Translations under genes and position numbers: made by a program | NCBI GenBank assembly: GCA_016463225.1 | Contig: JAEMRT010000018.1 | Location: 1 to 64,000, forward strand | Direction of reading: 5' to 3' | DNA from: Sphingopyxis sp. | GTDB taxonomy: Bacteria; Pseudomonadota; Alphaproteobacteria; Sphingomonadales; Sphingomonadaceae | DNA length: 64,000 nt | Shown here: positions 1 through 64,000 of the stretch, piece after piece | Layout of the letters: each line of letters opens with the position of its first letter | Numbering within the stretch: the stretch's first letter is position 1 | Notes under the pieces: generated by a model | What the model saw: the letters and a program-made list of their open reading frames with translations, nothing else | Database searches by the model: none | Told to the model about the DNA's origin: nothing

Positions 1-1101
1 GATGCCGATCACCGTGCGGCCCGGAATCGGGGCGATACGCGCCGACAGCGCCGACATGTTGCGCGCGATATCGTCGGCGAGGTTCGATACCCGGCTCGCC
101 TTGGTGCCGGGTGCGGGCTCGAGTTCGTACATGGTGACGACGGGGCCGGGGCGGACCGCGGTGACGACGCCCTTGACCTGAAAATCTTCGAGCACCGATT
201 CGAGCAGCCGCGCGTTGCGTTCCAGCCCGGCCTTGTCGATCTGCCCGGTCGGCCCCGGCGGCGGCGGCGCAAGCAGGTCGATCGACGGCAGCTGGTAATT
301 GGTGAACAGCTCGGTCTGCGGCTTGGGTCGGGGTTTCGACGGTGCGGTGCGCTGCACCGGGTCGGCGATCTCGGGCGGCGCGCGGTCGCTCGGCTCCGCG
401 ATCGCGCGCGGGCGCACGACGCGCTCCATCAGGTTCGGCGCTCTGGCGCCGTCGTCGGCGGTGCGCGCCGGTTCGACGATGCGGCTGCGCTCGGCGGCGG
501 GCAGGCGGAAGCGCGCCGCCCAACCCTTTTCCAGTCGCAGCGCGCGCCACGCGAGCCACAGCCCGGCGGTGACGAGCAGCAGGATGGTGGCGATGCGAAT
601 CAGCGCTGCCGCGGGCTCGCCTGCCGCGGCGAACAGCGGCGTGATCGCGCCGCCGATCAGCAGGGCGATGATGCCGCCCCAGCCTGCGGGCATCGGCGCG
701 CTCGTCGCGGGCGACCAGAGTTCGGCGCCCAGTCCGACAAGCAGGATGCCGACGAAGCTATAGGCGAGCTGGCGCGGCCAATAGGGCTGCGCCTCACCCA
801 GCCACAGCCGCCACGCGAGGAGGCCGAGCAGCGGCAGCAGCAGCGCGACTCCGACGCCGCCGATGGAAAGGCCCAGGTCAGCGAACCACGCGCCGATGCT
901 GCCCATCCAGTTGGCAGCGGTCCCATCGGCGGCTGTGTTGAGCGCCGCGTCGGTGCTGTCGTAGGTGACGAGCGCAAGGGTCAGGAACAGCGTGAACAGC
1001 CCGAGCGCCGCCGCCGCGCCGATCACCAGCGATCGCGCGATGCTTTGGCGAAAAACGGTGCGCCAGTCGGCTTTCACCGATGCGCCCTTGCGGCTAGCCA
1101 T
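1..1101 (-). CDS. ftsK: DNA translocase FtsK, N-terminal part (runs off the window)
   Basis: This is the open N-terminal part of an FtsK/SpoIIIE-type DNA translocase, about 367 codons, with the C-terminal motor and gamma domains beyond the left edge. It has a short basic N-terminus, then several hydrophobic membrane segments in the first 170 residues, a proline-rich linker, and the start of the FtsK alpha domain (NYQLPSIDLL, then VVTAVRPGPVVTMYELEPAP), which is characteristic. FtsK anchors at the division septum and pumps chromosome ends during segregation. I chose the ATG at 1101 because a GGGGA sequence lies about 11 bases upstream; an in-frame ATG at 1119 has no visible ribosome site. Confidence 0.93.
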   Translation of the reverse strand, partial: MASRKGASVKADWRTVFRQSIARSLVIGAAAALGLFTLFLTLALVTYDSTDAALNTAADGTAANWMGSIGAWFADLGLSIGGVGVALLLPLLGLLAWRLWLGEAQPYWPRQLAYSFVGILLVGLGAELWSPATSAPMPAGWGGIIALLIGGAITPLFAAAGEPAAALIRIATILLLVTAGLWLAWRALRLEKGWAARFRLPAAERSRIVEPARTADDGARAPNLMERVVRPRAIAEPSDRAPPEIADPVQRTAPSKPRPKPQTELFTNYQLPSIDLLAPPPPGPTGQIDKAGLERNARLLESVLEDFQVKGVVTAVRPGPVVTMYELEPAPGTKASRVSNLADDIARNMSALSARIAPIPGRTVIGI

Positions 1102-1224
1102 GCTGTTTACGGTCCCCATCAATTAACCACGGCGATATGCACATGCGCCGGACTCGCCGTCAAGCGCGGCCCCGCGCCCGTCCACAGCCTTTCCAACCGC
1201 TCCGCCGCGCGCTAGGGCCGGTTC

Positions 1225-2466
1225 ATGAGTGAAACGCTGCGCAGCGATGTCCTGATCTCGGGGGGCGGCCTGGTCGGCCAGGCGCTCGCCCTTGCCCTCG
1301 CCCACCATGGCCTGTCGGTCCAGATCGTCGATCCCGCCGATCCGGTAACAACGATCGCGCCGGGTTTCGACGGCCGCGCGTCGGCGATCGCGAGCGCGAC
1401 CTGGCAGATGTTCGAAGTGCTGGGGATCGCCGAGCGGTTAGCGGGGCACGGCTGCCCGATCCGCGCCATTCAGGTGGCCGACGGCGCCCCCGACAGCGGT
1501 CGCGGCGGCAACCTCGATTTTGTCACCGCCGACGGCGACCCGCCGCTCGGTACGATGATCGAGAACCGCCAGCTCCGCCTCGCGCTCGCTGCAGGGCTTG
1601 CCGATGCGCCGCTGGTGCGGCTGCATATGCCCGCCGCGGTCGTGTCACGCGATATCGATGCGCATGGCGTCACGCTGACCCTTGCTGACGGGACGAAGCT
1701 CGTGGCGCCGCTGCTGATCGTCGCCGAAGGCCGCCGCTCGCCGACCCGCGACGCCGCGGGGTTCAGCATTGCCAACTGGTCGTATCACCATCATGCGCTG
1801 ATCGGCGCGGTGTCGCACGCGCGGCCGCACGGGAATGTCGCGCACGAAATCTTCTATCCCTCGGGCCCCTTCGCATTGCTGCCGCTGGTCGACGATGCCG
1901 AGGGGCGACATCGCTCGGCCTTTGTGTGGACCGTCGCCGAAAAGGACGGCCCCGGCTTTGCCAAACTCGGCGGCCGCGGCTTCGTCGCCGAACTACAGAA
2001 ACGCGCGGGCGGGGTGCTCGGCGCGATGGAACTCGTCGCGCCGCGGATGACCTATCCGCTCGGCTTCCACCACAGCGCGTCGATCGTCGCGGAGCGCATC
2101 GCGCTGGTTGGCGACGCCGCGCATGGCATCCATCCGATCGCCGGGCAGGGGCTGAACCTCGGCCTCCGCGATGTCGCGGCGCTCACCGAAGTGCTCGTCG
2201 AGGGCGCGCGGCTCGGGCTCGACCTCGGCGATGCGGCCTTGCTCGCGCGCTATCAGCGTTGGCGCGGGCTCGACAACATGATGGTCAGCTTGGCCACCGA
2301 CGGCCTGACCCGCCTGTTCGGCATCCCCGGCCGCACCGCCGCTGCGGTGCGCCGCACCGGGCTCGGCGCGGTCCAGCGTATGCCGCTGCTCAAGCGCTTT
2401 TTCATGGACGAGGCGCGCGGCGAGGCGGGCGATTTGCCGCGGTTGTTGGCAGGGGCGGAGATATAG
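1225..2466 (+). CDS. UbiH/UbiF/COQ6-family FAD-dependent hydroxylase (ubiquinone biosynthesis)
   Basis: A 413-residue flavoprotein monooxygenase of the UbiH/VisC/COQ6 family, the usual length. It begins with a Rossmann FAD-binding motif (ISGGGLVGQALALALA), has the family segment GFDGRASAIASATWQMF near residue 50, and the C-terminal FAD motif GDAAHGIHPIAGQGLNLG. These enzymes add hydroxyl groups to the ubiquinone aromatic ring at the inner membrane. Which ring position it acts on cannot be told from sequence alone. It is divergent from ftsK, and the intergenic region of about 120 bases should hold both promoters. Confidence 0.92.
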   Translation: MSETLRSDVLISGGGLVGQALALALAHHGLSVQIVDPADPVTTIAPGFDGRASAIASATWQMFEVLGIAERLAGHGCPIRAIQVADGAPDSGRGGNLDFVTADGDPPLGTMIENRQLRLALAAGLADAPLVRLHMPAAVVSRDIDAHGVTLTLADGTKLVAPLLIVAEGRRSPTRDAAGFSIANWSYHHHALIGAVSHARPHGNVAHEIFYPSGPFALLPLVDDAEGRHRSAFVWTVAEKDGPGFAKLGGRGFVAELQKRAGGVLGAMELVAPRMTYPLGFHHSASIVAERIALVGDAAHGIHPIAGQGLNLGLRDVAALTEVLVEGARLGLDLGDAALLARYQRWRGLDNMMVSLATDGLTRLFGIPGRTAAAVRRTGLGAVQRMPLLKRFFMDEARGEAGDLPRLLAGAEI

Positions 2467-2528
2467 ACGTCGCTCCGGCGAAGGGCGTGCCGGGTCAGGT
2501 GCCACACCCGGGCTGAACCGGTCCCCGC

Positions 2529-3179
2529 CTATTGCAGCGTGGCGCGGCCGTCGTCGCTGTCGTAACGGCCGAAAAACTGCATTAGCTGGACGACCAGCTC
2601 GGCACGCGCGTCGATCGGCGTCGCTTCGAGCAGCGCCTGTTTCGCGGCGGCATCGAATGGCGCGACCTGTGCGATGCCGTTGACCAGCGTCGCATCGTCG
2701 AGCTGGCCGACCGAATCCCAATCGACGACATAACCCTGCCGCGCGGCAAAGCGCTTCGCCTCGCGCTCGAGGCTGGCGCGTTCGATGCTCGACAGCACCG
2801 CATCATCCTCGATCTCGGTTTCGATCTCGGCTTCGACCTGCCGAAACGGCGTCATAACGTCGAGCTCGCGGCGGACGCGGAAGCGCGCAACGCCTTCCAG
2901 AACCAGGTTAAAGCGTCCCTCGTCGAGCGCTTCGACATCGACGATCCGCCCGACGCAGCCAACGTCGTAAAGCGCAGGCGGCTCGCGACTCTCTTCGCCG
3001 GGCAGCACGCGCGGCTGGATCATCCCGATCTGGCGGTCGCGTGCCAGCACTTCCTGCACCATCGCCGAATAGCGCGGTTCGAAAATATGCAGCGGCAGGT
3101 GCAGCCCGGGAAACAGCACCGCGCCGGGCAGCGGAAAGATCGCGATCCGCTGGATGGTCAAAGGCGCGGTGTCGCCCAT
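2529..3179 (-). CDS. LON substrate-binding-domain protein
   Basis: A 216-residue stand-alone Lon N-terminal (PUA-like) domain protein without the AAA+ ATPase or Ser-Lys protease parts. The sequence IAIFPLPGAVLFPGLHLPLHIFEPRY is the hallmark start of this domain, followed by a charged helical half. The open frame extends upstream, but the ATG at 3179 overlaps the stop of the thioredoxin gene by one base, and the protein alignment begins there, so I use that start. Its function is not established for free-standing family members; binding of substrates or cofactors for proteolysis is a guess. It is cotranscribed with the upstream CnoX-like gene. Confidence 0.85.
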   Translation of the reverse strand: MGDTAPLTIQRIAIFPLPGAVLFPGLHLPLHIFEPRYSAMVQEVLARDRQIGMIQPRVLPGEESREPPALYDVGCVGRIVDVEALDEGRFNLVLEGVARFRVRRELDVMTPFRQVEAEIETEIEDDAVLSSIERASLEREAKRFAARQGYVVDWDSVGQLDDATLVNGIAQVAPFDAAAKQALLEATPIDARAELVVQLMQFFGRYDSDDGRATLQ

Positions 3180-4090
3180 CAACCGAACAGGATCAGCGAC
3201 AGGCGGCGGCGCTGCGCCGCAACCCACGGATCTTCCAGCCCGACGGCTTCGAACAGCGCCAGCAGCTTGGCGCGCGCCGCATCCTCCTGCCACTCGCGGT
3301 CAGCGGCGACGATGTGGAGCAGATTGTCGGCGGCGGCGTCGCGCTGGCCAGCGCCGATCTGCGCGCTGGCGAGGTCGAACCGCGCCTGATGATCCTCGGG
3401 ATTGGCGGCGACCGCAGCTTCGAACGCGGCGAGTTCGCCCGCGTCGGGGGCGTCGGCGGCGAGCGCGAGTGCGCTTTTCGCCTGCGCGATCGCGGGATCG
3501 TCGGCGATTTCGGCGGGCACCATGTCGAGCACGCCCTGCGCGCTCGTCAGGTCACCCGCGAGCACAAAGGCGCGGATCAATCCGCTATGCGCCGCGGCAT
3601 TGTCGGGCGCCATTTCGAGGATCTGGCCGAAGATGCTGGCGGCACGTTCGCCGTCGCCTTCTGCGAGGACGGTTTCGCCCATGTCGATCAGCGGCGCGAT
3701 CTCGACCGCGCGCGCCGTCGCTTCGCTTTCGATCGGCAGCTGCGCGAGCAACTGGTCCAGCATCGTCTTCAACTGGCTTTCGGTGCGCGCGTTGGTCAGG
3801 TTGGCGACCGGCTGGCCCTGAAAAATCGCATAGACTGTCGGGATCGACTGAACCTGGAACTGGCTGGCGATGAAGCGATTCGCGTCGACGTCGATCTTGG
3901 CGAGCAGCACGCCCTTGTCGGCGTAGTCGGCGGCGACCTTTTCCAGAATCGGGGTCAGCTGCTTGCACGGCCCGCACCATTCGGCCCAGAAATCGAGGAT
4001 CACCAGATTGGTCATCGACGGTTCGACAACGTCGCGGCGGAAGGCTTCGACCGCTTCCTTCTCGGTGGGGTTCAGACCCAAAGTGGCCAC
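3179..4090 (-). CDS. Thioredoxin-TPR protein (CnoX/YbbN-like co-chaperone)
   Basis: A 303-residue protein with an N-terminal thioredoxin fold (residues about 15-115) carrying an intact WAEWCGPCKQ active site (Cys39, Cys42), then about 180 residues of alanine-rich TPR-like helices. This is the architecture of YbbN/CnoX, a holdase that protects proteins from oxidation and hands them to GroEL or DnaK. E. coli YbbN has lost the CXXC motif, whereas alphaproteobacterial members such as Caulobacter CnoX keep it, so this one may be redox-active. It is the first gene of a two-gene operon with the LON-domain protein. Confidence 0.88.
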   Translation of the reverse strand: MATLGLNPTEKEAVEAFRRDVVEPSMTNLVILDFWAEWCGPCKQLTPILEKVAADYADKGVLLAKIDVDANRFIASQFQVQSIPTVYAIFQGQPVANLTNARTESQLKTMLDQLLAQLPIESEATARAVEIAPLIDMGETVLAEGDGERAASIFGQILEMAPDNAAAHSGLIRAFVLAGDLTSAQGVLDMVPAEIADDPAIAQAKSALALAADAPDAGELAAFEAAVAANPEDHQARFDLASAQIGAGQRDAAADNLLHIVAADREWQEDAARAKLLALFEAVGLEDPWVAAQRRRLSLILFG

Positions 4091-4261
4091 GCGTCATGCT
4101 CCTGCTCAAAATGCCTGACCATCTATGTGGGATTTGCGGCGAATATGCCAACCCTTCGCCCGCGATAAGATGCGAAAAGCGTGAAGGGGGGTTGCCGACT
4201 CAAAAACCCGATGCTAAGCGCCCGCCTCACCCGCTGGAACCGACCGGTTTCAGCCGCCAGA

Positions 4262-4336
4262 GCGGGCGTAGCTCAGGGGTAGAGCACAACCTTGCCAAGG
4301 TTGGGGTCGAGGGTTCGAATCCCTTCGCCCGCTCCA
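4262..4336 (+). tRNA. tRNA-Gly (GCC)
   Basis: A complete cloverleaf: acceptor arms GCGGGCG and CGCCCGC pair perfectly, the anticodon loop CTTGCCAAG reads GCC, the T-arm contains GGTTCGAAT, and the 3' CCA is encoded. Its 3' half (from 4292) is the left copy of a 48-bp direct repeat whose second copy lies at 30952-30999, so this tRNA gene is the integration site of the neighbouring element. The tRNA remains functional because the element supplies the same 3' end. Confidence 0.97.
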
Positions 4337-4339
4337 GTT
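4292..4339 (+). repeat. attL: left copy of 48-bp direct repeat
   Basis: It runs from the anticodon stem of tRNA-Gly through the CCA and three bases beyond, and is identical to 30952-30999. Identity stops at 4340 (A here, T on the right). Tyrosine recombinases commonly use the anticodon-to-T-arm part of tRNA genes as their crossover site, so this is the likely att core. Confidence 0.95.
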
Positions 4340-4401
4340 ATTCACATGAAATTCAATAAATTAAGCGCAATGCATTGATTGCAACCCTATTGCCGTTGGC
4401 G

Positions 4402-4421
4402 AATTGGGGCCAGATTGGGGT
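4402..4421 (+). repeat. Left copy of 20-bp candidate integrase arm-type site
   Basis: The 20-base sequence AATTGGGGCCAGATTGGGGT recurs exactly, in the same orientation, at 30799-30818. Each copy contains two ATTGGGG units 11 bases apart, about one helical turn. It lies 62 bases inside the 48-bp repeat. Paired short direct repeats inside att sites are typical of integrase arm-binding or Xis-binding sites; the role here is inferred. Confidence 0.6.
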
Positions 4422-4640
4422 GCGCGCGCCTTTTTTCGCATTGTCTCACCGCTGCAATTTGCCTTTTGTGCATCAGAGTGAGCTTCCGGGCGGACAGGTC
4501 ATCATCCGGCCTCACGCCACGCTATCGTTGGATGCTTCCAGAACATACGTGTCCGCGCTATCTTCCTGTGAGTGAACCGACTGATAAAAGATCAGTCCGG
4601 TTATATCGTCTGGCTATGTTGCGACCTAGATGTGCCGTTG

Positions 4641-5102
4641 ATGGGGGCAATCGCCATGACGCTTCAGACTAACACTATCATATTTCGATTGGCGCTCAGC
4701 GGAGCGGGGGTCTGGCTGGCATATACCGGCTACCAGTCAGTCACGACCTACAACGTCTCGACAGCGGCAAGTGAAGCATATCGCAATGATCCAGCGCGCT
4801 ACGAGAAATGCGATTATCCGGTGGTAGATGGGAATGGCGTTGAGAATCTTGAATGGCGCAATCCAACGATCAAAGAGGCCAGCGACTGTCGCAAATCATA
4901 CGATGACATTTACGCCAAGATCGAAGCGGAACAGTCATGGTGGAACAAGCGCGTTCTGGAACGACAAGCCATTTCCAGTTTCTTTGGTGATGGAGTCCTA
5001 CCAGTCGGCCTCCTGCTCCTGGTGGCAGCATTATGGGGTAAGATCGCAACGGCTGGGCGATCATATGTTGGCTGGTTGAAGAGTGGCAAGGCGCAAGAAT
5101 GA
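4641..5102 (+). CDS. Hypothetical membrane protein
   Basis: A predicted 153-residue protein that I do not recognise. It has an N-terminal hydrophobic segment (IIFRLALSGAGVWLAYTGYQ), a polar middle with two cysteines (KCDYPV and SDCRKS, possibly a periplasmic disulfide), and a second membrane segment near the C-terminus (GVLPVGLLLLVAALWG). An in-frame ATG at 4656 preceded by GGGGG is an equally likely start, and the frame is open up to 4572. It is the first gene inside the element and its stop overlaps the next small ORF. Base composition is lower in GC than the flanking chromosome. Confidence 0.55.
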   Translation: MGAIAMTLQTNTIIFRLALSGAGVWLAYTGYQSVTTYNVSTAASEAYRNDPARYEKCDYPVVDGNGVENLEWRNPTIKEASDCRKSYDDIYAKIEAEQSWWNKRVLERQAISSFFGDGVLPVGLLLLVAALWGKIATAGRSYVGWLKSGKAQE

Positions 5103-5203
5103 ACAAACACATCGTGCAAGTAGCAGCCGTAAGCGCTCTCAGCGGATTATCTGTCGCGATGCATCAATCGCCCATTGGCATAAGTCGGTCGTCACCATCG
5201 TAG
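5099..5203 (+). CDS. Possible small hydrophobic peptide, 34 aa
   Basis: A short ORF whose ATG overlaps the preceding stop in an ATGA arrangement, suggesting translational coupling. The product has a basic start and a hydrophobic stretch (MNKHIVQVAAVSALSGLSVA) that resembles a signal peptide or small membrane peptide. It competes with a longer frame (5083-5583) of unlikely composition. There is no family match that I know; low confidence. Confidence 0.25.
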   Translation: MNKHIVQVAAVSALSGLSVAMHQSPIGISRSSPS

Positions 5204-5598
5204 ATAGAGCGCGACCACTTATTGAGCGAGAAATTGAAAGCCCAATTAAGCTAGCGGTGATTGATGCCTCCCACGTCAGAATTTTGGGAAAATCAATCAA
5301 CGGACGCGTGAGTCCACGCCTTTACATCTCCAAACTACCAATTTCGTCGTTTCGCTCGGACGCCTTCAGAAAAATCTGCCGCTATGAGCCGAGCAATCTC
5401 AAGACATTGAAAATATTGAAGTCCATGCGAACAGGTGTGTCCTGTGCGCAACACTTTGATCGGCGATATAGGCTAACACGTTATTTTTGCCGGAATCGCC
5501 TGTTTTCGGAAATCGCTACTGTGAAGGCTTTGCGGCGCGTATGTGTCGCGAATTCGTTGCGCACGGAAACGCCAGTCTCCTGAAGAAAGGAACTGGTT
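5204..5598. other. 395-bp stretch without a convincing gene
   Basis: An open frame on the plus strand (5083-5583) crosses this stretch, but it lacks a ribosome site and recognisable domains and is rich in Arg, Ser and Cys. It probably holds the promoter of the excisionase gene. No repeat or RNA structure stands out. Confidence 0.4.
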
Positions 5599-5790
5599 AT
5601 GAAACCCAGTCTGAAACCCGAATTTATTTCCATTGTCGATTTCGCTCGCATGTTGGGCATCGGCCGAACCAAGGCCTATGAGCGGCTGGTTCACGTTGAA
5701 ACCATCTACATTGGCCGTCGACGTCTCGTGGCTCGCAAGAGCGCCCAAGTATATGCGCGGAGCCTGCTAAGCCAAGGAGCTGGCGAATGA
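5599..5790 (+). CDS. AlpA/MerR-like excisionase-type DNA-binding protein
   Basis: A 63-residue winged-helix protein with the pattern seen in AlpA and Xis proteins: a helix-turn-helix (ISIVDFARMLGIGRTKAYER) followed by a short beta wing (VETIYIGRRRLVARKS). A good ribosome site (AAAGGAA) precedes the ATG. Such proteins bend att DNA to direct excision and can regulate integrase. Its stop overlaps the ATG of the downstream Rep-like gene (ATGA). The position near the left attachment site, opposite the integrase at the right end, supports a role as recombination directionality factor of this element. Confidence 0.75.
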   Translation: MKPSLKPEFISIVDFARMLGIGRTKAYERLVHVETIYIGRRRLVARKSAQVYARSLLSQGAGE

Positions 5791-6668
5791 GTCGGCGCGG
5801 TATCGACAGGCTCCCAAAGCCCCCCAAAAAATATCAGATCCAGCCGGGTGTCTTGGAGGATGGAACTTGGTTCGCGTTCGAAACCAAGGACGAGGCAAAG
5901 GAGGAGGACAAGGAGCGGTGCAAGAGAGCTTCGCGGCTGATCAGCAAAAAACGCAAGATCGACCATCAGTGGCGCCGCAGTGAAATCGCGGCCCTTATCG
6001 ATCGCATAGACTCGGCGTCGACTGTCGCGTCGTCGGTATATATGCGTAAGCATCGGAAACGAGTTGGCGGACATCTCCTGCGGTTGATGTCACGCGACAT
6101 CACAGCGGTCCGCATGTTCACATTACTTCCCGCGAACTGGATATACCCGGCGGGATCGCTTTGCGAAGCAGATGCCGTCAAACTCCTGACTGCACTTCGA
6201 CAAGCGCTGAGACGGAAGGGAGCCAATCGAGCATCCGGCTGGCTGTTTGCTTTTATAGACGGAGAGTATGATTCCGCTTCCGACACTTTCCGCCTCCATG
6301 TTCATGGATTGGCTTCAGGAGAGATGATCGATGTCGTGAAAAGGATGAAGGGAACGCGAAACCTGCAACCGTTCAGCAAATCAAAGCGGGAAGGTGCCGT
6401 GCGCCGACCGGTTCTGTCGCAGAAAATCACGACAACGCCAATCAGGGCGGCAACCTACGTCATGAAAAGCCATTGGGGTGAACGACCTTTCTTCCAAGGC
6501 GAAGGGCTAACCCCAAAACGACCAAGAGGGAAACGCCGTATCGATCACATTCAGCCGTTTGTGGAACATCTGCTCTGGCTCGACCAATGGCGTTTGCAGG
6601 ATCTCGCGCTTCTAATTGGGATGTCGGTGAGCCGGGCGGGTTTCAAAATACATCGAAAATGTACGTGA
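5787..6668 (+). CDS. Putative HUH-endonuclease replication initiator (Rep-like)
   Basis: A 293-residue protein with three motifs in the order expected for rolling-circle Rep proteins: motif 1 MFTLLP (residues 110-115), motif 2 HVHG with the metal-binding His pair (His171, His173), and motif 3 AATYVMK with a candidate nicking Tyr224 and Lys227. The C-terminus (residues 265-293) may form a helix-turn-helix. It is translationally coupled to the excisionase gene. A Rep next to xis is found in integrative elements that replicate briefly after excision, and a HUH protein can also act as a relaxase. The assignment rests on motifs alone. Confidence 0.6.
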   Translation: MSRRGIDRLPKPPKKYQIQPGVLEDGTWFAFETKDEAKEEDKERCKRASRLISKKRKIDHQWRRSEIAALIDRIDSASTVASSVYMRKHRKRVGGHLLRLMSRDITAVRMFTLLPANWIYPAGSLCEADAVKLLTALRQALRRKGANRASGWLFAFIDGEYDSASDTFRLHVHGLASGEMIDVVKRMKGTRNLQPFSKSKREGAVRRPVLSQKITTTPIRAATYVMKSHWGERPFFQGEGLTPKRPRGKRRIDHIQPFVEHLLWLDQWRLQDLALLIGMSVSRAGFKIHRKCT

Positions 6669-7094
6669 ATGAGACGGCATAATCCGCGAACCCCATAGTC
6701 GTTAATTGCTGCCGATAACGGGGAGAGCGATATAGAGCTATGTACTAACACAACACTGCTGGCTGGGAGCCACCACCCCAACGGAACTGAAAGATTGGGT
6801 ACGGATATCTGCCGACAAGGTGTTCCATCATCGCCGTCGATATGGGTCAGAGAACGAGGTTGGGAACTCCTGGCCTCGTTCTCCCCGATCAGTTTTTCTG
6901 CATATTGGGGTAGGAATTTATCGTGCGGCAGTGTTCATCTATCTCTCCAACCATATTCGCTTACCCTGATTGCGGGCAGACTTCGGCGAACAAGTCGAGG
7001 CAGGGTGTCTATGGGCTATTGATGTACATAACTAGGCTTTGGGCATCAGTTGGTATTCCACTTCCAGCCCTTCGCTCATGGCACCTAACCTAGA
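6669..7094. other. 426-bp intergenic stretch
   Basis: Lies between the Rep-like gene and a convergent lipoprotein gene. A short open frame (6795-7022, plus) has no ribosome site or recognisable features. It could include an origin (nick site) for the Rep protein, but I see no clear hairpin. Confidence 0.35.
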
Positions 7095-7721
7095 TCAAAG
7101 ATTCTCAAGATTGCATTCGGCCCAAAATGAACTGGTTCGATCCTGCGCACCGTTAGGCGGTGATCCGGTCGTTTCGACGTAGCGAAGGATTTCGATTTCC
7201 TTCCTGTCTTTGCATCGCATTGCGGCACGTCGCCGTTCGTCGCGAAGCTGATCGCGCTCCCGCGCTGCTGCCTCCTCAGCCTCGGCTCGGGCTTTCTCCA
7301 GTTTATGCTCTTTGGCGTAACTGCGCGCATCCTCGTCGTGCTTCTTTCGGAACTGCTCGATTTGATCTTCCATCGAAGTGCGTTTGATTCCGAGCCGCTT
7401 GTCTCGATTTTCGGCAATCAAAACTGCTGCCAGCAGGGCTTTGGCTTGAGGTGACATCTTCGCATTGTCTATCGCTGCTGCCTCCTTGTCTGACAGAAGG
7501 TCGGATTCTACCAAATATGGTTTCGCTTCGGGGGATGCGGACGTATCTTTCGACGATTGGGAACCCATCTCGGTTTCGATCTGCGTAACTTGATCTTCAA
7601 AAGGGGAAACCGCTCCTTCAGCGATTTCTGAACTGGAAACCGGTCTCTCCACTTTCTCGGGAGCTTCTGAGCAGCCGGCGATGAGACACGCTGCGGCTAA
7701 CAGCGACTTCTTGATGGCCAT
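7095..7721 (-). CDS. Hypothetical lipoprotein with charged coiled-coil region
   Basis: A 208-residue predicted lipoprotein: MAIKKSLLAAACLIAGC is a signal peptide ending in a lipobox (LIAGC). Then follow a Ser/Glu-rich linker and a long highly charged helical stretch rich in Ala, Glu, Arg and Lys (residues about 110-175) likely to form a coiled coil. Two C-terminal cysteines may pair. I chose the ATG at 7721 because AAAGGAAG lies 8 bases upstream; the open frame continues to 7766. The function is unknown. It is followed upstream by two more minus-strand genes of unknown role, possibly one transcription unit. Confidence 0.65.
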   Translation of the reverse strand: MAIKKSLLAAACLIAGCSEAPEKVERPVSSSEIAEGAVSPFEDQVTQIETEMGSQSSKDTSASPEAKPYLVESDLLSDKEAAAIDNAKMSPQAKALLAAVLIAENRDKRLGIKRTSMEDQIEQFRKKHDEDARSYAKEHKLEKARAEAEEAAARERDQLRDERRRAAMRCKDRKEIEILRYVETTGSPPNGAQDRTSSFWAECNLENL

Positions 7722-7798
7722 GTTGGGGCTTCCTTTGCTTGTCTCGGCTGAACGCAATTCCGGCATCTAAGTGGCCGCTTGAGCTTCTCCTGCTACGG

Positions 7799-8221
7799 TC
7801 AATGTCGGCCTGCGCCGGGCGTGAACACGTCAGAGCATCTTAGGCATATGTATTTCGCGTTCCATTCGGCCAGTTCACGCCGGTAGTCTTTGAAGTTATA
7901 TTTCCAACCAATGATCGCGAGTATCGCGGCCAGCCCACACCCGGATAGGAACACCCAGTTTCCGATGAAAAGTGCCGCAATCCAAGATATTGCGATGATG
8001 CCGATTCCACCTGAAATGACGGGCCACTTCTCCGGCGCAGCGTGTTTCTGAGCAAGCATCGAGGCTGCTGAGCCGCTAGTAGATGCAGCCATTAAGCCAG
8101 CACCGCCGCCAGTCGCTCCGACGCCTAAAGTGGTCGCATTGCTGCTGAACGTGCCTCCCTCGACAGCAAGCGACAGCTTTTGAGTGTTGTCGCTTCGGCA
8201 ATTTGGACAAGACAAATCCAT
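7799..8221 (-). CDS. Zinc-ribbon membrane protein, unknown function
   Basis: A 140-residue protein with two CXXC knuckles, one at each end (CPNC at residues 5-8 and CLRC near residue 127), that could together bind one zinc. Between them are a Gly/Ala/Ser-rich segment and two adjacent hydrophobic helices (residues about 68-105). This topology leaves both cysteine pairs on the same side of the membrane. No specific family is recognised. It lies between two exported proteins on the same strand. Confidence 0.6.
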   Translation of the reverse strand: MDLSCPNCRSDNTQKLSLAVEGGTFSSNATTLGVGATGGGAGLMAASTSGSAASMLAQKHAAPEKWPVISGGIGIIAISWIAALFIGNWVFLSGCGLAAILAIIGWKYNFKDYRRELAEWNAKYICLRCSDVFTPGAGRH

Positions 8222-8259
8222 CGTCGCCCCCTTTCAAACCCTCTAATCTTATTCTGGAC

Positions 8260-8712
8260 CTACTCCGCCATCGGCCAGCCTCGCGCTTCGGCCACGGTAA
8301 AAATGTCGCCGTTTGATCGCGACAACTTCAACGTCTGCACGCCTTCGCCTTTGCGATCCGCGACAAGCACGACGGATCCATTGTCTCCGCACAGAATGCG
8401 GAAGTTCCCAAATGCCCAATCGTCGTATCCTGTCACGATCTCGCCGATGCTGGGTTGTTTCTCGACATACTCGGTGACCATATCGAGCCACACGATCTTC
8501 ACGGCGCGCGGCTGGACTTCGACCGAAAAGGGATAGCTGTCGAATTTCCTGGTGCTGTTGGGATGGAAACCGTCGGGAACATGCGAATAGAAGCCATGAC
8601 AGACCGTCGGCTTTTCATCTGGGCTTTGCGCATAGGCGGTCGGCTCAGCTGCGACGGCGCCGGCCATCGCGATAGCAATTGCCGCTAGGCGCTGGGTTCT
8701 CCGGAAATTCAT
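8260..8712 (-). CDS. Hypothetical secreted protein
   Basis: A 150-residue protein with a typical Sec signal peptide (basic start, hydrophobic core AAIAIAMAGAVAAEPTAYA, then AQS). The mature part is about 120 residues with two cysteines (VCHGFY and ILCGDN) that may form a disulfide. No family is recognised. It is the first gene of a minus-strand group of three unknown genes and is divergent from the XRE regulator, which may control them. Confidence 0.6.
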   Translation of the reverse strand: MNFRRTQRLAAIAIAMAGAVAAEPTAYAQSPDEKPTVCHGFYSHVPDGFHPNSTRKFDSYPFSVEVQPRAVKIVWLDMVTEYVEKQPSIGEIVTGYDDWAFGNFRILCGDNGSVVLVADRKGEGVQTLKLSRSNGDIFTVAEARGWPMAE

Positions 8713-8817
8713 TGATTATTCCCCTGCAGATCGTCGGACACAATATAGCCGACAAACAAATGAGCCGTAAAGTGCCCCGGTATTTACGGTGTAGATTGAA
8801 TCGCTCGAGCACGATTG

Positions 8818-9072
8818 ATGGCGCCGATGTCTCGCGTTTCAGGAAAATCAGACAAAGATGGTACTCTTGTCGCCCTAGGTGACGCTATTCGCCGCCTTCG
8901 CGCTGCGCGAGGATTGACCCAAGAGGCATTTGCAGATGAAGCAGAGATAGACCGCAGTCACATGGGAAAAATTGAGCGCGGCGAGCGCAATCTCACCGTG
9001 CTTAATGTCAAGCGCGTGGCTGCCGCCCTTGGCCTGTCAGTTGCGGCGCTTTTCGAACAAGCGGGATTATGA
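8818..9072 (+). CDS. XRE-family HTH transcriptional regulator
   Basis: An 84-residue one-domain regulator. LGDAIRRLRAARGLTQEAFA, then DEAEIDRSHMGKIERGERNL, form a textbook Cro/CI-type five-helix domain. There is no sensor domain. It is divergent from the exported-protein genes and convergent with the C39-like peptidase gene. Such regulators usually repress their own promoter and neighbours, so the 105-bp gap at 8713-8817 is the probable operator region. The start could also be the second ATG at 8827. Confidence 0.8.
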   Translation: MAPMSRVSGKSDKDGTLVALGDAIRRLRAARGLTQEAFADEAEIDRSHMGKIERGERNLTVLNVKRVAAALGLSVAALFEQAGL

Positions 9073-9099
9073 TCCGCCGGTGTCGTGGAAGCTCAGAGT

Positions 9100-9663
9100 C
9101 TAGCTATTCCGCGTCGGCGTATATCGCCGAATGCGGAGAGTTCCCGCTCGATCGATTACGTCTGCAAGTATCTCTGGCGGGTTGATCGGAAGCCATGGCA
9201 TTTCCTGACTGTCGAAAAGGGCCAATCCGGTGGGTGCCAAATTGACGATGACACTGAAATGGACCCAGTCGGAGAGGCAAGCGACCACCGGCGCGCCCGA
9301 ATTGAGACTCTCTTCGATCCAGCCTCCTACGTCCTCGCTATCGCAGATTTCAGTCACGAACTGCATTCGCTTCGTGCTGGCCGATTTGGCCATGTGGTCC
9401 GCGAGCCAGATCATTCTTTCGTTCGCCATGCCTTGCGTGACGGGGTTGAGGCTGGAATGGCGTTTGCGCATCATGGAAACGGCCGAGGTGAATAGAGATC
9501 GTGCTTTCGACAGGCCGAGCGGTCGGACTGGGTAGGCCGCGATTTGCAGAGCGTTCAGCGTGCAATAGATTCCGCAAAGGGCATCAAGTTGACCTTGCCG
9601 GAATGGAGTTAGCCGAGCAGCGGTTCGGACGACCGGATTGGCAATCGCTATGCGGCGCGGCAT
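9100..9663 (-). CDS. C39/papain-like cysteine peptidase-fold protein
   Basis: A 187-residue protein whose sequence RQGQLDALCGIYCTLNALQ matches the Gln-to-Cys region of C39/papain-like peptidases. A plausible triad is Cys30, His135 (WVHFSVI) and Asp151 (LFDSQE), with Gln23 or Gln25 for the oxyanion hole. It has no signal peptide or ABC domains, so it is a soluble stand-alone member. Its ATG overlaps the stop of the upstream DUF3768 gene by one base (TGATG), so the two are translationally coupled. The substrate is unknown; involvement in processing its partner or in toxin/defence roles is speculative. Confidence 0.6.
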   Translation of the reverse strand: MPRRIAIANPVVRTAARLTPFRQGQLDALCGIYCTLNALQIAAYPVRPLGLSKARSLFTSAVSMMRKRHSSLNPVTQGMANERMIWLADHMAKSASTKRMQFVTEICDSEDVGGWIEESLNSGAPVVACLSDWVHFSVIVNLAPTGLALFDSQEMPWLPINPPEILADVIDRAGTLRIRRYTPTRNS

Positions 9664-10031
9664 CAATATTCCGCCGCCAACATCACGGTGAGGAGCCGAA
9701 TTGTGACCGCCGGGTCGGCGGGGTCAGTCGACCGGTACTGCATGTCGAGATCGTAATAGTCGATCTTCCAGTTTATTCGGTGGCCAAGGAAATCGAACGC
9801 TCCGAAATCCTTTTCGCAATATGGATCGTTGTCGGCGGTAAAATCATCGAACGCTCGGACGCGCTCTACGATCTCGGGAACATATACGCCGCCATATAAA
9901 TCCAAGATTCCCCGCGTGACGGCGAGTTGACCACCTTTGAGGTGAAGGCGAAGTCGATCATTCAGATGTGCGATCCGCGCGGTCCGCGATGTTGGCATCG
10001 GTGCATGCGTCGTCGTGTCGTTGTCATCCAT
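9663..10031 (-). CDS. DUF3768 domain protein
   Basis: A 122-residue protein matching the DUF3768 pattern common on alphaproteobacterial plasmids and islands: LNDRLR near the start, VRAFDDFTADNDPYCEKDFG in the middle, INWKIDYYD, then DPADP and a C-terminal LTVMLAAEY. The function is unknown. I chose the ATG at 10031 with AGGAATC upstream. The open frame extends to 10256, but that extension shows no domain. It is coupled to the cysteine-peptidase gene. A similar C-terminal segment occurs in the ORF at 29113-29409. Confidence 0.75.
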   Translation of the reverse strand: MDDNDTTTHAPMPTSRTARIAHLNDRLRLHLKGGQLAVTRGILDLYGGVYVPEIVERVRAFDDFTADNDPYCEKDFGAFDFLGHRINWKIDYYDLDMQYRSTDPADPAVTIRLLTVMLAAEY

Positions 10032-10613
10032 GACAAAGATTCCTGAGCTTTGAGTGTGAAGGGAAATGCGGCCGAAATTGTCGGGCCAGCATTGCGACAA
10101 CGACGCGTCGGTATCCCCACGTTGGCAGCACTCGCGCCGCGCGCGTCTCTGACCGAGCAATGCGATCTTCGAGCCAAAATCACTTCGAATTTCGACAGTA
10201 AAAATGATCTGTTTTCTGTGGGGTAGAACGCCGTTAGCGCAGCGCCACTGTAGCACAGGGCTGCGGTGCTAGCAAAAAACCGGGCTAACCTAGTTGCATG
10301 TGCCAGTAATGATTATTGTCTAGGTGAGCGGCAGATGAATCGCAGCTATGCGCCTGATGTCAGACGTCAAAGTCATGATTGATCTTTACTGGAAGCTGTC
10401 ATTGCAGCGGCTAAAGCGGAAGTAGGCTGATGTCTCTGTCTCAAGCTTGTTGGCAGGCGGCTGGCGACACGGAAAGCGCCGGGGGTCGCACCCCAGCGCT
10501 GGGTGCGGGCGCGAGTCAGGTGGACCTGATCGACAAAGCGGCCATCCGCGGCGGCAGCGGCGATCGGCATGCCTTTGCGCAGCAGGCCTTGGCGTGGGCG
10601 ACGCGCAGCTGCA
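10032..10613 (-). pseudogene. Intergenic region with AraC-family C-terminal remnant (10463-10594)
   Basis: On the minus strand, 10463-10594 reads LLRKGMPIA, then FVDQVHLTR and QRWGATPGAFR. That is the second helix-turn-helix of an AraC/XylS regulator (typical members have FADQSHLTR and TPGAFR). No start, N-terminal domain or intact length exists, and the frame upstream is disrupted, so it is a decayed gene end. It borders the TetR-controlled module and may mark the old boundary of a module replaced by recombination. Nothing else is recognisable in this interval. Confidence 0.55.
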
Positions 10614-11867
10614 CTATGGGTGATCCTCGCCGGAAAGCGCGGCGAAACGCGGAGCCGTTGCAAGAAATACCACGGCAATCGTCACGCATCCCGCGCATGT
10701 CCATAGCGCCGGATCATAGCCGCCGAACCGTCCGGCGATCGTCGAGATCAGCAACGGACTGAAGCCCGTGCCCAGGACGAAGGCGCCGTAAAGAACGCCA
10801 TAGCGCCGCCCATAATCGCCCAATCCGAAATACCGCACAGTCAGATAGCCGATCAGGTCAACCTCGGCCCCCAGCGCGAAGCCGATGGCGAAGGCGGCCG
10901 CGGGCGCGACCGACGGACCGAAAATCGCCAATGCAGCGATTCCTGCGATCGTCAGGCTGAGCGAGAGCGCCGCGACCCTTGGTGCGAAGAAATGATCGAC
11001 CGCCGCGCCAACGGCGAGTCTTCCGACGATGACCGCAAGGCCCAGATTTGCCTGAATGCCCGCCGCGTCCGTCGCCGACATTCCCGCATCTGACAGCAAG
11101 GGTATCAGGTGCAGAACAAATCCCGATACGCCGAGCGCGAGAAAGAAGAAGATGGCGAGAAGGCGCTGGAAGCGTGGATCCGCCAGCATGGCACCGTAGG
11201 TCAGACGCTCTGGCTCCTCGCCAGTCTTGATTGCCGCGAGCGCGGCGGGTGCGGTCGGCCGTTTGGAAGAATGTCCGAGCAGATAGACAACAACGGGCAT
11301 GGCCAACAATACAAGCCCCGCCATCTGCAGATAGGCCGCGCGCCAGCCCTGCTCGGCGATGATCGCCGCGACCGCGGGCGGGGCGAGAAATGCGGCGAGC
11401 CCCGTGCCCGATAGGGTCAGTCCCAGTGCCAGACCGCGCGCGACATCGAAATGCTCGTTCACGGCACGCGAAAAGCTGATCGGTGTGGAAGCGACCGCGA
11501 AGGCGAACATCAGGGACTGGATCAGCAGATACTGGATGAAGCTTCCCGACATCGCGGCGAGCGTAGCCAGGCCGAGGGCAAGCGCGATCATACTGAACGC
11601 AACAGGCCGCCGGACACCCCAGCGGTCGATCGCGAGACCTGCGATCGGCGCGCACAGCACCACCATGAATGTCGAGGCCAGCGACGCGGCGGACAGCTGG
11701 CTGCGCGTCCACCCAAAATCGGTCTGGAGCGAGCCGACGAAGACCCCTGTCGTATAAAAAGGCATCGCCGCGACTCCGAGCGCAACGCCCAGCGTGCATC
11801 CCAACAAGGTTGACCAATTTTGGCGAAGCTCCCGCAATGTGGCGGCCCGCTTGCTGATTTCCTGCAT
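10614..11867 (-). CDS. MFS transporter
   Basis: A 417-residue major facilitator with 12 predicted membrane segments in two halves and a cytoplasmic loop near residues 205-235. The signature between segments 2 and 3 reads GLAIDRWGVRRP, matching the G-x-x-x-D-R-x-G-x-R-[RK] motif. It resembles monocarboxylate/oxalate-formate type carriers, but the substrate cannot be named. The ribosome site AAAGGGA precedes the ATG. It is divergent from the TonB receptor gene, and the palindrome at 11911-11928 lies between the two, so TetR probably controls both. It likely moves the substrate, or its product, across the inner membrane. Confidence 0.88.
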   Translation of the reverse strand: MQEISKRAATLRELRQNWSTLLGCTLGVALGVAAMPFYTTGVFVGSLQTDFGWTRSQLSAASLASTFMVVLCAPIAGLAIDRWGVRRPVAFSMIALALGLATLAAMSGSFIQYLLIQSLMFAFAVASTPISFSRAVNEHFDVARGLALGLTLSGTGLAAFLAPPAVAAIIAEQGWRAAYLQMAGLVLLAMPVVVYLLGHSSKRPTAPAALAAIKTGEEPERLTYGAMLADPRFQRLLAIFFFLALGVSGFVLHLIPLLSDAGMSATDAAGIQANLGLAVIVGRLAVGAAVDHFFAPRVAALSLSLTIAGIAALAIFGPSVAPAAAFAIGFALGAEVDLIGYLTVRYFGLGDYGRRYGVLYGAFVLGTGFSPLLISTIAGRFGGYDPALWTCAGCVTIAVVFLATAPRFAALSGEDHP

Positions 11868-11910
11868 CTTCGTCCCTTTCCGCTGCCCTTGACGCGACGT
11901 TGATTGTCAT

Positions 11911-11928
11911 CTATCAATCGACTGATAG
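11911..11928. promoter_or_regulatory. Probable TetR operator 1
   Basis: The sequence CTATCAATCGACTGATAG is an inverted repeat (CTATCA/TGATAG) between the divergent MFS and TonB-receptor genes. A near-identical site is at 15686-15704, in front of the tetR and FAH-family genes (15 of 19 aligned bases agree). Two matching dyads flanking the genes of one module point to a shared TetR operator. Confidence 0.65.
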
Positions 11929-11955
11929 AGAAAAAAACACTGGAGGGGAAGTACA

Positions 11956-14193
11956 ATGCACAAGCGCGTTCTTCTGACAATCATGCTGACGAGCGGATCA
12001 GTCCTGGCAACCACCGGCGCGCTTGCGCAGACGTCTCAACAAGCGGCGACGTCGCCGGGCCAAGCAACGTCCACGGAGGCGGAATCGTCGGCTGGCGAAA
12101 TCATCGTCACGGCGCAAAAGCGGGACGAACGTATTCAGGACGTTCCGATCGCGATCACCGTGGTCAACGCCGATGCCCTGAATGCTTCCGGCTCCAAGAA
12201 CCTGGTTGAACTCCAGGGTTTAACGCCCGGCGTCTTCATCCAAGGCAATGCGGGCTATGCCGGCTCACCGATCACGATTCGCGGCACTGCGGGCTCCAAT
12301 ACGGTGCTGCTGGACGACCCGGTCGCGATCTACATCAACGGAGTCTATCAGCCCTCGGGAAGGTTCGCCAGCAACGCGCTTCTCGATATCGACTCAATCC
12401 AGGTCGTACGTGGGCCGCAGGGGACGCTGCAGGGACGCAATGCGACGGCCGGTGCGATACTGATCGAGACGGCCGAGCCGGGCTCGTCGCTGAATGGCTT
12501 CATTCGCACGTCCTATGCCGACCCTTCCGAAATCCGCGGTGAGGCGGCGATCGGCGGGCCAGTCAGCGATACGCTGAGCGTGCGCGCCGCGGTTGGCTAT
12601 TATAACGAGAAGGGCTGGGGTCTGAATACCTTCAACAACCGGCCCATCGCCGGAGGGCGCGGTTTTTCGGCGCGCGGAACGCTGCGTTGGCGGCCGTCGT
12701 CGAATTTAAATGCCCGGCTGACAGTCTCGCATATCCGCACCTATGCAGAACCGGCGCTCGCTCGTTACGCGGCCACCACCTTCAACCCGTCGCCAATCGG
12801 CCCGCTGACGCTGGTCGCGACTCCGACCACGCCCTTGTCGCCGGCGGAACTAAATGCGCTCCAGCACGACCGCTACGCGCTCAACCGACCGACCTTCAGC
12901 CGCACCACCGATGACAGAATCTCGCTGGATCTCACCTACAACATCGGCGCTGTCGATCTCGTTTCAGTGACCGGCTACAATAAATATCATTTGGTGGGCG
13001 CTGCCGACTCCGATGGTTTTGCGCGCACTGATCGCGAGGGATTTAACACTGGCGACCTGCCGTCCAAATATTTCAGCCAGGAAGTTCGTCTACAGTCGAA
13101 TAACGACAGCAATATCAGCTGGATACTTGGCTCCTATTATTCGAGCGCGGTCGAGGACATGGCGTTCGTGATCAACAATCTGCAAATAACGGCGCCTGAC
13201 CGGCGGGTAATTGGTTTTGTTGTGCACCAGATTTCTCGGTCCTATGCGGGATTCGCCGATGCAACATTCCATGTGACACCGGAAATCGCGCTCCTTGGCG
13301 GCGTGCGCTATACGCGTGAAACGAAAGACTTCACGCTGAACCGGACGATCGTCAACTATGACACGGGTGCAACGCTTATTCCGGCGCTGCAATACACGCC
13401 GCCGCAGGGCGTGTTCACCAATACCTCTTTCCGCGCCAAGGCCACCTATCAGCCCAGCCGGAACCTGCTTTTATACGCGGGCTATAGCACCGGCTTCAAA
13501 TCGGGCGGCTTCAACGCGTTCGGTGACGATCCGGCATTCAGGCCGGAAAAGCTGCGGTCGGCGGAAGTCGGTATGAAGGCCGATCTTATTGACAGGCGGG
13601 CGACGGTGGCGCTGTCTGCCTATTCCAACCGCTATGACGATCTCCAGCTTAGCGCCGGCGTGCCCACCGGCGGCGTCGCCCTTACCAATGCGGCCAATTC
13701 CAAGATCGACGGTTTCGAGCTGGAGGGCATGTTCCGGCCAACGACGGACCTGACATTAATCGGCAACGTTTCATATACCAACGCTCGCTTCGCCAGTTTC
13801 ACCACGGCCGTTGACATCCAGGAGGCTCCTGTCGACGCCACCGGAAACAAGCTGCCGCACACACCCAAATGGCAATATTATGTCCAGGCGACCTATGCAC
13901 CCCGTCTAAACGATGATGTGACCGGTTTGCTGGAAGCGTCATACCGGTGGCACGGCCTCATATATCAGTACCATACCAACCAGACGAGCCCGACGCTGCA
14001 GGGGGACGCCACGGGCGAGCTGGGGATGCGCGCCGGTGTCACCCTCGAACAAAGCCAGATATCAATCACTGCGTTCGCGACAAATCTCACCAATGAGCGA
14101 GCGCCGAACAGCGTCAACATCACCTTCTCCTACCCGAACGTCAGCTTCAACAAGCCCCGCACGATCGGCATCCAGCTCGAAAAGAAATTCTGA
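11956..14193 (+). CDS. TonB-dependent outer-membrane receptor
   Basis: A 745-residue receptor with a signal peptide ([20 protein letters not shown], then GALAQ). A TonB-box region and plug follow ([40 protein letters not shown]), and then a beta-barrel ending in the aromatic residue of LEKKF. The plug type is that of the large sphingomonad family for siderophores, sugars and aromatic or plant compounds; the ligand is unknown. GGAGGGGAAG precedes the ATG. It heads a plus-strand unit with the cyclase-family hydrolase and probably imports the compound that this module degrades. Confidence 0.93.
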
Positions 14194-14215
14194 TTTCCTT
14201 TGTCGGAGAACTCCT

Positions 14216-15007
14216 ATGCCACGCCGTCTGATCGACCTTTCCATTCCCATCGAAAACGGCGTCGAGTCCGACCCGCCCGGCTCTGAGCCGAAAGTCGAAT
14301 ATTTCAGGCACACGGAGACGGCGGGCGAGCTTGTATCCTTCTTCCCCGGATTAACTGCCGAACAGCTGCCGGGCGGCGAGGGGTGGGCGGTCGAACAGCT
14401 CGATCTCAGCACACACAATGGCACCCATATGGATGCGCCCTATCACTTCCACTCGACCCAGGACGAGGCACTGCCAGGCGGCGGTCAGCGTTCGATGACG
14501 ATTGATGAGGTGCCTCTCGACTGGTGCTGGCAACCCGGCGTCAAGCTCGACTTCCGGCACTTCGAGGACGGCCATGTCGCGACGAGGGCCGATGTCGAGG
14601 CCGAGCTTGACCGGATCGGTCATACGCTACAACCCTATGATATCGTCGTCGTCAACACCCGCGCAGGCGGAATCTACGGCCAGAAAGGCTATGTTTCCGC
14701 AGGTTGCGGCATGGGTCGCGAGGCCACGCTGTTCCTCGCCTCCAGCGGCGTCAAGGTGGTTGGCACCGATGGCTGGTCATGGGACGCACCATTCGTCCAT
14801 ACCGCGAAGCGTTGGGCCGAGGGCGGCGATCCGTCCATCATCTGGGAAGGGCATAAAGCGGGCCGCGAGATCGGATATTGCCAGATGGAGAAGCTGCACA
14901 ATCTGGAAGTGCTGCCTTCGACCGGCTTCGAGATGATGTGTTTCCCGGTGAAAATCCGCGCGGCGGGCGCCGGCTGGATCCGCGCCGTCGCAGTAATCTA
15001 CGACTGA
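14216..15007 (+). CDS. Cyclase-family metal-dependent hydrolase (kynurenine formamidase-like fold)
   Basis: A 263-residue member of the cyclase/kynurenine-formamidase superfamily. The metal-binding signature [12 protein letters not shown] spans residues 67-78 (His67, His71, Asp73, His77), and the family start [12 protein letters not shown] is present. Members hydrolyse amides, esters or lactones, so the substrate here cannot be fixed; ring opening or lactone hydrolysis in a catabolic route fits the neighbours. It starts 22 bases after the TonB receptor stop with GGAGAA in front. Its 3' end overlaps the convergent tetR gene by 10 bases. Confidence 0.85.
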
Positions 15008-15657
15008 TGGACCGGGGGACCCAGCAAGGCTTCGAAAGCGGCGGCAACGATGGTTGCAACCCGCTGGGCCTGCGCTTCGACGTCGCTGGGCGGCCGCAGG
15101 TTGCCGTCCGGGGCACTGACGGCACCTATGGCCATGATCGTGACGCCGGTTGTGAGCAAATCTCGCACCTCGTCGCGGGTGCGGGCGGGATAGAGCTGAT
15201 GAAGGCTGTCGACGTATGTCTCGCGTACCGGCTTGACGATGTCTTCGAAGATCGCAATCGGCTGCCCCGGCCGTTCACCCTGCACCCGCGCCAATATGCG
15301 GGCATAGTGAAAACCGGTTGGGTTTGCCGCCACGGCAAAGCCCGGCTGGTAATAGTCGAACAGCAGTCGCTCCAATCGAGGACGACCCGCCACGTCGGCG
15401 GGGATCGCCTGGTGCCGACGGATCCGCTCTTGTTGAACGTCATGGATAAATGTGTCGATGACCGCGCGGAACATCGCCTCCTTCGATCCGAAATAATAAT
15501 GCGCCGACGCGATGTTGACGCCAGCCTCGCGTTGGATGGCGCGCTGGCTCGCGGCCGCGTAGCCGTGATCGGCGAAGTGCTTCACTGCAACCTCGATCAG
15601 GCGCGCGCGCGCATTCGCGCCGCTGGTCGATGGATCAGGAGTTTGGTCGGTGCTCAT
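14998..15657 (-). CDS. TetR-family regulator of the uptake/catabolic module
   Basis: A 219-residue TetR protein. The N-terminal domain (residues about 15-62) reads [19 protein letters not shown], then [21 protein letters not shown] recognition helices ([16 protein letters not shown]). The C-terminal ligand domain resembles the CerR-type C-terminal family. The start ATG is at 15657; the open frame extends further, into the intergenic operator. It is surrounded by the genes it should repress, and matching palindromes sit before its own gene and between the MFS and TonB-receptor genes, which suggests autoregulation with relief by the imported compound. Confidence 0.85.
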
Positions 15658-15685
15658 GGGCCTTATGTGGTTCGCGGCGCAGTGC

Positions 15686-15704
15686 TTGTCAATCACCTGA
15701 TAGA
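15686..15704. promoter_or_regulatory. Probable TetR operator 2
   Basis: TTGTCAATCACCTGATAGA lies between the tetR start (15657, minus) and the FAH-family start (15771, plus). It matches operator 1 in TCAATC and CTGATAGA. The dyad is imperfect (CTATCA on one strand, TGACA on the other). Confidence 0.6.
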
Positions 15705-15770
15705 CTCGTGCGTTCCGCGCGCCTTCACTCGACCCCAACTGCCACTGAAAATGTATGGCCTGGAGAGAAT

Positions 15771-17102
15771 ATGCCGATGACCATGCTCAATGCCACCCAT
15801 AACCCCGACCTGCTCTGCTGGGAGCCAACGGCTAATGGTGATACCGACTTTCCGATCCAGAACCTGCCGTTTGGCCGGTTCAGGCGTCCCGGGCGCGGGC
15901 CGCAAGGAGGTGTCGCCATCGGCGACAAGATCGTCGATCTGGCCGCGTTGCTCGAATTGGAGCTGCTCAAAGGGGACGCCGAGGCGGCGGCAAGAGCAGG
16001 CGCCGGCGATGATCTTCTGCCGCTTCTCCGGCTGGGAAACGGTCCGGCTTCGGCGCTTCGTGCTCGCCTGTCCGACTTGCTGTCCGAGGGCGGTGCTTCT
16101 GGGTTGCGCGAAGCGGCTGGTCGGGTGCTTGTCGCTCAAGCCGATGTCGAGATGCTGCTGCCGACAACGGTGCGGCAATTCTCGGACATGTGCGTGTCGA
16201 CCTTCCACATCGGACGGCGCAACGGTAACGACGATCGCGGCCAGCCGATTTGTCCCCCTGTCTTTCGAACGTTGCCCGTCGGCTATGACGGCCGGGCGAG
16301 TTCGATTGTGGTGTCAGGTACGCCGGTCCACCGCCCCAACGGGACGTGGCAGGAGAGCTTCAATGCCGGCGACCTGGCATTCGGACCTGAGCCGCGACAG
16401 GACTATGAGCTCGAGGTCGGGCTCTGGTTTGGCGGCGAAGGCAATTCGCGTGGTCAGCCACTATCGATGGCGCAGGCGAGCGATGCGTTATTCGGGATGT
16501 GCCTGCTGAACGACTGGTCGTCGCGCGGAATCCAGTTTTGGGAGACGATGCTCGGTCCGTTCCTCGGCAAGAGCATGGCGACAACGATCTCGCCCTGGAT
16601 CGTCACGGTTGAGGCTCTCGCGCCGTTCCGCGTCCCGGCCTTTGCGCGGCCTGCGGGCGATCCGCCGGTCCCGGCGCATCTCAACGAAACTGGAGACCAG
16701 CAGGCAGGCGGATTTGACATTGCGCTCACCTCGCGGCTGCAGACCAAGACGATGCGCGGCGCTGGCGTTTCAGCCCAGGCGATCTGTAAGACAAATTTTC
16801 GTCACATGTACTGGACTTTCGCGCAGATGGTTGCGCACCATGCCAGCAACGGCTGCTCGCTCGCGGCGGGCGATCTGCTCGGCAGCGGCACCTGTTCGGG
16901 GCCTGAAATGGCGGAGGCCGCATGTCTGGCCGAGAGCCTGGTTGCGGGTTCAGTGAAGCTGGACAATGGCGAAACGCGCGAATGGCTGGAGGACGGCGAC
17001 ACTATCGTCCTTGAGGGGCGGGCAATGCGCGATGGCTATGCCTCGATCGGTTTCGGCAAAGCGTCCGGGCAGATTATACCGGCGCCCGACTGGCCCACCT
17101 GA
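15771..17102 (+). CDS. Fumarylacetoacetase (FAH)-family hydrolase with altered substrate pocket
   Basis: A 443-residue protein aligned over its length with fumarylacetoacetase (GYDGRASSIVVSGTPVHRP; DYELEVGLWF; LLNDWSSRGIQFWE; GPFLGKSMATTISPW; GSGTCSGPE). Metal ligands are kept (Asp139, Glu213, Glu215, Asp248), as are the catalytic His146 and Lys267. Two tyrosines that contact substrate in mouse FAH, in DFYSS and QAWEY, are replaced by Cys141 and Thr259. It therefore probably cleaves a C-C bond in a different acylpyruvate or diketo acid. GGAGAGAAT precedes the ATG. The upstream extension of the frame to 15630 runs through the operator and is not used. Confidence 0.85.
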   Translation: MPMTMLNATHNPDLLCWEPTANGDTDFPIQNLPFGRFRRPGRGPQGGVAIGDKIVDLAALLELELLKGDAEAAARAGAGDDLLPLLRLGNGPASALRARLSDLLSEGGASGLREAAGRVLVAQADVEMLLPTTVRQFSDMCVSTFHIGRRNGNDDRGQPICPPVFRTLPVGYDGRASSIVVSGTPVHRPNGTWQESFNAGDLAFGPEPRQDYELEVGLWFGGEGNSRGQPLSMAQASDALFGMCLLNDWSSRGIQFWETMLGPFLGKSMATTISPWIVTVEALAPFRVPAFARPAGDPPVPAHLNETGDQQAGGFDIALTSRLQTKTMRGAGVSAQAICKTNFRHMYWTFAQMVAHHASNGCSLAAGDLLGSGTCSGPEMAEAACLAESLVAGSVKLDNGETREWLEDGDTIVLEGRAMRDGYASIGFGKASGQIIPAPDWPT

Positions 17103-17246
17103 CAAATCCTCTCCCAAGAGGGTTCCGAAGACCGCGGGCGTGACCTATGCGCGCTGCCGATGCCGCTGGTTTTTCGATCGCGATGAAACCCGAATCGCTG
17201 CACGCGCATGCCCTGAGACGAAGAGCGGACTGTCTTCTCTGACGCG

Positions 17247-17678
17247 TTAGCTATCGACTTTATCTGAGTTAAATCCTGCCGCATATTGCGGGGCTCCATC
17301 TGTTATGCACACCCAAGGAGCCTTCGAACCGACGAAAATATGTGCGGCATAACCTCGAAACCCCGGATCGTCGTCCAACAGGCCTGCCGGGATGAAGTAC
17401 ATCTTCCCTTCCTGATCGGTGTTGGGCGTCGGACTTCCGCAAGTCTTGCAGAAGCTGGAATGCCACCCGCACTGATCGGGGACATAGTAAGTCCCGATAT
17501 TGTCTTCGCCGTTCATGCAGCGGAATCTCGCTTTCGCGGCATAGAAAACCGCGTTGCCATCGGTGCCAGATACCTTTCGGCACTTCAAACAGTGACATTG
17601 GCCGGCCGGTCCGAATTTGCCATCGATGACGAAGCGGATTTCTCCGCAAAGGCATGAGCCATGGATTGGTCCGGGCAA
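17247..17678 (-). CDS. GFA/CENP-V-family zinc protein
   Basis: A 143-residue protein with the GFA fold signature: GSCLCGEIRF at the start, CHCLKCRKVSG (residues about 28-38), and FCKTCGSPTP (near residue 77), giving seven cysteines for two zinc sites. Family members are annotated as glutathione-dependent formaldehyde-activating, but most have unknown activity. I chose the TTG start at 17678 because AGGAGG lies just upstream; no ATG fits the domain start. It is convergent with the FAH gene and unlikely to share its regulation. Confidence 0.85.
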   Translation of the reverse strand: MPGPIHGSCLCGEIRFVIDGKFGPAGQCHCLKCRKVSGTDGNAVFYAAKARFRCMNGEDNIGTYYVPDQCGWHSSFCKTCGSPTPNTDQEGKMYFIPAGLLDDDPGFRGYAAHIFVGSKAPWVCITDGAPQYAAGFNSDKVDS

Positions 17679-18127
17679 GACTACCTCCTAAATGTCGGGA
17701 ACCGGGCAACACTAGCAAAGCTCGCTATGACCGCAACTGGTCGAATGCAGTCGTAGGGCTCGGCCCGTTATCCAAGGTCTGCTTTTCACGATTTCCCGCC
17801 AGAAGCGGACAGACAGCTATCGGCCAGGTCCAGCAGCTCATTTCCAGCCGACGGAAAGTTTGGCGAAACGTGTCCGGTGGGGTGGCAAGCTGAGGTTGCA
17901 CTCCATCGTCGCTGAAATTGGTCGCTTCACGTCGCTGGGATCATATGGGATGCGGACGTTCGTCAATTGTCACTCCGAGCGCGCTGCCGGTGATGACACT
18001 GGCGGATTGACCCTTTCCTTGCCGAAGTTTCATGCAAACCGGGCGGAGTATGATGAGGTGGTGACGGAGGCGGTCTGACCGGGAACACTTGGGCGCGCTG
18101 GATCGTTGAGCGGACAGGAGATCGCCG
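17679..18127. other. 449-bp stretch without a convincing gene
   Basis: Two weak open frames (17654-17893 and 17860-18078, plus) show no domain or ribosome site. Given the decayed genes on the other side of the DUF899 gene, this stretch may also be eroded coding sequence. The DUF899 promoter should be in its last 100 bases. Confidence 0.4.
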
Positions 18128-18829
18128 ATGACCGCCCAGACGCTAAAGCCTGCATCCGCACTCGCCCAAGGTTACAAGCCTGTCTCTGGCGAGAGCGAAA
18201 AGTATACCGACGCGCGGAAGGCGCTGCTCGAGGCAGAGATTGAAGAGCGGAGAACGATGACCCGCGTGACCGAAAAGCGCCGCGCGCTGCCGCCCGGGCC
18301 AGTCATGCCGAAAGACTGGGCGTTCAAGGACGAGCACGGCTTCGATGCTTCACTGGCCGATCTGTTTGGCGAGCACGAAACCCTGTTCTCGTATTTTTGG
18401 ATGTATGGGCCCGAGCGTGAGCGTCCGTGCCCCATGTGCACCACCACGCTTGCCGCGCTCAACGGCAATGCGCGTTCGATTAAGCAGCGGGTGGCGATGA
18501 AGATCTTTGGCCGCTCGCCGGTGGGGCGGCAGTATGCCTTCGCGCAGGAGCGCGGCTGGCGAGATCTCGACTTCGTACAAACCGTGGGCGACGACTACGC
18601 GAATTTCTTCAACGCGCTCAACAAGGACGGCAGCGAGAACCCGGTGATGGCGGTCTATGTTAAGGACGGCGAACAAGTGCGCCTGTCCTGGCGGGCTTAT
18701 ATGCCCATGGAGGCCGCGGATCCCGGCCAAGATCCGCGCGGCGGACCGGACTTGCAGAACCTGTGGCACGTACTCGACATGACGCCGGAGGGGCGGGGCA
18801 GTGACTGGTATCCGAAACTAGGAGACTGA
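18128..18829 (+). CDS. DUF899 family thioredoxin-like protein
   Basis: A 233-residue protein of the DUF899 family (thioredoxin-like fold). The N-terminal helical part (LEAEIEERRTMTRVTEKRRA) and the domain core LFSYFWMYGPERERPCPMCT are typical, with the cysteine pair CPMC (near residue 101) where thioredoxins have CXXC. The family is widespread but without firm function; redox or dioxygenase-like roles have been suggested. CAGGAGATCG precedes the ATG. It is in the element but not obviously linked to its neighbours. Confidence 0.88.
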   Translation: MTAQTLKPASALAQGYKPVSGESEKYTDARKALLEAEIEERRTMTRVTEKRRALPPGPVMPKDWAFKDEHGFDASLADLFGEHETLFSYFWMYGPERERPCPMCTTTLAALNGNARSIKQRVAMKIFGRSPVGRQYAFAQERGWRDLDFVQTVGDDYANFFNALNKDGSENPVMAVYVKDGEQVRLSWRAYMPMEAADPGQDPRGGPDLQNLWHVLDMTPEGRGSDWYPKLGD

Positions 18830-18843
18830 AGCAAATCCGCCCA

Positions 18844-19021
18844 CGGACTGCGAGATGAATCCATCAGACGGTCCCATCGCGGCGAGGATGCTTAGTTTCA
18901 TGGCGATCAAGCGCCAGGCTCACGGCGACGAAATCGCCGAGATTGCAGTGTTCCTTGCGGGACCCACGCAGCGATGATCACCGGTTCGATGCAGACGATC
19001 GACGGCGGCTTCAGCGCATAA
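18844..19021 (+). pseudogene. Remnant of a short-chain dehydrogenase/reductase C-terminus
   Basis: Reads TDCEMNPSDGPIAARML, then MAIKRQAHGDEIAEIAVFLAGP, a clear SDR C-terminal half. It then hits a frameshift and stop, after which another frame continues AAMITGSMQTIDGGFSA to a stop at 19021. The MNPSDGP, DEIA..AVFLAGP and ITGS..TIDGGFSA segments are hallmarks of classical SDRs. The Rossmann N-terminus and catalytic Tyr-x-x-x-Lys are missing, so this is a decayed gene end. Confidence 0.75.
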
Positions 19022-19158
19022 TCGCGATCCACGCAAACCAAGAAAAGTTCTAGAAGCTCCCGCCAGCGCGGATTGTGGCAGCTATGGGCATTTGCTGCGC
19101 CAAAAGAGGTCGGTCTGCAACCGGCCATGGGCTGACATCCTTCATCGCGTACTCTCGC

Positions 19159-19412
19159 TCATCCGCGGGGACCTCGCGCCTCGTCACCAAACAAGTCGGG
19201 GTTTTTGAAGCCCTTTGCGAGATGGTTGATCCACGCGCGGACCAGCGGCGGCAGTCCGGTTCGCGTCGTGAAGACAAGGTGGACGATTCCATTCTCGGTT
19301 CGCCACTCGGGCAGGACGTTAACGAGCGTGCCCGGCTTGCACGGGGTTGCCGGCGGCGATGCAGGCTGGAACGAATTCGAGGCCGGCCTTGTCGAAGGTG
19401 TGCCACTCGGCC
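19159..19412 (-). pseudogene. Remnant of a LysR-family regulator C-terminus
   Basis: On the minus strand, 19332 down to 19192 reads GTLVNVLPEWRTENGIVHLV, followed by FTTRTGLPPLVRAWINHLAK. This is the end of a LysR substrate-binding domain, where LPEWR and the GLPP..VRA.IDHL pattern are typical. The preceding part (GEPAEWHTFDKAGLEFVPAC) is in another frame, so there is a frameshift near 19340. No DNA-binding domain is present. Together with the SDR remnants it suggests an old LysR-SDR gene pair. Confidence 0.6.
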
Positions 19413-19516
19413 GGCTCGCCGAGCCGCGCGAGATCGGCAAGGTTGCAGCGTTCCTGTCGGCGCTTGCCGCCGGCAGCGAGCGCTCATTAGCAACCGCGTC
19501 CAATATCGGGGGCGTC
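19400..19516 (+). pseudogene. Second SDR-like fragment
   Basis: Reads VPLGRLAEPREIGKVAAFLS followed by ALAAGSER, matching the IPLGR.G.PEEIA..VAFL segment near the end of SDR enzymes. It is fused out of context to reverse-strand LysR sequence, so it is a rearranged fragment. The 250 bases after it (19517-19865) show no gene apart from the upstream region of the HlyD gene. Confidence 0.45.
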
Positions 19517-19865
19517 GCGGGGGCGCCCAGCCCCTGCGGAAGGGATACGGACCGACCAAGGGCCGGCCGTCAGGGGAAGGCTTTCCCCTCACCCTCGCTA
19601 GCCGAGCTAGTGTGATTCGCTTTTCGAGCGAACCTTGTTGTTCCCACCAATGTGGATCAAATACCCCACGCGGCCTTGCACGCGCGCTTGCAATTCCGCA
19701 ATCATGCTGTAGCCATCTATAAATCTTGGGAAATCCTGCAAACGGGCAGCATGACTAAAACCACAAAGATGCAGCGAGAATTGCTGCGACGACCGAGCAT
19801 GAGCGGCATTTCGTGACCGACCATGGCCGAATGGCGACAAGGGTAGCAGCACGGGGGGGTGCGCA

Positions 19866-21089
19866 TTGTTTCGGCCGGAAGTGATTTCTCATCGGGCGGA
19901 TCGGCTTTCGGGTGATGTTGCAGTTGCGATGCCGGTCGCGTGGCACGCTATCGGCTATCTTATATTCGGCGGTGTAGCGGCTGCGCTGATACTTCTATCC
20001 CTCGCGGACTATTCGCGTGTTGAAACGGTTGGCGGCGTTATCGTGCCCGATAAAGGCGTTTCTCTTATAACGCCGACGCGGGGCGGCATAGTTTCCGATC
20101 TTTCGGTCCACGATGGACAGACTGTTTCTGCTGGCGATGAATTGGCATCGATCCGTGTTGAGGAGGACAGCAGATCGGGCGTTTCAACAGGCACACAGAT
20201 CGAGGCCGCCGTCAGGCGCCAAGACGAAAGCCTCGCGTCTCAAATCAGCGCCGTCACGGCCTCCGCGCAGGCACAGGTCTTTCAATTGTCAGCGCAAAAA
20301 TCCGGGATATCAGCCGAAATACTGCAAATCCAATCCCAGATCGGTCTACAGCGTGACCTCGTGGCATCCGCGCAGCGAGATCTTGACCGGACGCGCACAG
20401 TTGCGGAGCGCGGCTTCATTAGCCAGCGTGATCTACAGTATCGGGAGGAAGCCCTAGTGTCGCGTCGGCAAGGGCTGGCGCAGTTCGTGCAAACGCTTGC
20501 CGCAAAACGCGCTACTCTCATTGAACTAGAACGCACCGCGGCCCAGATAATGGCTCAAGCGGATGCGCAGAAAGCGGGGCTAGCAGCGAGCCGGGCTGAA
20601 TTGGTGCAGCAGTCCGCAAACAATTCCGGCGCTCGATCCTATGTGTTGCGCGCGCCTGTTTCTGGACAAGTAACGGCTCTTACAGCGCGCGTGGGCCAGG
20701 TCGCGAACCAGCAGAGCGCATTGATGACGATCATCCCTGCCGGATCGAAGCTGCGCGCCGAACTCACCGTTCCAAGCGCTGCAATCGGTTTTCTTAAGCC
20801 CGGGCAAGAGGTCCGTCTTGCATTGGATGCCTTTCCCTACCAGCGTTTTGGGACAATCAGGGGCCAAGTGCTCACGGTCGCTAGAAGCGCGGTGAGCAAG
20901 CAGTCGGAAAGTGGAGCAACCACATTGGTTTACCCGGTAACGGTCGCGGTAGACCGCATCTATGTCGTCGCATTTGGCCGGAAGGAACCCTTGGTATCAG
21001 GCATGTCGCTGAGCGCGCGAATTGTAACGGAAAAGCAATCCTTGCTCCAATGGCTTTTTGAGCCCTTGTTTGCAGTACGGCGTCGCTAG
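19866..21089 (+). CDS. HlyD-family periplasmic adaptor (membrane fusion protein) of the RiPP exporter
   Basis: A 407-residue adaptor. It has one N-terminal membrane anchor (residues about 25-47, HAIGYLIFGGVAAALILLSL), a lipoyl/barrel start (VETVGGVIVPDKG; GIVSDLSVHDGQTVSAGDEL), a long coiled-coil hairpin (residues about 110-250), then the second half (SYVLRAPVSGQVTALTARVG) and beta-barrel. It links the inner-membrane ABC exporter to an outer-membrane TolC-like channel, which is not in this window. The start is a TTG at 19866; no good ATG precedes the anchor. Its stop is 6 bases before the ABC exporter, so the pair is cotranscribed. Confidence 0.87.
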   Translation: MFRPEVISHRADRLSGDVAVAMPVAWHAIGYLIFGGVAAALILLSLADYSRVETVGGVIVPDKGVSLITPTRGGIVSDLSVHDGQTVSAGDELASIRVEEDSRSGVSTGTQIEAAVRRQDESLASQISAVTASAQAQVFQLSAQKSGISAEILQIQSQIGLQRDLVASAQRDLDRTRTVAERGFISQRDLQYREEALVSRRQGLAQFVQTLAAKRATLIELERTAAQIMAQADAQKAGLAASRAELVQQSANNSGARSYVLRAPVSGQVTALTARVGQVANQQSALMTIIPAGSKLRAELTVPSAAIGFLKPGQEVRLALDAFPYQRFGTIRGQVLTVARSAVSKQSESGATTLVYPVTVAVDRIYVVAFGRKEPLVSGMSLSARIVTEKQSLLQWLFEPLFAVRRR

Positions 21090-21095
21090 ATCGTT

Positions 21096-23252
21096 ATGCT
21101 CGACTTTGGAATTATGAGCCGAGCGCGTGTGCGCCTCGTCCGTCAAACGGAGACAGCCGAATGCGGGCTTGCTTGCCTGACCATGGTAGCCAATTTTTAC
21201 GGGCTTGATGTTGATCTCGGCACGATGCGAAGGCGATTTGCGCCGTCTTTGCGCGGCGCATCACTGCGGTGGCTGATCGAACTATCCGACAAAATTGGTT
21301 TGATCCCGCGGGCAGTAAAGTTGCCGATCGAGGAATTGGCGTATCTTCATTCGCCCTGCATCCTGCATTGGGACATGAATCACTTTGTGGTGCTGGAGGG
21401 CGTCCGCGGCGGCAAGGCATTGATCCACGACCCAGACGGTCGTTCCATTTGGATGCCGATGGCTACGGTTTCGAAGCATTTTACCGGCGTCGCGCTCGAA
21501 CTTCGTCCCAGCGACAGTTTCGAAACCGGTCAGTATCGAGAACGCTTGAAGCTCCCGCAACTTTGGCGACGAATAACGGGAATGAAGCGGGCGCTCGCAC
21601 AAGTGCTGGTGCTCAGCGTTGTGCTTCAGGCGTTTGTGCTCGCGTCCCCCTATTATATGCAGGTCGCCATCGACCGGGCGTTGCCCGCGTTGGACAATAA
21701 TCTTCTGGCCGTTCTTGCATTAGGTTTTGGATTGTTCACGCTCATCGACGCGGGAGCTTCCTACCTCCGATCGCTTGCCCTGCTCGTCGCCGGCACTACG
21801 CTGGGTTACGGCATCGCCTCCAACATCGCGCGCCGCTTGTTCAGATTGCCTATCGATTGGTTCGAGAAGCGCCATACCGGCGATATCCTATCCCGGTTCC
21901 AATCGATCACGCCGATCCAGAATATGCTTACTCAAGGAGCCGTCGCAGCGATAGTGGACGGCACGATGGCGATTCTGACCTTGGCGCTGATGTTCTGGTA
22001 CAGCACTCTTTTGGCGATCATCGCCCTCGTCGCCTTCTCGCTATACAGCGCCGTGCGATTTGTCTCCTTTTCCTTTGAACGAGAAGCGCAGGAGGCGTCG
22101 ATCATCACTCATGGAAAGGAGCAGACAACCCTTATCGAAACTCTGCGCGGCATGACTACCTTGCGCCTATTCGGGCGAGAAACTTTGCGGCACGCAATGT
22201 GGCAAGCTCGCCTTACCGACGCTGTCAATGCTGACGTTCGAGTCGCGCGGATCCGTATTTGGCAAACATCTGCCAATATGCTCATTTTCGGAATAGAGAA
22301 CATTGTTGCCATCTGGCTGGCGATCGGTTTCGTGATTGACGGCTCGGGGTTCAGCATAGGCATGATCTTCGCGTACATGGCCTACAAGACGCAGTTCATC
22401 CAGAAAACCTCCGCGCTCATTGATCAGGGCATAGCCTTGAAAATGCTCGGACTCCATCTCGAACGGCTGTCGGATATCGCCTTGACGAAGGAGGACAAGG
22501 TCTTCGCTGAGAGCATGGACGTCCCGACGATGCTCAACGGCAAGATCGAGCTGAGAAGCATCTCTTATCGATATACTCCCAATGACCCGTTGGTTCTTGA
22601 GGGCGCGAGCCTGGTCGTTGAGCCGGGTGAACATATTGCAATCACCGGGTCGTCCGGCGGCGGAAAATCGACTTTGGTCAAACTGATCCTGGGCCTGGTC
22701 GAACCCGACGATGGAGAGGTACTTATCGACGATCTGACGTTGGCCCGATTTGGCTATAAGAACTTTCACAGCCAGGTTGCCGCCGTATTGCAGTTCGATA
22801 ATCTTTTCGCCGGCACCCTCGCGGAGAACATCGCGTTGTTCGACGACCAGATCGACATGGAACGCGTGAGGAGATCTTCAACTACCGCATCGATCCACGA
22901 CGACATCATGCGCATGCCGATGCAATACGAAACATTGGTAGGAGACATGGGGTCGACCTTGTCGGGCGGGCAGAAGCAGCGCGTGTTGCTTGCCCGCGCG
23001 CTCTACCGAGAACCCAAGATACTGGTGATGGATGAGGGAACCGCACATCTGGACATACGGCACGAGCAAGCCGTCAACGCAGCAATAGAGAAAATGGGAA
23101 TCACCCGGATCATCGTTGCGCATCGCCTGGAGACGATAATAGCCGCTTCAAGAATATTCTCCGTTGAAAACGGTAGGATTGATGACGTCACCGACAGGTT
23201 CGAAGTAACAAAGAGGCATATGCTTGGAAGGGAAATCCAGCACCCAGAATAA
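21096..23252 (+). CDS. C39-peptidase ABC exporter (PCAT) for double-glycine leader peptides
   Basis: A 718-residue three-part protein: an N-terminal C39 peptidase with Gln17 and Cys23 (QTETAECGLACL), His96 (MNHFVVLEG) and Asp112 (HDPDGR); six membrane segments (about 165-445); and an ATPase with Walker A GSSGGGKST (518-526), LSGGQ (622-626) and Walker B ILVMDE. All catalytic residues are present. Such transporters cut leader peptides after a GG/GA/GS site while exporting the core. The two precursor peptides downstream have leaders that fit this rule, so this is their likely maturation protease and exporter. Confidence 0.93.
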   Translation: MLDFGIMSRARVRLVRQTETAECGLACLTMVANFYGLDVDLGTMRRRFAPSLRGASLRWLIELSDKIGLIPRAVKLPIEELAYLHSPCILHWDMNHFVVLEGVRGGKALIHDPDGRSIWMPMATVSKHFTGVALELRPSDSFETGQYRERLKLPQLWRRITGMKRALAQVLVLSVVLQAFVLASPYYMQVAIDRALPALDNNLLAVLALGFGLFTLIDAGASYLRSLALLVAGTTLGYGIASNIARRLFRLPIDWFEKRHTGDILSRFQSITPIQNMLTQGAVAAIVDGTMAILTLALMFWYSTLLAIIALVAFSLYSAVRFVSFSFEREAQEASIITHGKEQTTLIETLRGMTTLRLFGRETLRHAMWQARLTDAVNADVRVARIRIWQTSANMLIFGIENIVAIWLAIGFVIDGSGFSIGMIFAYMAYKTQFIQKTSALIDQGIALKMLGLHLERLSDIALTKEDKVFAESMDVPTMLNGKIELRSISYRYTPNDPLVLEGASLVVEPGEHIAITGSSGGGKSTLVKLILGLVEPDDGEVLIDDLTLARFGYKNFHSQVAAVLQFDNLFAGTLAENIALFDDQIDMERVRRSSTTASIHDDIMRMPMQYETLVGDMGSTLSGGQKQRVLLARALYREPKILVMDEGTAHLDIRHEQAVNAAIEKMGITRIIVAHRLETIIAASRIFSVENGRIDDVTDRFEVTKRHMLGREIQHPE

Positions 23253-23456
23253 AGCAAACGCACGCAATATTTCAAATATTATATCACCAGAGACTCGTAG
23301 GTATCATATTTACGAGTTAAATATATTTTTCTCTAATTCACTACTTTCCAATGTGGATGATTCTATACTTGTATCGAATCGCTATGTAGGTCATCTTCAT
23401 TGGCGTAGGGCATTCGCATTCTCTAAGAATGATCTTACATCTAGAGGAGAGTAAAC
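23253..23456 (+). promoter_or_regulatory. AT-rich leader region of precursor A with candidate terminator hairpin
   Basis: This 204-bp AT-rich gap contains the inverted repeat ACTCGTA/TACGAGT (23293-23317, 11-base loop) followed by a T-rich run, a possible weak terminator for the exporter transcript. A second dyad, CATTCTCTAAGAATG (23417-23431), lies 25 bases before the precursor start and may fold in its 5' leader. The precursor ribosome site is GAGGAGAG. A separate promoter for precursor A is likely in 23318-23420, but I cannot define its boxes. Confidence 0.4.
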
Positions 23457-23633
23457 ATGGGCAAATATGTTCGTCCTTTTTCAAGAGTGGCCGCAGTCGA
23501 ACTGAAAGACTGCGAAATCGATACCGTTAATGGCGGCGGCGGCTTCGGAAACGACGCCCCCGCCAACACGGATGTCTATACGAATATCCCGAATTCCGAA
23601 GCATGGAAATACGACGGAAGCCACCCCGACTAG
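23457..23633 (+). CDS. RiPP precursor peptide A (graspetide-like)
   Basis: A 58-residue peptide. The leader VELKDCEIDTVNGG fits the double-glycine rule exactly (Val at -4, Ile -7, Glu -8, Leu -12 from Gly27). The predicted core starts GGFGNDAPANT and ends WKYDGSHPD. The core is rich in Thr/Ser (Thr38, Thr42, Ser47, Ser55), Asp/Glu (Asp33, Asp39, Glu48, Asp53, Asp58) and one Lys51, the donor and acceptor residues used in ester or amide rings made by ATP-grasp ligases. A strong ribosome site (GAGGAGAG) precedes the ATG. It is directly followed by a hairpin and the ATP-grasp gene. An alternative cleavage after Gly29 is possible. Confidence 0.8.
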   Translation: MGKYVRPFSRVAAVELKDCEIDTVNGGGGFGNDAPANTDVYTNIPNSEAWKYDGSHPD

Positions 23634-23675
23634 ATATTTTATCCCAAAATCAGAATTTGGATTGCATATAGAACT

Positions 23676-23706
23676 GGGGCAGTTTCTGAGAAATTGCCCC
23701 ATTTTT
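23676..23706 (+). terminator. Intrinsic terminator/attenuator between precursor A and its ligase gene
   Basis: The stem GGGGCAGTTT pairs with AAATTGCCCC (one G-U pair, five-base loop), followed by ATTTTT. Placed between a strongly translated precursor and its enzyme gene, it would let only part of transcription continue, giving a high precursor to enzyme ratio. Confidence 0.7.
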
Positions 23707-23734
23707 AACCGCATAATCTTCAGTCAGGTGACCG

Positions 23735-24871
23735 ATGCCCGGGCGCGACATCTTAATATTTACCAACAGCTTGGACACGCATGCATGCGCGGTCGAACGC
23801 GTGTTGCAGATCCGGGGCGGCAATCCCATCGTGATAAATACTGCCCATCTGATGGTCGGAGAATCCGTATCCGCAAGATATTCGGAGGGCTGTACAAAAA
23901 TCAGGATGGGAGGATTTGAAGGAACGTCAGCCGATGTTCACTCCTCATGGAACAGGCGTTTTAGCAAACTATTCTCGTTGCCAGAGAATTTGCATCCGGC
24001 AGATAGAACATTTGTCCGAAATAACACCCAGTCGACGCTGACCGGTTTCTTGGGGCTGATCGATGACAGATTTCCTGTAAACCCGCTGGCCTCGGCGCGA
24101 TACTCGTCCAACAAGCTATTGCAATTGCAAGCTGCGAAGCGCGCGAATTTCCTTGTGCCAGAGACGCTGATATCGAACCATATAGGGGATATCAGGGGAT
24201 TTATCGACGCCGTCGGGGACGCTTGCGTGAAGCCGTACCACTCGCATGGATGGAAGACCGACGATGGCGTGTTTCAGGCTTTGACAGTTCGCATAGGAAA
24301 GGATGATGTATTTGATGCATCTGCCTTCGAAATATCCCCGCATATCTATCAGGAATATGTAAGAAAAAAAGAAGAGTATAGGGTAACAATATTCGGAAAC
24401 TTCTCTGCGGCAGTAAGAATAGATTCTCAGTCTCTCGATGATCAATCGAGCGTCGACTGGCGATCCTCTCCACAATATACGAGCACTCTCGAGCCTTGCG
24501 AGCTTCCACCTGACGTCATCAACTCACTAAAAAAAGTTCTAGTGAGCCTTGGACTTCGATTTGGCACTTTCGATCTGGCCAGAAATGCCGATGGAGAATA
24601 TGTATTCTTCGAAGTAAATGAGGCGGGCCAGTGGCTTTGGCAGGAAATGCACTGCCCCGATTGCAGAATTTTGCAGCCTTTCAGCGAGTTTCTGCATTGC
24701 GCGAGCGATGATTTCTCATGGGAACCATCCAGGCGCAGTCGTGAATGCGACGCGGTCGAGGTGCTGAAAAACCTCAGAAGCGACCCACGGTTCAACGGCC
24801 AATCTCCCGACGACTATCCCGACGAAGAGGTCCATGTTAGTGACGAGCGGGTTCAGAATGGAGACGGTTAA
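23735..24871 (+). CDS. MvdC/MvdD-like ATP-grasp peptide ligase A
   Basis: A 378-residue ATP-grasp protein of the RiPP-maturase type. It has the N-terminal half with SSNKLLQLQAAKRANFLVPE (residues 124-143, as in microviridin ligases NKLLQLQ..), the nucleotide-binding VKPYHSHG (165-172), the EEYRVTIFG strand (213-221) and the metal-binding C-terminal EVNEAGQWLWQE (293-304), whose Glu and Asn coordinate Mg. Known relatives activate Asp/Glu side chains as acyl phosphates and close omega-ester or omega-amide rings. It follows precursor A by 101 bases, with AGGTG before the ATG. The last 65 residues are polar and acidic. Local GC is low, suggesting recent acquisition. Confidence 0.87.
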   Translation: MPGRDILIFTNSLDTHACAVERVLQIRGGNPIVINTAHLMVGESVSARYSEGCTKIRMGGFEGTSADVHSSWNRRFSKLFSLPENLHPADRTFVRNNTQSTLTGFLGLIDDRFPVNPLASARYSSNKLLQLQAAKRANFLVPETLISNHIGDIRGFIDAVGDACVKPYHSHGWKTDDGVFQALTVRIGKDDVFDASAFEISPHIYQEYVRKKEEYRVTIFGNFSAAVRIDSQSLDDQSSVDWRSSPQYTSTLEPCELPPDVINSLKKVLVSLGLRFGTFDLARNADGEYVFFEVNEAGQWLWQEMHCPDCRILQPFSEFLHCASDDFSWEPSRRSRECDAVEVLKNLRSDPRFNGQSPDDYPDEEVHVSDERVQNGDG

Positions 24872-24917
24872 AGGATATAGAGAGCGCCCGCAACACCTCC
24901 GCTTTGAGCCGGTGGGT

Positions 24918-25916
24918 ATGACGCGCCCTTTTGGTCCCTTGCTTCAGGAGCCGCGAGAGCCGACCCGAAGCGGGCGCCGCGCGCAGTTGGTGCTGATACT
25001 GGGTAGTGCTATGCTGGCATCCTGCACGAATATGCAAACTAGCTCCCCCCCTCCTCCGCTTGTGGCATACGCGCCCAGGAAATCCGAGTCTTCACCCTCG
25101 GTTCGGGGGTGGGAGCAAGTTGCAGCGCTTCAGCCTAGATTTGTCGTGTTCGGCGAAATTCACGGAACGAAAGAAGCGCCACTTCTCTTCGGACAACAGG
25201 CTTCTGCCCTTGCGGCCCAGAACCAACGCGTGCTGATCGCCGTCGAACTAGGCGCGATTTACAATAGGCAGGTCCAGAAAGCCTGGAACGGGCCGCATGC
25301 CACCTTCGAGCAGTCGTTGACCGCGGCCGGATGGGCCGGTGGCCGTGACGGAACAAAGAGCGTGGCAATGCTGGAAATGCTCTCGCGGCTTCATCGGCTG
25401 AAGGAATACGGAGCAAGACTCTCCGTTGTGGCCTTCAACGGTGCCAGGGACGATGCGCAGGCGAGCCGCCTGAAGACACTAAGCAGTGCTGCTGGCCACG
25501 AGGAAGCACAGGCAGAAAATATCATTGATGCCGCTAATGCCGACAATTTCGATTATGTGCTTGTTCTCGTCGGCAACGCCCATGCGCGGAAGAAGGAAAT
25601 TGATCGCTTCGGCGATCAGTACCGACCGATGGCCATGCTACTGGAGCGGGCTGGCAAGACCGTGTCTTTGAACATGGCGTGGTCGAGTGGAACGGCTTGG
25701 AACTGCATCCTGAAGGCCGGGGTCCGCCCCCCCCCTAAGAAACCTGTTACAACTGATATGCTGAATTGCGGCAATCAGCCAGAAGCAGGACAAACCAATA
25801 GAGACAACTTGCCATATATGTCCCTTGGGCGACTGCCCGAAGATACCGATGGCGACAGTTTTGACGGTTACTTCTGGCTTGGCACGATATCCGGATCACC
25901 GCCCGCTCGACCTTGA
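24918..25916 (+). CDS. ChaN/EreA-like lipoprotein 1 of the RiPP locus
   Basis: A predicted lipoprotein of about 332 residues. It has a basic N-region, then LVLILGSAMLASC with the lipobox Cys at 36. The mature part carries FGEIHGTKE (GEIHGT 79-84) and LVLVGNAHAR (GNAHAR 219-224), the two histidine motifs typical of the ChaN/EreA-like (TIKI/TraB-related) fold. Its family includes heme-binding ChaN and erythromycin esterase. The cysteines in AWNC and LNCG may pair. The start is uncertain: the frame opens at 24834 inside the ligase gene, and ATG 24858 is also possible. It is paralogous to the gene at 26525. The role (immunity, tailoring, surface receptor) is unknown. Confidence 0.7.
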   Translation: MTRPFGPLLQEPREPTRSGRRAQLVLILGSAMLASCTNMQTSSPPPPLVAYAPRKSESSPSVRGWEQVAALQPRFVVFGEIHGTKEAPLLFGQQASALAAQNQRVLIAVELGAIYNRQVQKAWNGPHATFEQSLTAAGWAGGRDGTKSVAMLEMLSRLHRLKEYGARLSVVAFNGARDDAQASRLKTLSSAAGHEEAQAENIIDAANADNFDYVLVLVGNAHARKKEIDRFGDQYRPMAMLLERAGKTVSLNMAWSSGTAWNCILKAGVRPPPKKPVTTDMLNCGNQPEAGQTNRDNLPYMSLGRLPEDTDGDSFDGYFWLGTISGSPPARP

Positions 25917-26079
25917 GAAGTTTGGTCCAATTTGGCGGCAATTATCGAAAAGATTCGAATTCCAAGCTTCTTCTAAGGCCAAGGCGCTCTGCCACGCGAT
26001 AGTCGACCCAACAGACGCTTGACTTCGATTGTGCTCAGCCGCACCATCCTCGCGTCAGCCCTCCCAAGGAGTTAATTCA

Positions 26080-26517
26080 TTGAAACAGGGGATGCTTCTG
26101 GCGCTCATTTGCTCGCTGACGGCCTGTTCCGAGGAAGCGCCACCGCGCAAGAGCGACACGATATTTTTGGCCGAAGAAAAGACCGACGACCAGAGCTGCG
26201 CGATGGTTACGGCCCACGCGCCGGGAGGCAGCGCGATTTCGGTGCCTCATCGCTTCTGCGACGGATGGGAAGGCTTGTCTTGCGGCAATGTCGTGGTTGC
26301 GCGTGCGAAGGGGGGCGCGAAGGTCGAGGGCTTCGTGACTGGACCCGAATTCGCGTCCGAAGTCGATCTCAAGCGCATCGAAGCCATAGCATCGCCGGAT
26401 TTCGAAACGCTTCAGGTCGAATGTGCAAAAAACGGCGTGAAGCTCAAGGTCAACGGCGCAGGCGATACGTTTCGTGAAATAATGGTCGAAAAGACTGGAC
26501 GCATAGCCTTCTTATGA
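26080..26517 (+). CDS. Small cysteine-rich lipoprotein of the RiPP locus
   Basis: A predicted 145-residue lipoprotein of no family known to me. The signal peptide MKQGMLLALICSLTAC ends in a lipobox (LTAC). The mature domain has four more cysteines (SCAMV, RFCDGW, LSCGN, VECAKN), probably two disulfides, and looks beta-rich. I favour the TTG at 26080, with AAGGAG 8 bases upstream; ATG 26092 is the alternative. It lies between the two ChaN/EreA-like genes, 7 bases before the second, so it is in the same transcription unit. Confidence 0.6.
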   Translation: MKQGMLLALICSLTACSEEAPPRKSDTIFLAEEKTDDQSCAMVTAHAPGGSAISVPHRFCDGWEGLSCGNVVVARAKGGAKVEGFVTGPEFASEVDLKRIEAIASPDFETLQVECAKNGVKLKVNGAGDTFREIMVEKTGRIAFL

Positions 26518-26524
26518 AACCCTT

Positions 26525-27310
26525 ATGCTGCCGATGACCGCTCGCAGAGTTCATTTCGCCGGAGCCTTGCTGCTCGCAACATGCGCGGCCTGCGCACCGA
26601 TTGAGCCGCCAAATATTGGCCCGTTTGCACCGCCCGAGCCACAGGTGCTGGTCGTCGGGGAGATACATGGAACGCAAGAAGCTCCTGCTTGGTTCGAAAA
26701 GGAAGTCCGCCGTCTCGCCGTCGACGGCAGACGTCTTAGCGTAGGACTTGAGCTCTCGAATGCCGATCTTGCGTCGGCGTGCCCTGCATTAGCAGCACGG
26801 AGTGCGCAAGGACGGTGGTTCGATGACGTCCAGGACGGGCGCACAAGTCAGTCAATGGCGGGCCTTGCCTGTGCGCTGACCAAGCTTCAGGACGAACGAA
26901 AGATCAAGCTGTTTGCTCTAGTAGACGACAGCAAGCCCTTGCCGCGAGCTCAACGATACGCTGGAGTCATACGCGAAAATCTGACCACGCCCGGCTCGAC
27001 CGCGCTTGTCCTTGCGGGCAATTTGCACGCCCGACATGTTCCATCGTCAATGACCGGGATCTTGGAGACTGCGGGGATCTCTGTTCGGACCGTGACGGTC
27101 TCCTCAGCCGCGACCGGAAAAGCATGGACTTGCAATCAGGACAGTACGTGCGGCGTAGCGCCAATTGATAGCCTATTCTGCCCGGTAACTAACAGCAATC
27201 GTAGATATCCGGAATATATCGCCGATGTCAGCGGTCGTTGGAACTATTGCCTCGTTTTCCCTACACTGACACCGTCGTTGCCCTTGGCGAATAGAATTGT
27301 CCCTCAATAG
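26525..27310 (+). CDS. ChaN/EreA-like lipoprotein 2 of the RiPP locus
   Basis: A 261-residue predicted lipoprotein, paralogous to the product of 24918-25916. The signal peptide with a lipobox ends in LLLATC (Cys20) or AAC (Cys23). The motifs VVGEIHGTQEAP (GEIHGT 45-50) and LVLAGNLHAR (GNLHAR 165-170) repeat the paralogue's pattern, as does the KAWTC cysteine segment. The C-terminus has further cysteines (TCG, LFC, NYC). Two His-motif lipoproteins in one RiPP locus suggest one partner per precursor. Function is inferred only from context. Confidence 0.7.
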   Translation: MLPMTARRVHFAGALLLATCAACAPIEPPNIGPFAPPEPQVLVVGEIHGTQEAPAWFEKEVRRLAVDGRRLSVGLELSNADLASACPALAARSAQGRWFDDVQDGRTSQSMAGLACALTKLQDERKIKLFALVDDSKPLPRAQRYAGVIRENLTTPGSTALVLAGNLHARHVPSSMTGILETAGISVRTVTVSSAATGKAWTCNQDSTCGVAPIDSLFCPVTNSNRRYPEYIADVSGRWNYCLVFPTLTPSLPLANRIVPQ

Positions 27311-27339
27311 GCGCCGCGATTTCGTTCGCTGCAAAATGC

Positions 27340-27391
27340 TTCCGTATTGGATTTATTTCCGTATTGACAACACTTTGACCGAAAGTAAATC
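27340..27391 (+). promoter_or_regulatory. Candidate promoter of precursor B with direct repeat
   Basis: TTGACA (27364-27369) and TAAATC (27386-27391) are spaced 16 bases apart, a plausible sigma-70-like promoter. The sequence TTCCGTATTG occurs twice, 17 bases apart (27340 and 27357), and the second copy overlaps the -35 box, as an operator might. Confidence 0.4.
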
Positions 27392-27455
27392 AAGGCGCTG
27401 CGGCTTTAAGCTGGCTGCATAACCAAGGGTGCCATTTTAGAGGGATTCTTTGCAA

Positions 27456-27647
27456 ATGACCGATACGTCACGAATATTGAGCCGTCGAACCGCCGGACGT
27501 GAACTGACCGATTCCGAAATCTCAAAGATCGCAGGGAGCGGCGGCTTTAGTCTTCCCGGAACCTTCAGCCCCGATTCCATGACCTATGTGGGCTCGGAAG
27601 GGAACGTCAAATATTATGAACCCGATGACTGCACGTCCGACATGTGA
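27456..27647 (+). CDS. RiPP precursor peptide B (graspetide-like)
   Basis: A 63-residue peptide (65 if the TTG at 27450 is used; AGAGGG lies upstream of both). The leader segment RELTDSEISKIAGS mirrors that of precursor A, with Ile at -4, Ile -7, Glu -8 and Leu -12 from a Gly-Ser site. The predicted core therefore also starts GGF (GGFSLPGTF). It is rich in Ser/Thr (Thr36, Ser38, Ser41, Thr43, Ser47, Thr60, Ser61) and Asp/Glu (Asp40, Glu48, Glu55, Asp57, Asp58, Asp62). A segment TYVGSEGNVKYYE resembles TNIPNSEAWKYD of precursor A. The next gene is ATP-grasp ligase B. Confidence 0.78.
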   Translation: MTDTSRILSRRTAGRELTDSEISKIAGSGGFSLPGTFSPDSMTYVGSEGNVKYYEPDDCTSDM

Positions 27648-27655
27648 AGTGAACG

Positions 27656-27684
27656 GCAGTCTCCGGGATTGATCCGGAGACTGC
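27656..27684 (+). promoter_or_regulatory. Perfect 11-bp hairpin between precursor B and ligase B
   Basis: GCAGTCTCCGG and CCGGAGACTGC pair perfectly around a seven-base loop, 9 bases after the precursor stop. No T-run follows, so it is not a classic terminator. The 3' arm contains GGAG, the best ribosome site for the ligase gene, so the hairpin could hide it and limit ligase translation unless opened by coupling. Confidence 0.6.
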
Positions 27685-28812
27685 TTGCAGTTGAGTTCTC
27701 ACTTGAAAAAAATACTAATTCTTTCCCACAAAGGCGACTATCACGCGGCTGCTGTTTCTTGGGCATTGGCCCATTTGGACATAGAGGCCACGATCTGGTG
27801 TTTGGCGGACCTCCCTGATTATGGAACGATTTCGATCTTGTTCGAAGACGGCGGTGTCAGGACGACCCTGACAAATCGAAGCTTACAGATTGCGCTCGAT
27901 GATTTCGGATTTGTCTGGAACCGGCGTATCGAGAAGCCAGCCGCACCGCCAGCAAGTCACCCTGACGACATAGATGTCATCGAAAAGCAAAATCTTCATT
28001 TCATAAACGCGTTCCGCGGCACGGCATCAATAGCGATACCAACGACAAATCCAGTCATTTTCCAGGATCAGGCGAACTTCAAATCCGTTCAGCTTGAGAA
28101 AGCTCTTGAAGCTGGGCTGAATGTCAAGCCAACAATCATCTCGAACAATTTCGACGATGTCGTTCTCTTCCAGCGGCGCCACGGAGCGGTGATTCATAAA
28201 CCATTGAAGTTCCATGGTTGGCGCGAAGAGGGCCGTGTGTTCGGCGCTTACACAGCGGCGACGCCGGGTCTGACCGAAGAAGATCGCTTTTCGGTGGAGG
28301 CTGTCCCACTGATCTACCAAACGCTGGTCGATGCGGCGTATGAAGTTCGGCTCGTCTGTTTCGGCGATCATTTTGTCGCGTGCGGCTTCAAAGATCGGTC
28401 TGGGGATAGGAATGTCGATCTTCGGAAAAGCCTGCATGAGCACGCCGTAGAATATTTCGATGTCGAAGTGCCCGAAGGCACCCTCGCTAATTGCCGGAAA
28501 TATATGCGTTCGATGGGATTGAGTTACGGCGCATTCGACTTTCTCATCGACCAAGAGGGAGCGTGGTGGTTTCTCGAGTGCAATGAATCCGGACAATTTC
28601 TCTACCTCGAAGCGGTGCGGCCGCAGGTTCCTGCCCTTCGTACCTTCTGCTTCTGGATTTCCGAGGTGATAGGCGCTGCAATTGATCGCACCGATCCGCG
28701 CCTCGCTGCTTTGAGCATCACTGCATTTGAAGATGCCGGAGGGCGCGATCTTGCGCGCAAGATGACCGAGCACAACAAGCAGGTCAATGTTCCCCTTGCG
28801 GCGCAATCGTGA
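27685..28812 (+). CDS. MvdC/MvdD-like ATP-grasp peptide ligase B
   Basis: A 375-residue ATP-grasp ligase, a divergent paralogue of ligase A. KKILILSHKGDYHAAAV begins the first domain, FVWNRRI (residues 76-82) matches the VWNRR segment of MvdC/MvdD, QANFKSVQLEKALEAGLNV (129-147) the substrate-adjacent helix, HKPLKFHGW (171-179) the nucleotide site, and FLECNESGQFLYLE (296-309) the Mg-binding end. It probably crosslinks precursor B. The start is unclear: TTG codons at 27685, 27691 and 27703 are all possible and no ATG is suitable. Confidence 0.85.
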   Translation: MQLSSHLKKILILSHKGDYHAAAVSWALAHLDIEATIWCLADLPDYGTISILFEDGGVRTTLTNRSLQIALDDFGFVWNRRIEKPAAPPASHPDDIDVIEKQNLHFINAFRGTASIAIPTTNPVIFQDQANFKSVQLEKALEAGLNVKPTIISNNFDDVVLFQRRHGAVIHKPLKFHGWREEGRVFGAYTAATPGLTEEDRFSVEAVPLIYQTLVDAAYEVRLVCFGDHFVACGFKDRSGDRNVDLRKSLHEHAVEYFDVEVPEGTLANCRKYMRSMGLSYGAFDFLIDQEGAWWFLECNESGQFLYLEAVRPQVPALRTFCFWISEVIGAAIDRTDPRLAALSITAFEDAGGRDLARKMTEHNKQVNVPLAAQS

Positions 28813-29112
28813 CTGTTTCCTGCACGCCGCCGGTTTCGCGCGGGTGCGACAGAATGTATTAGTCCCGATGATGACCGCGGACTTCTGACGCTCTGACTTT
28901 CTCACCGAGTTCCGGCGTCAAAATGGGGAATATGACTGCCAAACCCGCTGCTCGAAATCACCAAGCCACCGAGTAAGATGTCCGCCCGGCCGGTACTGTG
29001 CAATCGGAGCACGGCTCCGCGCGACGGATTTGACGTCTTGGTCAGTCGTTATTGGCCAAAATGCGGTATTCACTTCGTTATAGTGGTAGACCCAGCTCGC
29101 GGTTTGTTTGGA
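28813..29112. other. 300-bp intergenic stretch after the RiPP locus
   Basis: No open frame with coding character, hairpin with T-run, or repeat is apparent. It separates the plus-strand RiPP locus from the minus-strand integrase unit. Confidence 0.5.
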
Positions 29113-29409
29113 TTATCCTCCCGCCCCTTCGGAGGCCAACATCACGGTTAGAATGCCGAACGGTGATGAAGGATTGCTAGCACCAAAGTCATAAACAAGC
29201 TCATCGCCATCGAATGCCATGGCCAGGCACGTCCCGAAGAGGTCAAAAGACCTGGGTGTCTCGGCTCCAAGGTGCCAACCGCCCATTTCCGACGCAATGA
29301 TGTCGGTAATCGCGCCTCTGAGTTGAGGGAGGTTGAAGTCGGGCAGCGACCGAACACTCTCGGTCACTATGAAATTGTCGAATGGTTCATATTTGGGGCG
29401 CTCCCTCAT
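29113..29409 (-). CDS. Hypothetical protein coupled to integrase, DUF3768-like C-terminus
   Basis: A 98-residue protein whose ATG overlaps the integrase stop (ATGA), so it is translated with integrase. The N-terminal two thirds is unrecognised. The end, FGILTVMLASE, resembles the DUF3768 protein at 9663-10031 (RLLTVMLAAEY), and the DNA there is also similar (both contain GCCAACATCACGGT). It may be a partner or control factor of the recombinase, or a truncated and diverged DUF3768 member. Confidence 0.55.
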   Translation of the reverse strand: MRERPKYEPFDNFIVTESVRSLPDFNLPQLRGAITDIIASEMGGWHLGAETPRSFDLFGTCLAMAFDGDELVYDFGASNPSSPFGILTVMLASEGAGG

Positions 29410-30788
29410 CTGACGGCTTTGCCCGCGTGCGCTAACAGCGCCTCGCGCTGTTCTTCATTCAGAGGCGCGTTCGCTTCCAGCGCCTCTAACGCTGCTGCAA
29501 GGATCTCAGCTCCGTCGCTCACATCGTTTTCTTTGGGGTTCAGAAGATCCGTTGCCCATAGCGCAAGTGCGCGCCTTTTCTCCGCGCCATAGCCATACAG
29601 ATCATAGCTCGCCCGTAGACCCTTGATGGCATGTCCGAGCACCATTTCTGCCACATGGGCATCGACCTCGAGCCGGGAGAGATGGGTGCGCACCGATCGA
29701 CGAAAATCGTGAAGCGCAAATCGCGGTATCGGTCCGCCGAGGATTTTCTCAGCATTCTTATGCAACTGGTCAATGATTTTGCGCGGCACGCCGGCGATGG
29801 GCTTTTCGCCGTTTGTGGTCGAGAGCATGAAGTCGCCTTCATTCCATCGGGTCAGCGACTGAATCACGGATATCGCCTCAATAGGAAGGCAAACAAGGAA
29901 ATGGCGACCGGACTTGTAGTGTTCGGGTGGAACGATCAACTCCGCCTTTTGCACATTGAGCCAAGGCCAGCGCGCGGCGCATATCTCCATCTCGCGGCAA
30001 CCAGTGAGCATCAGTAGCCGGACCGCTTGGCCCCACGGCTCCCGCATGTCATTTGCTGCCGCCCAAACGGCACGGGCTTCATTCATGCTGAGATACCGTT
30101 GACGAGTCCCGAGTTTCGGAGCTTTCACCTTGGCGAAGGGGTTCGCCTTTGCTCGGCGTTCATCAATCCCCCATTGGAAAAGCAACGAACCCCACTTGCG
30201 CACTTCATTTGCGGCTCCGTGGCGCCGTACCGTAATGCCGGTGTCTGGGTCCGGGATCCCCCTCGCTATCTTGTCGATCAACGCTTTTGCGTCGCTGTCC
30301 GTAACACCGCCCGCTGGCTTTTCGCGCCATGCCGAAACGATATGTCGATTGAGCATCCATTTCGCATTGCGCCAAGATCGCATTGATCGTTCGGCATAGG
30401 CCACATAATCATCGACCAGTGCTGCGACGGTATCCCTCTTGTCGACGGCATTCTCTTCGAAGTCGGCCAGCGGATTCCTGCCCGCCGCGGCGTCGTCTGA
30501 ATAAGCAGCCGCCTTCCGCCGCGCTTCCTTGATCGGCACATCGGGATAAGTTCCGAGACCTACTCGGTGATAGCGACTGCCGTTGAGCTTTGTCCCGCGC
30601 TCCGTGATCCCGCCTTCGCCGCGAACCCTGAACCTAAATGTCCACGTCGGGCGCCCACGAGGGCCGACACGCAAGGTCAACCCATCAACCGTTCCATCCT
30701 TCAGTTCGACGCGCTCGCTGGGTGGGTGATCCAGCAAAGCGCGCAAGCGGACGTCGGTCAGTTTCCTATTCGCGGCGCGTGTCGTCAT
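29406..30788 (-). CDS. int: Tyrosine integrase of the element
   Basis: A 460-residue phage P4-like integrase. It has an N-terminal arm-binding domain (residues about 1-110, VDGLTLRVGPRGRPTWTFRF), a core-binding SAM-like domain (about 118-215), and a catalytic domain with Arg in MLTGCREMEI, HDFRRSVRTH, HAIKGL and the nucleophile Tyr in ASYDLYGY. All active-site residues appear intact. The gene reads away from the right attachment site, as usual for tRNA-targeting elements. The 160 bases between its start and the attR repeat hold its promoter and the 20-bp arm-type repeat. It should catalyse integration at tRNA-Gly and, with the AlpA-like protein, excision. Confidence 0.93.
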   Translation of the reverse strand: MTTRAANRKLTDVRLRALLDHPPSERVELKDGTVDGLTLRVGPRGRPTWTFRFRVRGEGGITERGTKLNGSRYHRVGLGTYPDVPIKEARRKAAAYSDDAAAGRNPLADFEENAVDKRDTVAALVDDYVAYAERSMRSWRNAKWMLNRHIVSAWREKPAGGVTDSDAKALIDKIARGIPDPDTGITVRRHGAANEVRKWGSLLFQWGIDERRAKANPFAKVKAPKLGTRQRYLSMNEARAVWAAANDMREPWGQAVRLLMLTGCREMEICAARWPWLNVQKAELIVPPEHYKSGRHFLVCLPIEAISVIQSLTRWNEGDFMLSTTNGEKPIAGVPRKIIDQLHKNAEKILGGPIPRFALHDFRRSVRTHLSRLEVDAHVAEMVLGHAIKGLRASYDLYGYGAEKRRALALWATDLLNPKENDVSDGAEILAAALEALEANAPLNEEQREALLAHAGKAVR

Positions 30789-30798
30789 GAGAAATCCT

Positions 30799-30818
30799 AA
30801 TTGGGGCCAGATTGGGGT
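30799..30818 (+). repeat. Right copy of 20-bp candidate integrase arm-type site
   Basis: Identical to 4402-4421 and in the same orientation. It sits 10 bases before the integrase start (on the other strand) and 133 bases inside attR, so integrase binding here could also repress int. Confidence 0.6.
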
Positions 30819-30951
30819 ACAGAATGAGTCGGCTTCGGGCGCTCGTCAGCGAACGCCAACGACCATCTGCGAACTGAAAACAATGAAATATCAATTACTT
30901 GATGTTAGTTAGCGTATTGCAGCGATACGCGGCGGACGCAATGCCCCAAAG

Positions 30952-30999
30952 TTGCCAAGGTTGGGGTCGAGGGTTCGAATCCCTTCGCCCGCTCCAGTT
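30952..30999 (+). repeat. attR: right copy of 48-bp direct repeat (orphan tRNA-Gly 3' end)
   Basis: Exact copy of 4292-4339: the 3' part of tRNA-Gly with CCA but no 5' half. It marks the original 3' end of the tRNA gene, pushed away by integration. Chromosomal sequence resumes at 31000. Confidence 0.95.
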
Positions 31000-31382
31000 T
31001 TCTCGACATATCATGGTATTCCGCCCCCTCTGGGGAGGCGGTGCACATCGGCCGCCGGTTGCGCGATCACGACGCTCGCCGATGCGCTGGGTATGGAAAC
31101 GTTGGCCGAGGGGGCAAGGACGCGGTGCAGGCCGAACCCGACCAGCATCGACTGAGCGCAGAACCGCCGCAGTCTGACGGCGCGCGGCCTTACAAAGCGG
31201 CCGACATCCCCCATATGCAAGCGATGCCGCTGGACCGTGCCGCGTCGTAACGTGGCGGGCCAACTGTCGGGCATTGTCTCCTGTCGATCAAAATGGCTTT
31301 GGTTGGGTTTTCCGGGACAGGAAAATGATCGCGCATCCGGTGGGCTGACAGCCCGGGTGGGCGATCCGAAAGGCATGCCCTC
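31000..31382. other. 383-bp region between attR and the glycosyltransferase gene
   Basis: Chromosomal sequence originally downstream of tRNA-Gly. Several frames are open because of high GC but none has a ribosome site or recognisable domain. It probably contains the promoter for the glycosyltransferase gene. Confidence 0.5.
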
Positions 31383-32297
31383 ATGATCGGCTATTTCATC
31401 CTCCTCCACCGCTTTCCCGAACAGTTCAAACGGATGTTCCGCGCCGTTTATGCGCCCGGCAACAGCTATGTGATCCATGTCGACAAAAGCTCGGGCGCTG
31501 AATTCGCCGCCGACATCGCCGAATTCCTCAAACCCTATCAGGGCGTCGCGATCATCGAATCGAAAAAGGCGCTGTGGGGCGGCTATAGTCTGGTCGACGC
31601 CGAGCTCCGCGGCATGGCCAAATTGCTGGCGATGAGCAGCAGCTGGACGCACTATATCAACCTCAGCGGCCAGGATTTCCCGCTGAAATCGCAAGCCTAT
31701 GTCCGTGACTTCCTGCGCGCCCACCCGCGCCGCCAATATATCCGCGCGCTTGACCAGCGCGCGATCCGGCCCGACACGCTCAACCGCGTCAGCCATATGT
31801 TTGTCGAGGCGCTCGGGCGGATGTTCCGCACCCGCCTGCCGCGCGCTTTCCTGAAGGGCGTAACGCCGTTTATCGGCACGCAGTGGAAGGTCGTGACGCG
31901 CAGTTTCTGCCAGTTTGCGGTCCATCACCCGAGCGCCGAGCGCTTCAAGGCCTTTTATCGCCGCAGCTTCATTCCCGACGAGGCGTTTTTCCAGACGCTG
32001 ATGATGAACAGCCCCAATCAGGGCGAAGTGATGAACGACGATCTGCGCACGATCGACTGGGTGCCCGATGGCGACATCAAGCTGCGCCCGCGCACCTTCG
32101 TGACCGCCGACGCGCTGCGCCTGACGCTCAGCCCCGACCTGTTTGCGCGCAAGTTCGACCTGGACGAGGATGCGGTGATTTTTGATGTGCTTGAAGCGCA
32201 TCTGAAAACGCCGGCGGCGATGGACTATGTCGGCGATATGGCCATCAAGCCGTCCAGGCCGCGCGCCAAACCAATCGAGGCCCTGACGTCGAGCTGA
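31383..32297 (+). CDS. Core-2/I-branching (GT14-like) beta-glycosyltransferase
   Basis: A 304-residue enzyme of the GT14-like branching beta-1,6-N-acetylglucosaminyltransferase family. Typical landmarks are YVIHVDKSS near residue 30 (nucleotide-sugar site), WGGYSLVDAELRGM (donor region), THYINLSGQDFPLKS (acceptor region), and FIPDEAFFQTLMMNS with the catalytic Glu (residues about 198-212). There is no signal peptide, so it acts in the cytoplasm, probably on a surface polysaccharide or lipid-linked sugar. The frame starts at the first Met of the domain, MIGYFILLHRF. No polysaccharide genes surround it. Confidence 0.85.
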   Translation: MIGYFILLHRFPEQFKRMFRAVYAPGNSYVIHVDKSSGAEFAADIAEFLKPYQGVAIIESKKALWGGYSLVDAELRGMAKLLAMSSSWTHYINLSGQDFPLKSQAYVRDFLRAHPRRQYIRALDQRAIRPDTLNRVSHMFVEALGRMFRTRLPRAFLKGVTPFIGTQWKVVTRSFCQFAVHHPSAERFKAFYRRSFIPDEAFFQTLMMNSPNQGEVMNDDLRTIDWVPDGDIKLRPRTFVTADALRLTLSPDLFARKFDLDEDAVIFDVLEAHLKTPAAMDYVGDMAIKPSRPRAKPIEALTSS

Positions 32298-32321
32298 AAA
32301 AGCCGCCGGGCTGAAACAGCA

Positions 32322-32351
32322 AGGGCTCCGCCGATGGTTCGGCGGAGCCCT
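32322..32351. terminator. Bidirectional hairpin terminator
   Basis: AGGGCTCCGCCG pairs with CGGCGGAGCCCT (12 bp, perfect, six-base loop) between the convergent glycosyltransferase and HU genes. On the minus strand a second short stem (AGCC/GGCT) followed by TTTTTC lies just beyond it. Confidence 0.75.
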
Positions 32352-32376
32352 GCGCGCGGCGATGAGCCGAAATGGA

Positions 32377-32652
32377 TTAGCCGTTCAGGCGATCCTTGAC
32401 GGCCTTGGCCGGACCAAAGGTCAGCTTCTTGGCGGCCTTGATCTGGATCGTCGCGCCGGTCGAAGGATTGCGGCCTTCGCGCGCCGGGGTGGCCTTGACC
32501 TTGAACTTGCCAAAGCCGTTGACCGAAACTTCGTCGCCCTTGGCGGCGGCATCACCGATCGCGGCGAAGACGGCATCGACGGCCTTGCGTCCGTCGGCTT
32601 TGCTCAGGTCCAGCGACGCGGCGACGGCGTCCGACAGTTCGGCGTGGTTCAT
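32377..32652 (-). CDS. HU-family nucleoid DNA-binding protein
   Basis: A 91-residue HU/IHF-type protein. MNHAELSDAVAASLDLSKAD is the N-terminal helix pair and VSVNGFGKFKVK with GRNPSTGATI is the beta-arm region. In the arm, the PxTGxxI-type sequence GRNPSTGATIQIKAAK is typical of HU. It dimerises and bends DNA, shaping the nucleoid. AGGAGAG precedes the ATG at 32652. It is monocistronic, with a terminator downstream. Confidence 0.94.
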   Translation of the reverse strand: MNHAELSDAVAASLDLSKADGRKAVDAVFAAIGDAAAKGDEVSVNGFGKFKVKATPAREGRNPSTGATIQIKAAKKLTFGPAKAVKDRLNG

Positions 32653-32765
32653 AAATTCTCTCCTGGTTTCGGTCGGGCGATTCCCGGCCAATGCGCTGCC
32701 ATAGCCGCATGATACGGCGTTCGCCAAGTCCCGGTTTTACGGGGGCTCGATGCGCGAAATCGCGC

Positions 32766-33296
32766 CTATTGGGGCTGCGGCGGCGCTTTGAGCGTCAGCG
32801 GTAGTCCCGCGGTCAGCAAGACGACCTCGGCGGCGACGGCTGCGATCGCCTGATTGAGCCGCCCGGCAGCGTCTCCAAAGCGCCGCGCCAGCGCGTTGGC
32901 GGGGACGATTCCCAGCCCGACTTCATTGGAAACGACAAGGATATGCCCCATGAACCCGTTGATTGTATGACATAATTCTGCCTCAGCCCGGTCGATGTCG
33001 GCATCGGCGAGGATCAGGTTCGACAGCCAGAGCGTCAGGCAGTCGACCAGCACCACCGCGTCGGGGGCGCTGAGCCTGTCGAGGACCGCGGGCAGGTCGC
33101 GCGGCGCCTCGACCGTCCGCCAGCTCGTGTCGCGGTCGGCCTGATGCCGCGCGATGCGGCTGCGCATTTCTTCGTCGAACGCTTCGGCGGTTGCGACAAA
33201 GTGATGGCGACCCGCGATCTTTTCGGCGCGCACCTGTGCGTAACGGCTTTTGCCCGACCGCGCGCCGCCCAGGACGAAGAGGCTGCTTCGGCTCAT
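32766..33296 (-). CDS. cobU: Bifunctional adenosylcobinamide kinase / adenosylcobinamide-phosphate guanylyltransferase
   Basis: A 176-residue CobU/CobP enzyme: Walker A GGARSGKS (residues 10-17), [11 protein letters not shown] with the family AEA..DEEM segment, [12 protein letters not shown] and [11 protein letters not shown], all diagnostic. It phosphorylates adenosylcobinamide and attaches GMP during nucleotide-loop assembly of cobalamin. It is the last gene of the cobalamin operon and its ATG overlaps the cobQ stop (ATGA). Confidence 0.95.
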
Positions 33297-34750
33297 CCGC
33301 GCGCCCCGGCAAGCGCCAGCAGGCCGTCCAGATCGACATGCACCGCGAGCTTTGCGGCGATGTCGTCGAGCGCCGCATCGACGTCGGCCGCATAGTCGCG
33401 TGCGCTCCCCGCCACCCCGATCCGCGCCAGCAGCGCGCGGCGCAGATCGGCCGAAGCGAACAGGCCGTGGAGGTACGAGCCGATCACCCGGCCATTATGG
33501 CTGACCGCGCCGTCGCTGGCGCCGTCGGCGAGCAGCGCAAAGGGGGTCGCCGTGCCGGGGCCGCGCGTTTCACCCATATGCATTTCATAGCCTGCCACGT
33601 CCGCGCCCAGCGCCGTTCCGGTGACAGGGCGGAGTGTCTTGGCGGGCGAGAGCGTCGTTTCGACGTCGAGCAGTCCCAGCCCGTCGACCGCCGCCGCGCC
33701 CCCCTCGATCCCCAGCGGATCGGCGATCCGCCGCCCGAGCATCTGATAACCGCCGCACAGCCCGACGATCATCCCGCCGCGTCGGTGGTGCGCCAATAGG
33801 TCGATGTCCCAGCCCTCGGCGCGCAGCGCCCCCATATCAGCGATCGTCGCTTTCGATCCCGGCAGCACGATGATCGCCGCTTCGGCGGGGATCGGCCGCC
33901 CCGGCGGCACCATCACCACTTCGACTCCCGGTTCCAGCTTGAGCGGATCGAGATCGTCGAAATTGGAAATGCGCGGCAGGATCGGGCAGGCGATCATCCG
34001 GCGTCCCTCGCGCGGGTCGGCGGGGCGCTCGAGGATCACCGCATCCTCGCTCGGCAGCCGTGCCGCGGCGTTCAGCCACGGAATGACCCCAAACCCCGGC
34101 CAGCCGCTGCGCCTTTCGATTTCGCGATAGCCATCGTCGAACAGCGCCGGATCGCCGCGAAACTTGTTGATCAGGAAACCGCGGATCATGGCTGCGTCTT
34201 CGGGATCGATCACCGCGCGGGTGCCGACGATCGATGCGATCACCCCGCCGCGGTCGATGTCGCCGACCAGCACCACGGGGACGTTCGCGGCGCGGGCAAA
34301 GCCCATATTGGCGATGTCGCCGGCGCGCAGGTTGATTTCGGCGGGCGATCCCGCCCCCTCGACGACGACGATATCGCACTGCGCCTGCAGCCGGTCATAG
34401 CTTTGCATGACTTCGGTCAGCAGCGCGCCGCGCGCCTCGCGAAAATTGCCGCTGCCCAGCGTGCCGCGTACCCGGCCATGGACGATCAGCTGCGATGTTC
34501 GATCGGCCTGCGGCTTCAGCAGCACCGGGTTCATGTCGCTGTGCGCCTCGACCCGGCATGCGATGGCCTGCAACGCCTGCGCGCGCCCGATCTCGCCGCC
34601 GTCAATCGTCACGGCGGCGTTGTTCGACATATTTTGCGGTTTGAACGGGCGGACGATCAGACCGCGATTGGCAAAGGCACGGCACAGCCCGGCGACCAGC
34701 ACCGACTTGCCGACGTCGGAGCCGGTCCCCTGAAGCATCAACGCAGCCAT
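33293..34750 (-). CDS. cobQ: Cobyric acid synthase
   Basis: A 485-residue glutamine amidotransferase of the CobQ/CbiP family. The N-terminal synthetase domain ([45 protein letters not shown]) binds ATP and cobyrinate a,c-diamide. The C-terminal triad-type GATase domain has the nucleophile in [10 protein letters not shown] and a C-terminal His in SYLHGLF. It makes four side-chain amides. The start at 34750 overlaps the cobD stop by 13 bases. Confidence 0.96.
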
Positions 34751-35676
34751 AGGATGCCTCCTGCGATCAACCACAGGATCAGGCAAGCGCGCAGATAGAT
34801 CGTCAAGGCCCGGTCGATGTCACCGGCATTGGCGTCACTGCGGCCGTCGCCGATCCAGGCCTTGTCATGCATGACCCCGTCATAGGCGATCGGTCCCGCC
34901 AGTCGCAGCCCCAGCGCGCCTGCCATCGCCGCCTCGGGCCAGCCCGCGTTGGGTGAGGCATGGTTGCGTGCATCGCGTCGCAGCACGCGCCAGCCGCCGC
35001 GCCCGGCAAGGCACAAAATGGCGCCTGACAATCGCGCCGGAATCCAGTTCGCCACATCGTCGGCCCTCGCCGCCGCCCAGCCGAACGCGCGCCAGCGATC
35101 CTCGCGGTGGCCGATCAGGCTGTCGGCGGTGTTCACCGCCTTATACGCCCAGACGCCGGGCAGGCCGAGCAAGAGCAGCCAGAACAAGGGCGCGGCGACG
35201 CCGTCGCAAAAACTCTCGGCGAGGCTTTCCATCGCCGCGCGCGCCACCCCCGCTTCGTCCAGTGCCGCGGTATCGCGCCCGACGATTGCGCCGACCGCAG
35301 TGCGCGCAGCGGGCAGGTCGCCGCTGTCCAGCTTGTCGGCCACCGCACGAACATGATCGAACAGGCTGCGCTGCGCGAGCGCGGGCCAGGCGAGGATCGC
35401 GACGCCGATCCAGCCCCACGGACCCAGCGCCGTCAGCAGCAGGTGCTGCGCGGCCCAACCCAGCCCCACCGCGACCAGCAGCAGGATCGAAAGGGTCAGG
35501 GCGCCAAGCGCGCGCCGCACCGAATCGCTGCGTTCGCGGTGGTTCCATTGTGCCTCGCAGGCGGTGATGATCCGCGCGAACAGCCCAACCGGGTGGCCGA
35601 CGCGGCGATAGAACGGCTGCGGCCAGCCCAGTGCGGCGTCGAGCACGAGTGCGGTGAGCGCGATCGGCTCAGCCAT
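34738..35676 (-). CDS. cobD: Adenosylcobinamide-phosphate synthase CobD/CbiB
   Basis: A 312-residue membrane protein of the CbiB/CobD family with 4-5 hydrophobic segments. Hallmarks are [20 protein letters not shown] at the start, [19 protein letters not shown], and [15 protein letters not shown] in the middle. It joins aminopropanol (or its phosphate) to cobyric acid. The ATG at 35676 overlaps the upstream aminotransferase gene by 8 bases; the longer open frame is not used because the family alignment starts here. Confidence 0.93.
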
Positions 35677-36643
35677 CGGCCAGCGCCGCGTCAAGCCGAA
35701 CCAACGCATCGGCATCGGCGGGCAGGCCAATGCGCAGCCAGCGCGGCTGGTCGGCAAAGGGGCGCGTGAGGAGCGCGCGCTGCGCCAACCGCTCGAAGAG
35801 CCCTCGAGCGTCATCGACCTCGATCAGGCGGAAGAGCGGGCACGCGCCGATCGGTTGATAGCCGCGGCGGACCAGCACCGCGTCGAGCGCGGCAGAGGCA
35901 TCGGGCAGGCGCGCGCGGGTTGCCGCGACCCACTCCCGATCGGCATAGGCTGCGGCACCGATTGCGATGGCCGCCGCCGACAGGGGCCATGCGCCCAGCT
36001 TTTCACGCAGCGCTGCGATGATGGTTTGCGGTCCAAGGGCGAAACCGAGCCGGACCCCCGCCAGCCCGAAAAATTTGCCGAAGGACCGGAAGACAATCAG
36101 CCGCTGCTCGTCGCTGACCGCCGCCGCCGTGCTCGCCGCCGGATCGGCATCGGCGAACGCCTCGTCGACCAGCAACCAGCCGTCGGCGCCGCGCCCGCGC
36201 AGCAGCCCTCGCATTGCATCGGCGCCGATCAACCGGCCGTCGGGATTATTGGGGTTGGCGAGGACCAGCGCGCCGCCGCCGTCATGGGCTGCGTCGAACG
36301 CGGTCGCCGCGCTGCCCGTGATCATCGCGCCATGCGTGCGGTAACCGGGAGTGACATGCTGCGCCGGACCGCCGATCAGCGCGCCGACCAGCCGCAATCC
36401 GATCTCGCTGCCCGGCACCGCGCAGACATGGCGTGGATCGACCCCGAAATGGGACGCGGCGATGGCCTCCAGCGCGGCCAATGCGCTGGGGTCGGGGAGT
36501 CGCTGCCAGTCGAAATCCATCTTGGCTGCGCCCGGCCAGGGGTGCGGATTGATCCCGGTGGACAGGTCGATCCAGTCGCCCTCTCCGAAATGGCGTCTTG
36601 CCGCCACCAGCCCGCCGCCGTGCCAGGTCCACGGCTCGCTCAT
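35669..36643 (-). CDS. cobC: Threonine-phosphate decarboxylase-type PLP enzyme of cobalamin synthesis
   Basis: A 324-residue fold-type I PLP enzyme. IDLSTGINPHPWP, LVLANPNNPDGRLI and the PLP-lysine region VFRSFGKFFGLAGVRLGF (Lys in SFGK) identify the CobC/Salmonella-CobD group, related to histidinol-phosphate aminotransferase. It supplies the aminopropanol linker (or its phosphate) to CobD. The ATG at 36643 overlaps the cobS stop by four bases (ATGA). Confidence 0.93.
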   Translation of the reverse strand: MSEPWTWHGGGLVAARRHFGEGDWIDLSTGINPHPWPGAAKMDFDWQRLPDPSALAALEAIAASHFGVDPRHVCAVPGSEIGLRLVGALIGGPAQHVTPGYRTHGAMITGSAATAFDAAHDGGGALVLANPNNPDGRLIGADAMRGLLRGRGADGWLLVDEAFADADPAASTAAAVSDEQRLIVFRSFGKFFGLAGVRLGFALGPQTIIAALREKLGAWPLSAAAIAIGAAAYADREWVAATRARLPDASAALDAVLVRRGYQPIGACPLFRLIEVDDARGLFERLAQRALLTRPFADQPRWLRIGLPADADALVRLDAALADG

Positions 36644-37359
36644 CCCAGATGCGCCAGCAGCAACGCCGCGGCGAGCAGCAGGCTTTCGCCGATCTCGATC
36701 CCTGCGCCATGGCCATCGCCCGAAATGCCGCCGATGTTGCGCAGCAGCCACCAGCGCCAAACTGCGAAAATCAAAGGCGCGGTCAGTAGCGACTGTGATA
36801 TCCACGCCGCCGCAAGCAGCAGCGCCCCCCAGATGGCGAAGTCGATCGGACGCACGACGTTCCGGAAGCGCGACCCCAGCCCTGCATGCAGATCGGGCAG
36901 CGCGCGCGACCAGACCAGCGGGCCGATGCGCGCCGCAAAGGGGATCAGCGCGATAGCGACAAACGCTTGCCCATCGATCAACGCGTGGAGCAGGACCAGC
37001 TTGGCGATCAGCTGCAAGGCGATCGTCACGACCGCAAAGCTGCCGGCATGCGGGTCCGCAAGCACCGCCAGCAACCGCGCGCGATCCTTGTGCGCTGCGC
37101 CGCTCGCGTCGGCGATGTCGCCTAGCCCGTCGAGGTGCAGCGCGCCGGTGACCGCGACCCAGATCAGCAGCGCAAACAGCGCCCCGGTCCATGGATCGAT
37201 CGCTGCCCCGGCCCAGCCGGCGCCCGCAACCAGCCCTCCGACGACCAGCCCAACCGCGGGAAACCAGCGCATCGACGCGGCAAATTCGTCGCTTGATACC
37301 GCAATGCGCGGCGTCGGCAGCCGGGTCAGGAACTGGATCGCGATCAGCAAGCCCTTCAT
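36640..37359 (-). CDS. cobS: Adenosylcobinamide-GDP ribazoletransferase
   Basis: A 239-residue polytopic inner-membrane enzyme of the CobS/CobV family. IAIQFLTRLPTPRI at the start and the acidic motif LHLDGLGDIADASG (Mg-binding), then DPHAGSFAV, are diagnostic. It joins adenosylcobinamide-GDP to alpha-ribazole, the last assembly step. It is coupled by ATGA to the phosphatase gene upstream. Confidence 0.95.
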   Translation of the reverse strand: MKGLLIAIQFLTRLPTPRIAVSSDEFAASMRWFPAVGLVVGGLVAGAGWAGAAIDPWTGALFALLIWVAVTGALHLDGLGDIADASGAAHKDRARLLAVLADPHAGSFAVVTIALQLIAKLVLLHALIDGQAFVAIALIPFAARIGPLVWSRALPDLHAGLGSRFRNVVRPIDFAIWGALLLAAAWISQSLLTAPLIFAVWRWWLLRNIGGISGDGHGAGIEIGESLLLAAALLLAHLG

Positions 37360-37925
37360 GGCGCCAGCCCGATGATCTGCGCGCTGCTCGGTTCACCAGG
37401 CCAGACGGTCAGCGACAGCCGCGCTGCATAGGGCAGGTCGAACGCCCACAGCTGGCGCTGGTCGAACCCGCAGAGAATATGCATCGCCGCGCGCATCGAA
37501 CCGCCATGGGCGACCACCAGGGTCGGCACCGGCGCCAGATCGGCGATCGCCGCCGACACGCGCCGCACAAGCTCCGACCAGCGTTCGCCGCCGGGCGGGG
37601 GATTGGCGTCGGGATCGTCCCAGAACCGTCCGAACGCAGCGCGGTCGACGTGGCTGCTCGCCAGTCCGTCCCAGTCGCCAAAATCCAGCTCGCGCCAGCG
37701 CGGGTCGATCGTGAGCGGCAGGCCCAGCATCGCGCCGATCGCCTCACCCGCATCGCGGCTGCGGCGCAGGTCAGAGGCAAGGATGCGCTCGATGCCGAGC
37801 CCCGCCGCCTGCGCCGCGCATGCGGCGATCCCTGCCGGCGTCGGCGCGCCATCGGTCCGCCCCATCAGCAGCCCCGGCGTCGTGGGCGCCCCGTGGCGCA
37901 GCAGATGGAGCGCGAAGCCGCTCAC
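37356..37925 (-). CDS. Histidine phosphatase (alpha-ribazole phosphatase type)
   Basis: A 189-residue phosphoglycerate-mutase-like phosphatase. LHLLRHGAP carries the nucleophile His and RHG motif, SDLRRSRDAGEAI the second Arg, RELDFGDWDG the acid, and VVAHGGSMRA the second His. In cobalamin operons this enzyme (CobC of Salmonella) dephosphorylates alpha-ribazole-5'-phosphate or the final product. The start is a GTG at 37925 that overlaps the cobT stop (GTGA). The upstream extension of the frame is a cobT shadow. Confidence 0.88.
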   Translation of the reverse strand: MSGFALHLLRHGAPTTPGLLMGRTDGAPTPAGIAACAAQAAGLGIERILASDLRRSRDAGEAIGAMLGLPLTIDPRWRELDFGDWDGLASSHVDRAAFGRFWDDPDANPPPGGERWSELVRRVSAAIADLAPVPTLVVAHGGSMRAAMHILCGFDQRQLWAFDLPYAARLSLTVWPGEPSSAQIIGLAP

Positions 37926-38938
37926 AGCGACGCCGACACCTGCGCTTCGGCAAAGGTCGCCATCTGGTCGTGCGCCGCGAGCGCGCTGCGGATGATGTTC
38001 GCCGCCACCGCCGCGCCGCTCCCCTCGCCCAGCCGCATGTCGAGCCTGAGCAGCGGATCGAGCCCGAGCATGTCGAGCAAGTGCCGATGCCCCGGCTCGG
38101 CCGAACAATGCCCCGCGATGCAATGTGCCGCGATCGCAGGATTGTCGGCGGCGAGCGGGGCAAGCGCGGCGCTACAGATAAACCCGTCGAGCAGCACCGG
38201 CACCCCCAGCTGGCGCGCGCGCAGGACGGCACCCGCAATCGCCGCGATCTCGCGCCCGCCGACGCGGCGCAGCGTCTCGAACGCCGACACCGGTGCGTCG
38301 TTGTGGAAAACGAGCGCGCGCGCGACCATATTGGCCTTGCGTGCAACGCCATGACCGTCAACCCCGGTGCCGGGGCCGACCCACGCCGCCGCATCGCCGC
38401 CAAAGCTGCGCGCGCACAGCGCCGCCGCGGCGGTCGAATTGCCGATCCCCATTTCGCCCAGCACGATCAGGTCGAGATCGGCCTCGACCACCGCGGCGCC
38501 CTGATTGAGCGCGTCGAGGCACTCGGCTTCGCGCATCGCCGCCGCGACGGTGAAATCGGCGGTCGGCCGGTCAAGGTCGAGCGCGACCACCGTCAGCTCC
38601 AGCCCCGCCGCCGCGGCCAGCGCGTTGATCGCGGCGCCGCCACCGGCAAAATTCGCCACCATCTGCGCCGTCACACTCGCCGGAAAGGCGCTGACGCCAT
38701 GCACCGTGACGCCGTGGTTGCCCGCAAAGATCGCCGCGCGCGCGCGCTCGATCCGCGGCCGCGCCCGCCGCTGCCAGCCGGCGAAAAACACCGCGAGCTC
38801 CTCCAGCCGACCCAGCGATCCCGCCGGTTTGGTCAGCTCGCCCTGCCGCACCCGCGCGTCGGCGGTGGCATGCGGGTCGGGGTCACGCAGGTCGGCAAGC
38901 GCCGCCTCGAACGCCGCGATGGAAACAAAGGCAGTCAT
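37922..38938 (-). CDS. cobT: Nicotinate-nucleotide--dimethylbenzimidazole phosphoribosyltransferase
   Basis: A 338-residue CobT. Landmarks are LTKPAGSLGRLEELA, FAGNHGVTVHGVSAFPASVT, GEMGIGNSTAAAAL, and the C-terminal LRLGEGSGAA-type motif (DMRLGEGSGAAVA) with the catalytic Glu. It makes alpha-ribazole phosphate from dimethylbenzimidazole. The ATG at 38938 overlaps the DUF1636 gene stop (ATGA). Confidence 0.96.
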   Translation of the reverse strand: MTAFVSIAAFEAALADLRDPDPHATADARVRQGELTKPAGSLGRLEELAVFFAGWQRRARPRIERARAAIFAGNHGVTVHGVSAFPASVTAQMVANFAGGGAAINALAAAAGLELTVVALDLDRPTADFTVAAAMREAECLDALNQGAAVVEADLDLIVLGEMGIGNSTAAAALCARSFGGDAAAWVGPGTGVDGHGVARKANMVARALVFHNDAPVSAFETLRRVGGREIAAIAGAVLRARQLGVPVLLDGFICSAALAPLAADNPAIAAHCIAGHCSAEPGHRHLLDMLGLDPLLRLDMRLGEGSGAAVAANIIRSALAAHDQMATFAEAQVSASL

Positions 38939-39342
38939 TCGGCGATCCATCCCGGCGGCGGAATGCGGGTGATGAAATGCCCTTTGACCCCCTCGGGCCA
39001 CAGCGAATAGGCGACGCGGCCATCGTCGCTCGCGGCATAGTGCACCGCATAGTCGAGGATGGCGCGCGCTGCGTCGGCATCGCCGCCGAACCGTCCCAGC
39101 ACATAGCCGATCTTGTCGGGCGCGCGCAGATGGACGGTGCAGAAATCCTGGCATGCGAACAGGCACGCCATCTCCTGCACCGCGATTCCGGCGTAGCGCG
39201 GCTCGTCTTCCTTCAGACCCCTGAGCTCCGCAACCAGCCGCGCGCCGCCGCGCACACCCTCGGCGTCGACCTGCGCCGTGTCGCTGTGGCGACAGCTGTT
39301 GCACACCACCACCGCCGGCCCCGGATCGACGCGCGTCAGCAT
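38935..39342 (-). CDS. DUF1636 putative metal-binding protein in the cobalamin operon
   Basis: A 135-residue DUF1636 protein. CNSCRH at residues about 14-19, and MACLFACQDFCTVHLRAPDK in the middle, provide cysteines that resemble a thioredoxin-like [2Fe-2S] ferredoxin site. DUF1636 genes recur in alphaproteobacterial cobalamin operons, so a role in corrinoid or cobalt redox chemistry is likely but unproven. It overlaps neighbours on both sides. Confidence 0.82.
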   Translation of the reverse strand: MLTRVDPGPAVVVCNSCRHSDTAQVDAEGVRGGARLVAELRGLKEDEPRYAGIAVQEMACLFACQDFCTVHLRAPDKIGYVLGRFGGDADAARAILDYAVHYAASDDGRVAYSLWPEGVKGHFITRIPPPGWIAE

Positions 39343-39890
39343 CAGACGGCGCTCACTGCGGGCTGCGGCGGCGCCGGAACCCCCGCCGCGATGAGCAGGC
39401 GATAGAGAGCATACAGCCCGATCAGGATCGCGCCGTTGCGGACAAACTGCTCGGCGAGCAGGTCGGGTGCCATCGCGGTGTGCAGCCCGCCGAGCCCCAG
39501 CGCCCAGAGCAGGATGATGCCCTTGAACGCGGTAAAGCCCGCCGCATAGGCAAGCCCGAGCCGCGCCGCGACCGACCGGTAATCCAGCGCCCGCAGCGCG
39601 GCATACCCTGTCAGCGCCGACCCGACGGCGGCGGTGCCGAGCGCAAAGCCCCACGCCAGCGTGCTGCCATCGCGCGGATAGCCGAGCAGGAAAAAGCCGA
39701 CAAACTGGCTCGCCAGCCACGCCAGCAGCATCAGCGCCACGCCGCCGCGGCGGCGCATATGCACCGCCGCGAGCGCCGCCAGCGCGGGGAAGGGCGTCGC
39801 GCAGGCCAGCGCCAGCGTCGCCCCGGTGCTCGCCGCGGTCAGCAGCGTCACCCACAGTGCCGATGCGCCGCGCTTCGACATCGCGCCCAT
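39342..39890 (-). CDS. Polytopic membrane protein in the cobalamin operon
   Basis: A 182-residue protein with about six hydrophobic segments and few charged residues; I do not recognise a named family. It lies between btuB (start one base after the btuB stop) and the DUF1636 gene (one-base overlap), so it is under riboswitch control. The position suggests a role in corrinoid or cobalt uptake across the inner membrane, perhaps replacing BtuCD, which is absent here. The ATG at 39890 is chosen for its tight spacing. Confidence 0.7.
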   Translation of the reverse strand: MGAMSKRGASALWVTLLTAASTGATLALACATPFPALAALAAVHMRRRGGVALMLLAWLASQFVGFFLLGYPRDGSTLAWGFALGTAAVGSALTGYAALRALDYRSVAARLGLAYAAGFTAFKGIILLWALGLGGLHTAMAPDLLAEQFVRNGAILIGLYALYRLLIAAGVPAPPQPAVSAV

Positions 39891-39891
39891 G

Positions 39892-41841
39892 TCAGAACCT
39901 CCCCCGGATGCCGGCATAAACACTGCGCCCCAGCGATCCGTATCGGAACGCGGTCATATATTGCTCGTCGAACACATTTTCGGCGCGCGCGAACAATTTG
40001 ACGCCGTCCGACAGCGCGAACTCGGCGCGCAGATCGACCAGCGTATAATCGTCGAGCCGCGTCGCATTGCTCGCATTGTCGAAACTCTTGCCCGACCAGC
40101 GCACCGCCGCGCCCAGTCCCAGCCCGAAATCGAAGGCGTAGCTTACCGACGCATTGGCGGTCTGGCGCGGGCGCCGCGGCAGCCACTTGCCGAAATTGGC
40201 GGTGCCGGCGGAGCGGTCCTCGGCGACGATCCAGCTAGTATTGCCGTCGAGCACCAGCCCGCCCAGCGTCAGTGCCGCCGACGCTTCGACGCCATGCGCC
40301 TCGGCGCGCGCAACGTTGAGGTAATAGCCGAAGCGCCGCGCCGCCGGATTGCCGGGCACAAAACACAGCGGATCGGTTGCGGTCGCCGAACAGCTGTTGA
40401 AGATGATCTGGTTTGTCGTTGTGCGGTCGAACCAGCTCGCTCCGATGACCAGCTTGCGATCGAACAGGTGCTGCTCGACTCCCGCTTCCCAGCCCTTCGC
40501 CGCTTCGGGATCGAGCGCGGTGTTGCCGAATTCGCTGAACAGCTGGAACAGGCTCGGCGCCTTGAATCCTTCGCCATAGCTGGCACGCAGCACGGTACCG
40601 GTTGGCAGCCGCCAGACACCCCCCGCCGCGAACAAGGTCTGCCCGCCATAACGATCATGATCGTCATAACGCAGCCCGCCGTTCAGGGTCAGGCCAGCCA
40701 CCGGCTCGATGCTGAGCTGGCCATAGGCGCTGGTGAGCTCGGCCTCGCCGCGCACGAAGGCGGGCAGCGGGGTCGACAGCGACGCCGCGGGCGAACGGCT
40801 GCGGAAATCGGACCTTTCATTCTCGACCCCGAAGATCGCGGAAATGCGGTCGCTGACCGCAAAACTGCCCTGATATTCCCAGCGCTTGTTGCGACCATCC
40901 GCCTCGAAACTGCGCGGCCGCGCGCGGGTTGGGTTGAAATTGTCGCGGTTGGTGTCGGTGTGGCCATAGGCGATGCGATTTCGGAATCGTCCGTCGGCCA
41001 GATCGATATTCACCCCCGCATAGCCGACAAACTCCTTGTTCAGCCCGTAATCGGCGCTGTCGGCGTTGAAGCCGTCGAATTGCACTCGCCCGCTCGCATA
41101 AGTCCCGCGGACTTCGACGCTGACATTGTCGGCGAGCGCCAGTTCGGCGCGGCCCGAGACATTATGGTTGCGATACCCGTCGCGCTCGACCCCGCCGAAC
41201 GCCTTGGCGTGCGACGAAATGCCGTCGGTGGTGAAGCGCTGGCCGCCTATCCGCCAGCTGAGCGGGCCGGTCTTGCCGCCGACCGCAGCGCGCGCGCTGA
41301 TCGTCTGGCGCGATCCCGCCTCGATGTCGAAACTGCCCTCAAGCGCCTTTTCGGGCGATGCGGTGACGATGTTGACCACCCCGCCGATTGCCTGGCTGCC
41401 CCACAGGATCGACTGCGGTCCGCGCAGCACTTCGATCCGCGCGATGTCGCCGACCAGCAAATTGGTGAAGTTGAACCCGCCGCCGGTCGACGACGGATCG
41501 TTCAGCTTCACCCCGTCGATCACCACGACGCTATGATCCGATTCGGCGCCGCGGATGCGCAGCGACGTCGACGTGCCGTAACCGCCGTTGCGCGAGATGC
41601 TGACGCCGGGGGTGCGTAGCAGCAGTTCGGTGACGCCGATGTCCTGCGCGCGGTCGATCGCGGCCTTGTCGAGCACCGCGATCGACGCGGGGACTTCGTC
41701 GAGCGTCAGCGGCGCGCGGGTTGCGGTAACAATGATACTGTCGCCTTCCGAAGCGACGGCGTGCGCCGCCTCCTCGGCAAGCGCGGGGGATGACGCCGCC
41801 AGCACGGCGAGCGAAACGGAGTGACGGAAAAAGCGATTCAT
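39892..41841 (-). CDS. btuB: BtuB-type TonB-dependent cobalamin receptor
   Basis: A 649-residue outer-membrane receptor. It has a signal peptide (MNRFFRHSVSLAVLAASSPA, then LAEE), a TonB box/plug start (DSIIVTATRAPLTLDEVPAS), the plug segments RIRGAESDHSVVVIDGVKLN and EVLRGPQSILWGSQAIGG, and a barrel ending in a Phe (YAGIRGRF). The length and plug resemble E. coli BtuB (594 residues mature). The cobalamin riboswitch directly upstream supports corrinoid as the ligand. It is the first gene of the ten-gene operon. Confidence 0.92.
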   Translation of the reverse strand: MNRFFRHSVSLAVLAASSPALAEEAAHAVASEGDSIIVTATRAPLTLDEVPASIAVLDKAAIDRAQDIGVTELLLRTPGVSISRNGGYGTSTSLRIRGAESDHSVVVIDGVKLNDPSSTGGGFNFTNLLVGDIARIEVLRGPQSILWGSQAIGGVVNIVTASPEKALEGSFDIEAGSRQTISARAAVGGKTGPLSWRIGGQRFTTDGISSHAKAFGGVERDGYRNHNVSGRAELALADNVSVEVRGTYASGRVQFDGFNADSADYGLNKEFVGYAGVNIDLADGRFRNRIAYGHTDTNRDNFNPTRARPRSFEADGRNKRWEYQGSFAVSDRISAIFGVENERSDFRSRSPAASLSTPLPAFVRGEAELTSAYGQLSIEPVAGLTLNGGLRYDDHDRYGGQTLFAAGGVWRLPTGTVLRASYGEGFKAPSLFQLFSEFGNTALDPEAAKGWEAGVEQHLFDRKLVIGASWFDRTTTNQIIFNSCSATATDPLCFVPGNPAARRFGYYLNVARAEAHGVEASAALTLGGLVLDGNTSWIVAEDRSAGTANFGKWLPRRPRQTANASVSYAFDFGLGLGAAVRWSGKSFDNASNATRLDDYTLVDLRAEFALSDGVKLFARAENVFDEQYMTAFRYGSLGRSVYAGIRGRF

Positions 41842-41993
41842 CTGGGTAACCTCATCGACAACACCGCACGCACGCGGGATCGATGTCTGGGCCACCGGGC
41901 GCACGACAACGTCCCCGCGCGAACGCGGCCAACTTTGTCGTCATGCGGGTTCACCCCCGTCCGCTCGGTGCACCCTGCCCGCGCGAAAGACGA

Positions 41994-42176
41994 CGGCGAC
42001 GGGCAGGTCTCCTGGCTTGCGGGTCAGCGCCGGATCGGCCGCCTTCTCGGGACTGAAAGTCCCAATGGCAATTGGCCGATGGCTCGCCGCGTACAGTTGC
42101 AGGGGCAGCCGGGGTTTTCCCGTTCCCTCTTAGTCCCCGTCGCCGGGGAACCTGTCGCTTGGCGCCCGTTAGCTCG
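41994..42176 (-). ncRNA. Cobalamin riboswitch
   Basis: On the minus strand the sequence contains the 5' part GCCAAGCGACAGGTTCCCCG, the conserved CCCTGCAACTGTACGCGGCG-like core (TGCCCCTGCAACTGTACGC), a GCCATTG box, and the canonical B12 box AAGCCAGGAGACCTGCC (42003-42019). It precedes btuB by about 150 bases and should repress the operon when adenosylcobalamin is abundant. Confidence 0.94.
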
Positions 42177-42217
42177 GTTTCGATCAGATGGTCAATCGCC
42201 GTTTGTCGGGCAGGCAG

Positions 42218-42391
42218 CCCTTCCCCCTTGATGGGGGAAGGATACGCAGCCTTATCGCGAAGCGATTAGGCGAAGTTGGATAGGGGTGACGGTGCGTCCT
42301 TGCACTGTCGCTTCAGGCCGAGAGCGCACCCCCACCGCTGCGCCCCGGACTGGATCCGGGGCTCGCTGCCTCCCCCATCAAGGGGGAGGGG
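42218..42391. repeat. Inverted-repeat intergenic element
   Basis: The palindrome CCTTCCCCCTTGATGGGGGA (from 42219) and its counterpart TGCCTCCCCCATCAAGGGGG (from 42367) flank about 130 bp that includes a third dyad (CCCCGGACTGGATCCGGGG, near 42343). Such GC-rich elements are typical REP-like intergenic repeats in sphingomonads. It lies between the riboswitch and the S41 peptidase gene. Confidence 0.55.
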
Positions 42392-42413
42392 GATGCGGGG
42401 ACATCACCCGATC

Positions 42414-43868
42414 CTAAAACAGCCCCGGCAACTCCCGCTGCGCCGCGCTCGGGCGGTCGGGGACCAGCATTTCGGGTTCGGCCAGCACGCGAACATTGCT
42501 GCCCTGCGCCGCCGGACCGACGCTGGCGTCGGCGATCCGTGTCGTACAGCTGCCATTGGCCAGGAAGTCGATCGCCGCGCGCACCGACGCTTCGCGCGCA
42601 TCGCCCAGCGGCAGGCTCAAATCGTCACCCGCGGCGCAGCTGTTGGCGATCTTGGGCGCCAGACCATTGTAATAATCGCCCGCGCCGGTCGAATTGGCGG
42701 TGGCAAAGGCGACGACGCGCATCCGGTCGTCGCATTCGGCCTTGTCGAGCGCGATCTGGCCAACCGGCTTGCCGAACGTGTTGCTGCCGACCAGCGTCAT
42801 ATTGGTGCCAAGGTAAGGCAACATCGAATTGATCACCAGCTCGCTGGCCGATGCGGTCGATCCGGTGCCGATAAAGGCGATGCGCGTCGGCGCGATCGAT
42901 TCGGCGGTCGGGGCAAAGCGATGCTCGTCATTCTGGGCCGTTTTCGACGGACGAAACACCGTCTGCGAGAACAGCGACCCGCTGCGACCATCGCCCATCA
43001 AATCGCCCATCAGCTCGGCGGTCGACACCAGCCCGCCGCCATTGTAGCGGAAATCGATGATCACATCGGTCACCCCCTGATTGCGGAAATTCAGGAATGC
43101 GGCGCGCAGCTGCGGGTTCGCCGACGAGATGAAGGTGCGCAGGTTCAGATAGCCATAATTGCGACCGCCCTCGGTGATGATCTTGGCGCCGTAGCGATCC
43201 GAAATCGGGTCGAGCGAATAATCGGCCTTGGTGACGGTGACGTCGCGGGTGCCGGCGCTATCCTGAATGCGCAGGATGCGGGTGACCCCGGGGTCGCTGG
43301 GGCCAAGCGCATTGGTGATGCCCTGCGTGCCTTCGGCGGTGACGATCGCGGCGATCGTGCGCATATTGCTCGCAGTGGTGCCAATCGCCAGGATGCGGGT
43401 GCTGCGGTCGATTCCCGCCGCAATCGCGGGCGCGCCTTCATAGGCTTCGGCGATGACGACCTGGCTTGCCGCCGGGTCATAGGTCAGGCGGATGCCGAAC
43501 CCCGCGCTCGACCCGCTGGCGAAAAACGCATTCTCCTCGGCAATCGAGGTGATGTAGGTGAAGAACCGGTCTTTGCCGAGCGCGCGCGCCGGGGCGACCA
43601 ATGCGTCGATATAGGCATCGACGCTGCTGAAACTGGCCGGGTTGACCCCGCTCGCGACGTCGCTGGGGAACAGATACCATTCGTCGATCACCGCCTTGGC
43701 AAAGCTCTGGCGCGCGGCGAGGCCGCACCCCGGGGTCGGGGTGGGAGTCGGCGAGGGAGTCGGCGCGACCGTGATCGGGCCGCCTCCGCCATTCGAACCG
43801 CCGCCACCGCCGCCGCACGAAGCCAGAAGCAAGGACAGGGCGGTCAGTGACGCAACGGCGCTACGCAT
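42414..43868 (-). CDS. S41-family (C-terminal processing type) peptidase, lipoprotein
   Basis: A 484-residue exported protein. The signal peptide with lipobox reads LTALSLLLASC, followed by a poly-Gly/Pro-Thr linker. A PDZ-like domain (residues about 125-205, GFGIRLTYDPAASQVVIAEA) precedes the S41 domain, where YGYLNLRTFI, IIDFRYNGGG, the Ser in GTGSTASASELV and the Lys in TFGKPVGQI form the Ser-Lys core. It probably acts on periplasmic or outer-membrane proteins. It ends with a short low-complexity tail. It is monocistronic. Confidence 0.88.
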   Translation of the reverse strand: MRSAVASLTALSLLLASCGGGGGGSNGGGGPITVAPTPSPTPTPTPGCGLAARQSFAKAVIDEWYLFPSDVASGVNPASFSSVDAYIDALVAPARALGKDRFFTYITSIAEENAFFASGSSAGFGIRLTYDPAASQVVIAEAYEGAPAIAAGIDRSTRILAIGTTASNMRTIAAIVTAEGTQGITNALGPSDPGVTRILRIQDSAGTRDVTVTKADYSLDPISDRYGAKIITEGGRNYGYLNLRTFISSANPQLRAAFLNFRNQGVTDVIIDFRYNGGGLVSTAELMGDLMGDGRSGSLFSQTVFRPSKTAQNDEHRFAPTAESIAPTRIAFIGTGSTASASELVINSMLPYLGTNMTLVGSNTFGKPVGQIALDKAECDDRMRVVAFATANSTGAGDYYNGLAPKIANSCAAGDDLSLPLGDAREASVRAAIDFLANGSCTTRIADASVGPAAQGSNVRVLAEPEMLVPDRPSAAQRELPGLF

Positions 43869-43958
43869 ATATTTTCCCCGGTATAATCAACGGCTCCGAC
43901 AATAGTCATGTCGGCCATGAATTGGAAATGAAGAAGCAATGACGGCTTGCGGCCGAAA

Positions 43959-44060
43959 GCTGCCGTTCCCCGGCGAAAGCCGGGGCCCAGAGCGTCATCA
44001 CGCGATGCTTGCTTTTTAACGCCTTGGGCCCCGGCTTTCGCCGGGGAGCATGAGGGCAGC
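43959..44060. repeat. Long GC-rich inverted repeat
   Basis: The arm CCCCGGCGAAAGCCGGGGCC (43968-43989 with CA) is mirrored exactly at 44025-44046, and outer GCTGCC/GGCAGC arms extend it to 43959-44060. Each arm is itself a small hairpin. It lies beyond the 3' end of rlmE, so it may also end transcription; REP-like. Confidence 0.65.
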
Positions 44061-44112
44061 TATCACCCCAAAGCGGTCAGCCGCTCACTACGTCAACGGT
44101 GACGCCGATCTG

Positions 44113-44826
44113 TCAGGCGTCCGCTTCCGCTTCGCTGCGACCCTTGAACCCCTGCGCGATGACATACAGTTCGGGCGAACCCTTGCGGCTCGCCGGCGGC
44201 TTGGCGTGCTTGACCGTCGTGAAATGTTTCTTGAGCAGCGTCAGCAGTGTGTGGTCAGCGCCGCCGGCAAACACTTTGGCCACAAAGGCGCCGCCGGGTT
44301 GCAAGGTTTGCACCGCAAAATCGGCGGCGGTTTCGGCCAGCCCGATTGTGCGCAGATGGTCGGTCTGCTGATGGCCGACGGTGTTCGCTGCCATGTCCGA
44401 AATCACCAGATCGGGCGCGCTGCCCAGTGCTTCGATCAGTGCGTCGGGCGCCGCATCGTCCATAAAATCCATCTCGAGGATTTCGACGCCCTCGATCGGC
44501 TCGCACGCCAGCAGGTCGATCCCCGCGACGCGTGCGCGCGGATTATTTTTGCGCACGACTTGCGACCAGCCGCCCGGCGTGATGCCCAGATCGACGACCG
44601 CGCGCGCCCTTTTGATGAAGCCGAATTTGTCGTCGAGTTCGATCAGCTTGTACGCGGCGCGCGATCGATAGCCCTCGGCCTGCGCGCGGCGGACATAGGG
44701 ATCGTTAAGCTGGCGTTGCAGCCAGCGCGTCGATGAAACGCTGCGCTTCTTCGCGGTCTTGACGCGCACATGCAGCCCGCCGCGGCCGCTGCCGCCACCC
44801 TTGCCGCTTCCGCTCCCGCCACTCAT
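44113..44826 (-). CDS. rlmE: 23S rRNA (uridine-2'-O-)-methyltransferase RlmE
   Basis: A 237-residue FtsJ/RlmE enzyme that methylates U2552 of 23S rRNA. RSRAAYKLIELDDKF supplies the catalytic Lys, VVDLGITPGGWSQV the SAM site (most members have GAAPGGW), LVISDMAAN the catalytic Asp, and FVAKVFAGG the second Lys. An N-terminal Gly/Lys-rich tail of about 25 residues is extra compared with E. coli. The ATG at 44826 overlaps the ppx stop by four bases. Confidence 0.94.
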   Translation of the reverse strand: MSGGSGSGKGGGSGRGGLHVRVKTAKKRSVSSTRWLQRQLNDPYVRRAQAEGYRSRAAYKLIELDDKFGFIKRARAVVDLGITPGGWSQVVRKNNPRARVAGIDLLACEPIEGVEILEMDFMDDAAPDALIEALGSAPDLVISDMAANTVGHQQTDHLRTIGLAETAADFAVQTLQPGGAFVAKVFAGGADHTLLTLLKKHFTTVKHAKPPASRKGSPELYVIAQGFKGRSEAEADA

Positions 44827-45914
44827 TTGCGATACTCGCGGCGCGTCACCGGCACGTCGCGGCCCTGCATCGCCAGCGTCCGCAAAATGCCCTCGCGAAT
44901 GCCGCGGTCGGCGACGCCGACGCGCGCCGCGGGCCACAGGTCGATGATGCTTTCCAATATCGCACAGCCGGCGACGACCAGATCAGCGCGTTCGCGGCCG
45001 ATGCACGCAATCTCGGCGCGGTCGGCGATGCTCGCGTCGGCGAGGCGGCGGCTGATGTCGCGCATGGCGTCGGTCGGCACGACCAGCCCGTCGACCGCGC
45101 GGCGGTCGTATCGCGGCAGGTTCAGGAACACGCTGGCCAGCGTCGTCACCGTGCCGCTGGTGCCCAGCAGGCGCAGCTCTTGCCCGGCAAATTGTTCGGC
45201 GCGTCCGGCAAAGGCGGCAAAGGCGGTGCGCGTCACTTCGCGCATATGCGCATAGGCGGCCTGACGCGCCGCCAGACTGTCGTCGGGCAGCGGCGCATGT
45301 TCGGTCAGCGACACGACCCCCCACGGCACGCTGATCCAGTCGTGGATCTGGACGTCATGGTTCGACACATCGACGTGCATCAGCTCAGTCGACCCGCCGC
45401 CGATGTCGAAAATCAGCGCCGGACCCTCACCGGGTTCCATCAGATTATGGCAGCCGAGCACCGCGAGTCGCGCCTCTTCGGCGGGGGAAATGATGTCGAG
45501 AACGATGCCGGTCTCGCGCCGCACCCGATCGGCGAGTTCGACGCCGTTCGCGGCGCGGCGGCAGGCTTCGGTTGCTACCGCGCGCGACAGCGACACGTGG
45601 CGGCGGCGCAGCTTGTCGGCGCAGATCGCCAGCGCCGCGACGGTGCGGTCCATCGCCGCATCGCTGATCCGGCCGCTGCCGTGCAATCCTTCGCCCAGCC
45701 GGACGATGCGCGAAAAAGCGTCGATAACGACCAGCTCGCCGTCCTGCGGGCGGGCGATCAGCAACCGGCAATTGTTGGTACCCAGATCGATCGCGGCATA
45801 GCTGCGCGGCCGCACGAAATTCGCTGGACGCGCGGCGGGCTCCGCCTTGGTTCGCGCCTTTGCCGTCGGACCGGGCCGCGGCGGTCGCCCTGATGGCGCT
45901 GCCATTTGCCGCAT
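44823..45914 (-). CDS. ppx: Ppx/GppA-family exopolyphosphatase / pppGpp phosphatase
   Basis: A 363-residue ASKHA-fold phosphatase: YAAIDLGTNNCRLLIA (phosphate-1 loop), RIVRLGEGLHGSGRIS, EEARLAVLGC, and FDIGGGSTEL (phosphate-2). At this length it lacks the extra C-terminal domains of E. coli Ppx, as do the short alphaproteobacterial members, so I cannot separate Ppx from GppA activity. It is cotranscribed with rlmE, a pairing common in sphingomonads. Confidence 0.92.
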   Translation of the reverse strand: MRQMAAPSGRPPRPGPTAKARTKAEPAARPANFVRPRSYAAIDLGTNNCRLLIARPQDGELVVIDAFSRIVRLGEGLHGSGRISDAAMDRTVAALAICADKLRRRHVSLSRAVATEACRRAANGVELADRVRRETGIVLDIISPAEEARLAVLGCHNLMEPGEGPALIFDIGGGSTELMHVDVSNHDVQIHDWISVPWGVVSLTEHAPLPDDSLAARQAAYAHMREVTRTAFAAFAGRAEQFAGQELRLLGTSGTVTTLASVFLNLPRYDRRAVDGLVVPTDAMRDISRRLADASIADRAEIACIGRERADLVVAGCAILESIIDLWPAARVGVADRGIREGILRTLAMQGRDVPVTRREYRK

Positions 45915-46044
45915 GGCTAGTATTACCTGTCTCTCTCACGCATCCGCCAATCGCGGATGTGCACTTGGGCAAGAACCTAGGCTTTGGCGGCGTTTAAGGC
46001 AACCCCGTCGCCTTGCGCCCTCCCTGCTGCGGACGCACGGCGCA

Positions 46045-46077
46045 AAGAAAACCCCGCCCGGCGGTGGCCGGACGGGG
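46045..46077 (-). terminator. Intrinsic terminator
   Basis: On the minus strand CCCCGTCCGG pairs with CCGGGCGGGG across a six-base loop and is followed by TTTTCTT. It is located 42 bases after the glycine-zipper gene stop. Confidence 0.75.
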
Positions 46078-46118
46078 CATGAAGGGGGACTGCAAATTAT
46101 TGGAGGTCGGGACTGCCC

Positions 46119-46526
46119 TTAACGGCAGCCGTCATTCCCCTTGTCGATTGCGCGGCCGGCGATTGCGCCGACTGCGCCACCGATGATCGTGCCGACGGCG
46201 CGGTCGCCGCGGCCGGCGATTTCATGGCCGGCGAGGCCACCGGCGATCGCGCCGATGATCGTGCCGCCGGTGCCATTGTCGCACTGGCGATAATTGCGGT
46301 TGTTGTACCGCTGCTGGTTATAGCGACGGTCCTGGCGATAATCGCGGCGGTCGGCGCGGCGATCGTAACGACGGTCATAACGACGGTCGTCGCGGTCATA
46401 ACCGACATTGGTGCTCGAATAGCCGTCACGGTCATAATAGCCGTTCTGCGCCGCAGCGGGAGCCGCCATGCCCAGCGTCGCGGTGGACATCAGGGCGGCG
46501 ATCGAGAGGGTCACCATCTTTTTCAT
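46119..46526 (-). CDS. Glycine-zipper 2TM (17 kDa antigen-like) exported protein
   Basis: A 135-residue protein. The signal peptide MKKMVTLSIAALMSTATLGM leads into APAAAQ. Then comes a Tyr/Arg/Asp/Gln-rich low-complexity region (residues about 30-80), then two glycine-zipper helices (GGTIIGAIAGGLAGHEIAGR; AVGTIIGGAVGAIAGRAIDK) and two cysteines. These zippers insert in membranes; family members are outer-membrane or periplasmic and often envelope-stress induced. Good GGAG-type ribosome site and its own terminator; monocistronic. Confidence 0.85.
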   Translation of the reverse strand: MKKMVTLSIAALMSTATLGMAAPAAAQNGYYDRDGYSSTNVGYDRDDRRYDRRYDRRADRRDYRQDRRYNQQRYNNRNYRQCDNGTGGTIIGAIAGGLAGHEIAGRGDRAVGTIIGGAVGAIAGRAIDKGNDGCR

Positions 46527-46702
46527 TGTCGTTCTCCTTCTTTCGTCGTTTGGCCCCTTGGGGCTGCCCGTCTGGGCGGTGGTCGATGAAGGGGTTATGA
46601 GCTCTTCGCATTGAGCCGACCCTGAACGCGCTTGTTGGCTGCCGTTCAGCTTCGCGCCCCGCCACGCTTCCCTTTCGCGCGCTGCGGCCCTAACCCGCGC
46701 CG

Positions 46703-47713
46703 ATGCGCCGCCTGTTTTTCGCCGCCCTGATCTTTCTCGCGCTCGGTCCGGTGCCGGGGACGGTGCATCGTTTTCCGGTCGACAACCTGACCCAGCGCGC
46801 CGCGGCGCGCCCGCTGGTCTTTGCGCCGCAGACCCGCGGCACGATGCGCTTCGTGCGCGGCTGGAACCTCGTCAGCCCGCACAGCCGTTTCGGCGGATTC
46901 TCGGCCCTGGCGCGAACCGGAGCGGGCCAATTCCAGCTGGTCGGCGACAATGGCTATGCGACGCGGTTGACGATCAATGCAGCGGGCGGAGTCGCCGCGG
47001 TTCACATCCGCCCGCTCCCGACTCCCGACGGCCGCCCCGCGACCAAAGCGATGGCTGATACCGAGGCGCTGTTTATCGATCCCGTAAGCGGCAAAAGCTG
47101 GATCGCTCTTGAAGGGATCAATCAGATCTGGCGGCTCAATTCCGATCTCACCACCATCGAATCGCGCCGCCGGTTGCCCGCACCGCGCTGGCCCGCGAAT
47201 CGCGGGGCCGAGGCGATGGCGCGGTTACCCGATGGGCGGACGGTGGTCTTTTCCGAAGATGCCGACGAAGACCCGCGCGGACGCAAGGCGCTGATCTACT
47301 TCGGTGACCCCGCGGCGCCCGGGCCGCTGCCGATCCACTTCTTCTATGATTCGCGCGGCAAGGGACTGGTCAGCGACGCCGCAGCGCTGCCCGACGGGCG
47401 CATCCTGCTCGTCCACCGGCGGCTCGGCTTCGATCCGGTTTTCACGACGATCATCGGCATCGTCGATCCCGCTGACATCGCCAACGACGCGGTGGTGCGA
47501 TCGCAGACGATCGGCCGCGTGCCGCGTTCGCTCGCCGAAAATTACGAAGGCGCCGCGGTAACGGTCGAGAATGGCCGCACCTGGTTGTGGCTGGTTGCCG
47601 ACAATAATTTCAACCGCTGGCAGCGCAGCCTGCTGCTCCAGTTCGAGCTGGTTGATCTGCCGCCGCGCAAGACGCCAGACAGCAAAAAGGCCGCGCGGAA
47701 ACCGGCGGCCTGA
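46703..47713 (+). CDS. Esterase-like activity of phytase family protein
   Basis: A 336-residue exported protein of the phytase-like beta-propeller family. A short signal peptide (RLFFAALIFLALGPVPG) is followed by repeats such as FGGFSALARTGAGQFQLVGD, ADTEALFIDP, WIALEGINQIW, and ENYEGAAVT, which are the family landmarks. Activity on phosphate or other esters is assumed from the family name only. The C-terminal tail is Lys/Ala-rich. It is divergent from the glycine-zipper gene and convergent with rpmB. Confidence 0.85.
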   Translation: MRRLFFAALIFLALGPVPGTVHRFPVDNLTQRAAARPLVFAPQTRGTMRFVRGWNLVSPHSRFGGFSALARTGAGQFQLVGDNGYATRLTINAAGGVAAVHIRPLPTPDGRPATKAMADTEALFIDPVSGKSWIALEGINQIWRLNSDLTTIESRRRLPAPRWPANRGAEAMARLPDGRTVVFSEDADEDPRGRKALIYFGDPAAPGPLPIHFFYDSRGKGLVSDAAALPDGRILLVHRRLGFDPVFTTIIGIVDPADIANDAVVRSQTIGRVPRSLAENYEGAAVTVENGRTWLWLVADNNFNRWQRSLLLQFELVDLPPRKTPDSKKAARKPAA

Positions 47714-47737
47714 TTGTTTTTGGCGATGTGAAAGCGC

Positions 47738-48031
47738 TTAAGCGGCCTTTTCGGCCAGCTTCTTCGTCACTTCCTTCTTCACCTTGCGCGCCGAATCGGA
47801 CAGCTGGTCGTCGCCGGCCTTCAGCAGCCAGTTGTCGAGGCCGCCATTATGTTCGACCGTGCGCAGGCCGTGGGTCGACACGCGCATCTTGACGCCCTTG
47901 CCCAGCGCGTCCGACAGCAACGTCACATTCTGCAGATTGGGCAGAAAGGTGCGCTTGGTCTTGTTGTTGGCGTGGCTGACATTGTTGCCGACCATACGAC
48001 CCTTGCCGGTCAGTTCGCAGATGCGCGACAT
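47738..48031 (-). CDS. rpmB: 50S ribosomal protein L28
   Basis: A 97-residue L28: [20 protein letters not shown] and [20 protein letters not shown] are unmistakable, with the usual alphaproteobacterial C-terminal extension. It binds 23S rRNA in the large subunit. Monocistronic, convergent with the phytase-like gene. Confidence 0.98.
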
Positions 48032-48109
48032 GATGTTTGTCCTCGTACAAAAATTTCGGTTCGGCGTCCGGGCGCTTCCCGCAAAACGGGGAAGGCAGAA
48101 CCGGAGTGA

Positions 48110-48628
<519 letters not shown>

Positions 48629-48655
48629 GAAAATCCGGGAAACGCTCCGTCGCAA

Positions 48656-49360
48656 CTAGCTCCCCAACACCTCCTCCACCCACGCCGGCACCAGCACCCC
48701 CGCCGGTCCGTGCCGCGCTTCACCGAACCAGTGGCTGCCCTGGCTGGGTTCCATGTTGAGCTCCAGCGTCCGCGCGCCCGCCGCTCGCGCCTCGCGGACA
48801 AAGCCCGCCGCGGGATAGACCGCGCCCGACGTCCCGATCGACACGAACAGGTCGGCGCGGTTCAGCGCGGCGTAAATCTCGTCCATCCGATAGGGCATTT
48901 CGCCGAACCACACGATGTCGGGGCGCAGCGTCTCCGCCGCGCCGCACGCCGGACAGGCAGGCCGATCGAGCAGCGGCCCGCGCCACGGCAATCGCGCGTC
49001 GCAGGCGGTGCACCACGCGTTGAGATGCTCGCCGTGCATATGGATCAGCCGCTTGGCGCCCGCGCGCTCGTGCAGATCGTCGACATTCTGGGTGACGATC
49101 AGCAGCTCGCCCGGCCATGCGGCATCGAGCCGCGCCAGCGCCGCATGCGCGGCGTTCGGCACCTTGGTCTGGATCGCTTCGCGCCGCATGTCGTAAAAGC
49201 GCAGGACCAGATCGGGGTCGCGCGCGAACGCCTCGGGGGTCGCGACATCCTCGACGCGGTGCTGTTCCCACAATCCGCCGCCGTCGCGAAAGGTGTCGAT
49301 ACCGCTTTCGGCCGACACCCCGGCGCCGGTCAGGATGACAATGTTCGAAATCTTGCTCAT
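48656..49360 (-). CDS. cobB: SIR2-family NAD-dependent protein deacylase
   Basis: A 234-residue sirtuin: GAGVSAESGIDTFRD (NAD binding), TQNVDDLHERAG, the catalytic His in MHGEHLNAWC, two zinc knuckles (CTAC and CPAC), and GTSGAVYPAAGF. The Tyr and Arg of the YDMRRE segment (residues about 55-60) match the class III pair that favours desuccinylation over deacetylation. AAGGAGCG precedes the ATG at 49360; the longer frame upstream runs through a repeat and is not used. Confidence 0.93.
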   Translation of the reverse strand: MSKISNIVILTGAGVSAESGIDTFRDGGGLWEQHRVEDVATPEAFARDPDLVLRFYDMRREAIQTKVPNAAHAALARLDAAWPGELLIVTQNVDDLHERAGAKRLIHMHGEHLNAWCTACDARLPWRGPLLDRPACPACGAAETLRPDIVWFGEMPYRMDEIYAALNRADLFVSIGTSGAVYPAAGFVREARAAGARTLELNMEPSQGSHWFGEARHGPAGVLVPAWVEEVLGS

Positions 49361-49372
49361 TGCGCTCCTTAT

Positions 49373-49452
49373 CCGTTCGCATCGAGCGAAGTCGAGATGC
49401 CCATCGTTGAAACCAGTCCTCACGGTGTCTCGACTTCGCTCGACACGAACGG
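49373..49452. repeat. 80-bp inverted repeat element
   Basis: CATCGAGCGAAGTCGAGA (from 49380) is mirrored by TCTCGACTTCGCTCGACAC (from 49428); the full 25-bp arms differ at two positions. It lies between divergent cobB and dapB. The sequence is typical of a dispersed sphingomonad intergenic repeat. Confidence 0.7.
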
Positions 49453-49484
49453 CTAAAGGGAGGCCGCGCATCAGGGGACGGCAT

Positions 49485-50219
49485 ATGACCAGCATCGGCA
49501 TTATCGGCAGCGAGGGGCGGATGGGCGTCGCGCTCGCCGCGGCGATTTCCGAAGCGGGGCAGCGGCGCTGCGGTATCGACAAGGGCGGCGACGTCGCCCG
49601 GCTCGCCATTGAGGCCGACGTGCTCGTCGATTTCTCGTCACCCTCCGCGCTCGAAGCTACCCTCGACGCCTGCATTGCGGCCGGAAAGCCGATCGTCATC
49701 GGCACGACCGGGCTCGAGGAACGCCACCATTATCTGATCGATCATGCCGCTGCCGACATAGCGGTGCTGCAAACCGGCAACACCGCGCTTGGCGTCACCC
49801 TGCTCGCGCATCTGGTGCGCGAGGCGGCGGCGCGGCTCGACCCCGAATATGACATCGAAATCGTCGAAATGCACCACCGGATGAAGCTCGACGCGCCCAG
49901 CGGTACCGCGCTGCTGCTCGGGCAGGCGGCGGCCGACGGCCGCGGTATCGACCTCGCCGCTGCCTGCGAACGCGGCCGCGACGGCGTCACGGGCGCGCGC
50001 GGCCATGGCAAGATCGGCTTTGCGTCCTTGCGCGGCGGCACCGTCGCGGGCGACCATGACGTGATCTTTGCCGGGCCGGAGGAGATGATCACCCTGTCGC
50101 ATCGCGCCGAAAACCGCATGATCTTTGCGCGCGGCGCGGTAAAGGCAGCGCTGTGGCTGACCGGGCAGAAACCCGGGCGCTATACGATGCCGCAGGTGCT
50201 GGGGCTGCCCGAACGGTGA
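49485..50219 (+). CDS. dapB: 4-hydroxy-tetrahydrodipicolinate reductase
   Basis: A 244-residue DapB of lysine/diaminopimelate synthesis. GIIGSEGRMGVALA binds NAD(P)H, VDFSSPSALEATLDAC and GTTGLEERH follow, EIVEMHHRMKLDAPSGTAL carries the catalytic His-His and Lys, and the substrate-binding end is FASLRGGTVAGDHDVIFAG. The ATG at 49485 has AGGGGACGG upstream; earlier in-frame Mets lie in repeat sequence. Overlaps nth by four bases (GTGA). Confidence 0.95.
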   Translation: MTSIGIIGSEGRMGVALAAAISEAGQRRCGIDKGGDVARLAIEADVLVDFSSPSALEATLDACIAAGKPIVIGTTGLEERHHYLIDHAAADIAVLQTGNTALGVTLLAHLVREAAARLDPEYDIEIVEMHHRMKLDAPSGTALLLGQAAADGRGIDLAAACERGRDGVTGARGHGKIGFASLRGGTVAGDHDVIFAGPEEMITLSHRAENRMIFARGAVKAALWLTGQKPGRYTMPQVLGLPER

Positions 50220-50872
50220 AAAAGGCCGATGTTTTCGAATTCTATCGCCGTCTCGCCGAACTCAACCCGGCGCCTGAAACCGAACTCGCCTATGGCAATA
50301 CCTACCAGCTGCTCGTTGCCGTCGTCCTGTCGGCGCAGGCGACCGACGTGGGGGTGAACAAGGCCACGCGGCTACTCTTTCAGGACGTGAAGACCCCGCA
50401 GCACATGGTTGACCTCGGCGAGGATGGCTTGAAACAGCATATCAAGACGATCGGGCTGTTCAACGGCAAGGCGAAAAACGTCATCGCGCTCAGCGAAATC
50501 CTCGTCCGCGACCATGGCGGTGAAGTCCCCGCCGACCGCGATACGCTCGTCGAACTACCGGGCGTCGGGCGCAAGACCGCCAATGTCGTGATGAACTGCG
50601 CGTTCGGCGCCGAAACCTTTGCCGTCGACACCCATATCTTCCGCGTCGGCAACCGCACCGGCCTCGCCCCCGGCAAGACCGTTCTGGCGGTCGAAAAGGC
50701 GCTGGAAACGGGCACCCCCGCGCCGTTTCGCGTCGGCGCCCACCACTGGCTGATCCTCCACGGCCGCTACATCTGCAAGGCGCGCACGCCCGAATGCTGG
50801 CGCTGTCCGGTGGTCGATCTGTGCCGGTTCAAGCCCAAGATGGCGCCGCCGAAAGGGCGGAAGGCGGCGTAG
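50216..50872 (+). CDS. nth: Endonuclease III
   Basis: A 218-residue DNA glycosylase/AP lyase. LPGVGRKTANVVMNCAFG is the helix-hairpin-helix with the catalytic Lys, AVDTHIFRVGNRTG has the catalytic Asp, and the C-terminal cysteines CKARTPECWRCPVVDLC bind a 4Fe-4S cluster. It removes oxidised pyrimidines. The GTG start at 50216 is within the dapB stop overlap, so translation is coupled. Confidence 0.96.
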   Translation: MKKADVFEFYRRLAELNPAPETELAYGNTYQLLVAVVLSAQATDVGVNKATRLLFQDVKTPQHMVDLGEDGLKQHIKTIGLFNGKAKNVIALSEILVRDHGGEVPADRDTLVELPGVGRKTANVVMNCAFGAETFAVDTHIFRVGNRTGLAPGKTVLAVEKALETGTPAPFRVGAHHWLILHGRYICKARTPECWRCPVVDLCRFKPKMAPPKGRKAA

Positions 50873-50879
50873 AAAAGGG

Positions 50880-51034
50880 TTCGCACGAAGACACAAAGAC
50901 ACGAAGAGGTCGCATTCGCGACGCCCTCCATGCGACACTCATGGCGCGCAGCACCCACCCTAATTCGCCTGCGGCGGCAAGCTAATCGCCAAAAAACGGC
51001 GCTCCATCTTCGTGTCTTTGTGTCTTCGTGCGAA
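50880..51034. repeat. 155-bp element with perfect 28-bp terminal inverted repeats
   Basis: The arm at 50880-50907, containing CACGAAGACACAAAGACACG, is mirrored exactly at 51007-51034. The interior (about 100 bp) has no gene. It is MITE-like in form, between nth and the M20 peptidase gene. Confidence 0.75.
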
Positions 51035-51107
51035 TTTCCTTCGCGCTAGTTGAGGCACACGCAACCGTCTCTTGCACAATGCCGTCCACGCGCCATAACC
51101 CGTTGTC

Positions 51108-52481
51108 ATGCGCAACCTTACCGCCCCGCTCGCCCTCGCCGCCGCCATGCTCGCCGCCGCGCCCGTCCATGCCAAGCCGGCCGATGCCGCCGCCGCGAAA
51201 AAGATCCTCAAGGACAGCATCGCGATCCCGACGGTCGAGGGCCGCGGCAAGGTGCCCGAACTGGCGGCTTATTACGCCGGGATCCTCAAGGCGGCGGGCT
51301 ATGCCGACAGCGACATCGAAATCACCCCTATGGGTGAAACCGCAACCTTTGCCGCGACCCTCGCCGGCACGACGCAGAAAAAACCGATCGTCCTGCTCGG
51401 GCATATGGACGTGGTCGAGGCCGACGCGAAGGACTGGACGCGCGATCCCTTCGTACCCATCGAGGAAAATGGCTATATTTTCGGCCGCGGGTCCGAAGAC
51501 AACAAGTTCGATGTGTCGATGATGGTCGCCGCGATGGCACAGCTCAAGAAAGAGGGCTTCAAGCCGAAACGCTCGATCATCCTCCTGCTCTCGGGCGATG
51601 AGGAAACCTCAATGACGACGACGCGCGCGCTTGCGGCCAAATATAAGGGCGCCGAATTCGCGCTCAACGGCGACGGCGGCGGCGGGACGATCGGCGAAGA
51701 CGGCAAGCCCAAATATTACGGGTTGCAGGCGGGCGAAAAAACCTATGCCGACTTCATCCTCGAAGTCACCAACCCCGGTGGTCATAGCTCGCGGCCCGCG
51801 GACATCAATGCGATCGTCCAGCTGTCGACTGCGCTGGCCAAGGTCGGCGCCTATCGCTTTGCGCCGCAACAGAATGAGCTGACGAAGGTCGGCATGCCGA
51901 TTGTCGCCGACCAGGTCGGCGGCGACATCGGCGCGGCATTGAAGGCCTTTGCGGCTAACCCAGCCGACGCCAGGGCGATCGCGACGATCCGCGCCGACCC
52001 CGAATATATCGGCCAGATCGGCACCACCTGCGTGCCGACCTTGGTCAAGGGTGGTCACGCCGAAAATGCGCTGCCCCAGCGTGCGACCGCGAACATCAAC
52101 TGCCGCATCTTCCCCGGCGTCGCGGTCGAGGCGGTGCGCGCCGAACTGGAAAAGGTGATCGCCGATCCGGCGATCAAGGTGAACACCGATCCCGACGCCA
52201 GCGCGAGCGACGCCTCGCCGCTGCGTCCCGATGTCGTCGCCGCGGTCACCAAGGCGGTCCATGCGCGCGCGCCCGGCCTGCCGATCGTGCCGTCGATGAG
52301 CGGCGGCGCCACCGACAGCTATCATTTCCGCAAGGTCGGGGTGCCGAGCTATGGCGTCGCGGGGCTGTTCTCGAAAGCGAGCGACAGCTTTGCCCACGGG
52401 CTCAACGAGCGCGTCCCGGTCGACGCGATCGCCCCCGCGCTGGCGCATTGGGACAGTCTGCTGCGCGATTTGTCGAAGTAA
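51108..52481 (+). CDS. M20-family metallopeptidase, exported
   Basis: A 457-residue M20/M25/M40 peptidase with a Sec signal peptide (LTAPLALAAAMLAAAPVHAK). Metal-binding landmarks: LLGHMDVVEAD (His, Asp), GRGSEDNKF (Asp), SGDEETS (Glu pair), NGDGGGG, and the dimerisation-domain loop NPGGHSSRP. The C-terminal His lies in FAHGLNERV. It probably trims peptides in the periplasm. Monocistronic. Confidence 0.92.
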   Translation: MRNLTAPLALAAAMLAAAPVHAKPADAAAAKKILKDSIAIPTVEGRGKVPELAAYYAGILKAAGYADSDIEITPMGETATFAATLAGTTQKKPIVLLGHMDVVEADAKDWTRDPFVPIEENGYIFGRGSEDNKFDVSMMVAAMAQLKKEGFKPKRSIILLLSGDEETSMTTTRALAAKYKGAEFALNGDGGGGTIGEDGKPKYYGLQAGEKTYADFILEVTNPGGHSSRPADINAIVQLSTALAKVGAYRFAPQQNELTKVGMPIVADQVGGDIGAALKAFAANPADARAIATIRADPEYIGQIGTTCVPTLVKGGHAENALPQRATANINCRIFPGVAVEAVRAELEKVIADPAIKVNTDPDASASDASPLRPDVVAAVTKAVHARAPGLPIVPSMSGGATDSYHFRKVGVPSYGVAGLFSKASDSFAHGLNERVPVDAIAPALAHWDSLLRDLSK

Positions 52482-52515
52482 TACATCGTCGCCCCCGTGC
52501 AGGCGGGGGCGACGG

Positions 52516-53106
52516 TTATACCAGCGCCGCCACCGCGCGCTCGATCATCGCCACCGCCGCCTCGGCGCCGAAGCTGCCCGCGTCGAGCGATAGTTCGAGC
52601 CACAGTCCATCAACCATCGCGGTCAGCATGATCGCCAGCCGCCCGGCGTCGGTGGCGCCGCAGGCGACCAGCAGCTCGCCCAGCCGCGCGCGGTACCCGG
52701 CGTAACTTTCCGCGTGAATATTCGCCATCCGCGCGTCGCTGCGCGCCAGGGCCCAGAACGCCGTCCACGCGCCCAGCAGTTCGGGATCGGTCACCGGTGA
52801 TCGAAAGCTGGCGGTGAGGTAAGCCAGCAACTGCCTGCGCGGATCGGACCCGGCGCCCGCGACCGCTTCGGCAAAAATCGCGTCCATCCGGTCGCTTGTC
52901 GCTTCGTAAGTGGCGGCGACCAGATCGTCGATACCGCCGAAATAATGGCGCAGCAGCCCCGGCGATACCCCGGCTTTCGCACAGATCGCGCGGACATTGG
53001 TCCCCGCCAGACCATGTTCGGCCAGACACGCCGCGGTCGCCTCGATCAGGTCCGCCCGGCGGGCATCGGCGCTTTCGCGCGTAAAGGCTTGGCGAGCGGG
53101 TTGCAT
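52516..53106 (-). CDS. TetR-family (BetI-like) regulator
   Basis: A 196-residue TetR protein resembling BetI: RRADLIEATAACLAEHGLAG, then VRAICAKAGVSPGLLRHYFG as the helix-turn-helix, and FWALARSDARMANIHAESYA in the ligand domain, as in BetI (choline sensing). It is divergent from a Rieske oxygenase gene, and the palindrome between them (53107-53130) touches its own start codon. It probably represses both directions. Confidence 0.87.
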   Translation of the reverse strand: MQPARQAFTRESADARRADLIEATAACLAEHGLAGTNVRAICAKAGVSPGLLRHYFGGIDDLVAATYEATSDRMDAIFAEAVAGAGSDPRRQLLAYLTASFRSPVTDPELLGAWTAFWALARSDARMANIHAESYAGYRARLGELLVACGATDAGRLAIMLTAMVDGLWLELSLDAGSFGAEAAVAMIERAVAALV

Positions 53107-53130
53107 CTTGTTATACGTTTGTACAACAAG
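53107..53130. promoter_or_regulatory. Probable operator of the BetI-like regulator
   Basis: CTTGTTATAC and GTACAACAAG form an imperfect 10-bp inverted repeat (one mismatch, four-base spacer) in the 33-bp gap between the regulator start and the Rieske gene start. A regulator bound there would block both genes. Confidence 0.65.
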
Positions 53131-53139
53131 GATCGACTC

Positions 53140-54321
53140 ATGGCAACGCTGCGCGACACTTTCGACAACATCGACCCGCCCCCCGCCGATTCTCTGGACG
53201 GCTGGTCGCTTCCCGCGTGGACATACAGCGACCCCGACTTCTACGCCGCCGAAATGGACCGTGTCTTCCGCCCCAGCTGGCAGGTCGTCTGCCACGACAG
53301 CGATATCCCGAACGCGGGCGACTGGCACAGCATCGATTATTGCGGTGAAAGCGTCCTCGTCGTCCGCGGCGCCGACCGCGTCGTCCGCGCCTTCACCAAC
53401 GTCTGCCGCCACCGCGGCTCGCGCCTCGTCGACGGCGCGGCGGGCTGCGCGAAAAAGCTGGTCTGCCCCTATCACGCCTGGACCTACGAACTCGACGGCC
53501 GCCTGACCGGCGTTCCCGATTCGGCGAGCTACCCGACGCTCGATCGCGGCAAGGCAGGGCTGGTCCCCGTCGATCTCGAACCGTGGCGCGGCTTCTGGTT
53601 CGTGCGCCTTACCGACGATGGCGGCCCCTCGGTCGCGGCGATGATGGCGCCTTATGAGGAACAGGTCGCGCCCTACCGGTTCGAAGACCTCGGCGCGCTC
53701 GGCCGCGTCACGCTGCGCCCGCGCGAGGTGAACTGGAAAAATGTCGGCGACAATTATTCGGACGGCCTCCACATCGCCGTCGCGCATCCCGGCCTCACCC
53801 GCCTGTTCGGCAAAAGCTATGGCGTCGAGGCGACACCCCATGTCGACCGCATGTGGGGCGATCTGATCGACCGGCCATCGGTCAATTGGTCCGAGCGCAT
53901 GTACCAGCGGCTGCTGCCGCCGGTCGCGCACCTGCCGCAAGCGAGCCAGCGCCACTGGCTCTATTTCAAGCTTTGGCCCAATGTCGCCTTCGACATCTAC
54001 CCCGATCAGGTCGATTTCATGCAGTGGCTGCCGACCGGCCCGACAAGCTGCCTGATCCGCGAAATTTCTTATGTTCTGCCCGATGACCGCCGCGAGATGC
54101 GCGCCGCGCGCTACCTCAACTGGCGGATCAACCGCCAGGTCAATGCCGAGGACACTTTGCTGATCACCCGCGTCCAGCAGGGGATGGCGTCACAGAGTTT
54201 CACCATGGGTCCGCTCAGCGACAAGGAAGTGTGTCTCAAGCATTTCTGCGCGCGGATGCGCGACCTGATCCCCGAATCCCGCCTCGAACAAGCCCCGCGC
54301 GCGGGGTGGAGCAAAGCATGA
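53140..54321 (+). CDS. Rieske non-heme iron oxygenase, alpha subunit (choline monooxygenase-like)
   Basis: A 393-residue ring-hydroxylating-type oxygenase. The Rieske cluster ligands are in NVCRHRGSRLVDG and CPYHAWTYELDG (C-x-H and C-x-x-H, residues about 88-115), and the mononuclear iron site in VGDNYSDGLHIAVAHPGL (Asp, two His). The length and motif spacing match choline or carnitine monooxygenase-like and aromatic enzymes alike. The BetI-like neighbour suggests a quaternary-amine substrate, but this is inference. No reductase gene is nearby. Its stop overlaps the next ATG. Confidence 0.88.
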   Translation: MATLRDTFDNIDPPPADSLDGWSLPAWTYSDPDFYAAEMDRVFRPSWQVVCHDSDIPNAGDWHSIDYCGESVLVVRGADRVVRAFTNVCRHRGSRLVDGAAGCAKKLVCPYHAWTYELDGRLTGVPDSASYPTLDRGKAGLVPVDLEPWRGFWFVRLTDDGGPSVAAMMAPYEEQVAPYRFEDLGALGRVTLRPREVNWKNVGDNYSDGLHIAVAHPGLTRLFGKSYGVEATPHVDRMWGDLIDRPSVNWSERMYQRLLPPVAHLPQASQRHWLYFKLWPNVAFDIYPDQVDFMQWLPTGPTSCLIREISYVLPDDRREMRAARYLNWRINRQVNAEDTLLITRVQQGMASQSFTMGPLSDKEVCLKHFCARMRDLIPESRLEQAPRAGWSKA

Positions 54322-55922
54322 CCAAACATTATGACGCCCTCATCATCGGCGCCGGCCACAACGGCCTTGTCTGCGCTTTCTATCTCGCCAGGGCGGGGCT
54401 GAAGGTCCGCATCGTCGAGGCGCGCGACGTCGTCGGCGGCGCTGCGGTGACCGAGGAATTTGCGCCGGGTTTCCGCAATTCGGTCGCGAGCTACACGGTC
54501 AGCCTGCTCCAGCCCAAGGTGATCGCCGACATGAAGCTCGCCGATCACGGCTATCGCGTGATCGAGCGACCGATCAGCAACTTCCTGCCGCAGGAGGATG
54601 GCGGTTATCTGAAACTCGGTGGCGGGCTCGAACGCACGCAAAAGGAATTCGCGCGCTTCTCGGCGCATGACGCGGCGCGTCTGCCTGAATATTATGACAT
54701 GCTCGAAGGCGTGGCTGACGTGCTGCGCGACCTTGCGCTGAAATCGCCGCCCAATGTCGGCGATGGGTTTAAGACACTGATCGATGCGGCGCGGCAGGGG
54801 CGCGGGTTGACCAGGCTCAGCCTGTCGCAGCAGCGCGATGTGCTTGAACTGTTCACCAAGTCGGCGCGCACCTTCCTCGACAGCTGGTTCGAAAGCGAAG
54901 CGGTAAAGGCGGCCTTCGGTTTCGACGCGGTCGTCGGCAATTACGCCAGCCCCGATACCCCGGGCAGCGCCTATGTCCTGCTCCATCACGTCTTTGGCGA
55001 AGTGAACGGCAAGAAGGGCGCGTGGGGCCACAGCATCGGCGGCATGGGCGCGATCACCCAGATGATGGCGAAAGTCTGCACCCAGCTCGGCGTCGAGATC
55101 AGCCTCGAAGCCCCCGTGTCGCGCGTGCTGGTCGATGGCGGCAAGGCCGTCGGCGTCAAGCTGGTCGGCGGAGAAGAAATCGCCGCCGCCCGCGTCATCG
55201 CCAATGTCGGCCCGAAACTCCTCTACGAACGGATGTTCGACGAAGGCGATATCGCACCCGAGTTTAAGCGCCGGATCAAGGCGTTCAAGGCGGGCAGCGG
55301 GACGTTCCGGATGAACGTCGCGCTCAGCGAGCTGCCGCGTTTCACCTGCCTGCCCGAACCCGGCGAGCATCACCAGTCGGGGATCATCCTTGCCCCGACG
55401 CTCGATTATATGGACCGCGCCTTCCTCGACGCGAAGCAATATGGCTGGTCGAAAAAGCCGATCGTCGAGATGCTGATTCCTTCGACAATCGACGACAGCC
55501 TCGCGCCGCCCGGCCAGCATGTCGCCAGCCTTTTCTGCCAGCAATTCGCGCCCGAACTGCCCGACGGACGCGACTGGGATGCCGAGGAGGGCGCCGCTGC
55601 GGATACCATCATCGACACCGTCGAAGCACATGCCCCCGGCTTCCGCGCCTCGATCGTCGGCCGCCAGATCCTCAGCCCCAAAGGGCTCGAGCGCAAGTTC
55701 GGGCTGGTCGGCGGCGACATCATGCACGGCAATATGAGCCTCGACCAGCTGTGGTCGGCGCGCCCGGTGCTGGGCAACGGCGCGTATCGTGGGCCGCTGA
55801 AGGGGCTGTATATGTGCGGCGCCGGTACCCATCCCGGCGGCGGCGTCACCGGCGCGCCGGGGCACAATGCGGCGCAGGTGATCCTACGCGATCGCGGCTG
55901 GTTCGCGCCCCGCTGGGCCTGA
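54318..55922 (+). CDS. PYROXD2/phytoene desaturase-like FAD oxidoreductase
   Basis: A 534-residue flavoprotein. DALIIGAGHNGLVCAFYLAR is the FAD-binding start and EARDVVGGAAVTEEFAPGF the second loop, as in CrtO/PYROXD2 proteins. The C-terminal FAD loop GLYMCGAGTHPGGGVTGAPG is typical. No other carotenoid genes are present, so a carotenoid role is doubtful. It is coupled to the Rieske oxygenase (ATGA), so it may act on the same substrate. Its 3' end overlaps the convergent permease gene by 39 bases. Confidence 0.85.
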   Translation: MTKHYDALIIGAGHNGLVCAFYLARAGLKVRIVEARDVVGGAAVTEEFAPGFRNSVASYTVSLLQPKVIADMKLADHGYRVIERPISNFLPQEDGGYLKLGGGLERTQKEFARFSAHDAARLPEYYDMLEGVADVLRDLALKSPPNVGDGFKTLIDAARQGRGLTRLSLSQQRDVLELFTKSARTFLDSWFESEAVKAAFGFDAVVGNYASPDTPGSAYVLLHHVFGEVNGKKGAWGHSIGGMGAITQMMAKVCTQLGVEISLEAPVSRVLVDGGKAVGVKLVGGEEIAAARVIANVGPKLLYERMFDEGDIAPEFKRRIKAFKAGSGTFRMNVALSELPRFTCLPEPGEHHQSGIILAPTLDYMDRAFLDAKQYGWSKKPIVEMLIPSTIDDSLAPPGQHVASLFCQQFAPELPDGRDWDAEEGAAADTIIDTVEAHAPGFRASIVGRQILSPKGLERKFGLVGGDIMHGNMSLDQLWSARPVLGNGAYRGPLKGLYMCGAGTHPGGGVTGAPGHNAAQVILRDRGWFAPRWA

Positions 55923-57233
55923 TCGCCGCATCGCGAGATAGATCGGCAGCCCGGCGGCGGTCAGGCCGATGCTCCACAGGCTCGCGTCCAACCCGGCACC
56001 GTAAAAGGCCCAGCAGCTGTACAGGAAGCCGAGGATTGTCAGGGTCACAAAGGCCGGCGACGCCTTGATCGTGCCTTCATGCTCGAGCTTGAGCGCCGCG
56101 AGCGCGCCGACGATGTAAAAGATGATCGCAGTCGATGTCGTCACCAGCACCATGAATTTGAACAGTTCGGCAAGGCCGCGCGAATAATTGGCGTACACGA
56201 CGAAGCTGGCGAGCGTGCTCGATACGATCTGGGTGACCCACGGCACGGCGAAGCGGTTGTCGCGCGCAAAGGCGGCGGGAAGCAGGCCGCGGTGCGCCAG
56301 ATCGCGCGGGATTTCGCCTTGCAGCAGTACGAAGCCGTTGAGCGCGCCGAGCGCGGCGATTGCGGCGAACAGCGCCACCGCCTGCCCCGCCGACGGACTG
56401 ACCAGCGTGCCGAAGAAGGTCGCATAGGCGGCGTTCGATTGTTCCAGCGTCGCGAGCGGCAACAGCAAGGTCACCGTCGTACACGACAGCAGATAGAGCA
56501 GCCCGGTCGCTGCTGCGGCGATCAGCGTTGCGCGCGGGACGGTCCGTTCGGGGTCGCGCACCCGGTCTCCGACGACACAGCTGCTTTCAAAACCAAGCAG
56601 CGCGAATAGCGTCAGCGTCGCGGCGGTGCCGATATTGTCGAGACTGACCGGCTTTGTGCCGACCATCGTCGGGGTCGGCGCGTCGCCGGTGCCCAGCAGC
56701 CACAGCGCGACGAGCACAGCACCGACGACGGGGATCAGCTTGAGCCCGAGGGTGAGCAATTGCGCCCCGCCCGCGCGGCGCACCCCCATCAGATTGACCA
56801 GCGTGAAGAGCCAGATAAAGCCAATCGCGATCACCGCCGTCCCCGCCCCGGCATCGCCGAGCGACGGCATCAGGATCGACAAATTGCTGATCGCCGCAAC
56901 CGCGAGCGTCGCGACAACGGTCCAGCAACTGATCCAGTAACTCCACGCGACGATAAAGCCGGTGCCGGGGCCAAAGGCGGCGGCGGCATAGGTATAGGTC
57001 GCGCTGCCGCCGGGCAGTTTTTTGGCCAGCCGCGCGAAAGCGACGGCAAGACACAGGGTTCCGGCGATCGACACCCCCCAGCCGATGATCGCATTCCAGC
57101 CAAGCGGCGCCAGATCGCGCGGGAGCAGGAATACTCCCGACCCGATCATATTGCCCATGCCGAGTGCGACACACATCAAAAGGCCGAGCTTTTGGCTCGG
57201 CCTTTTGTCGTTGGTCGGTGTCTCGTTCAACAA
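55884..57233 (-). CDS. APC-family amino acid permease
   Basis: A 449-residue transporter with 12 membrane segments. KLGLLMCVALGMGNMIGSGV is the family TM1 with the unwound GSG motif, and LFALLGFESSCVVGDRVRDP the TM6 Glu segment. It resembles arginine/agmatine and polyamine-type antiporters; the substrate is unknown. It starts one base after the TonB receptor stop, so it is the second gene of that operon. Its first 18 codons contain a perfect 12-bp hairpin (57178-57206), which is odd for coding sequence. Confidence 0.9.
   Translation of the reverse strand: MLNETPTNDKRPSQKLGLLMCVALGMGNMIGSGVFLLPRDLAPLGWNAIIGWGVSIAGTLCLAVAFARLAKKLPGGSATYTYAAAAFGPGTGFIVAWSYWISCWTVVATLAVAAISNLSILMPSLGDAGAGTAVIAIGFIWLFTLVNLMGVRRAGGAQLLTLGLKLIPVVGAVLVALWLLGTGDAPTPTMVGTKPVSLDNIGTAATLTLFALLGFESSCVVGDRVRDPERTVPRATLIAAAATGLLYLLSCTTVTLLLPLATLEQSNAAYATFFGTLVSPSAGQAVALFAAIAALGALNGFVLLQGEIPRDLAHRGLLPAAFARDNRFAVPWVTQIVSSTLASFVVYANYSRGLAELFKFMVLVTTSTAIIFYIVGALAALKLEHEGTIKASPAFVTLTILGFLYSCWAFYGAGLDASLWSIGLTAAGLPIYLAMRRSGPAGREPAAIA
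57178..57206 (-). terminator. Terminator-like hairpin inside the permease 5' coding region
   Basis: AAAAGGCCGAGC and GCTCGGCCTTTT pair perfectly over 12 bp with a five-base loop, ending in TTTT on both strands. It lies 29 bases beyond the TonB receptor stop (minus strand), where an intrinsic terminator would be expected, yet it encodes KRPSQKLGLL of the permease. Confidence 0.6.
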
Positions 57234-57234
57234 A

Positions 57235-59691
57235 CTAGAACTTGGTTCCGGCCCGCAGCCCGATCGTTCGCGGCTGGTTCACCAAAATCTGAACCCGCCC
57301 GTTGCATTGACCGCAATTTGACGAGCGGGCCAGCTCGGCGCGTTCGTCAAAGGCATTTTCGAGGAACGCTTCGAGGCTGAACTTGCCGAAATCATAACCG
57401 ACGGCAAAATCGACCGTTGTCGATCCCCTGATTCGGCCGAGCTCGGCGGCTTGGGCAACCCGAATATCGGAGCTCGCCGATCCGCGATGCGCGATCACCG
57501 ATTGCAGGTGCATTTCGCCCGACCCAACCGGAAAGACATAGCGCATCGTTGCATTGCCGTTAAATTTCGGGGTGACCGGCAGGCGCGTACCCGCCGGCGC
57601 GGCGATGGAATTGCCAGCATCGGTACAAGCGAAGGTCGGATCATCGATCGCACACAGATTGTTGCGCGTCTTGGCATTGGTATAGGAGGCCGCCGCGGTG
57701 ATCGTCAGCCCCTCGGTCGCGCGGATATTGATATCGGCTTCGATACCGCGAATGCGCGCATTCGGACCATTGTGGATTTCGGTGAAGCTGTTCGCGCCCA
57801 GGAACGAGAATTGGAAGCTCTTCCAATGCTGCTGGTAAATCGCCGCGTTGAGCCGCACCCGCCCGTCGGCGAGGGTCGATTTGATGCCGAGCTCGTAATT
57901 GGTCAGGAAGTCGGCGGCGTAGGGCGCGATGGTCGCGCGCCGGTTGATACCGCCTGGCCGGAACCCGCGCGACCAGGTCGCATAGGTCATCAGGTCTTCG
58001 TTCGGCTTCCAGGTCAGGTTCAGCTTGTGGGTGAACCCTTCGTCCTTGGTACGCTTGGGCACCAGTTCGCCGCCGACGAAATCGGCCAGATTGGTGCAGG
58101 GGCCGCCGGGTACCGCCGCGGGGAGCAGCGTGCCGCCCGGATTGTCGCGCAGGATCGCCCCGGTCGTCGTGTAGCACCCCGCCACCCCGGTGCGCGAGCT
58201 GCCCGCGCCATTGAACGGCGGTCCGGCCGGGTTGCGGCCAAAGCCAAAGAAGCCGATCAGGCTGTTGTCGAATTTATAATAGCGCCCGCCGCCGGTCAGC
58301 GTGAGGTTCGGCAGGATGTCGAAACTGGCCTCGCCAAACGCGGCGTAATCCTTGTCGACGCGCTTTTGCTCGGTCAGCCACAGCGTTCCCGGCAGCCCGT
58401 TGACCGACAGGGCCGGCGCCAGCCCATCGACCTTGTAATCCTGATGGATCTCGTTGCTCTGCCGCTGATAGAACAGCCCCGCGACGACGCGGAAGCGCTC
58501 ATCCTGCGGCGAAGCGATGCGCAGTTCCTGGCTTGTCTTGCGGAAATGGTCGGTGCCGACGATGTACTGGCGCGGGTCGATGTCGTTTCCGGCGCTGTCT
58601 TCAAAATAGAAATAGCCGGCAAGACCGCCCGACGAGGCGTAGAGCGCGTCATAGGCCTCGGCATAGTCGGTGTAGTCGTTAATCTGGTACGTTTTGCGGT
58701 CGAGATAGGCGCCGGCATAGGTAATATCGAAATTGCCGAGCTTGCCCTCGATCGTCAGCGCCGCCTGGATGAACTTGTCGCTGCGTTGGTCGGGGTTGAA
58801 GCGCTGGGTCTGCAGGTCGCCGACCAGCGGATCCTGCGAAAACACGCCGCTGCTGGTCTGCTTCTGGTACAATAGCGTCGGCGTCACCGTCCAGTTGTCG
58901 TCCAGATCGACCTTGAGCGCGGCGCGCCCGCCATAGACTTTGGCGTCGTTGAAATCCTTTTCGACGAAATCCGCATTGTTGACCGTGATTCCGCCGGGGG
59001 TCGGCAGAAAGCTGCGCGTCCCCGCGACATTGTCGATATAACCCGCGTTGCGCTGATACCAGCCGACCACGCGCAGCGCCGCCATGTCGCTGATCGGCGC
59101 GTTGATCATGCCTTCGACCCGGCCGCCGATGCCGCCGCTTTTGACGCTGTTGACCTCGCCGTCGACGCGGCCTTCAAAGCCGGCAGTGCTCGGCTTGTTG
59201 GTGATGATGCGGATTGTGCCCGCCTGCGACGAGGCGCCGTAGAGCGTGCCCTGCGGCCCGGCGAGCGATTCGATGCGCGCGATGTCATAGACATGGACGT
59301 CGAGCGTGCCGCCGATCGTCGTCACCGGCTGTTCGTCCAGATACACACCGACGCTGGGCAGCGAGCCCGAGTGGTTGCCGTCGCCGCCGCTCGCCACGCC
59401 GCGCATGTAAACCGTCGTCACCCCCGGCTGGCTCGACTGGAACGACACGCTGGGCAGCAGTTTCGAGAAGTCCTCGAAATTGGTGATGTTCAGCTGGTCG
59501 AGCTTCCGCGTGCTCAGCGCCTGGATGCTGATCGGCACATTTTGCAGATTTTCTTCGCGCTTTTGCGCGGTCACGACGATTTCGTCGTCGTAGCCGGTTT
59601 CGGCTGCCTCCTGCGCCAGCAACGGACTCGATGACAGGATGCTGCCCGACAAGGATGCCAAAAGCAAAGCACGGCGAGAAAAACGAGACAT
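57235..59691 (-). CDS. TonB-dependent outer-membrane receptor
   Basis: An 818-residue receptor: signal peptide (RRALLLASLSGSILSSSPLL, then AQE), TonB box/plug (DEIVVTAQKREENLQNVPIS; GPQGTLYGASSQAGTIRIIT), barrel ending PRTIGLRAGTKF. The plug is of the sphingomonad type with a large loop (residues about 500-560). The ligand is unknown; cotranscription with an amino acid permease suggests an amino acid, peptide or amine. The ATG at 59691 follows GAGGGG, while the open frame starts at 59718. Confidence 0.92.
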   Translation of the reverse strand: MSRFSRRALLLASLSGSILSSSPLLAQEAAETGYDDEIVVTAQKREENLQNVPISIQALSTRKLDQLNITNFEDFSKLLPSVSFQSSQPGVTTVYMRGVASGGDGNHSGSLPSVGVYLDEQPVTTIGGTLDVHVYDIARIESLAGPQGTLYGASSQAGTIRIITNKPSTAGFEGRVDGEVNSVKSGGIGGRVEGMINAPISDMAALRVVGWYQRNAGYIDNVAGTRSFLPTPGGITVNNADFVEKDFNDAKVYGGRAALKVDLDDNWTVTPTLLYQKQTSSGVFSQDPLVGDLQTQRFNPDQRSDKFIQAALTIEGKLGNFDITYAGAYLDRKTYQINDYTDYAEAYDALYASSGGLAGYFYFEDSAGNDIDPRQYIVGTDHFRKTSQELRIASPQDERFRVVAGLFYQRQSNEIHQDYKVDGLAPALSVNGLPGTLWLTEQKRVDKDYAAFGEASFDILPNLTLTGGGRYYKFDNSLIGFFGFGRNPAGPPFNGAGSSRTGVAGCYTTTGAILRDNPGGTLLPAAVPGGPCTNLADFVGGELVPKRTKDEGFTHKLNLTWKPNEDLMTYATWSRGFRPGGINRRATIAPYAADFLTNYELGIKSTLADGRVRLNAAIYQQHWKSFQFSFLGANSFTEIHNGPNARIRGIEADINIRATEGLTITAAASYTNAKTRNNLCAIDDPTFACTDAGNSIAAPAGTRLPVTPKFNGNATMRYVFPVGSGEMHLQSVIAHRGSASSDIRVAQAAELGRIRGSTTVDFAVGYDFGKFSLEAFLENAFDERAELARSSNCGQCNGRVQILVNQPRTIGLRAGTKF

Positions 59692-59843
59692 AGAGACCCC
59701 CCTCAAGGGCCGCGCCACCTATGGTGCGGCGCAGCGATGAGCGAAGCTCCTACTATTTGTTCGCGTCGTCAATCGACGCGAACATCATCAGGTCGCCGAA
59801 CGAACAGTTTCGGCGCGACTATGACAAAATTGCCACAATCGGC

Positions 59844-61439
59844 TCAGCGCGCCGCCGGATATTGCGCAAGAACGGCACCCAGAGCGTCTTTGAGAGGTTG
59901 CAAATGCGCCTCCATCGCGCGCCACTGCCCGACGCCGTCGCTGTTGATCGGCCGTCGCACCTGTTCCGAACTCGCGGTGCGCACCGCGCGGTCGTTGGCA
60001 TAGAAGTGCAGGCAAGCCTCTTCGAACGGCAGGCCGAGATAATCGAGCAGCGCGCGGACTTCGGCGTCCAGATCCTCGATCAGCCGTTCGTGGATCACCC
60101 GGTGAATCCGCCCCGGTAACACCGCGTCGAAATGACCCAGCAGATCGACATAATCGGCATAATAGCGCCCCATGTCGGTCAGGCTGTAGCTGAACGCCTG
60201 ACCGCGCGCGAAATGCTGTTTGAAGTTCGAAAAACAGCAATCCATCGGATGGCGGCGGGCGTCGATGATCTTCGCACCGGGCAGGATCAGGTGGATGAAA
60301 CCGACGTGCAGCCAGTTGTTGGGCAGCTTGTCGATGTAAAAGGGCTTGCCGCTTTTGCGCTGGACCCGCGTGTCGCGCAGAAACTGTTCGCCCAGTGCTT
60401 TTGCGTCCGCTGCCGTCAGTTTGGAAATGCCGCCATCGTTGCGCGCCTTGGCGAACAGCTGCGGGATGTCGGGAAGCTCCATCGTCCCTTCGACCATCGA
60501 ATGGCTCGCCAAAATCTGTTCGATCAGCGTCGAACCGGCGCGCGGCATACCGATAATGAAAATGGGGTCGGGGGCGGCGGCGCCAAAATCAGCGCGCGCT
60601 TCGAAAAAAGCGGGCGTGTAGAGCGTTTTGGCGTGATCGACCGCCGCGCGTGTTTGATCGGCATCATATTGGATCTGCGTTTTTCTGAGCATATTGCCCG
60701 CGTCGTAGTGGCGGAACGCCGCGTCGGGCTCGCGGCGATCCTCATAAGCCTTGCCGAGTGCGAAATGCAGGTGGAAGCGATCGGCGGCGCTGATATCGGG
60801 CTGGTCCAGCGCCGCCAGCATCGCGGCAAGATCGGCATCGTCGAACGCCACTGTCTTGAGATTGGCGAGGCTCCACCACACTTCACCCAGCGTCGGCGCC
60901 AGCGCCAGCGCGCGGCGATAGGCGGTGACCGCCTCGGCCTGCCGCCCGACGGTCTTGAGCATATGGCCGTAAGACATCCAGATCTTGGGCTGTTTCGCAA
61001 AGCCCTGCAGAACCTGTTCGTAAAGCGCGAGCGCCTCGTCGAACTCGCCGACGCGGCCGAGCACGGCGGCTTTCAGATTGGCATTCATCAAATTGTCGGG
61101 GTCGATCTGTTGCAGCCGGTCGAGCTCCTCGACGGCTTCGACCGAACGCCCCTGACGGTGCAGCACCGTCGCCAGATTCGATCGCGCCGCCACGAAATCC
61201 GGTGCGATCTCCAGCGCGCGCCGCAACAGATTTTCAGCGTCGCGATAGCGCTCGATCCGCGCCGCCAGTTCGGCGAGCATCCGGATTGCGGCAACGTCGA
61301 ACGGATCGCGCTTCAGCTGCGCCTTGAGCAAGGGCTCGGCCTCGTGCAGCCGCCCTTCGTAGAGCGCCAGCGCCGCCGCCATCATCTGCGGATTGGCGAC
61401 GCCGCGCGCGATCGCTTGCTGGGCGGGATCGAAGGTCAC
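59844..61439 (-). CDS. TPR-sulfotransferase
   Basis: A 531-residue protein with four to five TPR units in the first 240 residues (NLLRRALEIAPDFVAARSNL is one), then a sulfotransferase domain. FIIGMPRAGSTLIEQILASH is the PAPS 5'-phosphosulfate loop and the 3'-phosphate site follows (DARRHPMDCCFSNFKQHF). Such fusions are common in sphingomonads; the acceptor is unknown, perhaps protein or glycolipid. It starts four bases from the stop of the DsbA-like gene upstream, in one unit. Confidence 0.88.
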   Translation of the reverse strand: MTFDPAQQAIARGVANPQMMAAALALYEGRLHEAEPLLKAQLKRDPFDVAAIRMLAELAARIERYRDAENLLRRALEIAPDFVAARSNLATVLHRQGRSVEAVEELDRLQQIDPDNLMNANLKAAVLGRVGEFDEALALYEQVLQGFAKQPKIWMSYGHMLKTVGRQAEAVTAYRRALALAPTLGEVWWSLANLKTVAFDDADLAAMLAALDQPDISAADRFHLHFALGKAYEDRREPDAAFRHYDAGNMLRKTQIQYDADQTRAAVDHAKTLYTPAFFEARADFGAAAPDPIFIIGMPRAGSTLIEQILASHSMVEGTMELPDIPQLFAKARNDGGISKLTAADAKALGEQFLRDTRVQRKSGKPFYIDKLPNNWLHVGFIHLILPGAKIIDARRHPMDCCFSNFKQHFARGQAFSYSLTDMGRYYADYVDLLGHFDAVLPGRIHRVIHERLIEDLDAEVRALLDYLGLPFEEACLHFYANDRAVRTASSEQVRRPINSDGVGQWRAMEAHLQPLKDALGAVLAQYPAAR

Positions 61440-61443
61440 CGGG

Positions 61444-63042
61444 TCAGCTTTTCGCCGCGCGCGCCTCGGCGACCGCTTGCTTCAGCCCGTCATAGCCGAT
61501 CTGGCCCTGAAACAGCTGGTCACCGACGATCCAGGTCGGGGTCGCGTTCAGCTGCAACTGGGTGGCGATCGCCAGATTGCTGTCGAGTTCGCGCTGGAAC
61601 AGCCCCTCGTTCGCGGTCGCGTCGGCGGTGCCGTCGGTGACCACACCGACCTTGGCGGCGGCGGCGGCGATCGCTGACTTGTCGAGCGAGCTGGCGGCGA
61701 ACATTGCATGATGAAACGCGTCATACTTGCCCTGCCGTGCGGCAGCGAGCGCCATCAGCGCGGCGTCGCGGCTCTGCGGCGCGATGATCGGCAGTTCGCG
61801 GAAGACGACCTTGAGCCGCCGGTCCTCGCGGATGAGCCGGTCGACGTCGGGCACGCTCGCGCGGCAGAAGCCGCAGGCATAATCGGTGAACACCACCAAT
61901 GTGACATCGCCGTCAGCATTGCCCGCCCACGCCCCGGCATAGGGTTTTTCGAGTGCCGGGCGGATCGCACCGATCGCCTTGGCAATCTCACCATTGCGCT
62001 GCGCTTCGAGGGCTTCGGGAATGATTTGCGGGTTCGCCTTGATATAGTCGGCGACGATGGTCTCGACCTCGCTCTTGCTCATTCCGCCGCCCATGCGGCC
62101 GCCGAGCCAGAACGCCGCGGCGAGCAACAGCAGCCCGCCGAGCGCGATGCCCCATATACGCGTCGATCCGCCGTCCATCCCCATCCCCTTGATTTGCGGC
62201 AAGCGCGGCGCGGCCATCGGCTTCGCGGCTGTCGGCTTTTTCGCTGGCGGCACCACCAGCGGCGATCGGTCGTCGCCTTCGGCCATCGTGGTCGGTGCTG
62301 GCGTCCTTCCCGCGTCGCTCGCAAACAGCGGCAGGTCGGGCGCTGACGGGTCTTTGGCGCGCGCCGCGGCTTCTTCGCGCGCGAGCAATTGTTCGAGGCC
62401 AGAGGGCGGCGGCGCCAGCTCCTCGCGCGGGGTCGGGCGCAGCTTCGTCGCGGCGTCGCCAATACTTCCGCGGATGCTTTCGCTCCCGGCCTTGGCGATT
62501 TGGCCGACGCCGGTCCTGGTCCGCTCCGCCACCTCGCCAAGTCCGCGGCCCGCGTCGTTCGACAGCTTCCGCGCCTTGTCGCCGAGCGCCATCTTGTCCC
62601 ATGCGGCGCTGCTAGCTCTGGCCGTAGCGCGGCCCGCTTGCGCCGATCCGCGCCCGATCGCGCGCGCCGCCCGGGCGGTCAAGGCGCCGGTTTTGGCGGT
62701 CAGTTCGCCCGCGCGCCGGGGAATTTCCATCGCCTCGACGCGTGCGGGAATGTCGGCCCGGTCGCCAACCCGGATCGTCCAGTCGGCAAAGGCCTCGGCG
62801 CCATCGCGCAATGCGTGCCATATCCCGGCGGCGCCCGCTTTCATCTGATCCGATGTGACCACCGGCTTGCGCGCTGGCTTATCTTCGGCGGCATAGCGCG
62901 ACACGTCGATCCCGACCGGCGGAATATCGCGTGGTTTTGCCAATCCTTCGGCGGGCGACGCGGGCGGCAGCGGTGCTGCGTCCGGCGTCGGCGCGGGATC
63001 GCGCAGCCATGGCTGGTAATAATCGTCTTTCTTATCAGTCAC
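61444..63042 (-). CDS. DsbA-like thioredoxin-fold protein with long cytoplasmic N-terminus
   Basis: A 532-residue protein. Residues 1-290 are Ala/Arg/Pro-rich and mostly disordered or helical, with an AGELTAKTGALTARAARAIG-type repetitive helix. One membrane segment (about 297-316, IWGIALGGLLLLAAAFWLGG) follows. The periplasmic domain has DYACGFCRASVP (Cys390, Cys393) and the cis-Pro in LNATPTWIVGD. It resembles DsbA/ScoF-type oxidoreductases (Pfam DSBA). Such a long N-terminal region is unusual, and its role is unknown. The neighbouring M48 peptidase and sulfotransferase are on the same strand. Confidence 0.82.
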   Translation of the reverse strand: MTDKKDDYYQPWLRDPAPTPDAAPLPPASPAEGLAKPRDIPPVGIDVSRYAAEDKPARKPVVTSDQMKAGAAGIWHALRDGAEAFADWTIRVGDRADIPARVEAMEIPRRAGELTAKTGALTARAARAIGRGSAQAGRATARASSAAWDKMALGDKARKLSNDAGRGLGEVAERTRTGVGQIAKAGSESIRGSIGDAATKLRPTPREELAPPPSGLEQLLAREEAAARAKDPSAPDLPLFASDAGRTPAPTTMAEGDDRSPLVVPPAKKPTAAKPMAAPRLPQIKGMGMDGGSTRIWGIALGGLLLLAAAFWLGGRMGGGMSKSEVETIVADYIKANPQIIPEALEAQRNGEIAKAIGAIRPALEKPYAGAWAGNADGDVTLVVFTDYACGFCRASVPDVDRLIREDRRLKVVFRELPIIAPQSRDAALMALAAARQGKYDAFHHAMFAASSLDKSAIAAAAAKVGVVTDGTADATANEGLFQRELDSNLAIATQLQLNATPTWIVGDQLFQGQIGYDGLKQAVAEARAAKS

Positions 63043-63095
63043 TTATTGCCCTTGTGCATCGTTTGCGGCGATGCTTTGCCCCTGTTCGCCCGAAT

Positions 63096-64000
63096 CTAGC
63101 GCCGTTTGCGCTCGCGTTCCACCTCGGCGCGCGCGACCAGCGCAATATCCTGTGCACGGATCCAGTCGGGTGAGCTTTCGGATAGTCCCTGCATCGCCAG
63201 TTCGGCATTACGCAGCGCCATCGACGCCTGTCCACCCTCCAGGCTATAGCGTTCCGCCGAGGCGAGCGCGGCGCGCGCCTGATCGCCCTTGTTCGCATAA
63301 ACGATGCCGAGCTGGTACCAGGCAAAGGGGTTCTGGTTGTCGAGCGCGACCGCGGTTTTCAGCACGTCTTCGGCCTCGGCGAAATTGGCCGGATCTTCGG
63401 TCGCGATCAGCGCATGACCCAGCGTCGCGCTGATCAGCGGCTGCGACCGCGATATCGTCACCGCCTTGCGCAGCGCCGGGATCGCTTCCCTGGGACGCCC
63501 CGACTCGAGCAGCACCTGACCTTCGAGTTCAAGGAAATAGGGGTCGTTGCGATCGGTGGCGAGCAATGCTTCGACCTCGGCCAGCGCCTTTTGCGGATAG
63601 GCGCTGCGGTGCCAGGCATAGGCGCGGGCGTAGCGCGCGGGGATGCTGGTGTTCGTTTCGGGGAATTTGCGCAGCGTGCGGTCGGGATCTGTCATAAAGC
63701 CCGACAGCTTCGCCTTGATGCGTTGAAAGCGTTTTTCAATGGCCGGGTCGCCGGGCCTGGTCCACGCCGGATCAATGACATAGACCTCGCGCAGCGTCTG
63801 GATGCGATCACCTGACATTGGATGGGTACGGCCATAGGCCTGATCATCGTCCTGCTTGACCGCGTAGCGGAACTCCAGATTCTGCAATTTCTTGAAAAAG
63901 GCCAAACTACCGCGGCCGCTGATCCCGGCTTTTGACAGATATTGGGCGCCCGCAGCGTCGGCAGTCGATTCCTGCACCCGGCTGAACGCGAGGAATTTGC
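63096..64000 (-). CDS. M48-family metallopeptidase with TPRs (BepA-like), C-terminal part
   Basis: The C-terminal 300 residues of an M48 peptidase; the HEXXH site lies beyond the right edge. FSRVQESTADAAGAQYLSKA contains the third zinc ligand Glu, FFKKLQN and THPMSGDRIQTLRE are the usual following segments, and the remainder (residues about 120-290 of this part) forms TPR repeats. BepA-type proteins degrade misassembled outer-membrane proteins in the periplasm. The frame stays open to the window end. Confidence 0.88.
   Translation of the reverse strand, partial: KFLAFSRVQESTADAAGAQYLSKAGISGRGSLAFFKKLQNLEFRYAVKQDDDQAYGRTHPMSGDRIQTLREVYVIDPAWTRPGDPAIEKRFQRIKAKLSGFMTDPDRTLRKFPETNTSIPARYARAYAWHRSAYPQKALAEVEALLATDRNDPYFLELEGQVLLESGRPREAIPALRKAVTISRSQPLISATLGHALIATEDPANFAEAEDVLKTAVALDNQNPFAWYQLGIVYANKGDQARAALASAERYSLEGGQASMALRNAELAMQGLSESSPDWIRAQDIALVARAEVERERKRR

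Follow-up and report, generated by a model that had tools for sequence, protein, structure and literature searches.

Does this locus encode two ring-containing peptides that share one exporter, as the sequence-only reading proposed, and what might the lipoproteins encoded between its two precursor-ligase pairs do? In the window, the 64,000-nucleotide stretch of Sphingopyxis DNA analyzed here, every gene named in that reading is present and open in the ORF list: the HlyD adaptor, the C39-ABC exporter, both precursors, both ligases and the lipoproteins between them. The gene identities, like the predicted fold, catalytic-type residues and integration described further on, are computational results. 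The genes and the two intergenic hairpins follow one another on the + strand:

19866–21089, +, HlyD-family periplasmic adaptor of the exporter (Pfam HlyD_3, 78.5 bits, above cut-off)
21096–23252, +, C39-ABC exporter (Pfam Peptidase_C39, ABC_membrane and ABC_tran, all above cut-off)
23457–23633, +, precursor A, 58 aa (ORF; GG motif and upstream AGGAG seen by eye; hairpin downstream)
23675–23706, +, hairpin with T-run in the gap between precursor A and ligase A (intergenic MFE z −3.5; terminator-like site)
23735–24871, +, ligase A, graspetide-synthetase-type ATP-grasp, 378 aa (Pfam ATPgraspMvdD above cut-off)
24834–25916, +, lipoprotein 1, erythromycin-esterase/ChaN-like (lipobox Cys near 25023)
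26080–26517, +, small lipoprotein, about 145 aa (ORF 26029–26517; signal and lipobox LTAC from about 26080)
26525–27310, +, lipoprotein 2, a second erythromycin-esterase/ChaN-like protein
27456–27647, +, precursor B, 63 aa (ATG at 27456; frame open from TTG 27450)
27655–27685, +, hairpin in the gap between precursor B and ligase B (intergenic MFE z −3.7)
27685–28812, +, ligase B, graspetide-synthetase-type ATP-grasp, 375 aa (TIGR04187 and PDB relatives)

The Pfam matches confirm the HlyD adaptor and the C39-peptidase ABC exporter. The C39 (double-glycine) peptidase is N-terminal in the exporter, and by eye the ECGLAC, Walker and LSGGQ motifs are intact. Its best NCBIfam match is the NHLM transporter model TIGR03796, at 463 bits and under that model's cut-off. 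These domains and motifs, together with the GG leaders of the precursors, are those of double-glycine C39 export. The locus holds a single C39-ABC gene, which supports one exporter common to both modules, export itself being a prediction from sequence. Such an association has been described: the cited sections report C39 exporters and HlyD beside graspetide ligases (PMC8939145, section 7, Table 1) and an NHLM-type transporter in groups 2, 8, 14, 16, 18, 20, 21 and 23 (PMC13097080, section 7). The window shares with these loci an MvdC/MvdD/SAV_5884-type ligase, a GG-leader precursor, C39-ABC and HlyD, but differs in having two modules of different ligase clades for one exporter, and two esterase-like lipoproteins.

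The EVNEAGQ and ECNESGQ motifs of the ligases are intact, and model and structure searches support their assignment to the graspetide type. Ligase A passes Pfam ATPgraspMvdD at 31.1 bits (cut-off 27), whereas ligase B fails at 16 bits; we place both in the MvdC/MvdD/graspetide-synthetase ATP-grasp family, A above and B below that cut-off. The two reach 168.7 and 162.9 bits with TIGR04187 (cut-off 350). With the MvdC/MvdD models both are well above noise and under all curated cut-offs, and neither reaches any curated cut-off of the named NCBIfam subgroups MvdC, MvdD and SAV_5884. In single-sequence searches each ligase matched the same five solved proteins, all graspetide-type or MvdD-like ATP-grasp ligases by name. 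The nearest to ligase A are 5ig8, 7m4s (AMdnB), 5ig9, 7mgv (CdnC) and 9bou, and to ligase B 9bou and then 7m4s; 7drm joins them when the joint profile is used. The solved proteins closest to ligase A include CdnC and the microviridin-type ligases 5ig8 and 5ig9, which we take to be MdnB/MdnC. Clustering with non-RiPP ATP-grasp enzymes was not seen among the PDB matches. That the two proteins are RimK or glutathione-synthase-like enzymes rather than peptide macrocyclases is very improbable: weak RimK-family NCBIfam matches (27.8 and 12.7 bits) point that way, but the graspetide-ligase models score far higher, the PDB matches are of graspetide type only, and GG precursors and a C39 exporter adjoin the ligase genes.

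In microviridins two ligases act on one precursor; the window, unlike these, has one precursor gene per ligase. The ligases are 28% identical. In a tree of 107 rows, restricted to locus ORFs of 330–460 aa and selected homologues, ligase A belongs to a clade of 32 rows and ligase B to one of 12 rows, each with support 100; the latter takes in the ligase of locus L041 (Sphingomonas sp. 28-63-12). Tandem duplication of one module is rejected because of this low identity and the separate supported clades. A protein search with ligase A gave 89 other matches (best 62%), since the entry P0001 is the window's own ligase; ligase B gave 49 matches (best 38%).

Both precursors are short, with a conserved leader and a core containing Thr/Ser/Lys and Asp/Glu, as expected of graspetide precursors; precursor A is recognized by position and motif rather than by profile. 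Its leader ends ...ELKDCEIDTVNGG, leaving a core of 29–31 aa, depending on cleavage after the first or second GG. The leader of precursor B is MTDTSRILSRRTAGRELTDSEISKIAGSGG, followed by a core of 33 aa. A strict leader pattern (RVLaRxxAxELTxEExxxVsGG type) yielded 23 leaders in 18 of the 61 other loci examined, and a profile of 23 leaders of other loci was scored on the 705 window ORFs. Precursor B ranked first (E 0.0005) and precursor A third (E 1.2, not significant). Both are thus supported as GG-type precursors, A less firmly. The earlier reading had spoken of two related peptides: the two precursors stand, and the relatedness is weak, given the low ligase identity, the different clades and the unlike cores. 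Compared by eye, the predicted cores had no pattern in common.

The hairpin between precursor A and ligase A may act as an attenuator or an mRNA-stabilizing element. The one before ligase B just reaches base 27685, where that gene begins as listed; the true start of the gene may be further on. Among relatives, 7 of 17 precursor-ligase gaps have z ≤ −2 against mononucleotide shuffles, which is only suggestive of hairpins at this position. In the window, the hairpins after the precursor genes would probably keep precursor levels high relative to enzyme.

The locus is real, and its most likely products are two graspetides with one export pump for both. We infer that each ligase would act on the precursor encoded immediately upstream, recognizing its leader and closing ester (or amide) rings between side chains of its core, and that the lone C39-ABC/HlyD exporter would remove the two leaders by cutting behind the double glycine and export both peptides. 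Might the two modules then form one functional unit, a two-peptide graspetide? Two-component lantibiotics combine a pair of precursors and a pair of modification enzymes with a single C39 exporter. By this analogy a two-peptide graspetide is possible but doubtful, and it is compatible with the immunity proposal given below; the two-module layout makes it directly testable. It draws on the two precursor-ligase pairs with one exporter in the window and on the same layout in Legionella feeleii (locus L018). Against it, among the 43 ligase loci found by scanning the named genomes, 18 have a strong exporter homologue, and 17 of these 18 show a single ligase.

The L. feeleii locus has two precursor-ligase pairs, one HlyD and one C39-ABC exporter, so the two-module, one-exporter layout arose elsewhere too and is not confined to the window. 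L. tunisiensis (L025) holds broken pieces of a locus of this type. With these, and the described association of C39/HlyD with ligases, the claim that the combination is unparalleled is not borne out. The L. feeleii locus differs from the window in its accessory gene, which encodes a HEAT-repeat protein, and in its ligases, both of which belong to one mostly Legionella clade. A HEAT-like secreted protein of about 320–355 aa (Pfam HEAT_2) is encoded 3' of the ligase in this and other Legionella-type loci, above cut-off in L018 and below it in L009, L036 and L038; genes of similar look occur in L011, L017 and L022. In the open-licence literature, covered mostly as titles and abstracts, we found no account of a graspetide locus that has two modules and a separate precursor in each. 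Microviridin-like loci with two ATP-grasp genes are counted in the parts of the literature covered, and a 2026 survey (PMC13097080), in the parts covered, lists 19 groups beyond the earlier 24.

More unusual than the two-module layout is that two of the three lipoproteins are erythromycin-esterase-like in predicted fold and active-site residues. As listed, the ORF of lipoprotein 1 shares 38 bases with the 3' end of ligase A, but the signal peptide and lipobox (LASC) of the protein are encoded further inside the frame. Both esterase-like lipoproteins are predicted to adopt the Ere/BcR135 fold, with equivalents of the catalytic E47/H50/E78/H289. In lipoprotein 1 the quartet is E64, H66, E94 and H206, numbered from 24966: the first three align by profile, with the spacing of the first pair off by one residue, and H206 is assigned to H289 by motif order and invariance only. 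Neither lipoprotein matches the erythromycin esterase family PF05139 at E 0.1; therefore they may work like an Ere enzyme, yet are not filed as one. They score 14.1 and 14.8 bits with ChaN PF04187, short of its gathering score of 27.7. Profiles of the esterase-like family run against PDB sequences gave no Ere or ChaN match, only chance-level rows, so the link to Ere and ChaN is drawn from fold and profile alignment. Compared with EreC (6xcq, 6xcs), the lipoproteins are 13–14% identical, smaller, and carry a lipoprotein signal; EreC has E-x-x-H, whereas they have E-x-H and lack a PF05139 match. With ChaN of Campylobacter jejuni (2g5g) they share the superfamily fold and the GE.H motif. ChaN itself is a lipoprotein. 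The small lipoprotein had no Pfam or NCBIfam match at E 0.1, and a plasmid search with lipoprotein 2 found no match.

A solitary ChaN-like homologue elsewhere (G079:C47:47684-47800, in L139) weakly matches PF05139 (E 6.5e-4, below cut-off), on sequence a further link to the erythromycin esterases. In a separate 477-aa protein (P0227), DUF6624 (46.4 bits), which is common in certain graspetide groups, is fused to a ChaN/erythromycin-esterase-like part (PF04187, 20.2 bits, below cut-off). DUF6624 also lies near the ligase in L012, L026 and L030, and the cited part of the survey reports it at high frequency in four groups (PMC13097080, section 7).

What would such lipoproteins do beside graspetide ligases? 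Anchored outside the cytoplasm, they would hydrolyze the ester rings of returning peptides and thereby shield the producer; plausibly each peptide has its own matching lipoprotein. We are evenly divided over this explanation as a whole: a horizontally acquired graspetide island with two ligase modules, a shared exporter and proposed ring-opening immunity. The sections cited go no further than to suggest self-protection from graspetides (PMC8939145, section 6; PMC13097080, section 7), and the latter names peptidases as possible resistance genes. The same part of PMC8939145 (section 6) describes a distant erythromycin-esterase homologue, cluster 575, in gammaproteobacterial branch 4 loci. As described there, these share with the window a precursor, an ATP-grasp ligase, a double-glycine peptidase and an erythromycin-esterase relative; by the description of cluster 575, the window is set apart by its different host bacterium, its two modules and its pair of esterase-like lipoproteins. 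The open-licence literature, again mostly titles and abstracts, yielded no description of a tested graspetide esterase. The esterase-like lipoproteins offer a concrete, testable immunity proposal. If they open peptide rings, they would provide an immunity mechanism for graspetides and a handle for genome mining of bioactive members, and would be evolutionarily related to the esterases that act on macrolide rings.

The distribution of the esterase-like gene bears on this proposal. Among 396 genomes of the same order, 18 have a strong ligase match (E ≤ 1e-15). Two genomes, G083 and G131, were left out (E 2e-12 and 4e-12, stops inside), and the other matches among those listed for 263 genomes cover only a small part of the ligase (about residues 109–172) and were judged glutathione-synthase-like. 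An esterase-like homologue occurs in 38 of the 396, 33 of these lacking a strong ligase match. In L086 it is the next gene downstream of the ligase; in L041 it lies upstream on the same strand with a precursor between; in L091 it is about 4.6 kb away. With the window's genome excluded, two of the four esterase-like genes in genomes with both lie within 6 kb of a ligase (P 0.00065 under random placement, the 6-kb limit having been chosen afterwards). A family tree of 120 rows was built after dropping homologues outside 240–340 aa and trimming two rows. Its five locus copies are scattered rather than in one clade (5 changes, at least 3 forced), so recruitment to graspetide loci seems, on sequence, to have been repeated; because of long branches, the positions of lipoprotein 2, L086 and L091 are uncertain. 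A graspetide-specific ChaN family is ruled out, most homologues being solitary. A universal esterase-ligase association in the order is likewise ruled out: of the 18 genomes with a strong ligase match, 13 lack the homologue, and 0 of 13 further ligase genomes had one in a search run without a positive control.

Alternatively, the lipoproteins could be maturation enzymes that work on the exported peptides outside the cytoplasm, by trimming, by opening a single chosen ester or by rearranging rings, to give the active form. In the window, as in L086 and L041, esterase-like and ligase genes lie close together, which would suit this, and the cited section of PMC8939145 (section 6) offers additional modification as well as host resistance for the erythromycin-esterase homologue. 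We consider it distinctly unlikely: homologues in genomes without a strong ligase better fit immunity or an unrelated role, and most other ligase genomes examined lack the gene. Could they instead be ordinary sphingomonad ChaN-like periplasmic proteins, binding haem or peptides or serving as envelope esterases, that do nothing to the peptides and reached the locus by chance? This is unlikely too, since two divergent copies are interleaved with two modules, co-localization recurs elsewhere at the P value above with its limit set afterwards, the locus copies do not form one clade, and the predicted fold is nearer EreC than ChaN. Returning to ring-opening immunity, the solitary copies in genomes of non-producers are compatible with acquired resistance, but also with an unrelated role; in the 20 neighbourhoods of solitary homologues inspected, neighbours were in common in three genome pairs only. 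A fuller version, in which a two-peptide graspetide has dedicated extracytoplasmic lactone-opening esterases, repeatedly recruited Ere relatives whose solitary copies in sphingomonads that make no graspetide would confer acquired resistance to neighbours' graspetides, is possible but doubtful.

Was the locus acquired horizontally? The features of an integrative element are:

4262–4336, tRNA-Gly
4292–4339, +, left 48-bp direct repeat, identical to 30952–30999 (3' part of the tRNA-Gly plus 3 bases after)
29406–30788, −, tyrosine integrase of the island (Pfam Phage_integrase and Arm-DNA-bind_3 above cut-off)
30952–30999, +, right 48-bp direct repeat, beside the integrase

A 25-bp part of the repeat occurs twice in the window, against 0 expected by chance, and at two more places in the genome. 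In 2-kb steps, GC is 0.51–0.62 between 4 and 30 kb and 0.63–0.71 outside, with 0.60 in the step across the island's right edge. In a relative (G438), the left flank with tRNA-Gly is 94% and the right flank 93% identical, and a different stretch of about 4.3 kb lies between (L190, about 1247–5520); the island is therefore absent from that site. Among 80 genomes of the genus, ligase matches as strong as A and B occur in the window's genome only. Weaker matches in three others (G456, G236 and G420) are shorter or more distant ligases and were left out of the analysis. With the tRNA, 3'-end repeats, an integrase beside one repeat, low GC, sporadic distribution and a relative without the island at this site, the proposed integrative element is confirmed. 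The contig has 66,671 bp; its assignment to this genome is slightly doubtful because the assembly is 96.17% complete and 7.17% contaminated. Elsewhere on the island, 10614–17102 encodes an MFS transporter, a TonB-dependent receptor, cyclase-family and FAA-hydrolase-family proteins and a TetR regulator, possibly a catabolic set.

Other ligase neighbourhoods in the same order carry different genes, an M28 peptidase (L083:7444-8442) and a JmjC/cupin protein (L090:10548-11777) near graspetide-type ligases. One 2.9-Mb genome of the order (G006, family f6) has seven ligase matches (for example L085, L086, L087 and L154–L156); two of the ligases are neighbours, and one locus also has an esterase-like gene. 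On a plasmid of Croceicoccus marinus (L141; L175 is probably this record again), a ligase of 316 aa adjoins a 237-aa protein; this arrangement is RiPP-like and differs from the window locus, and its ligase is shorter.
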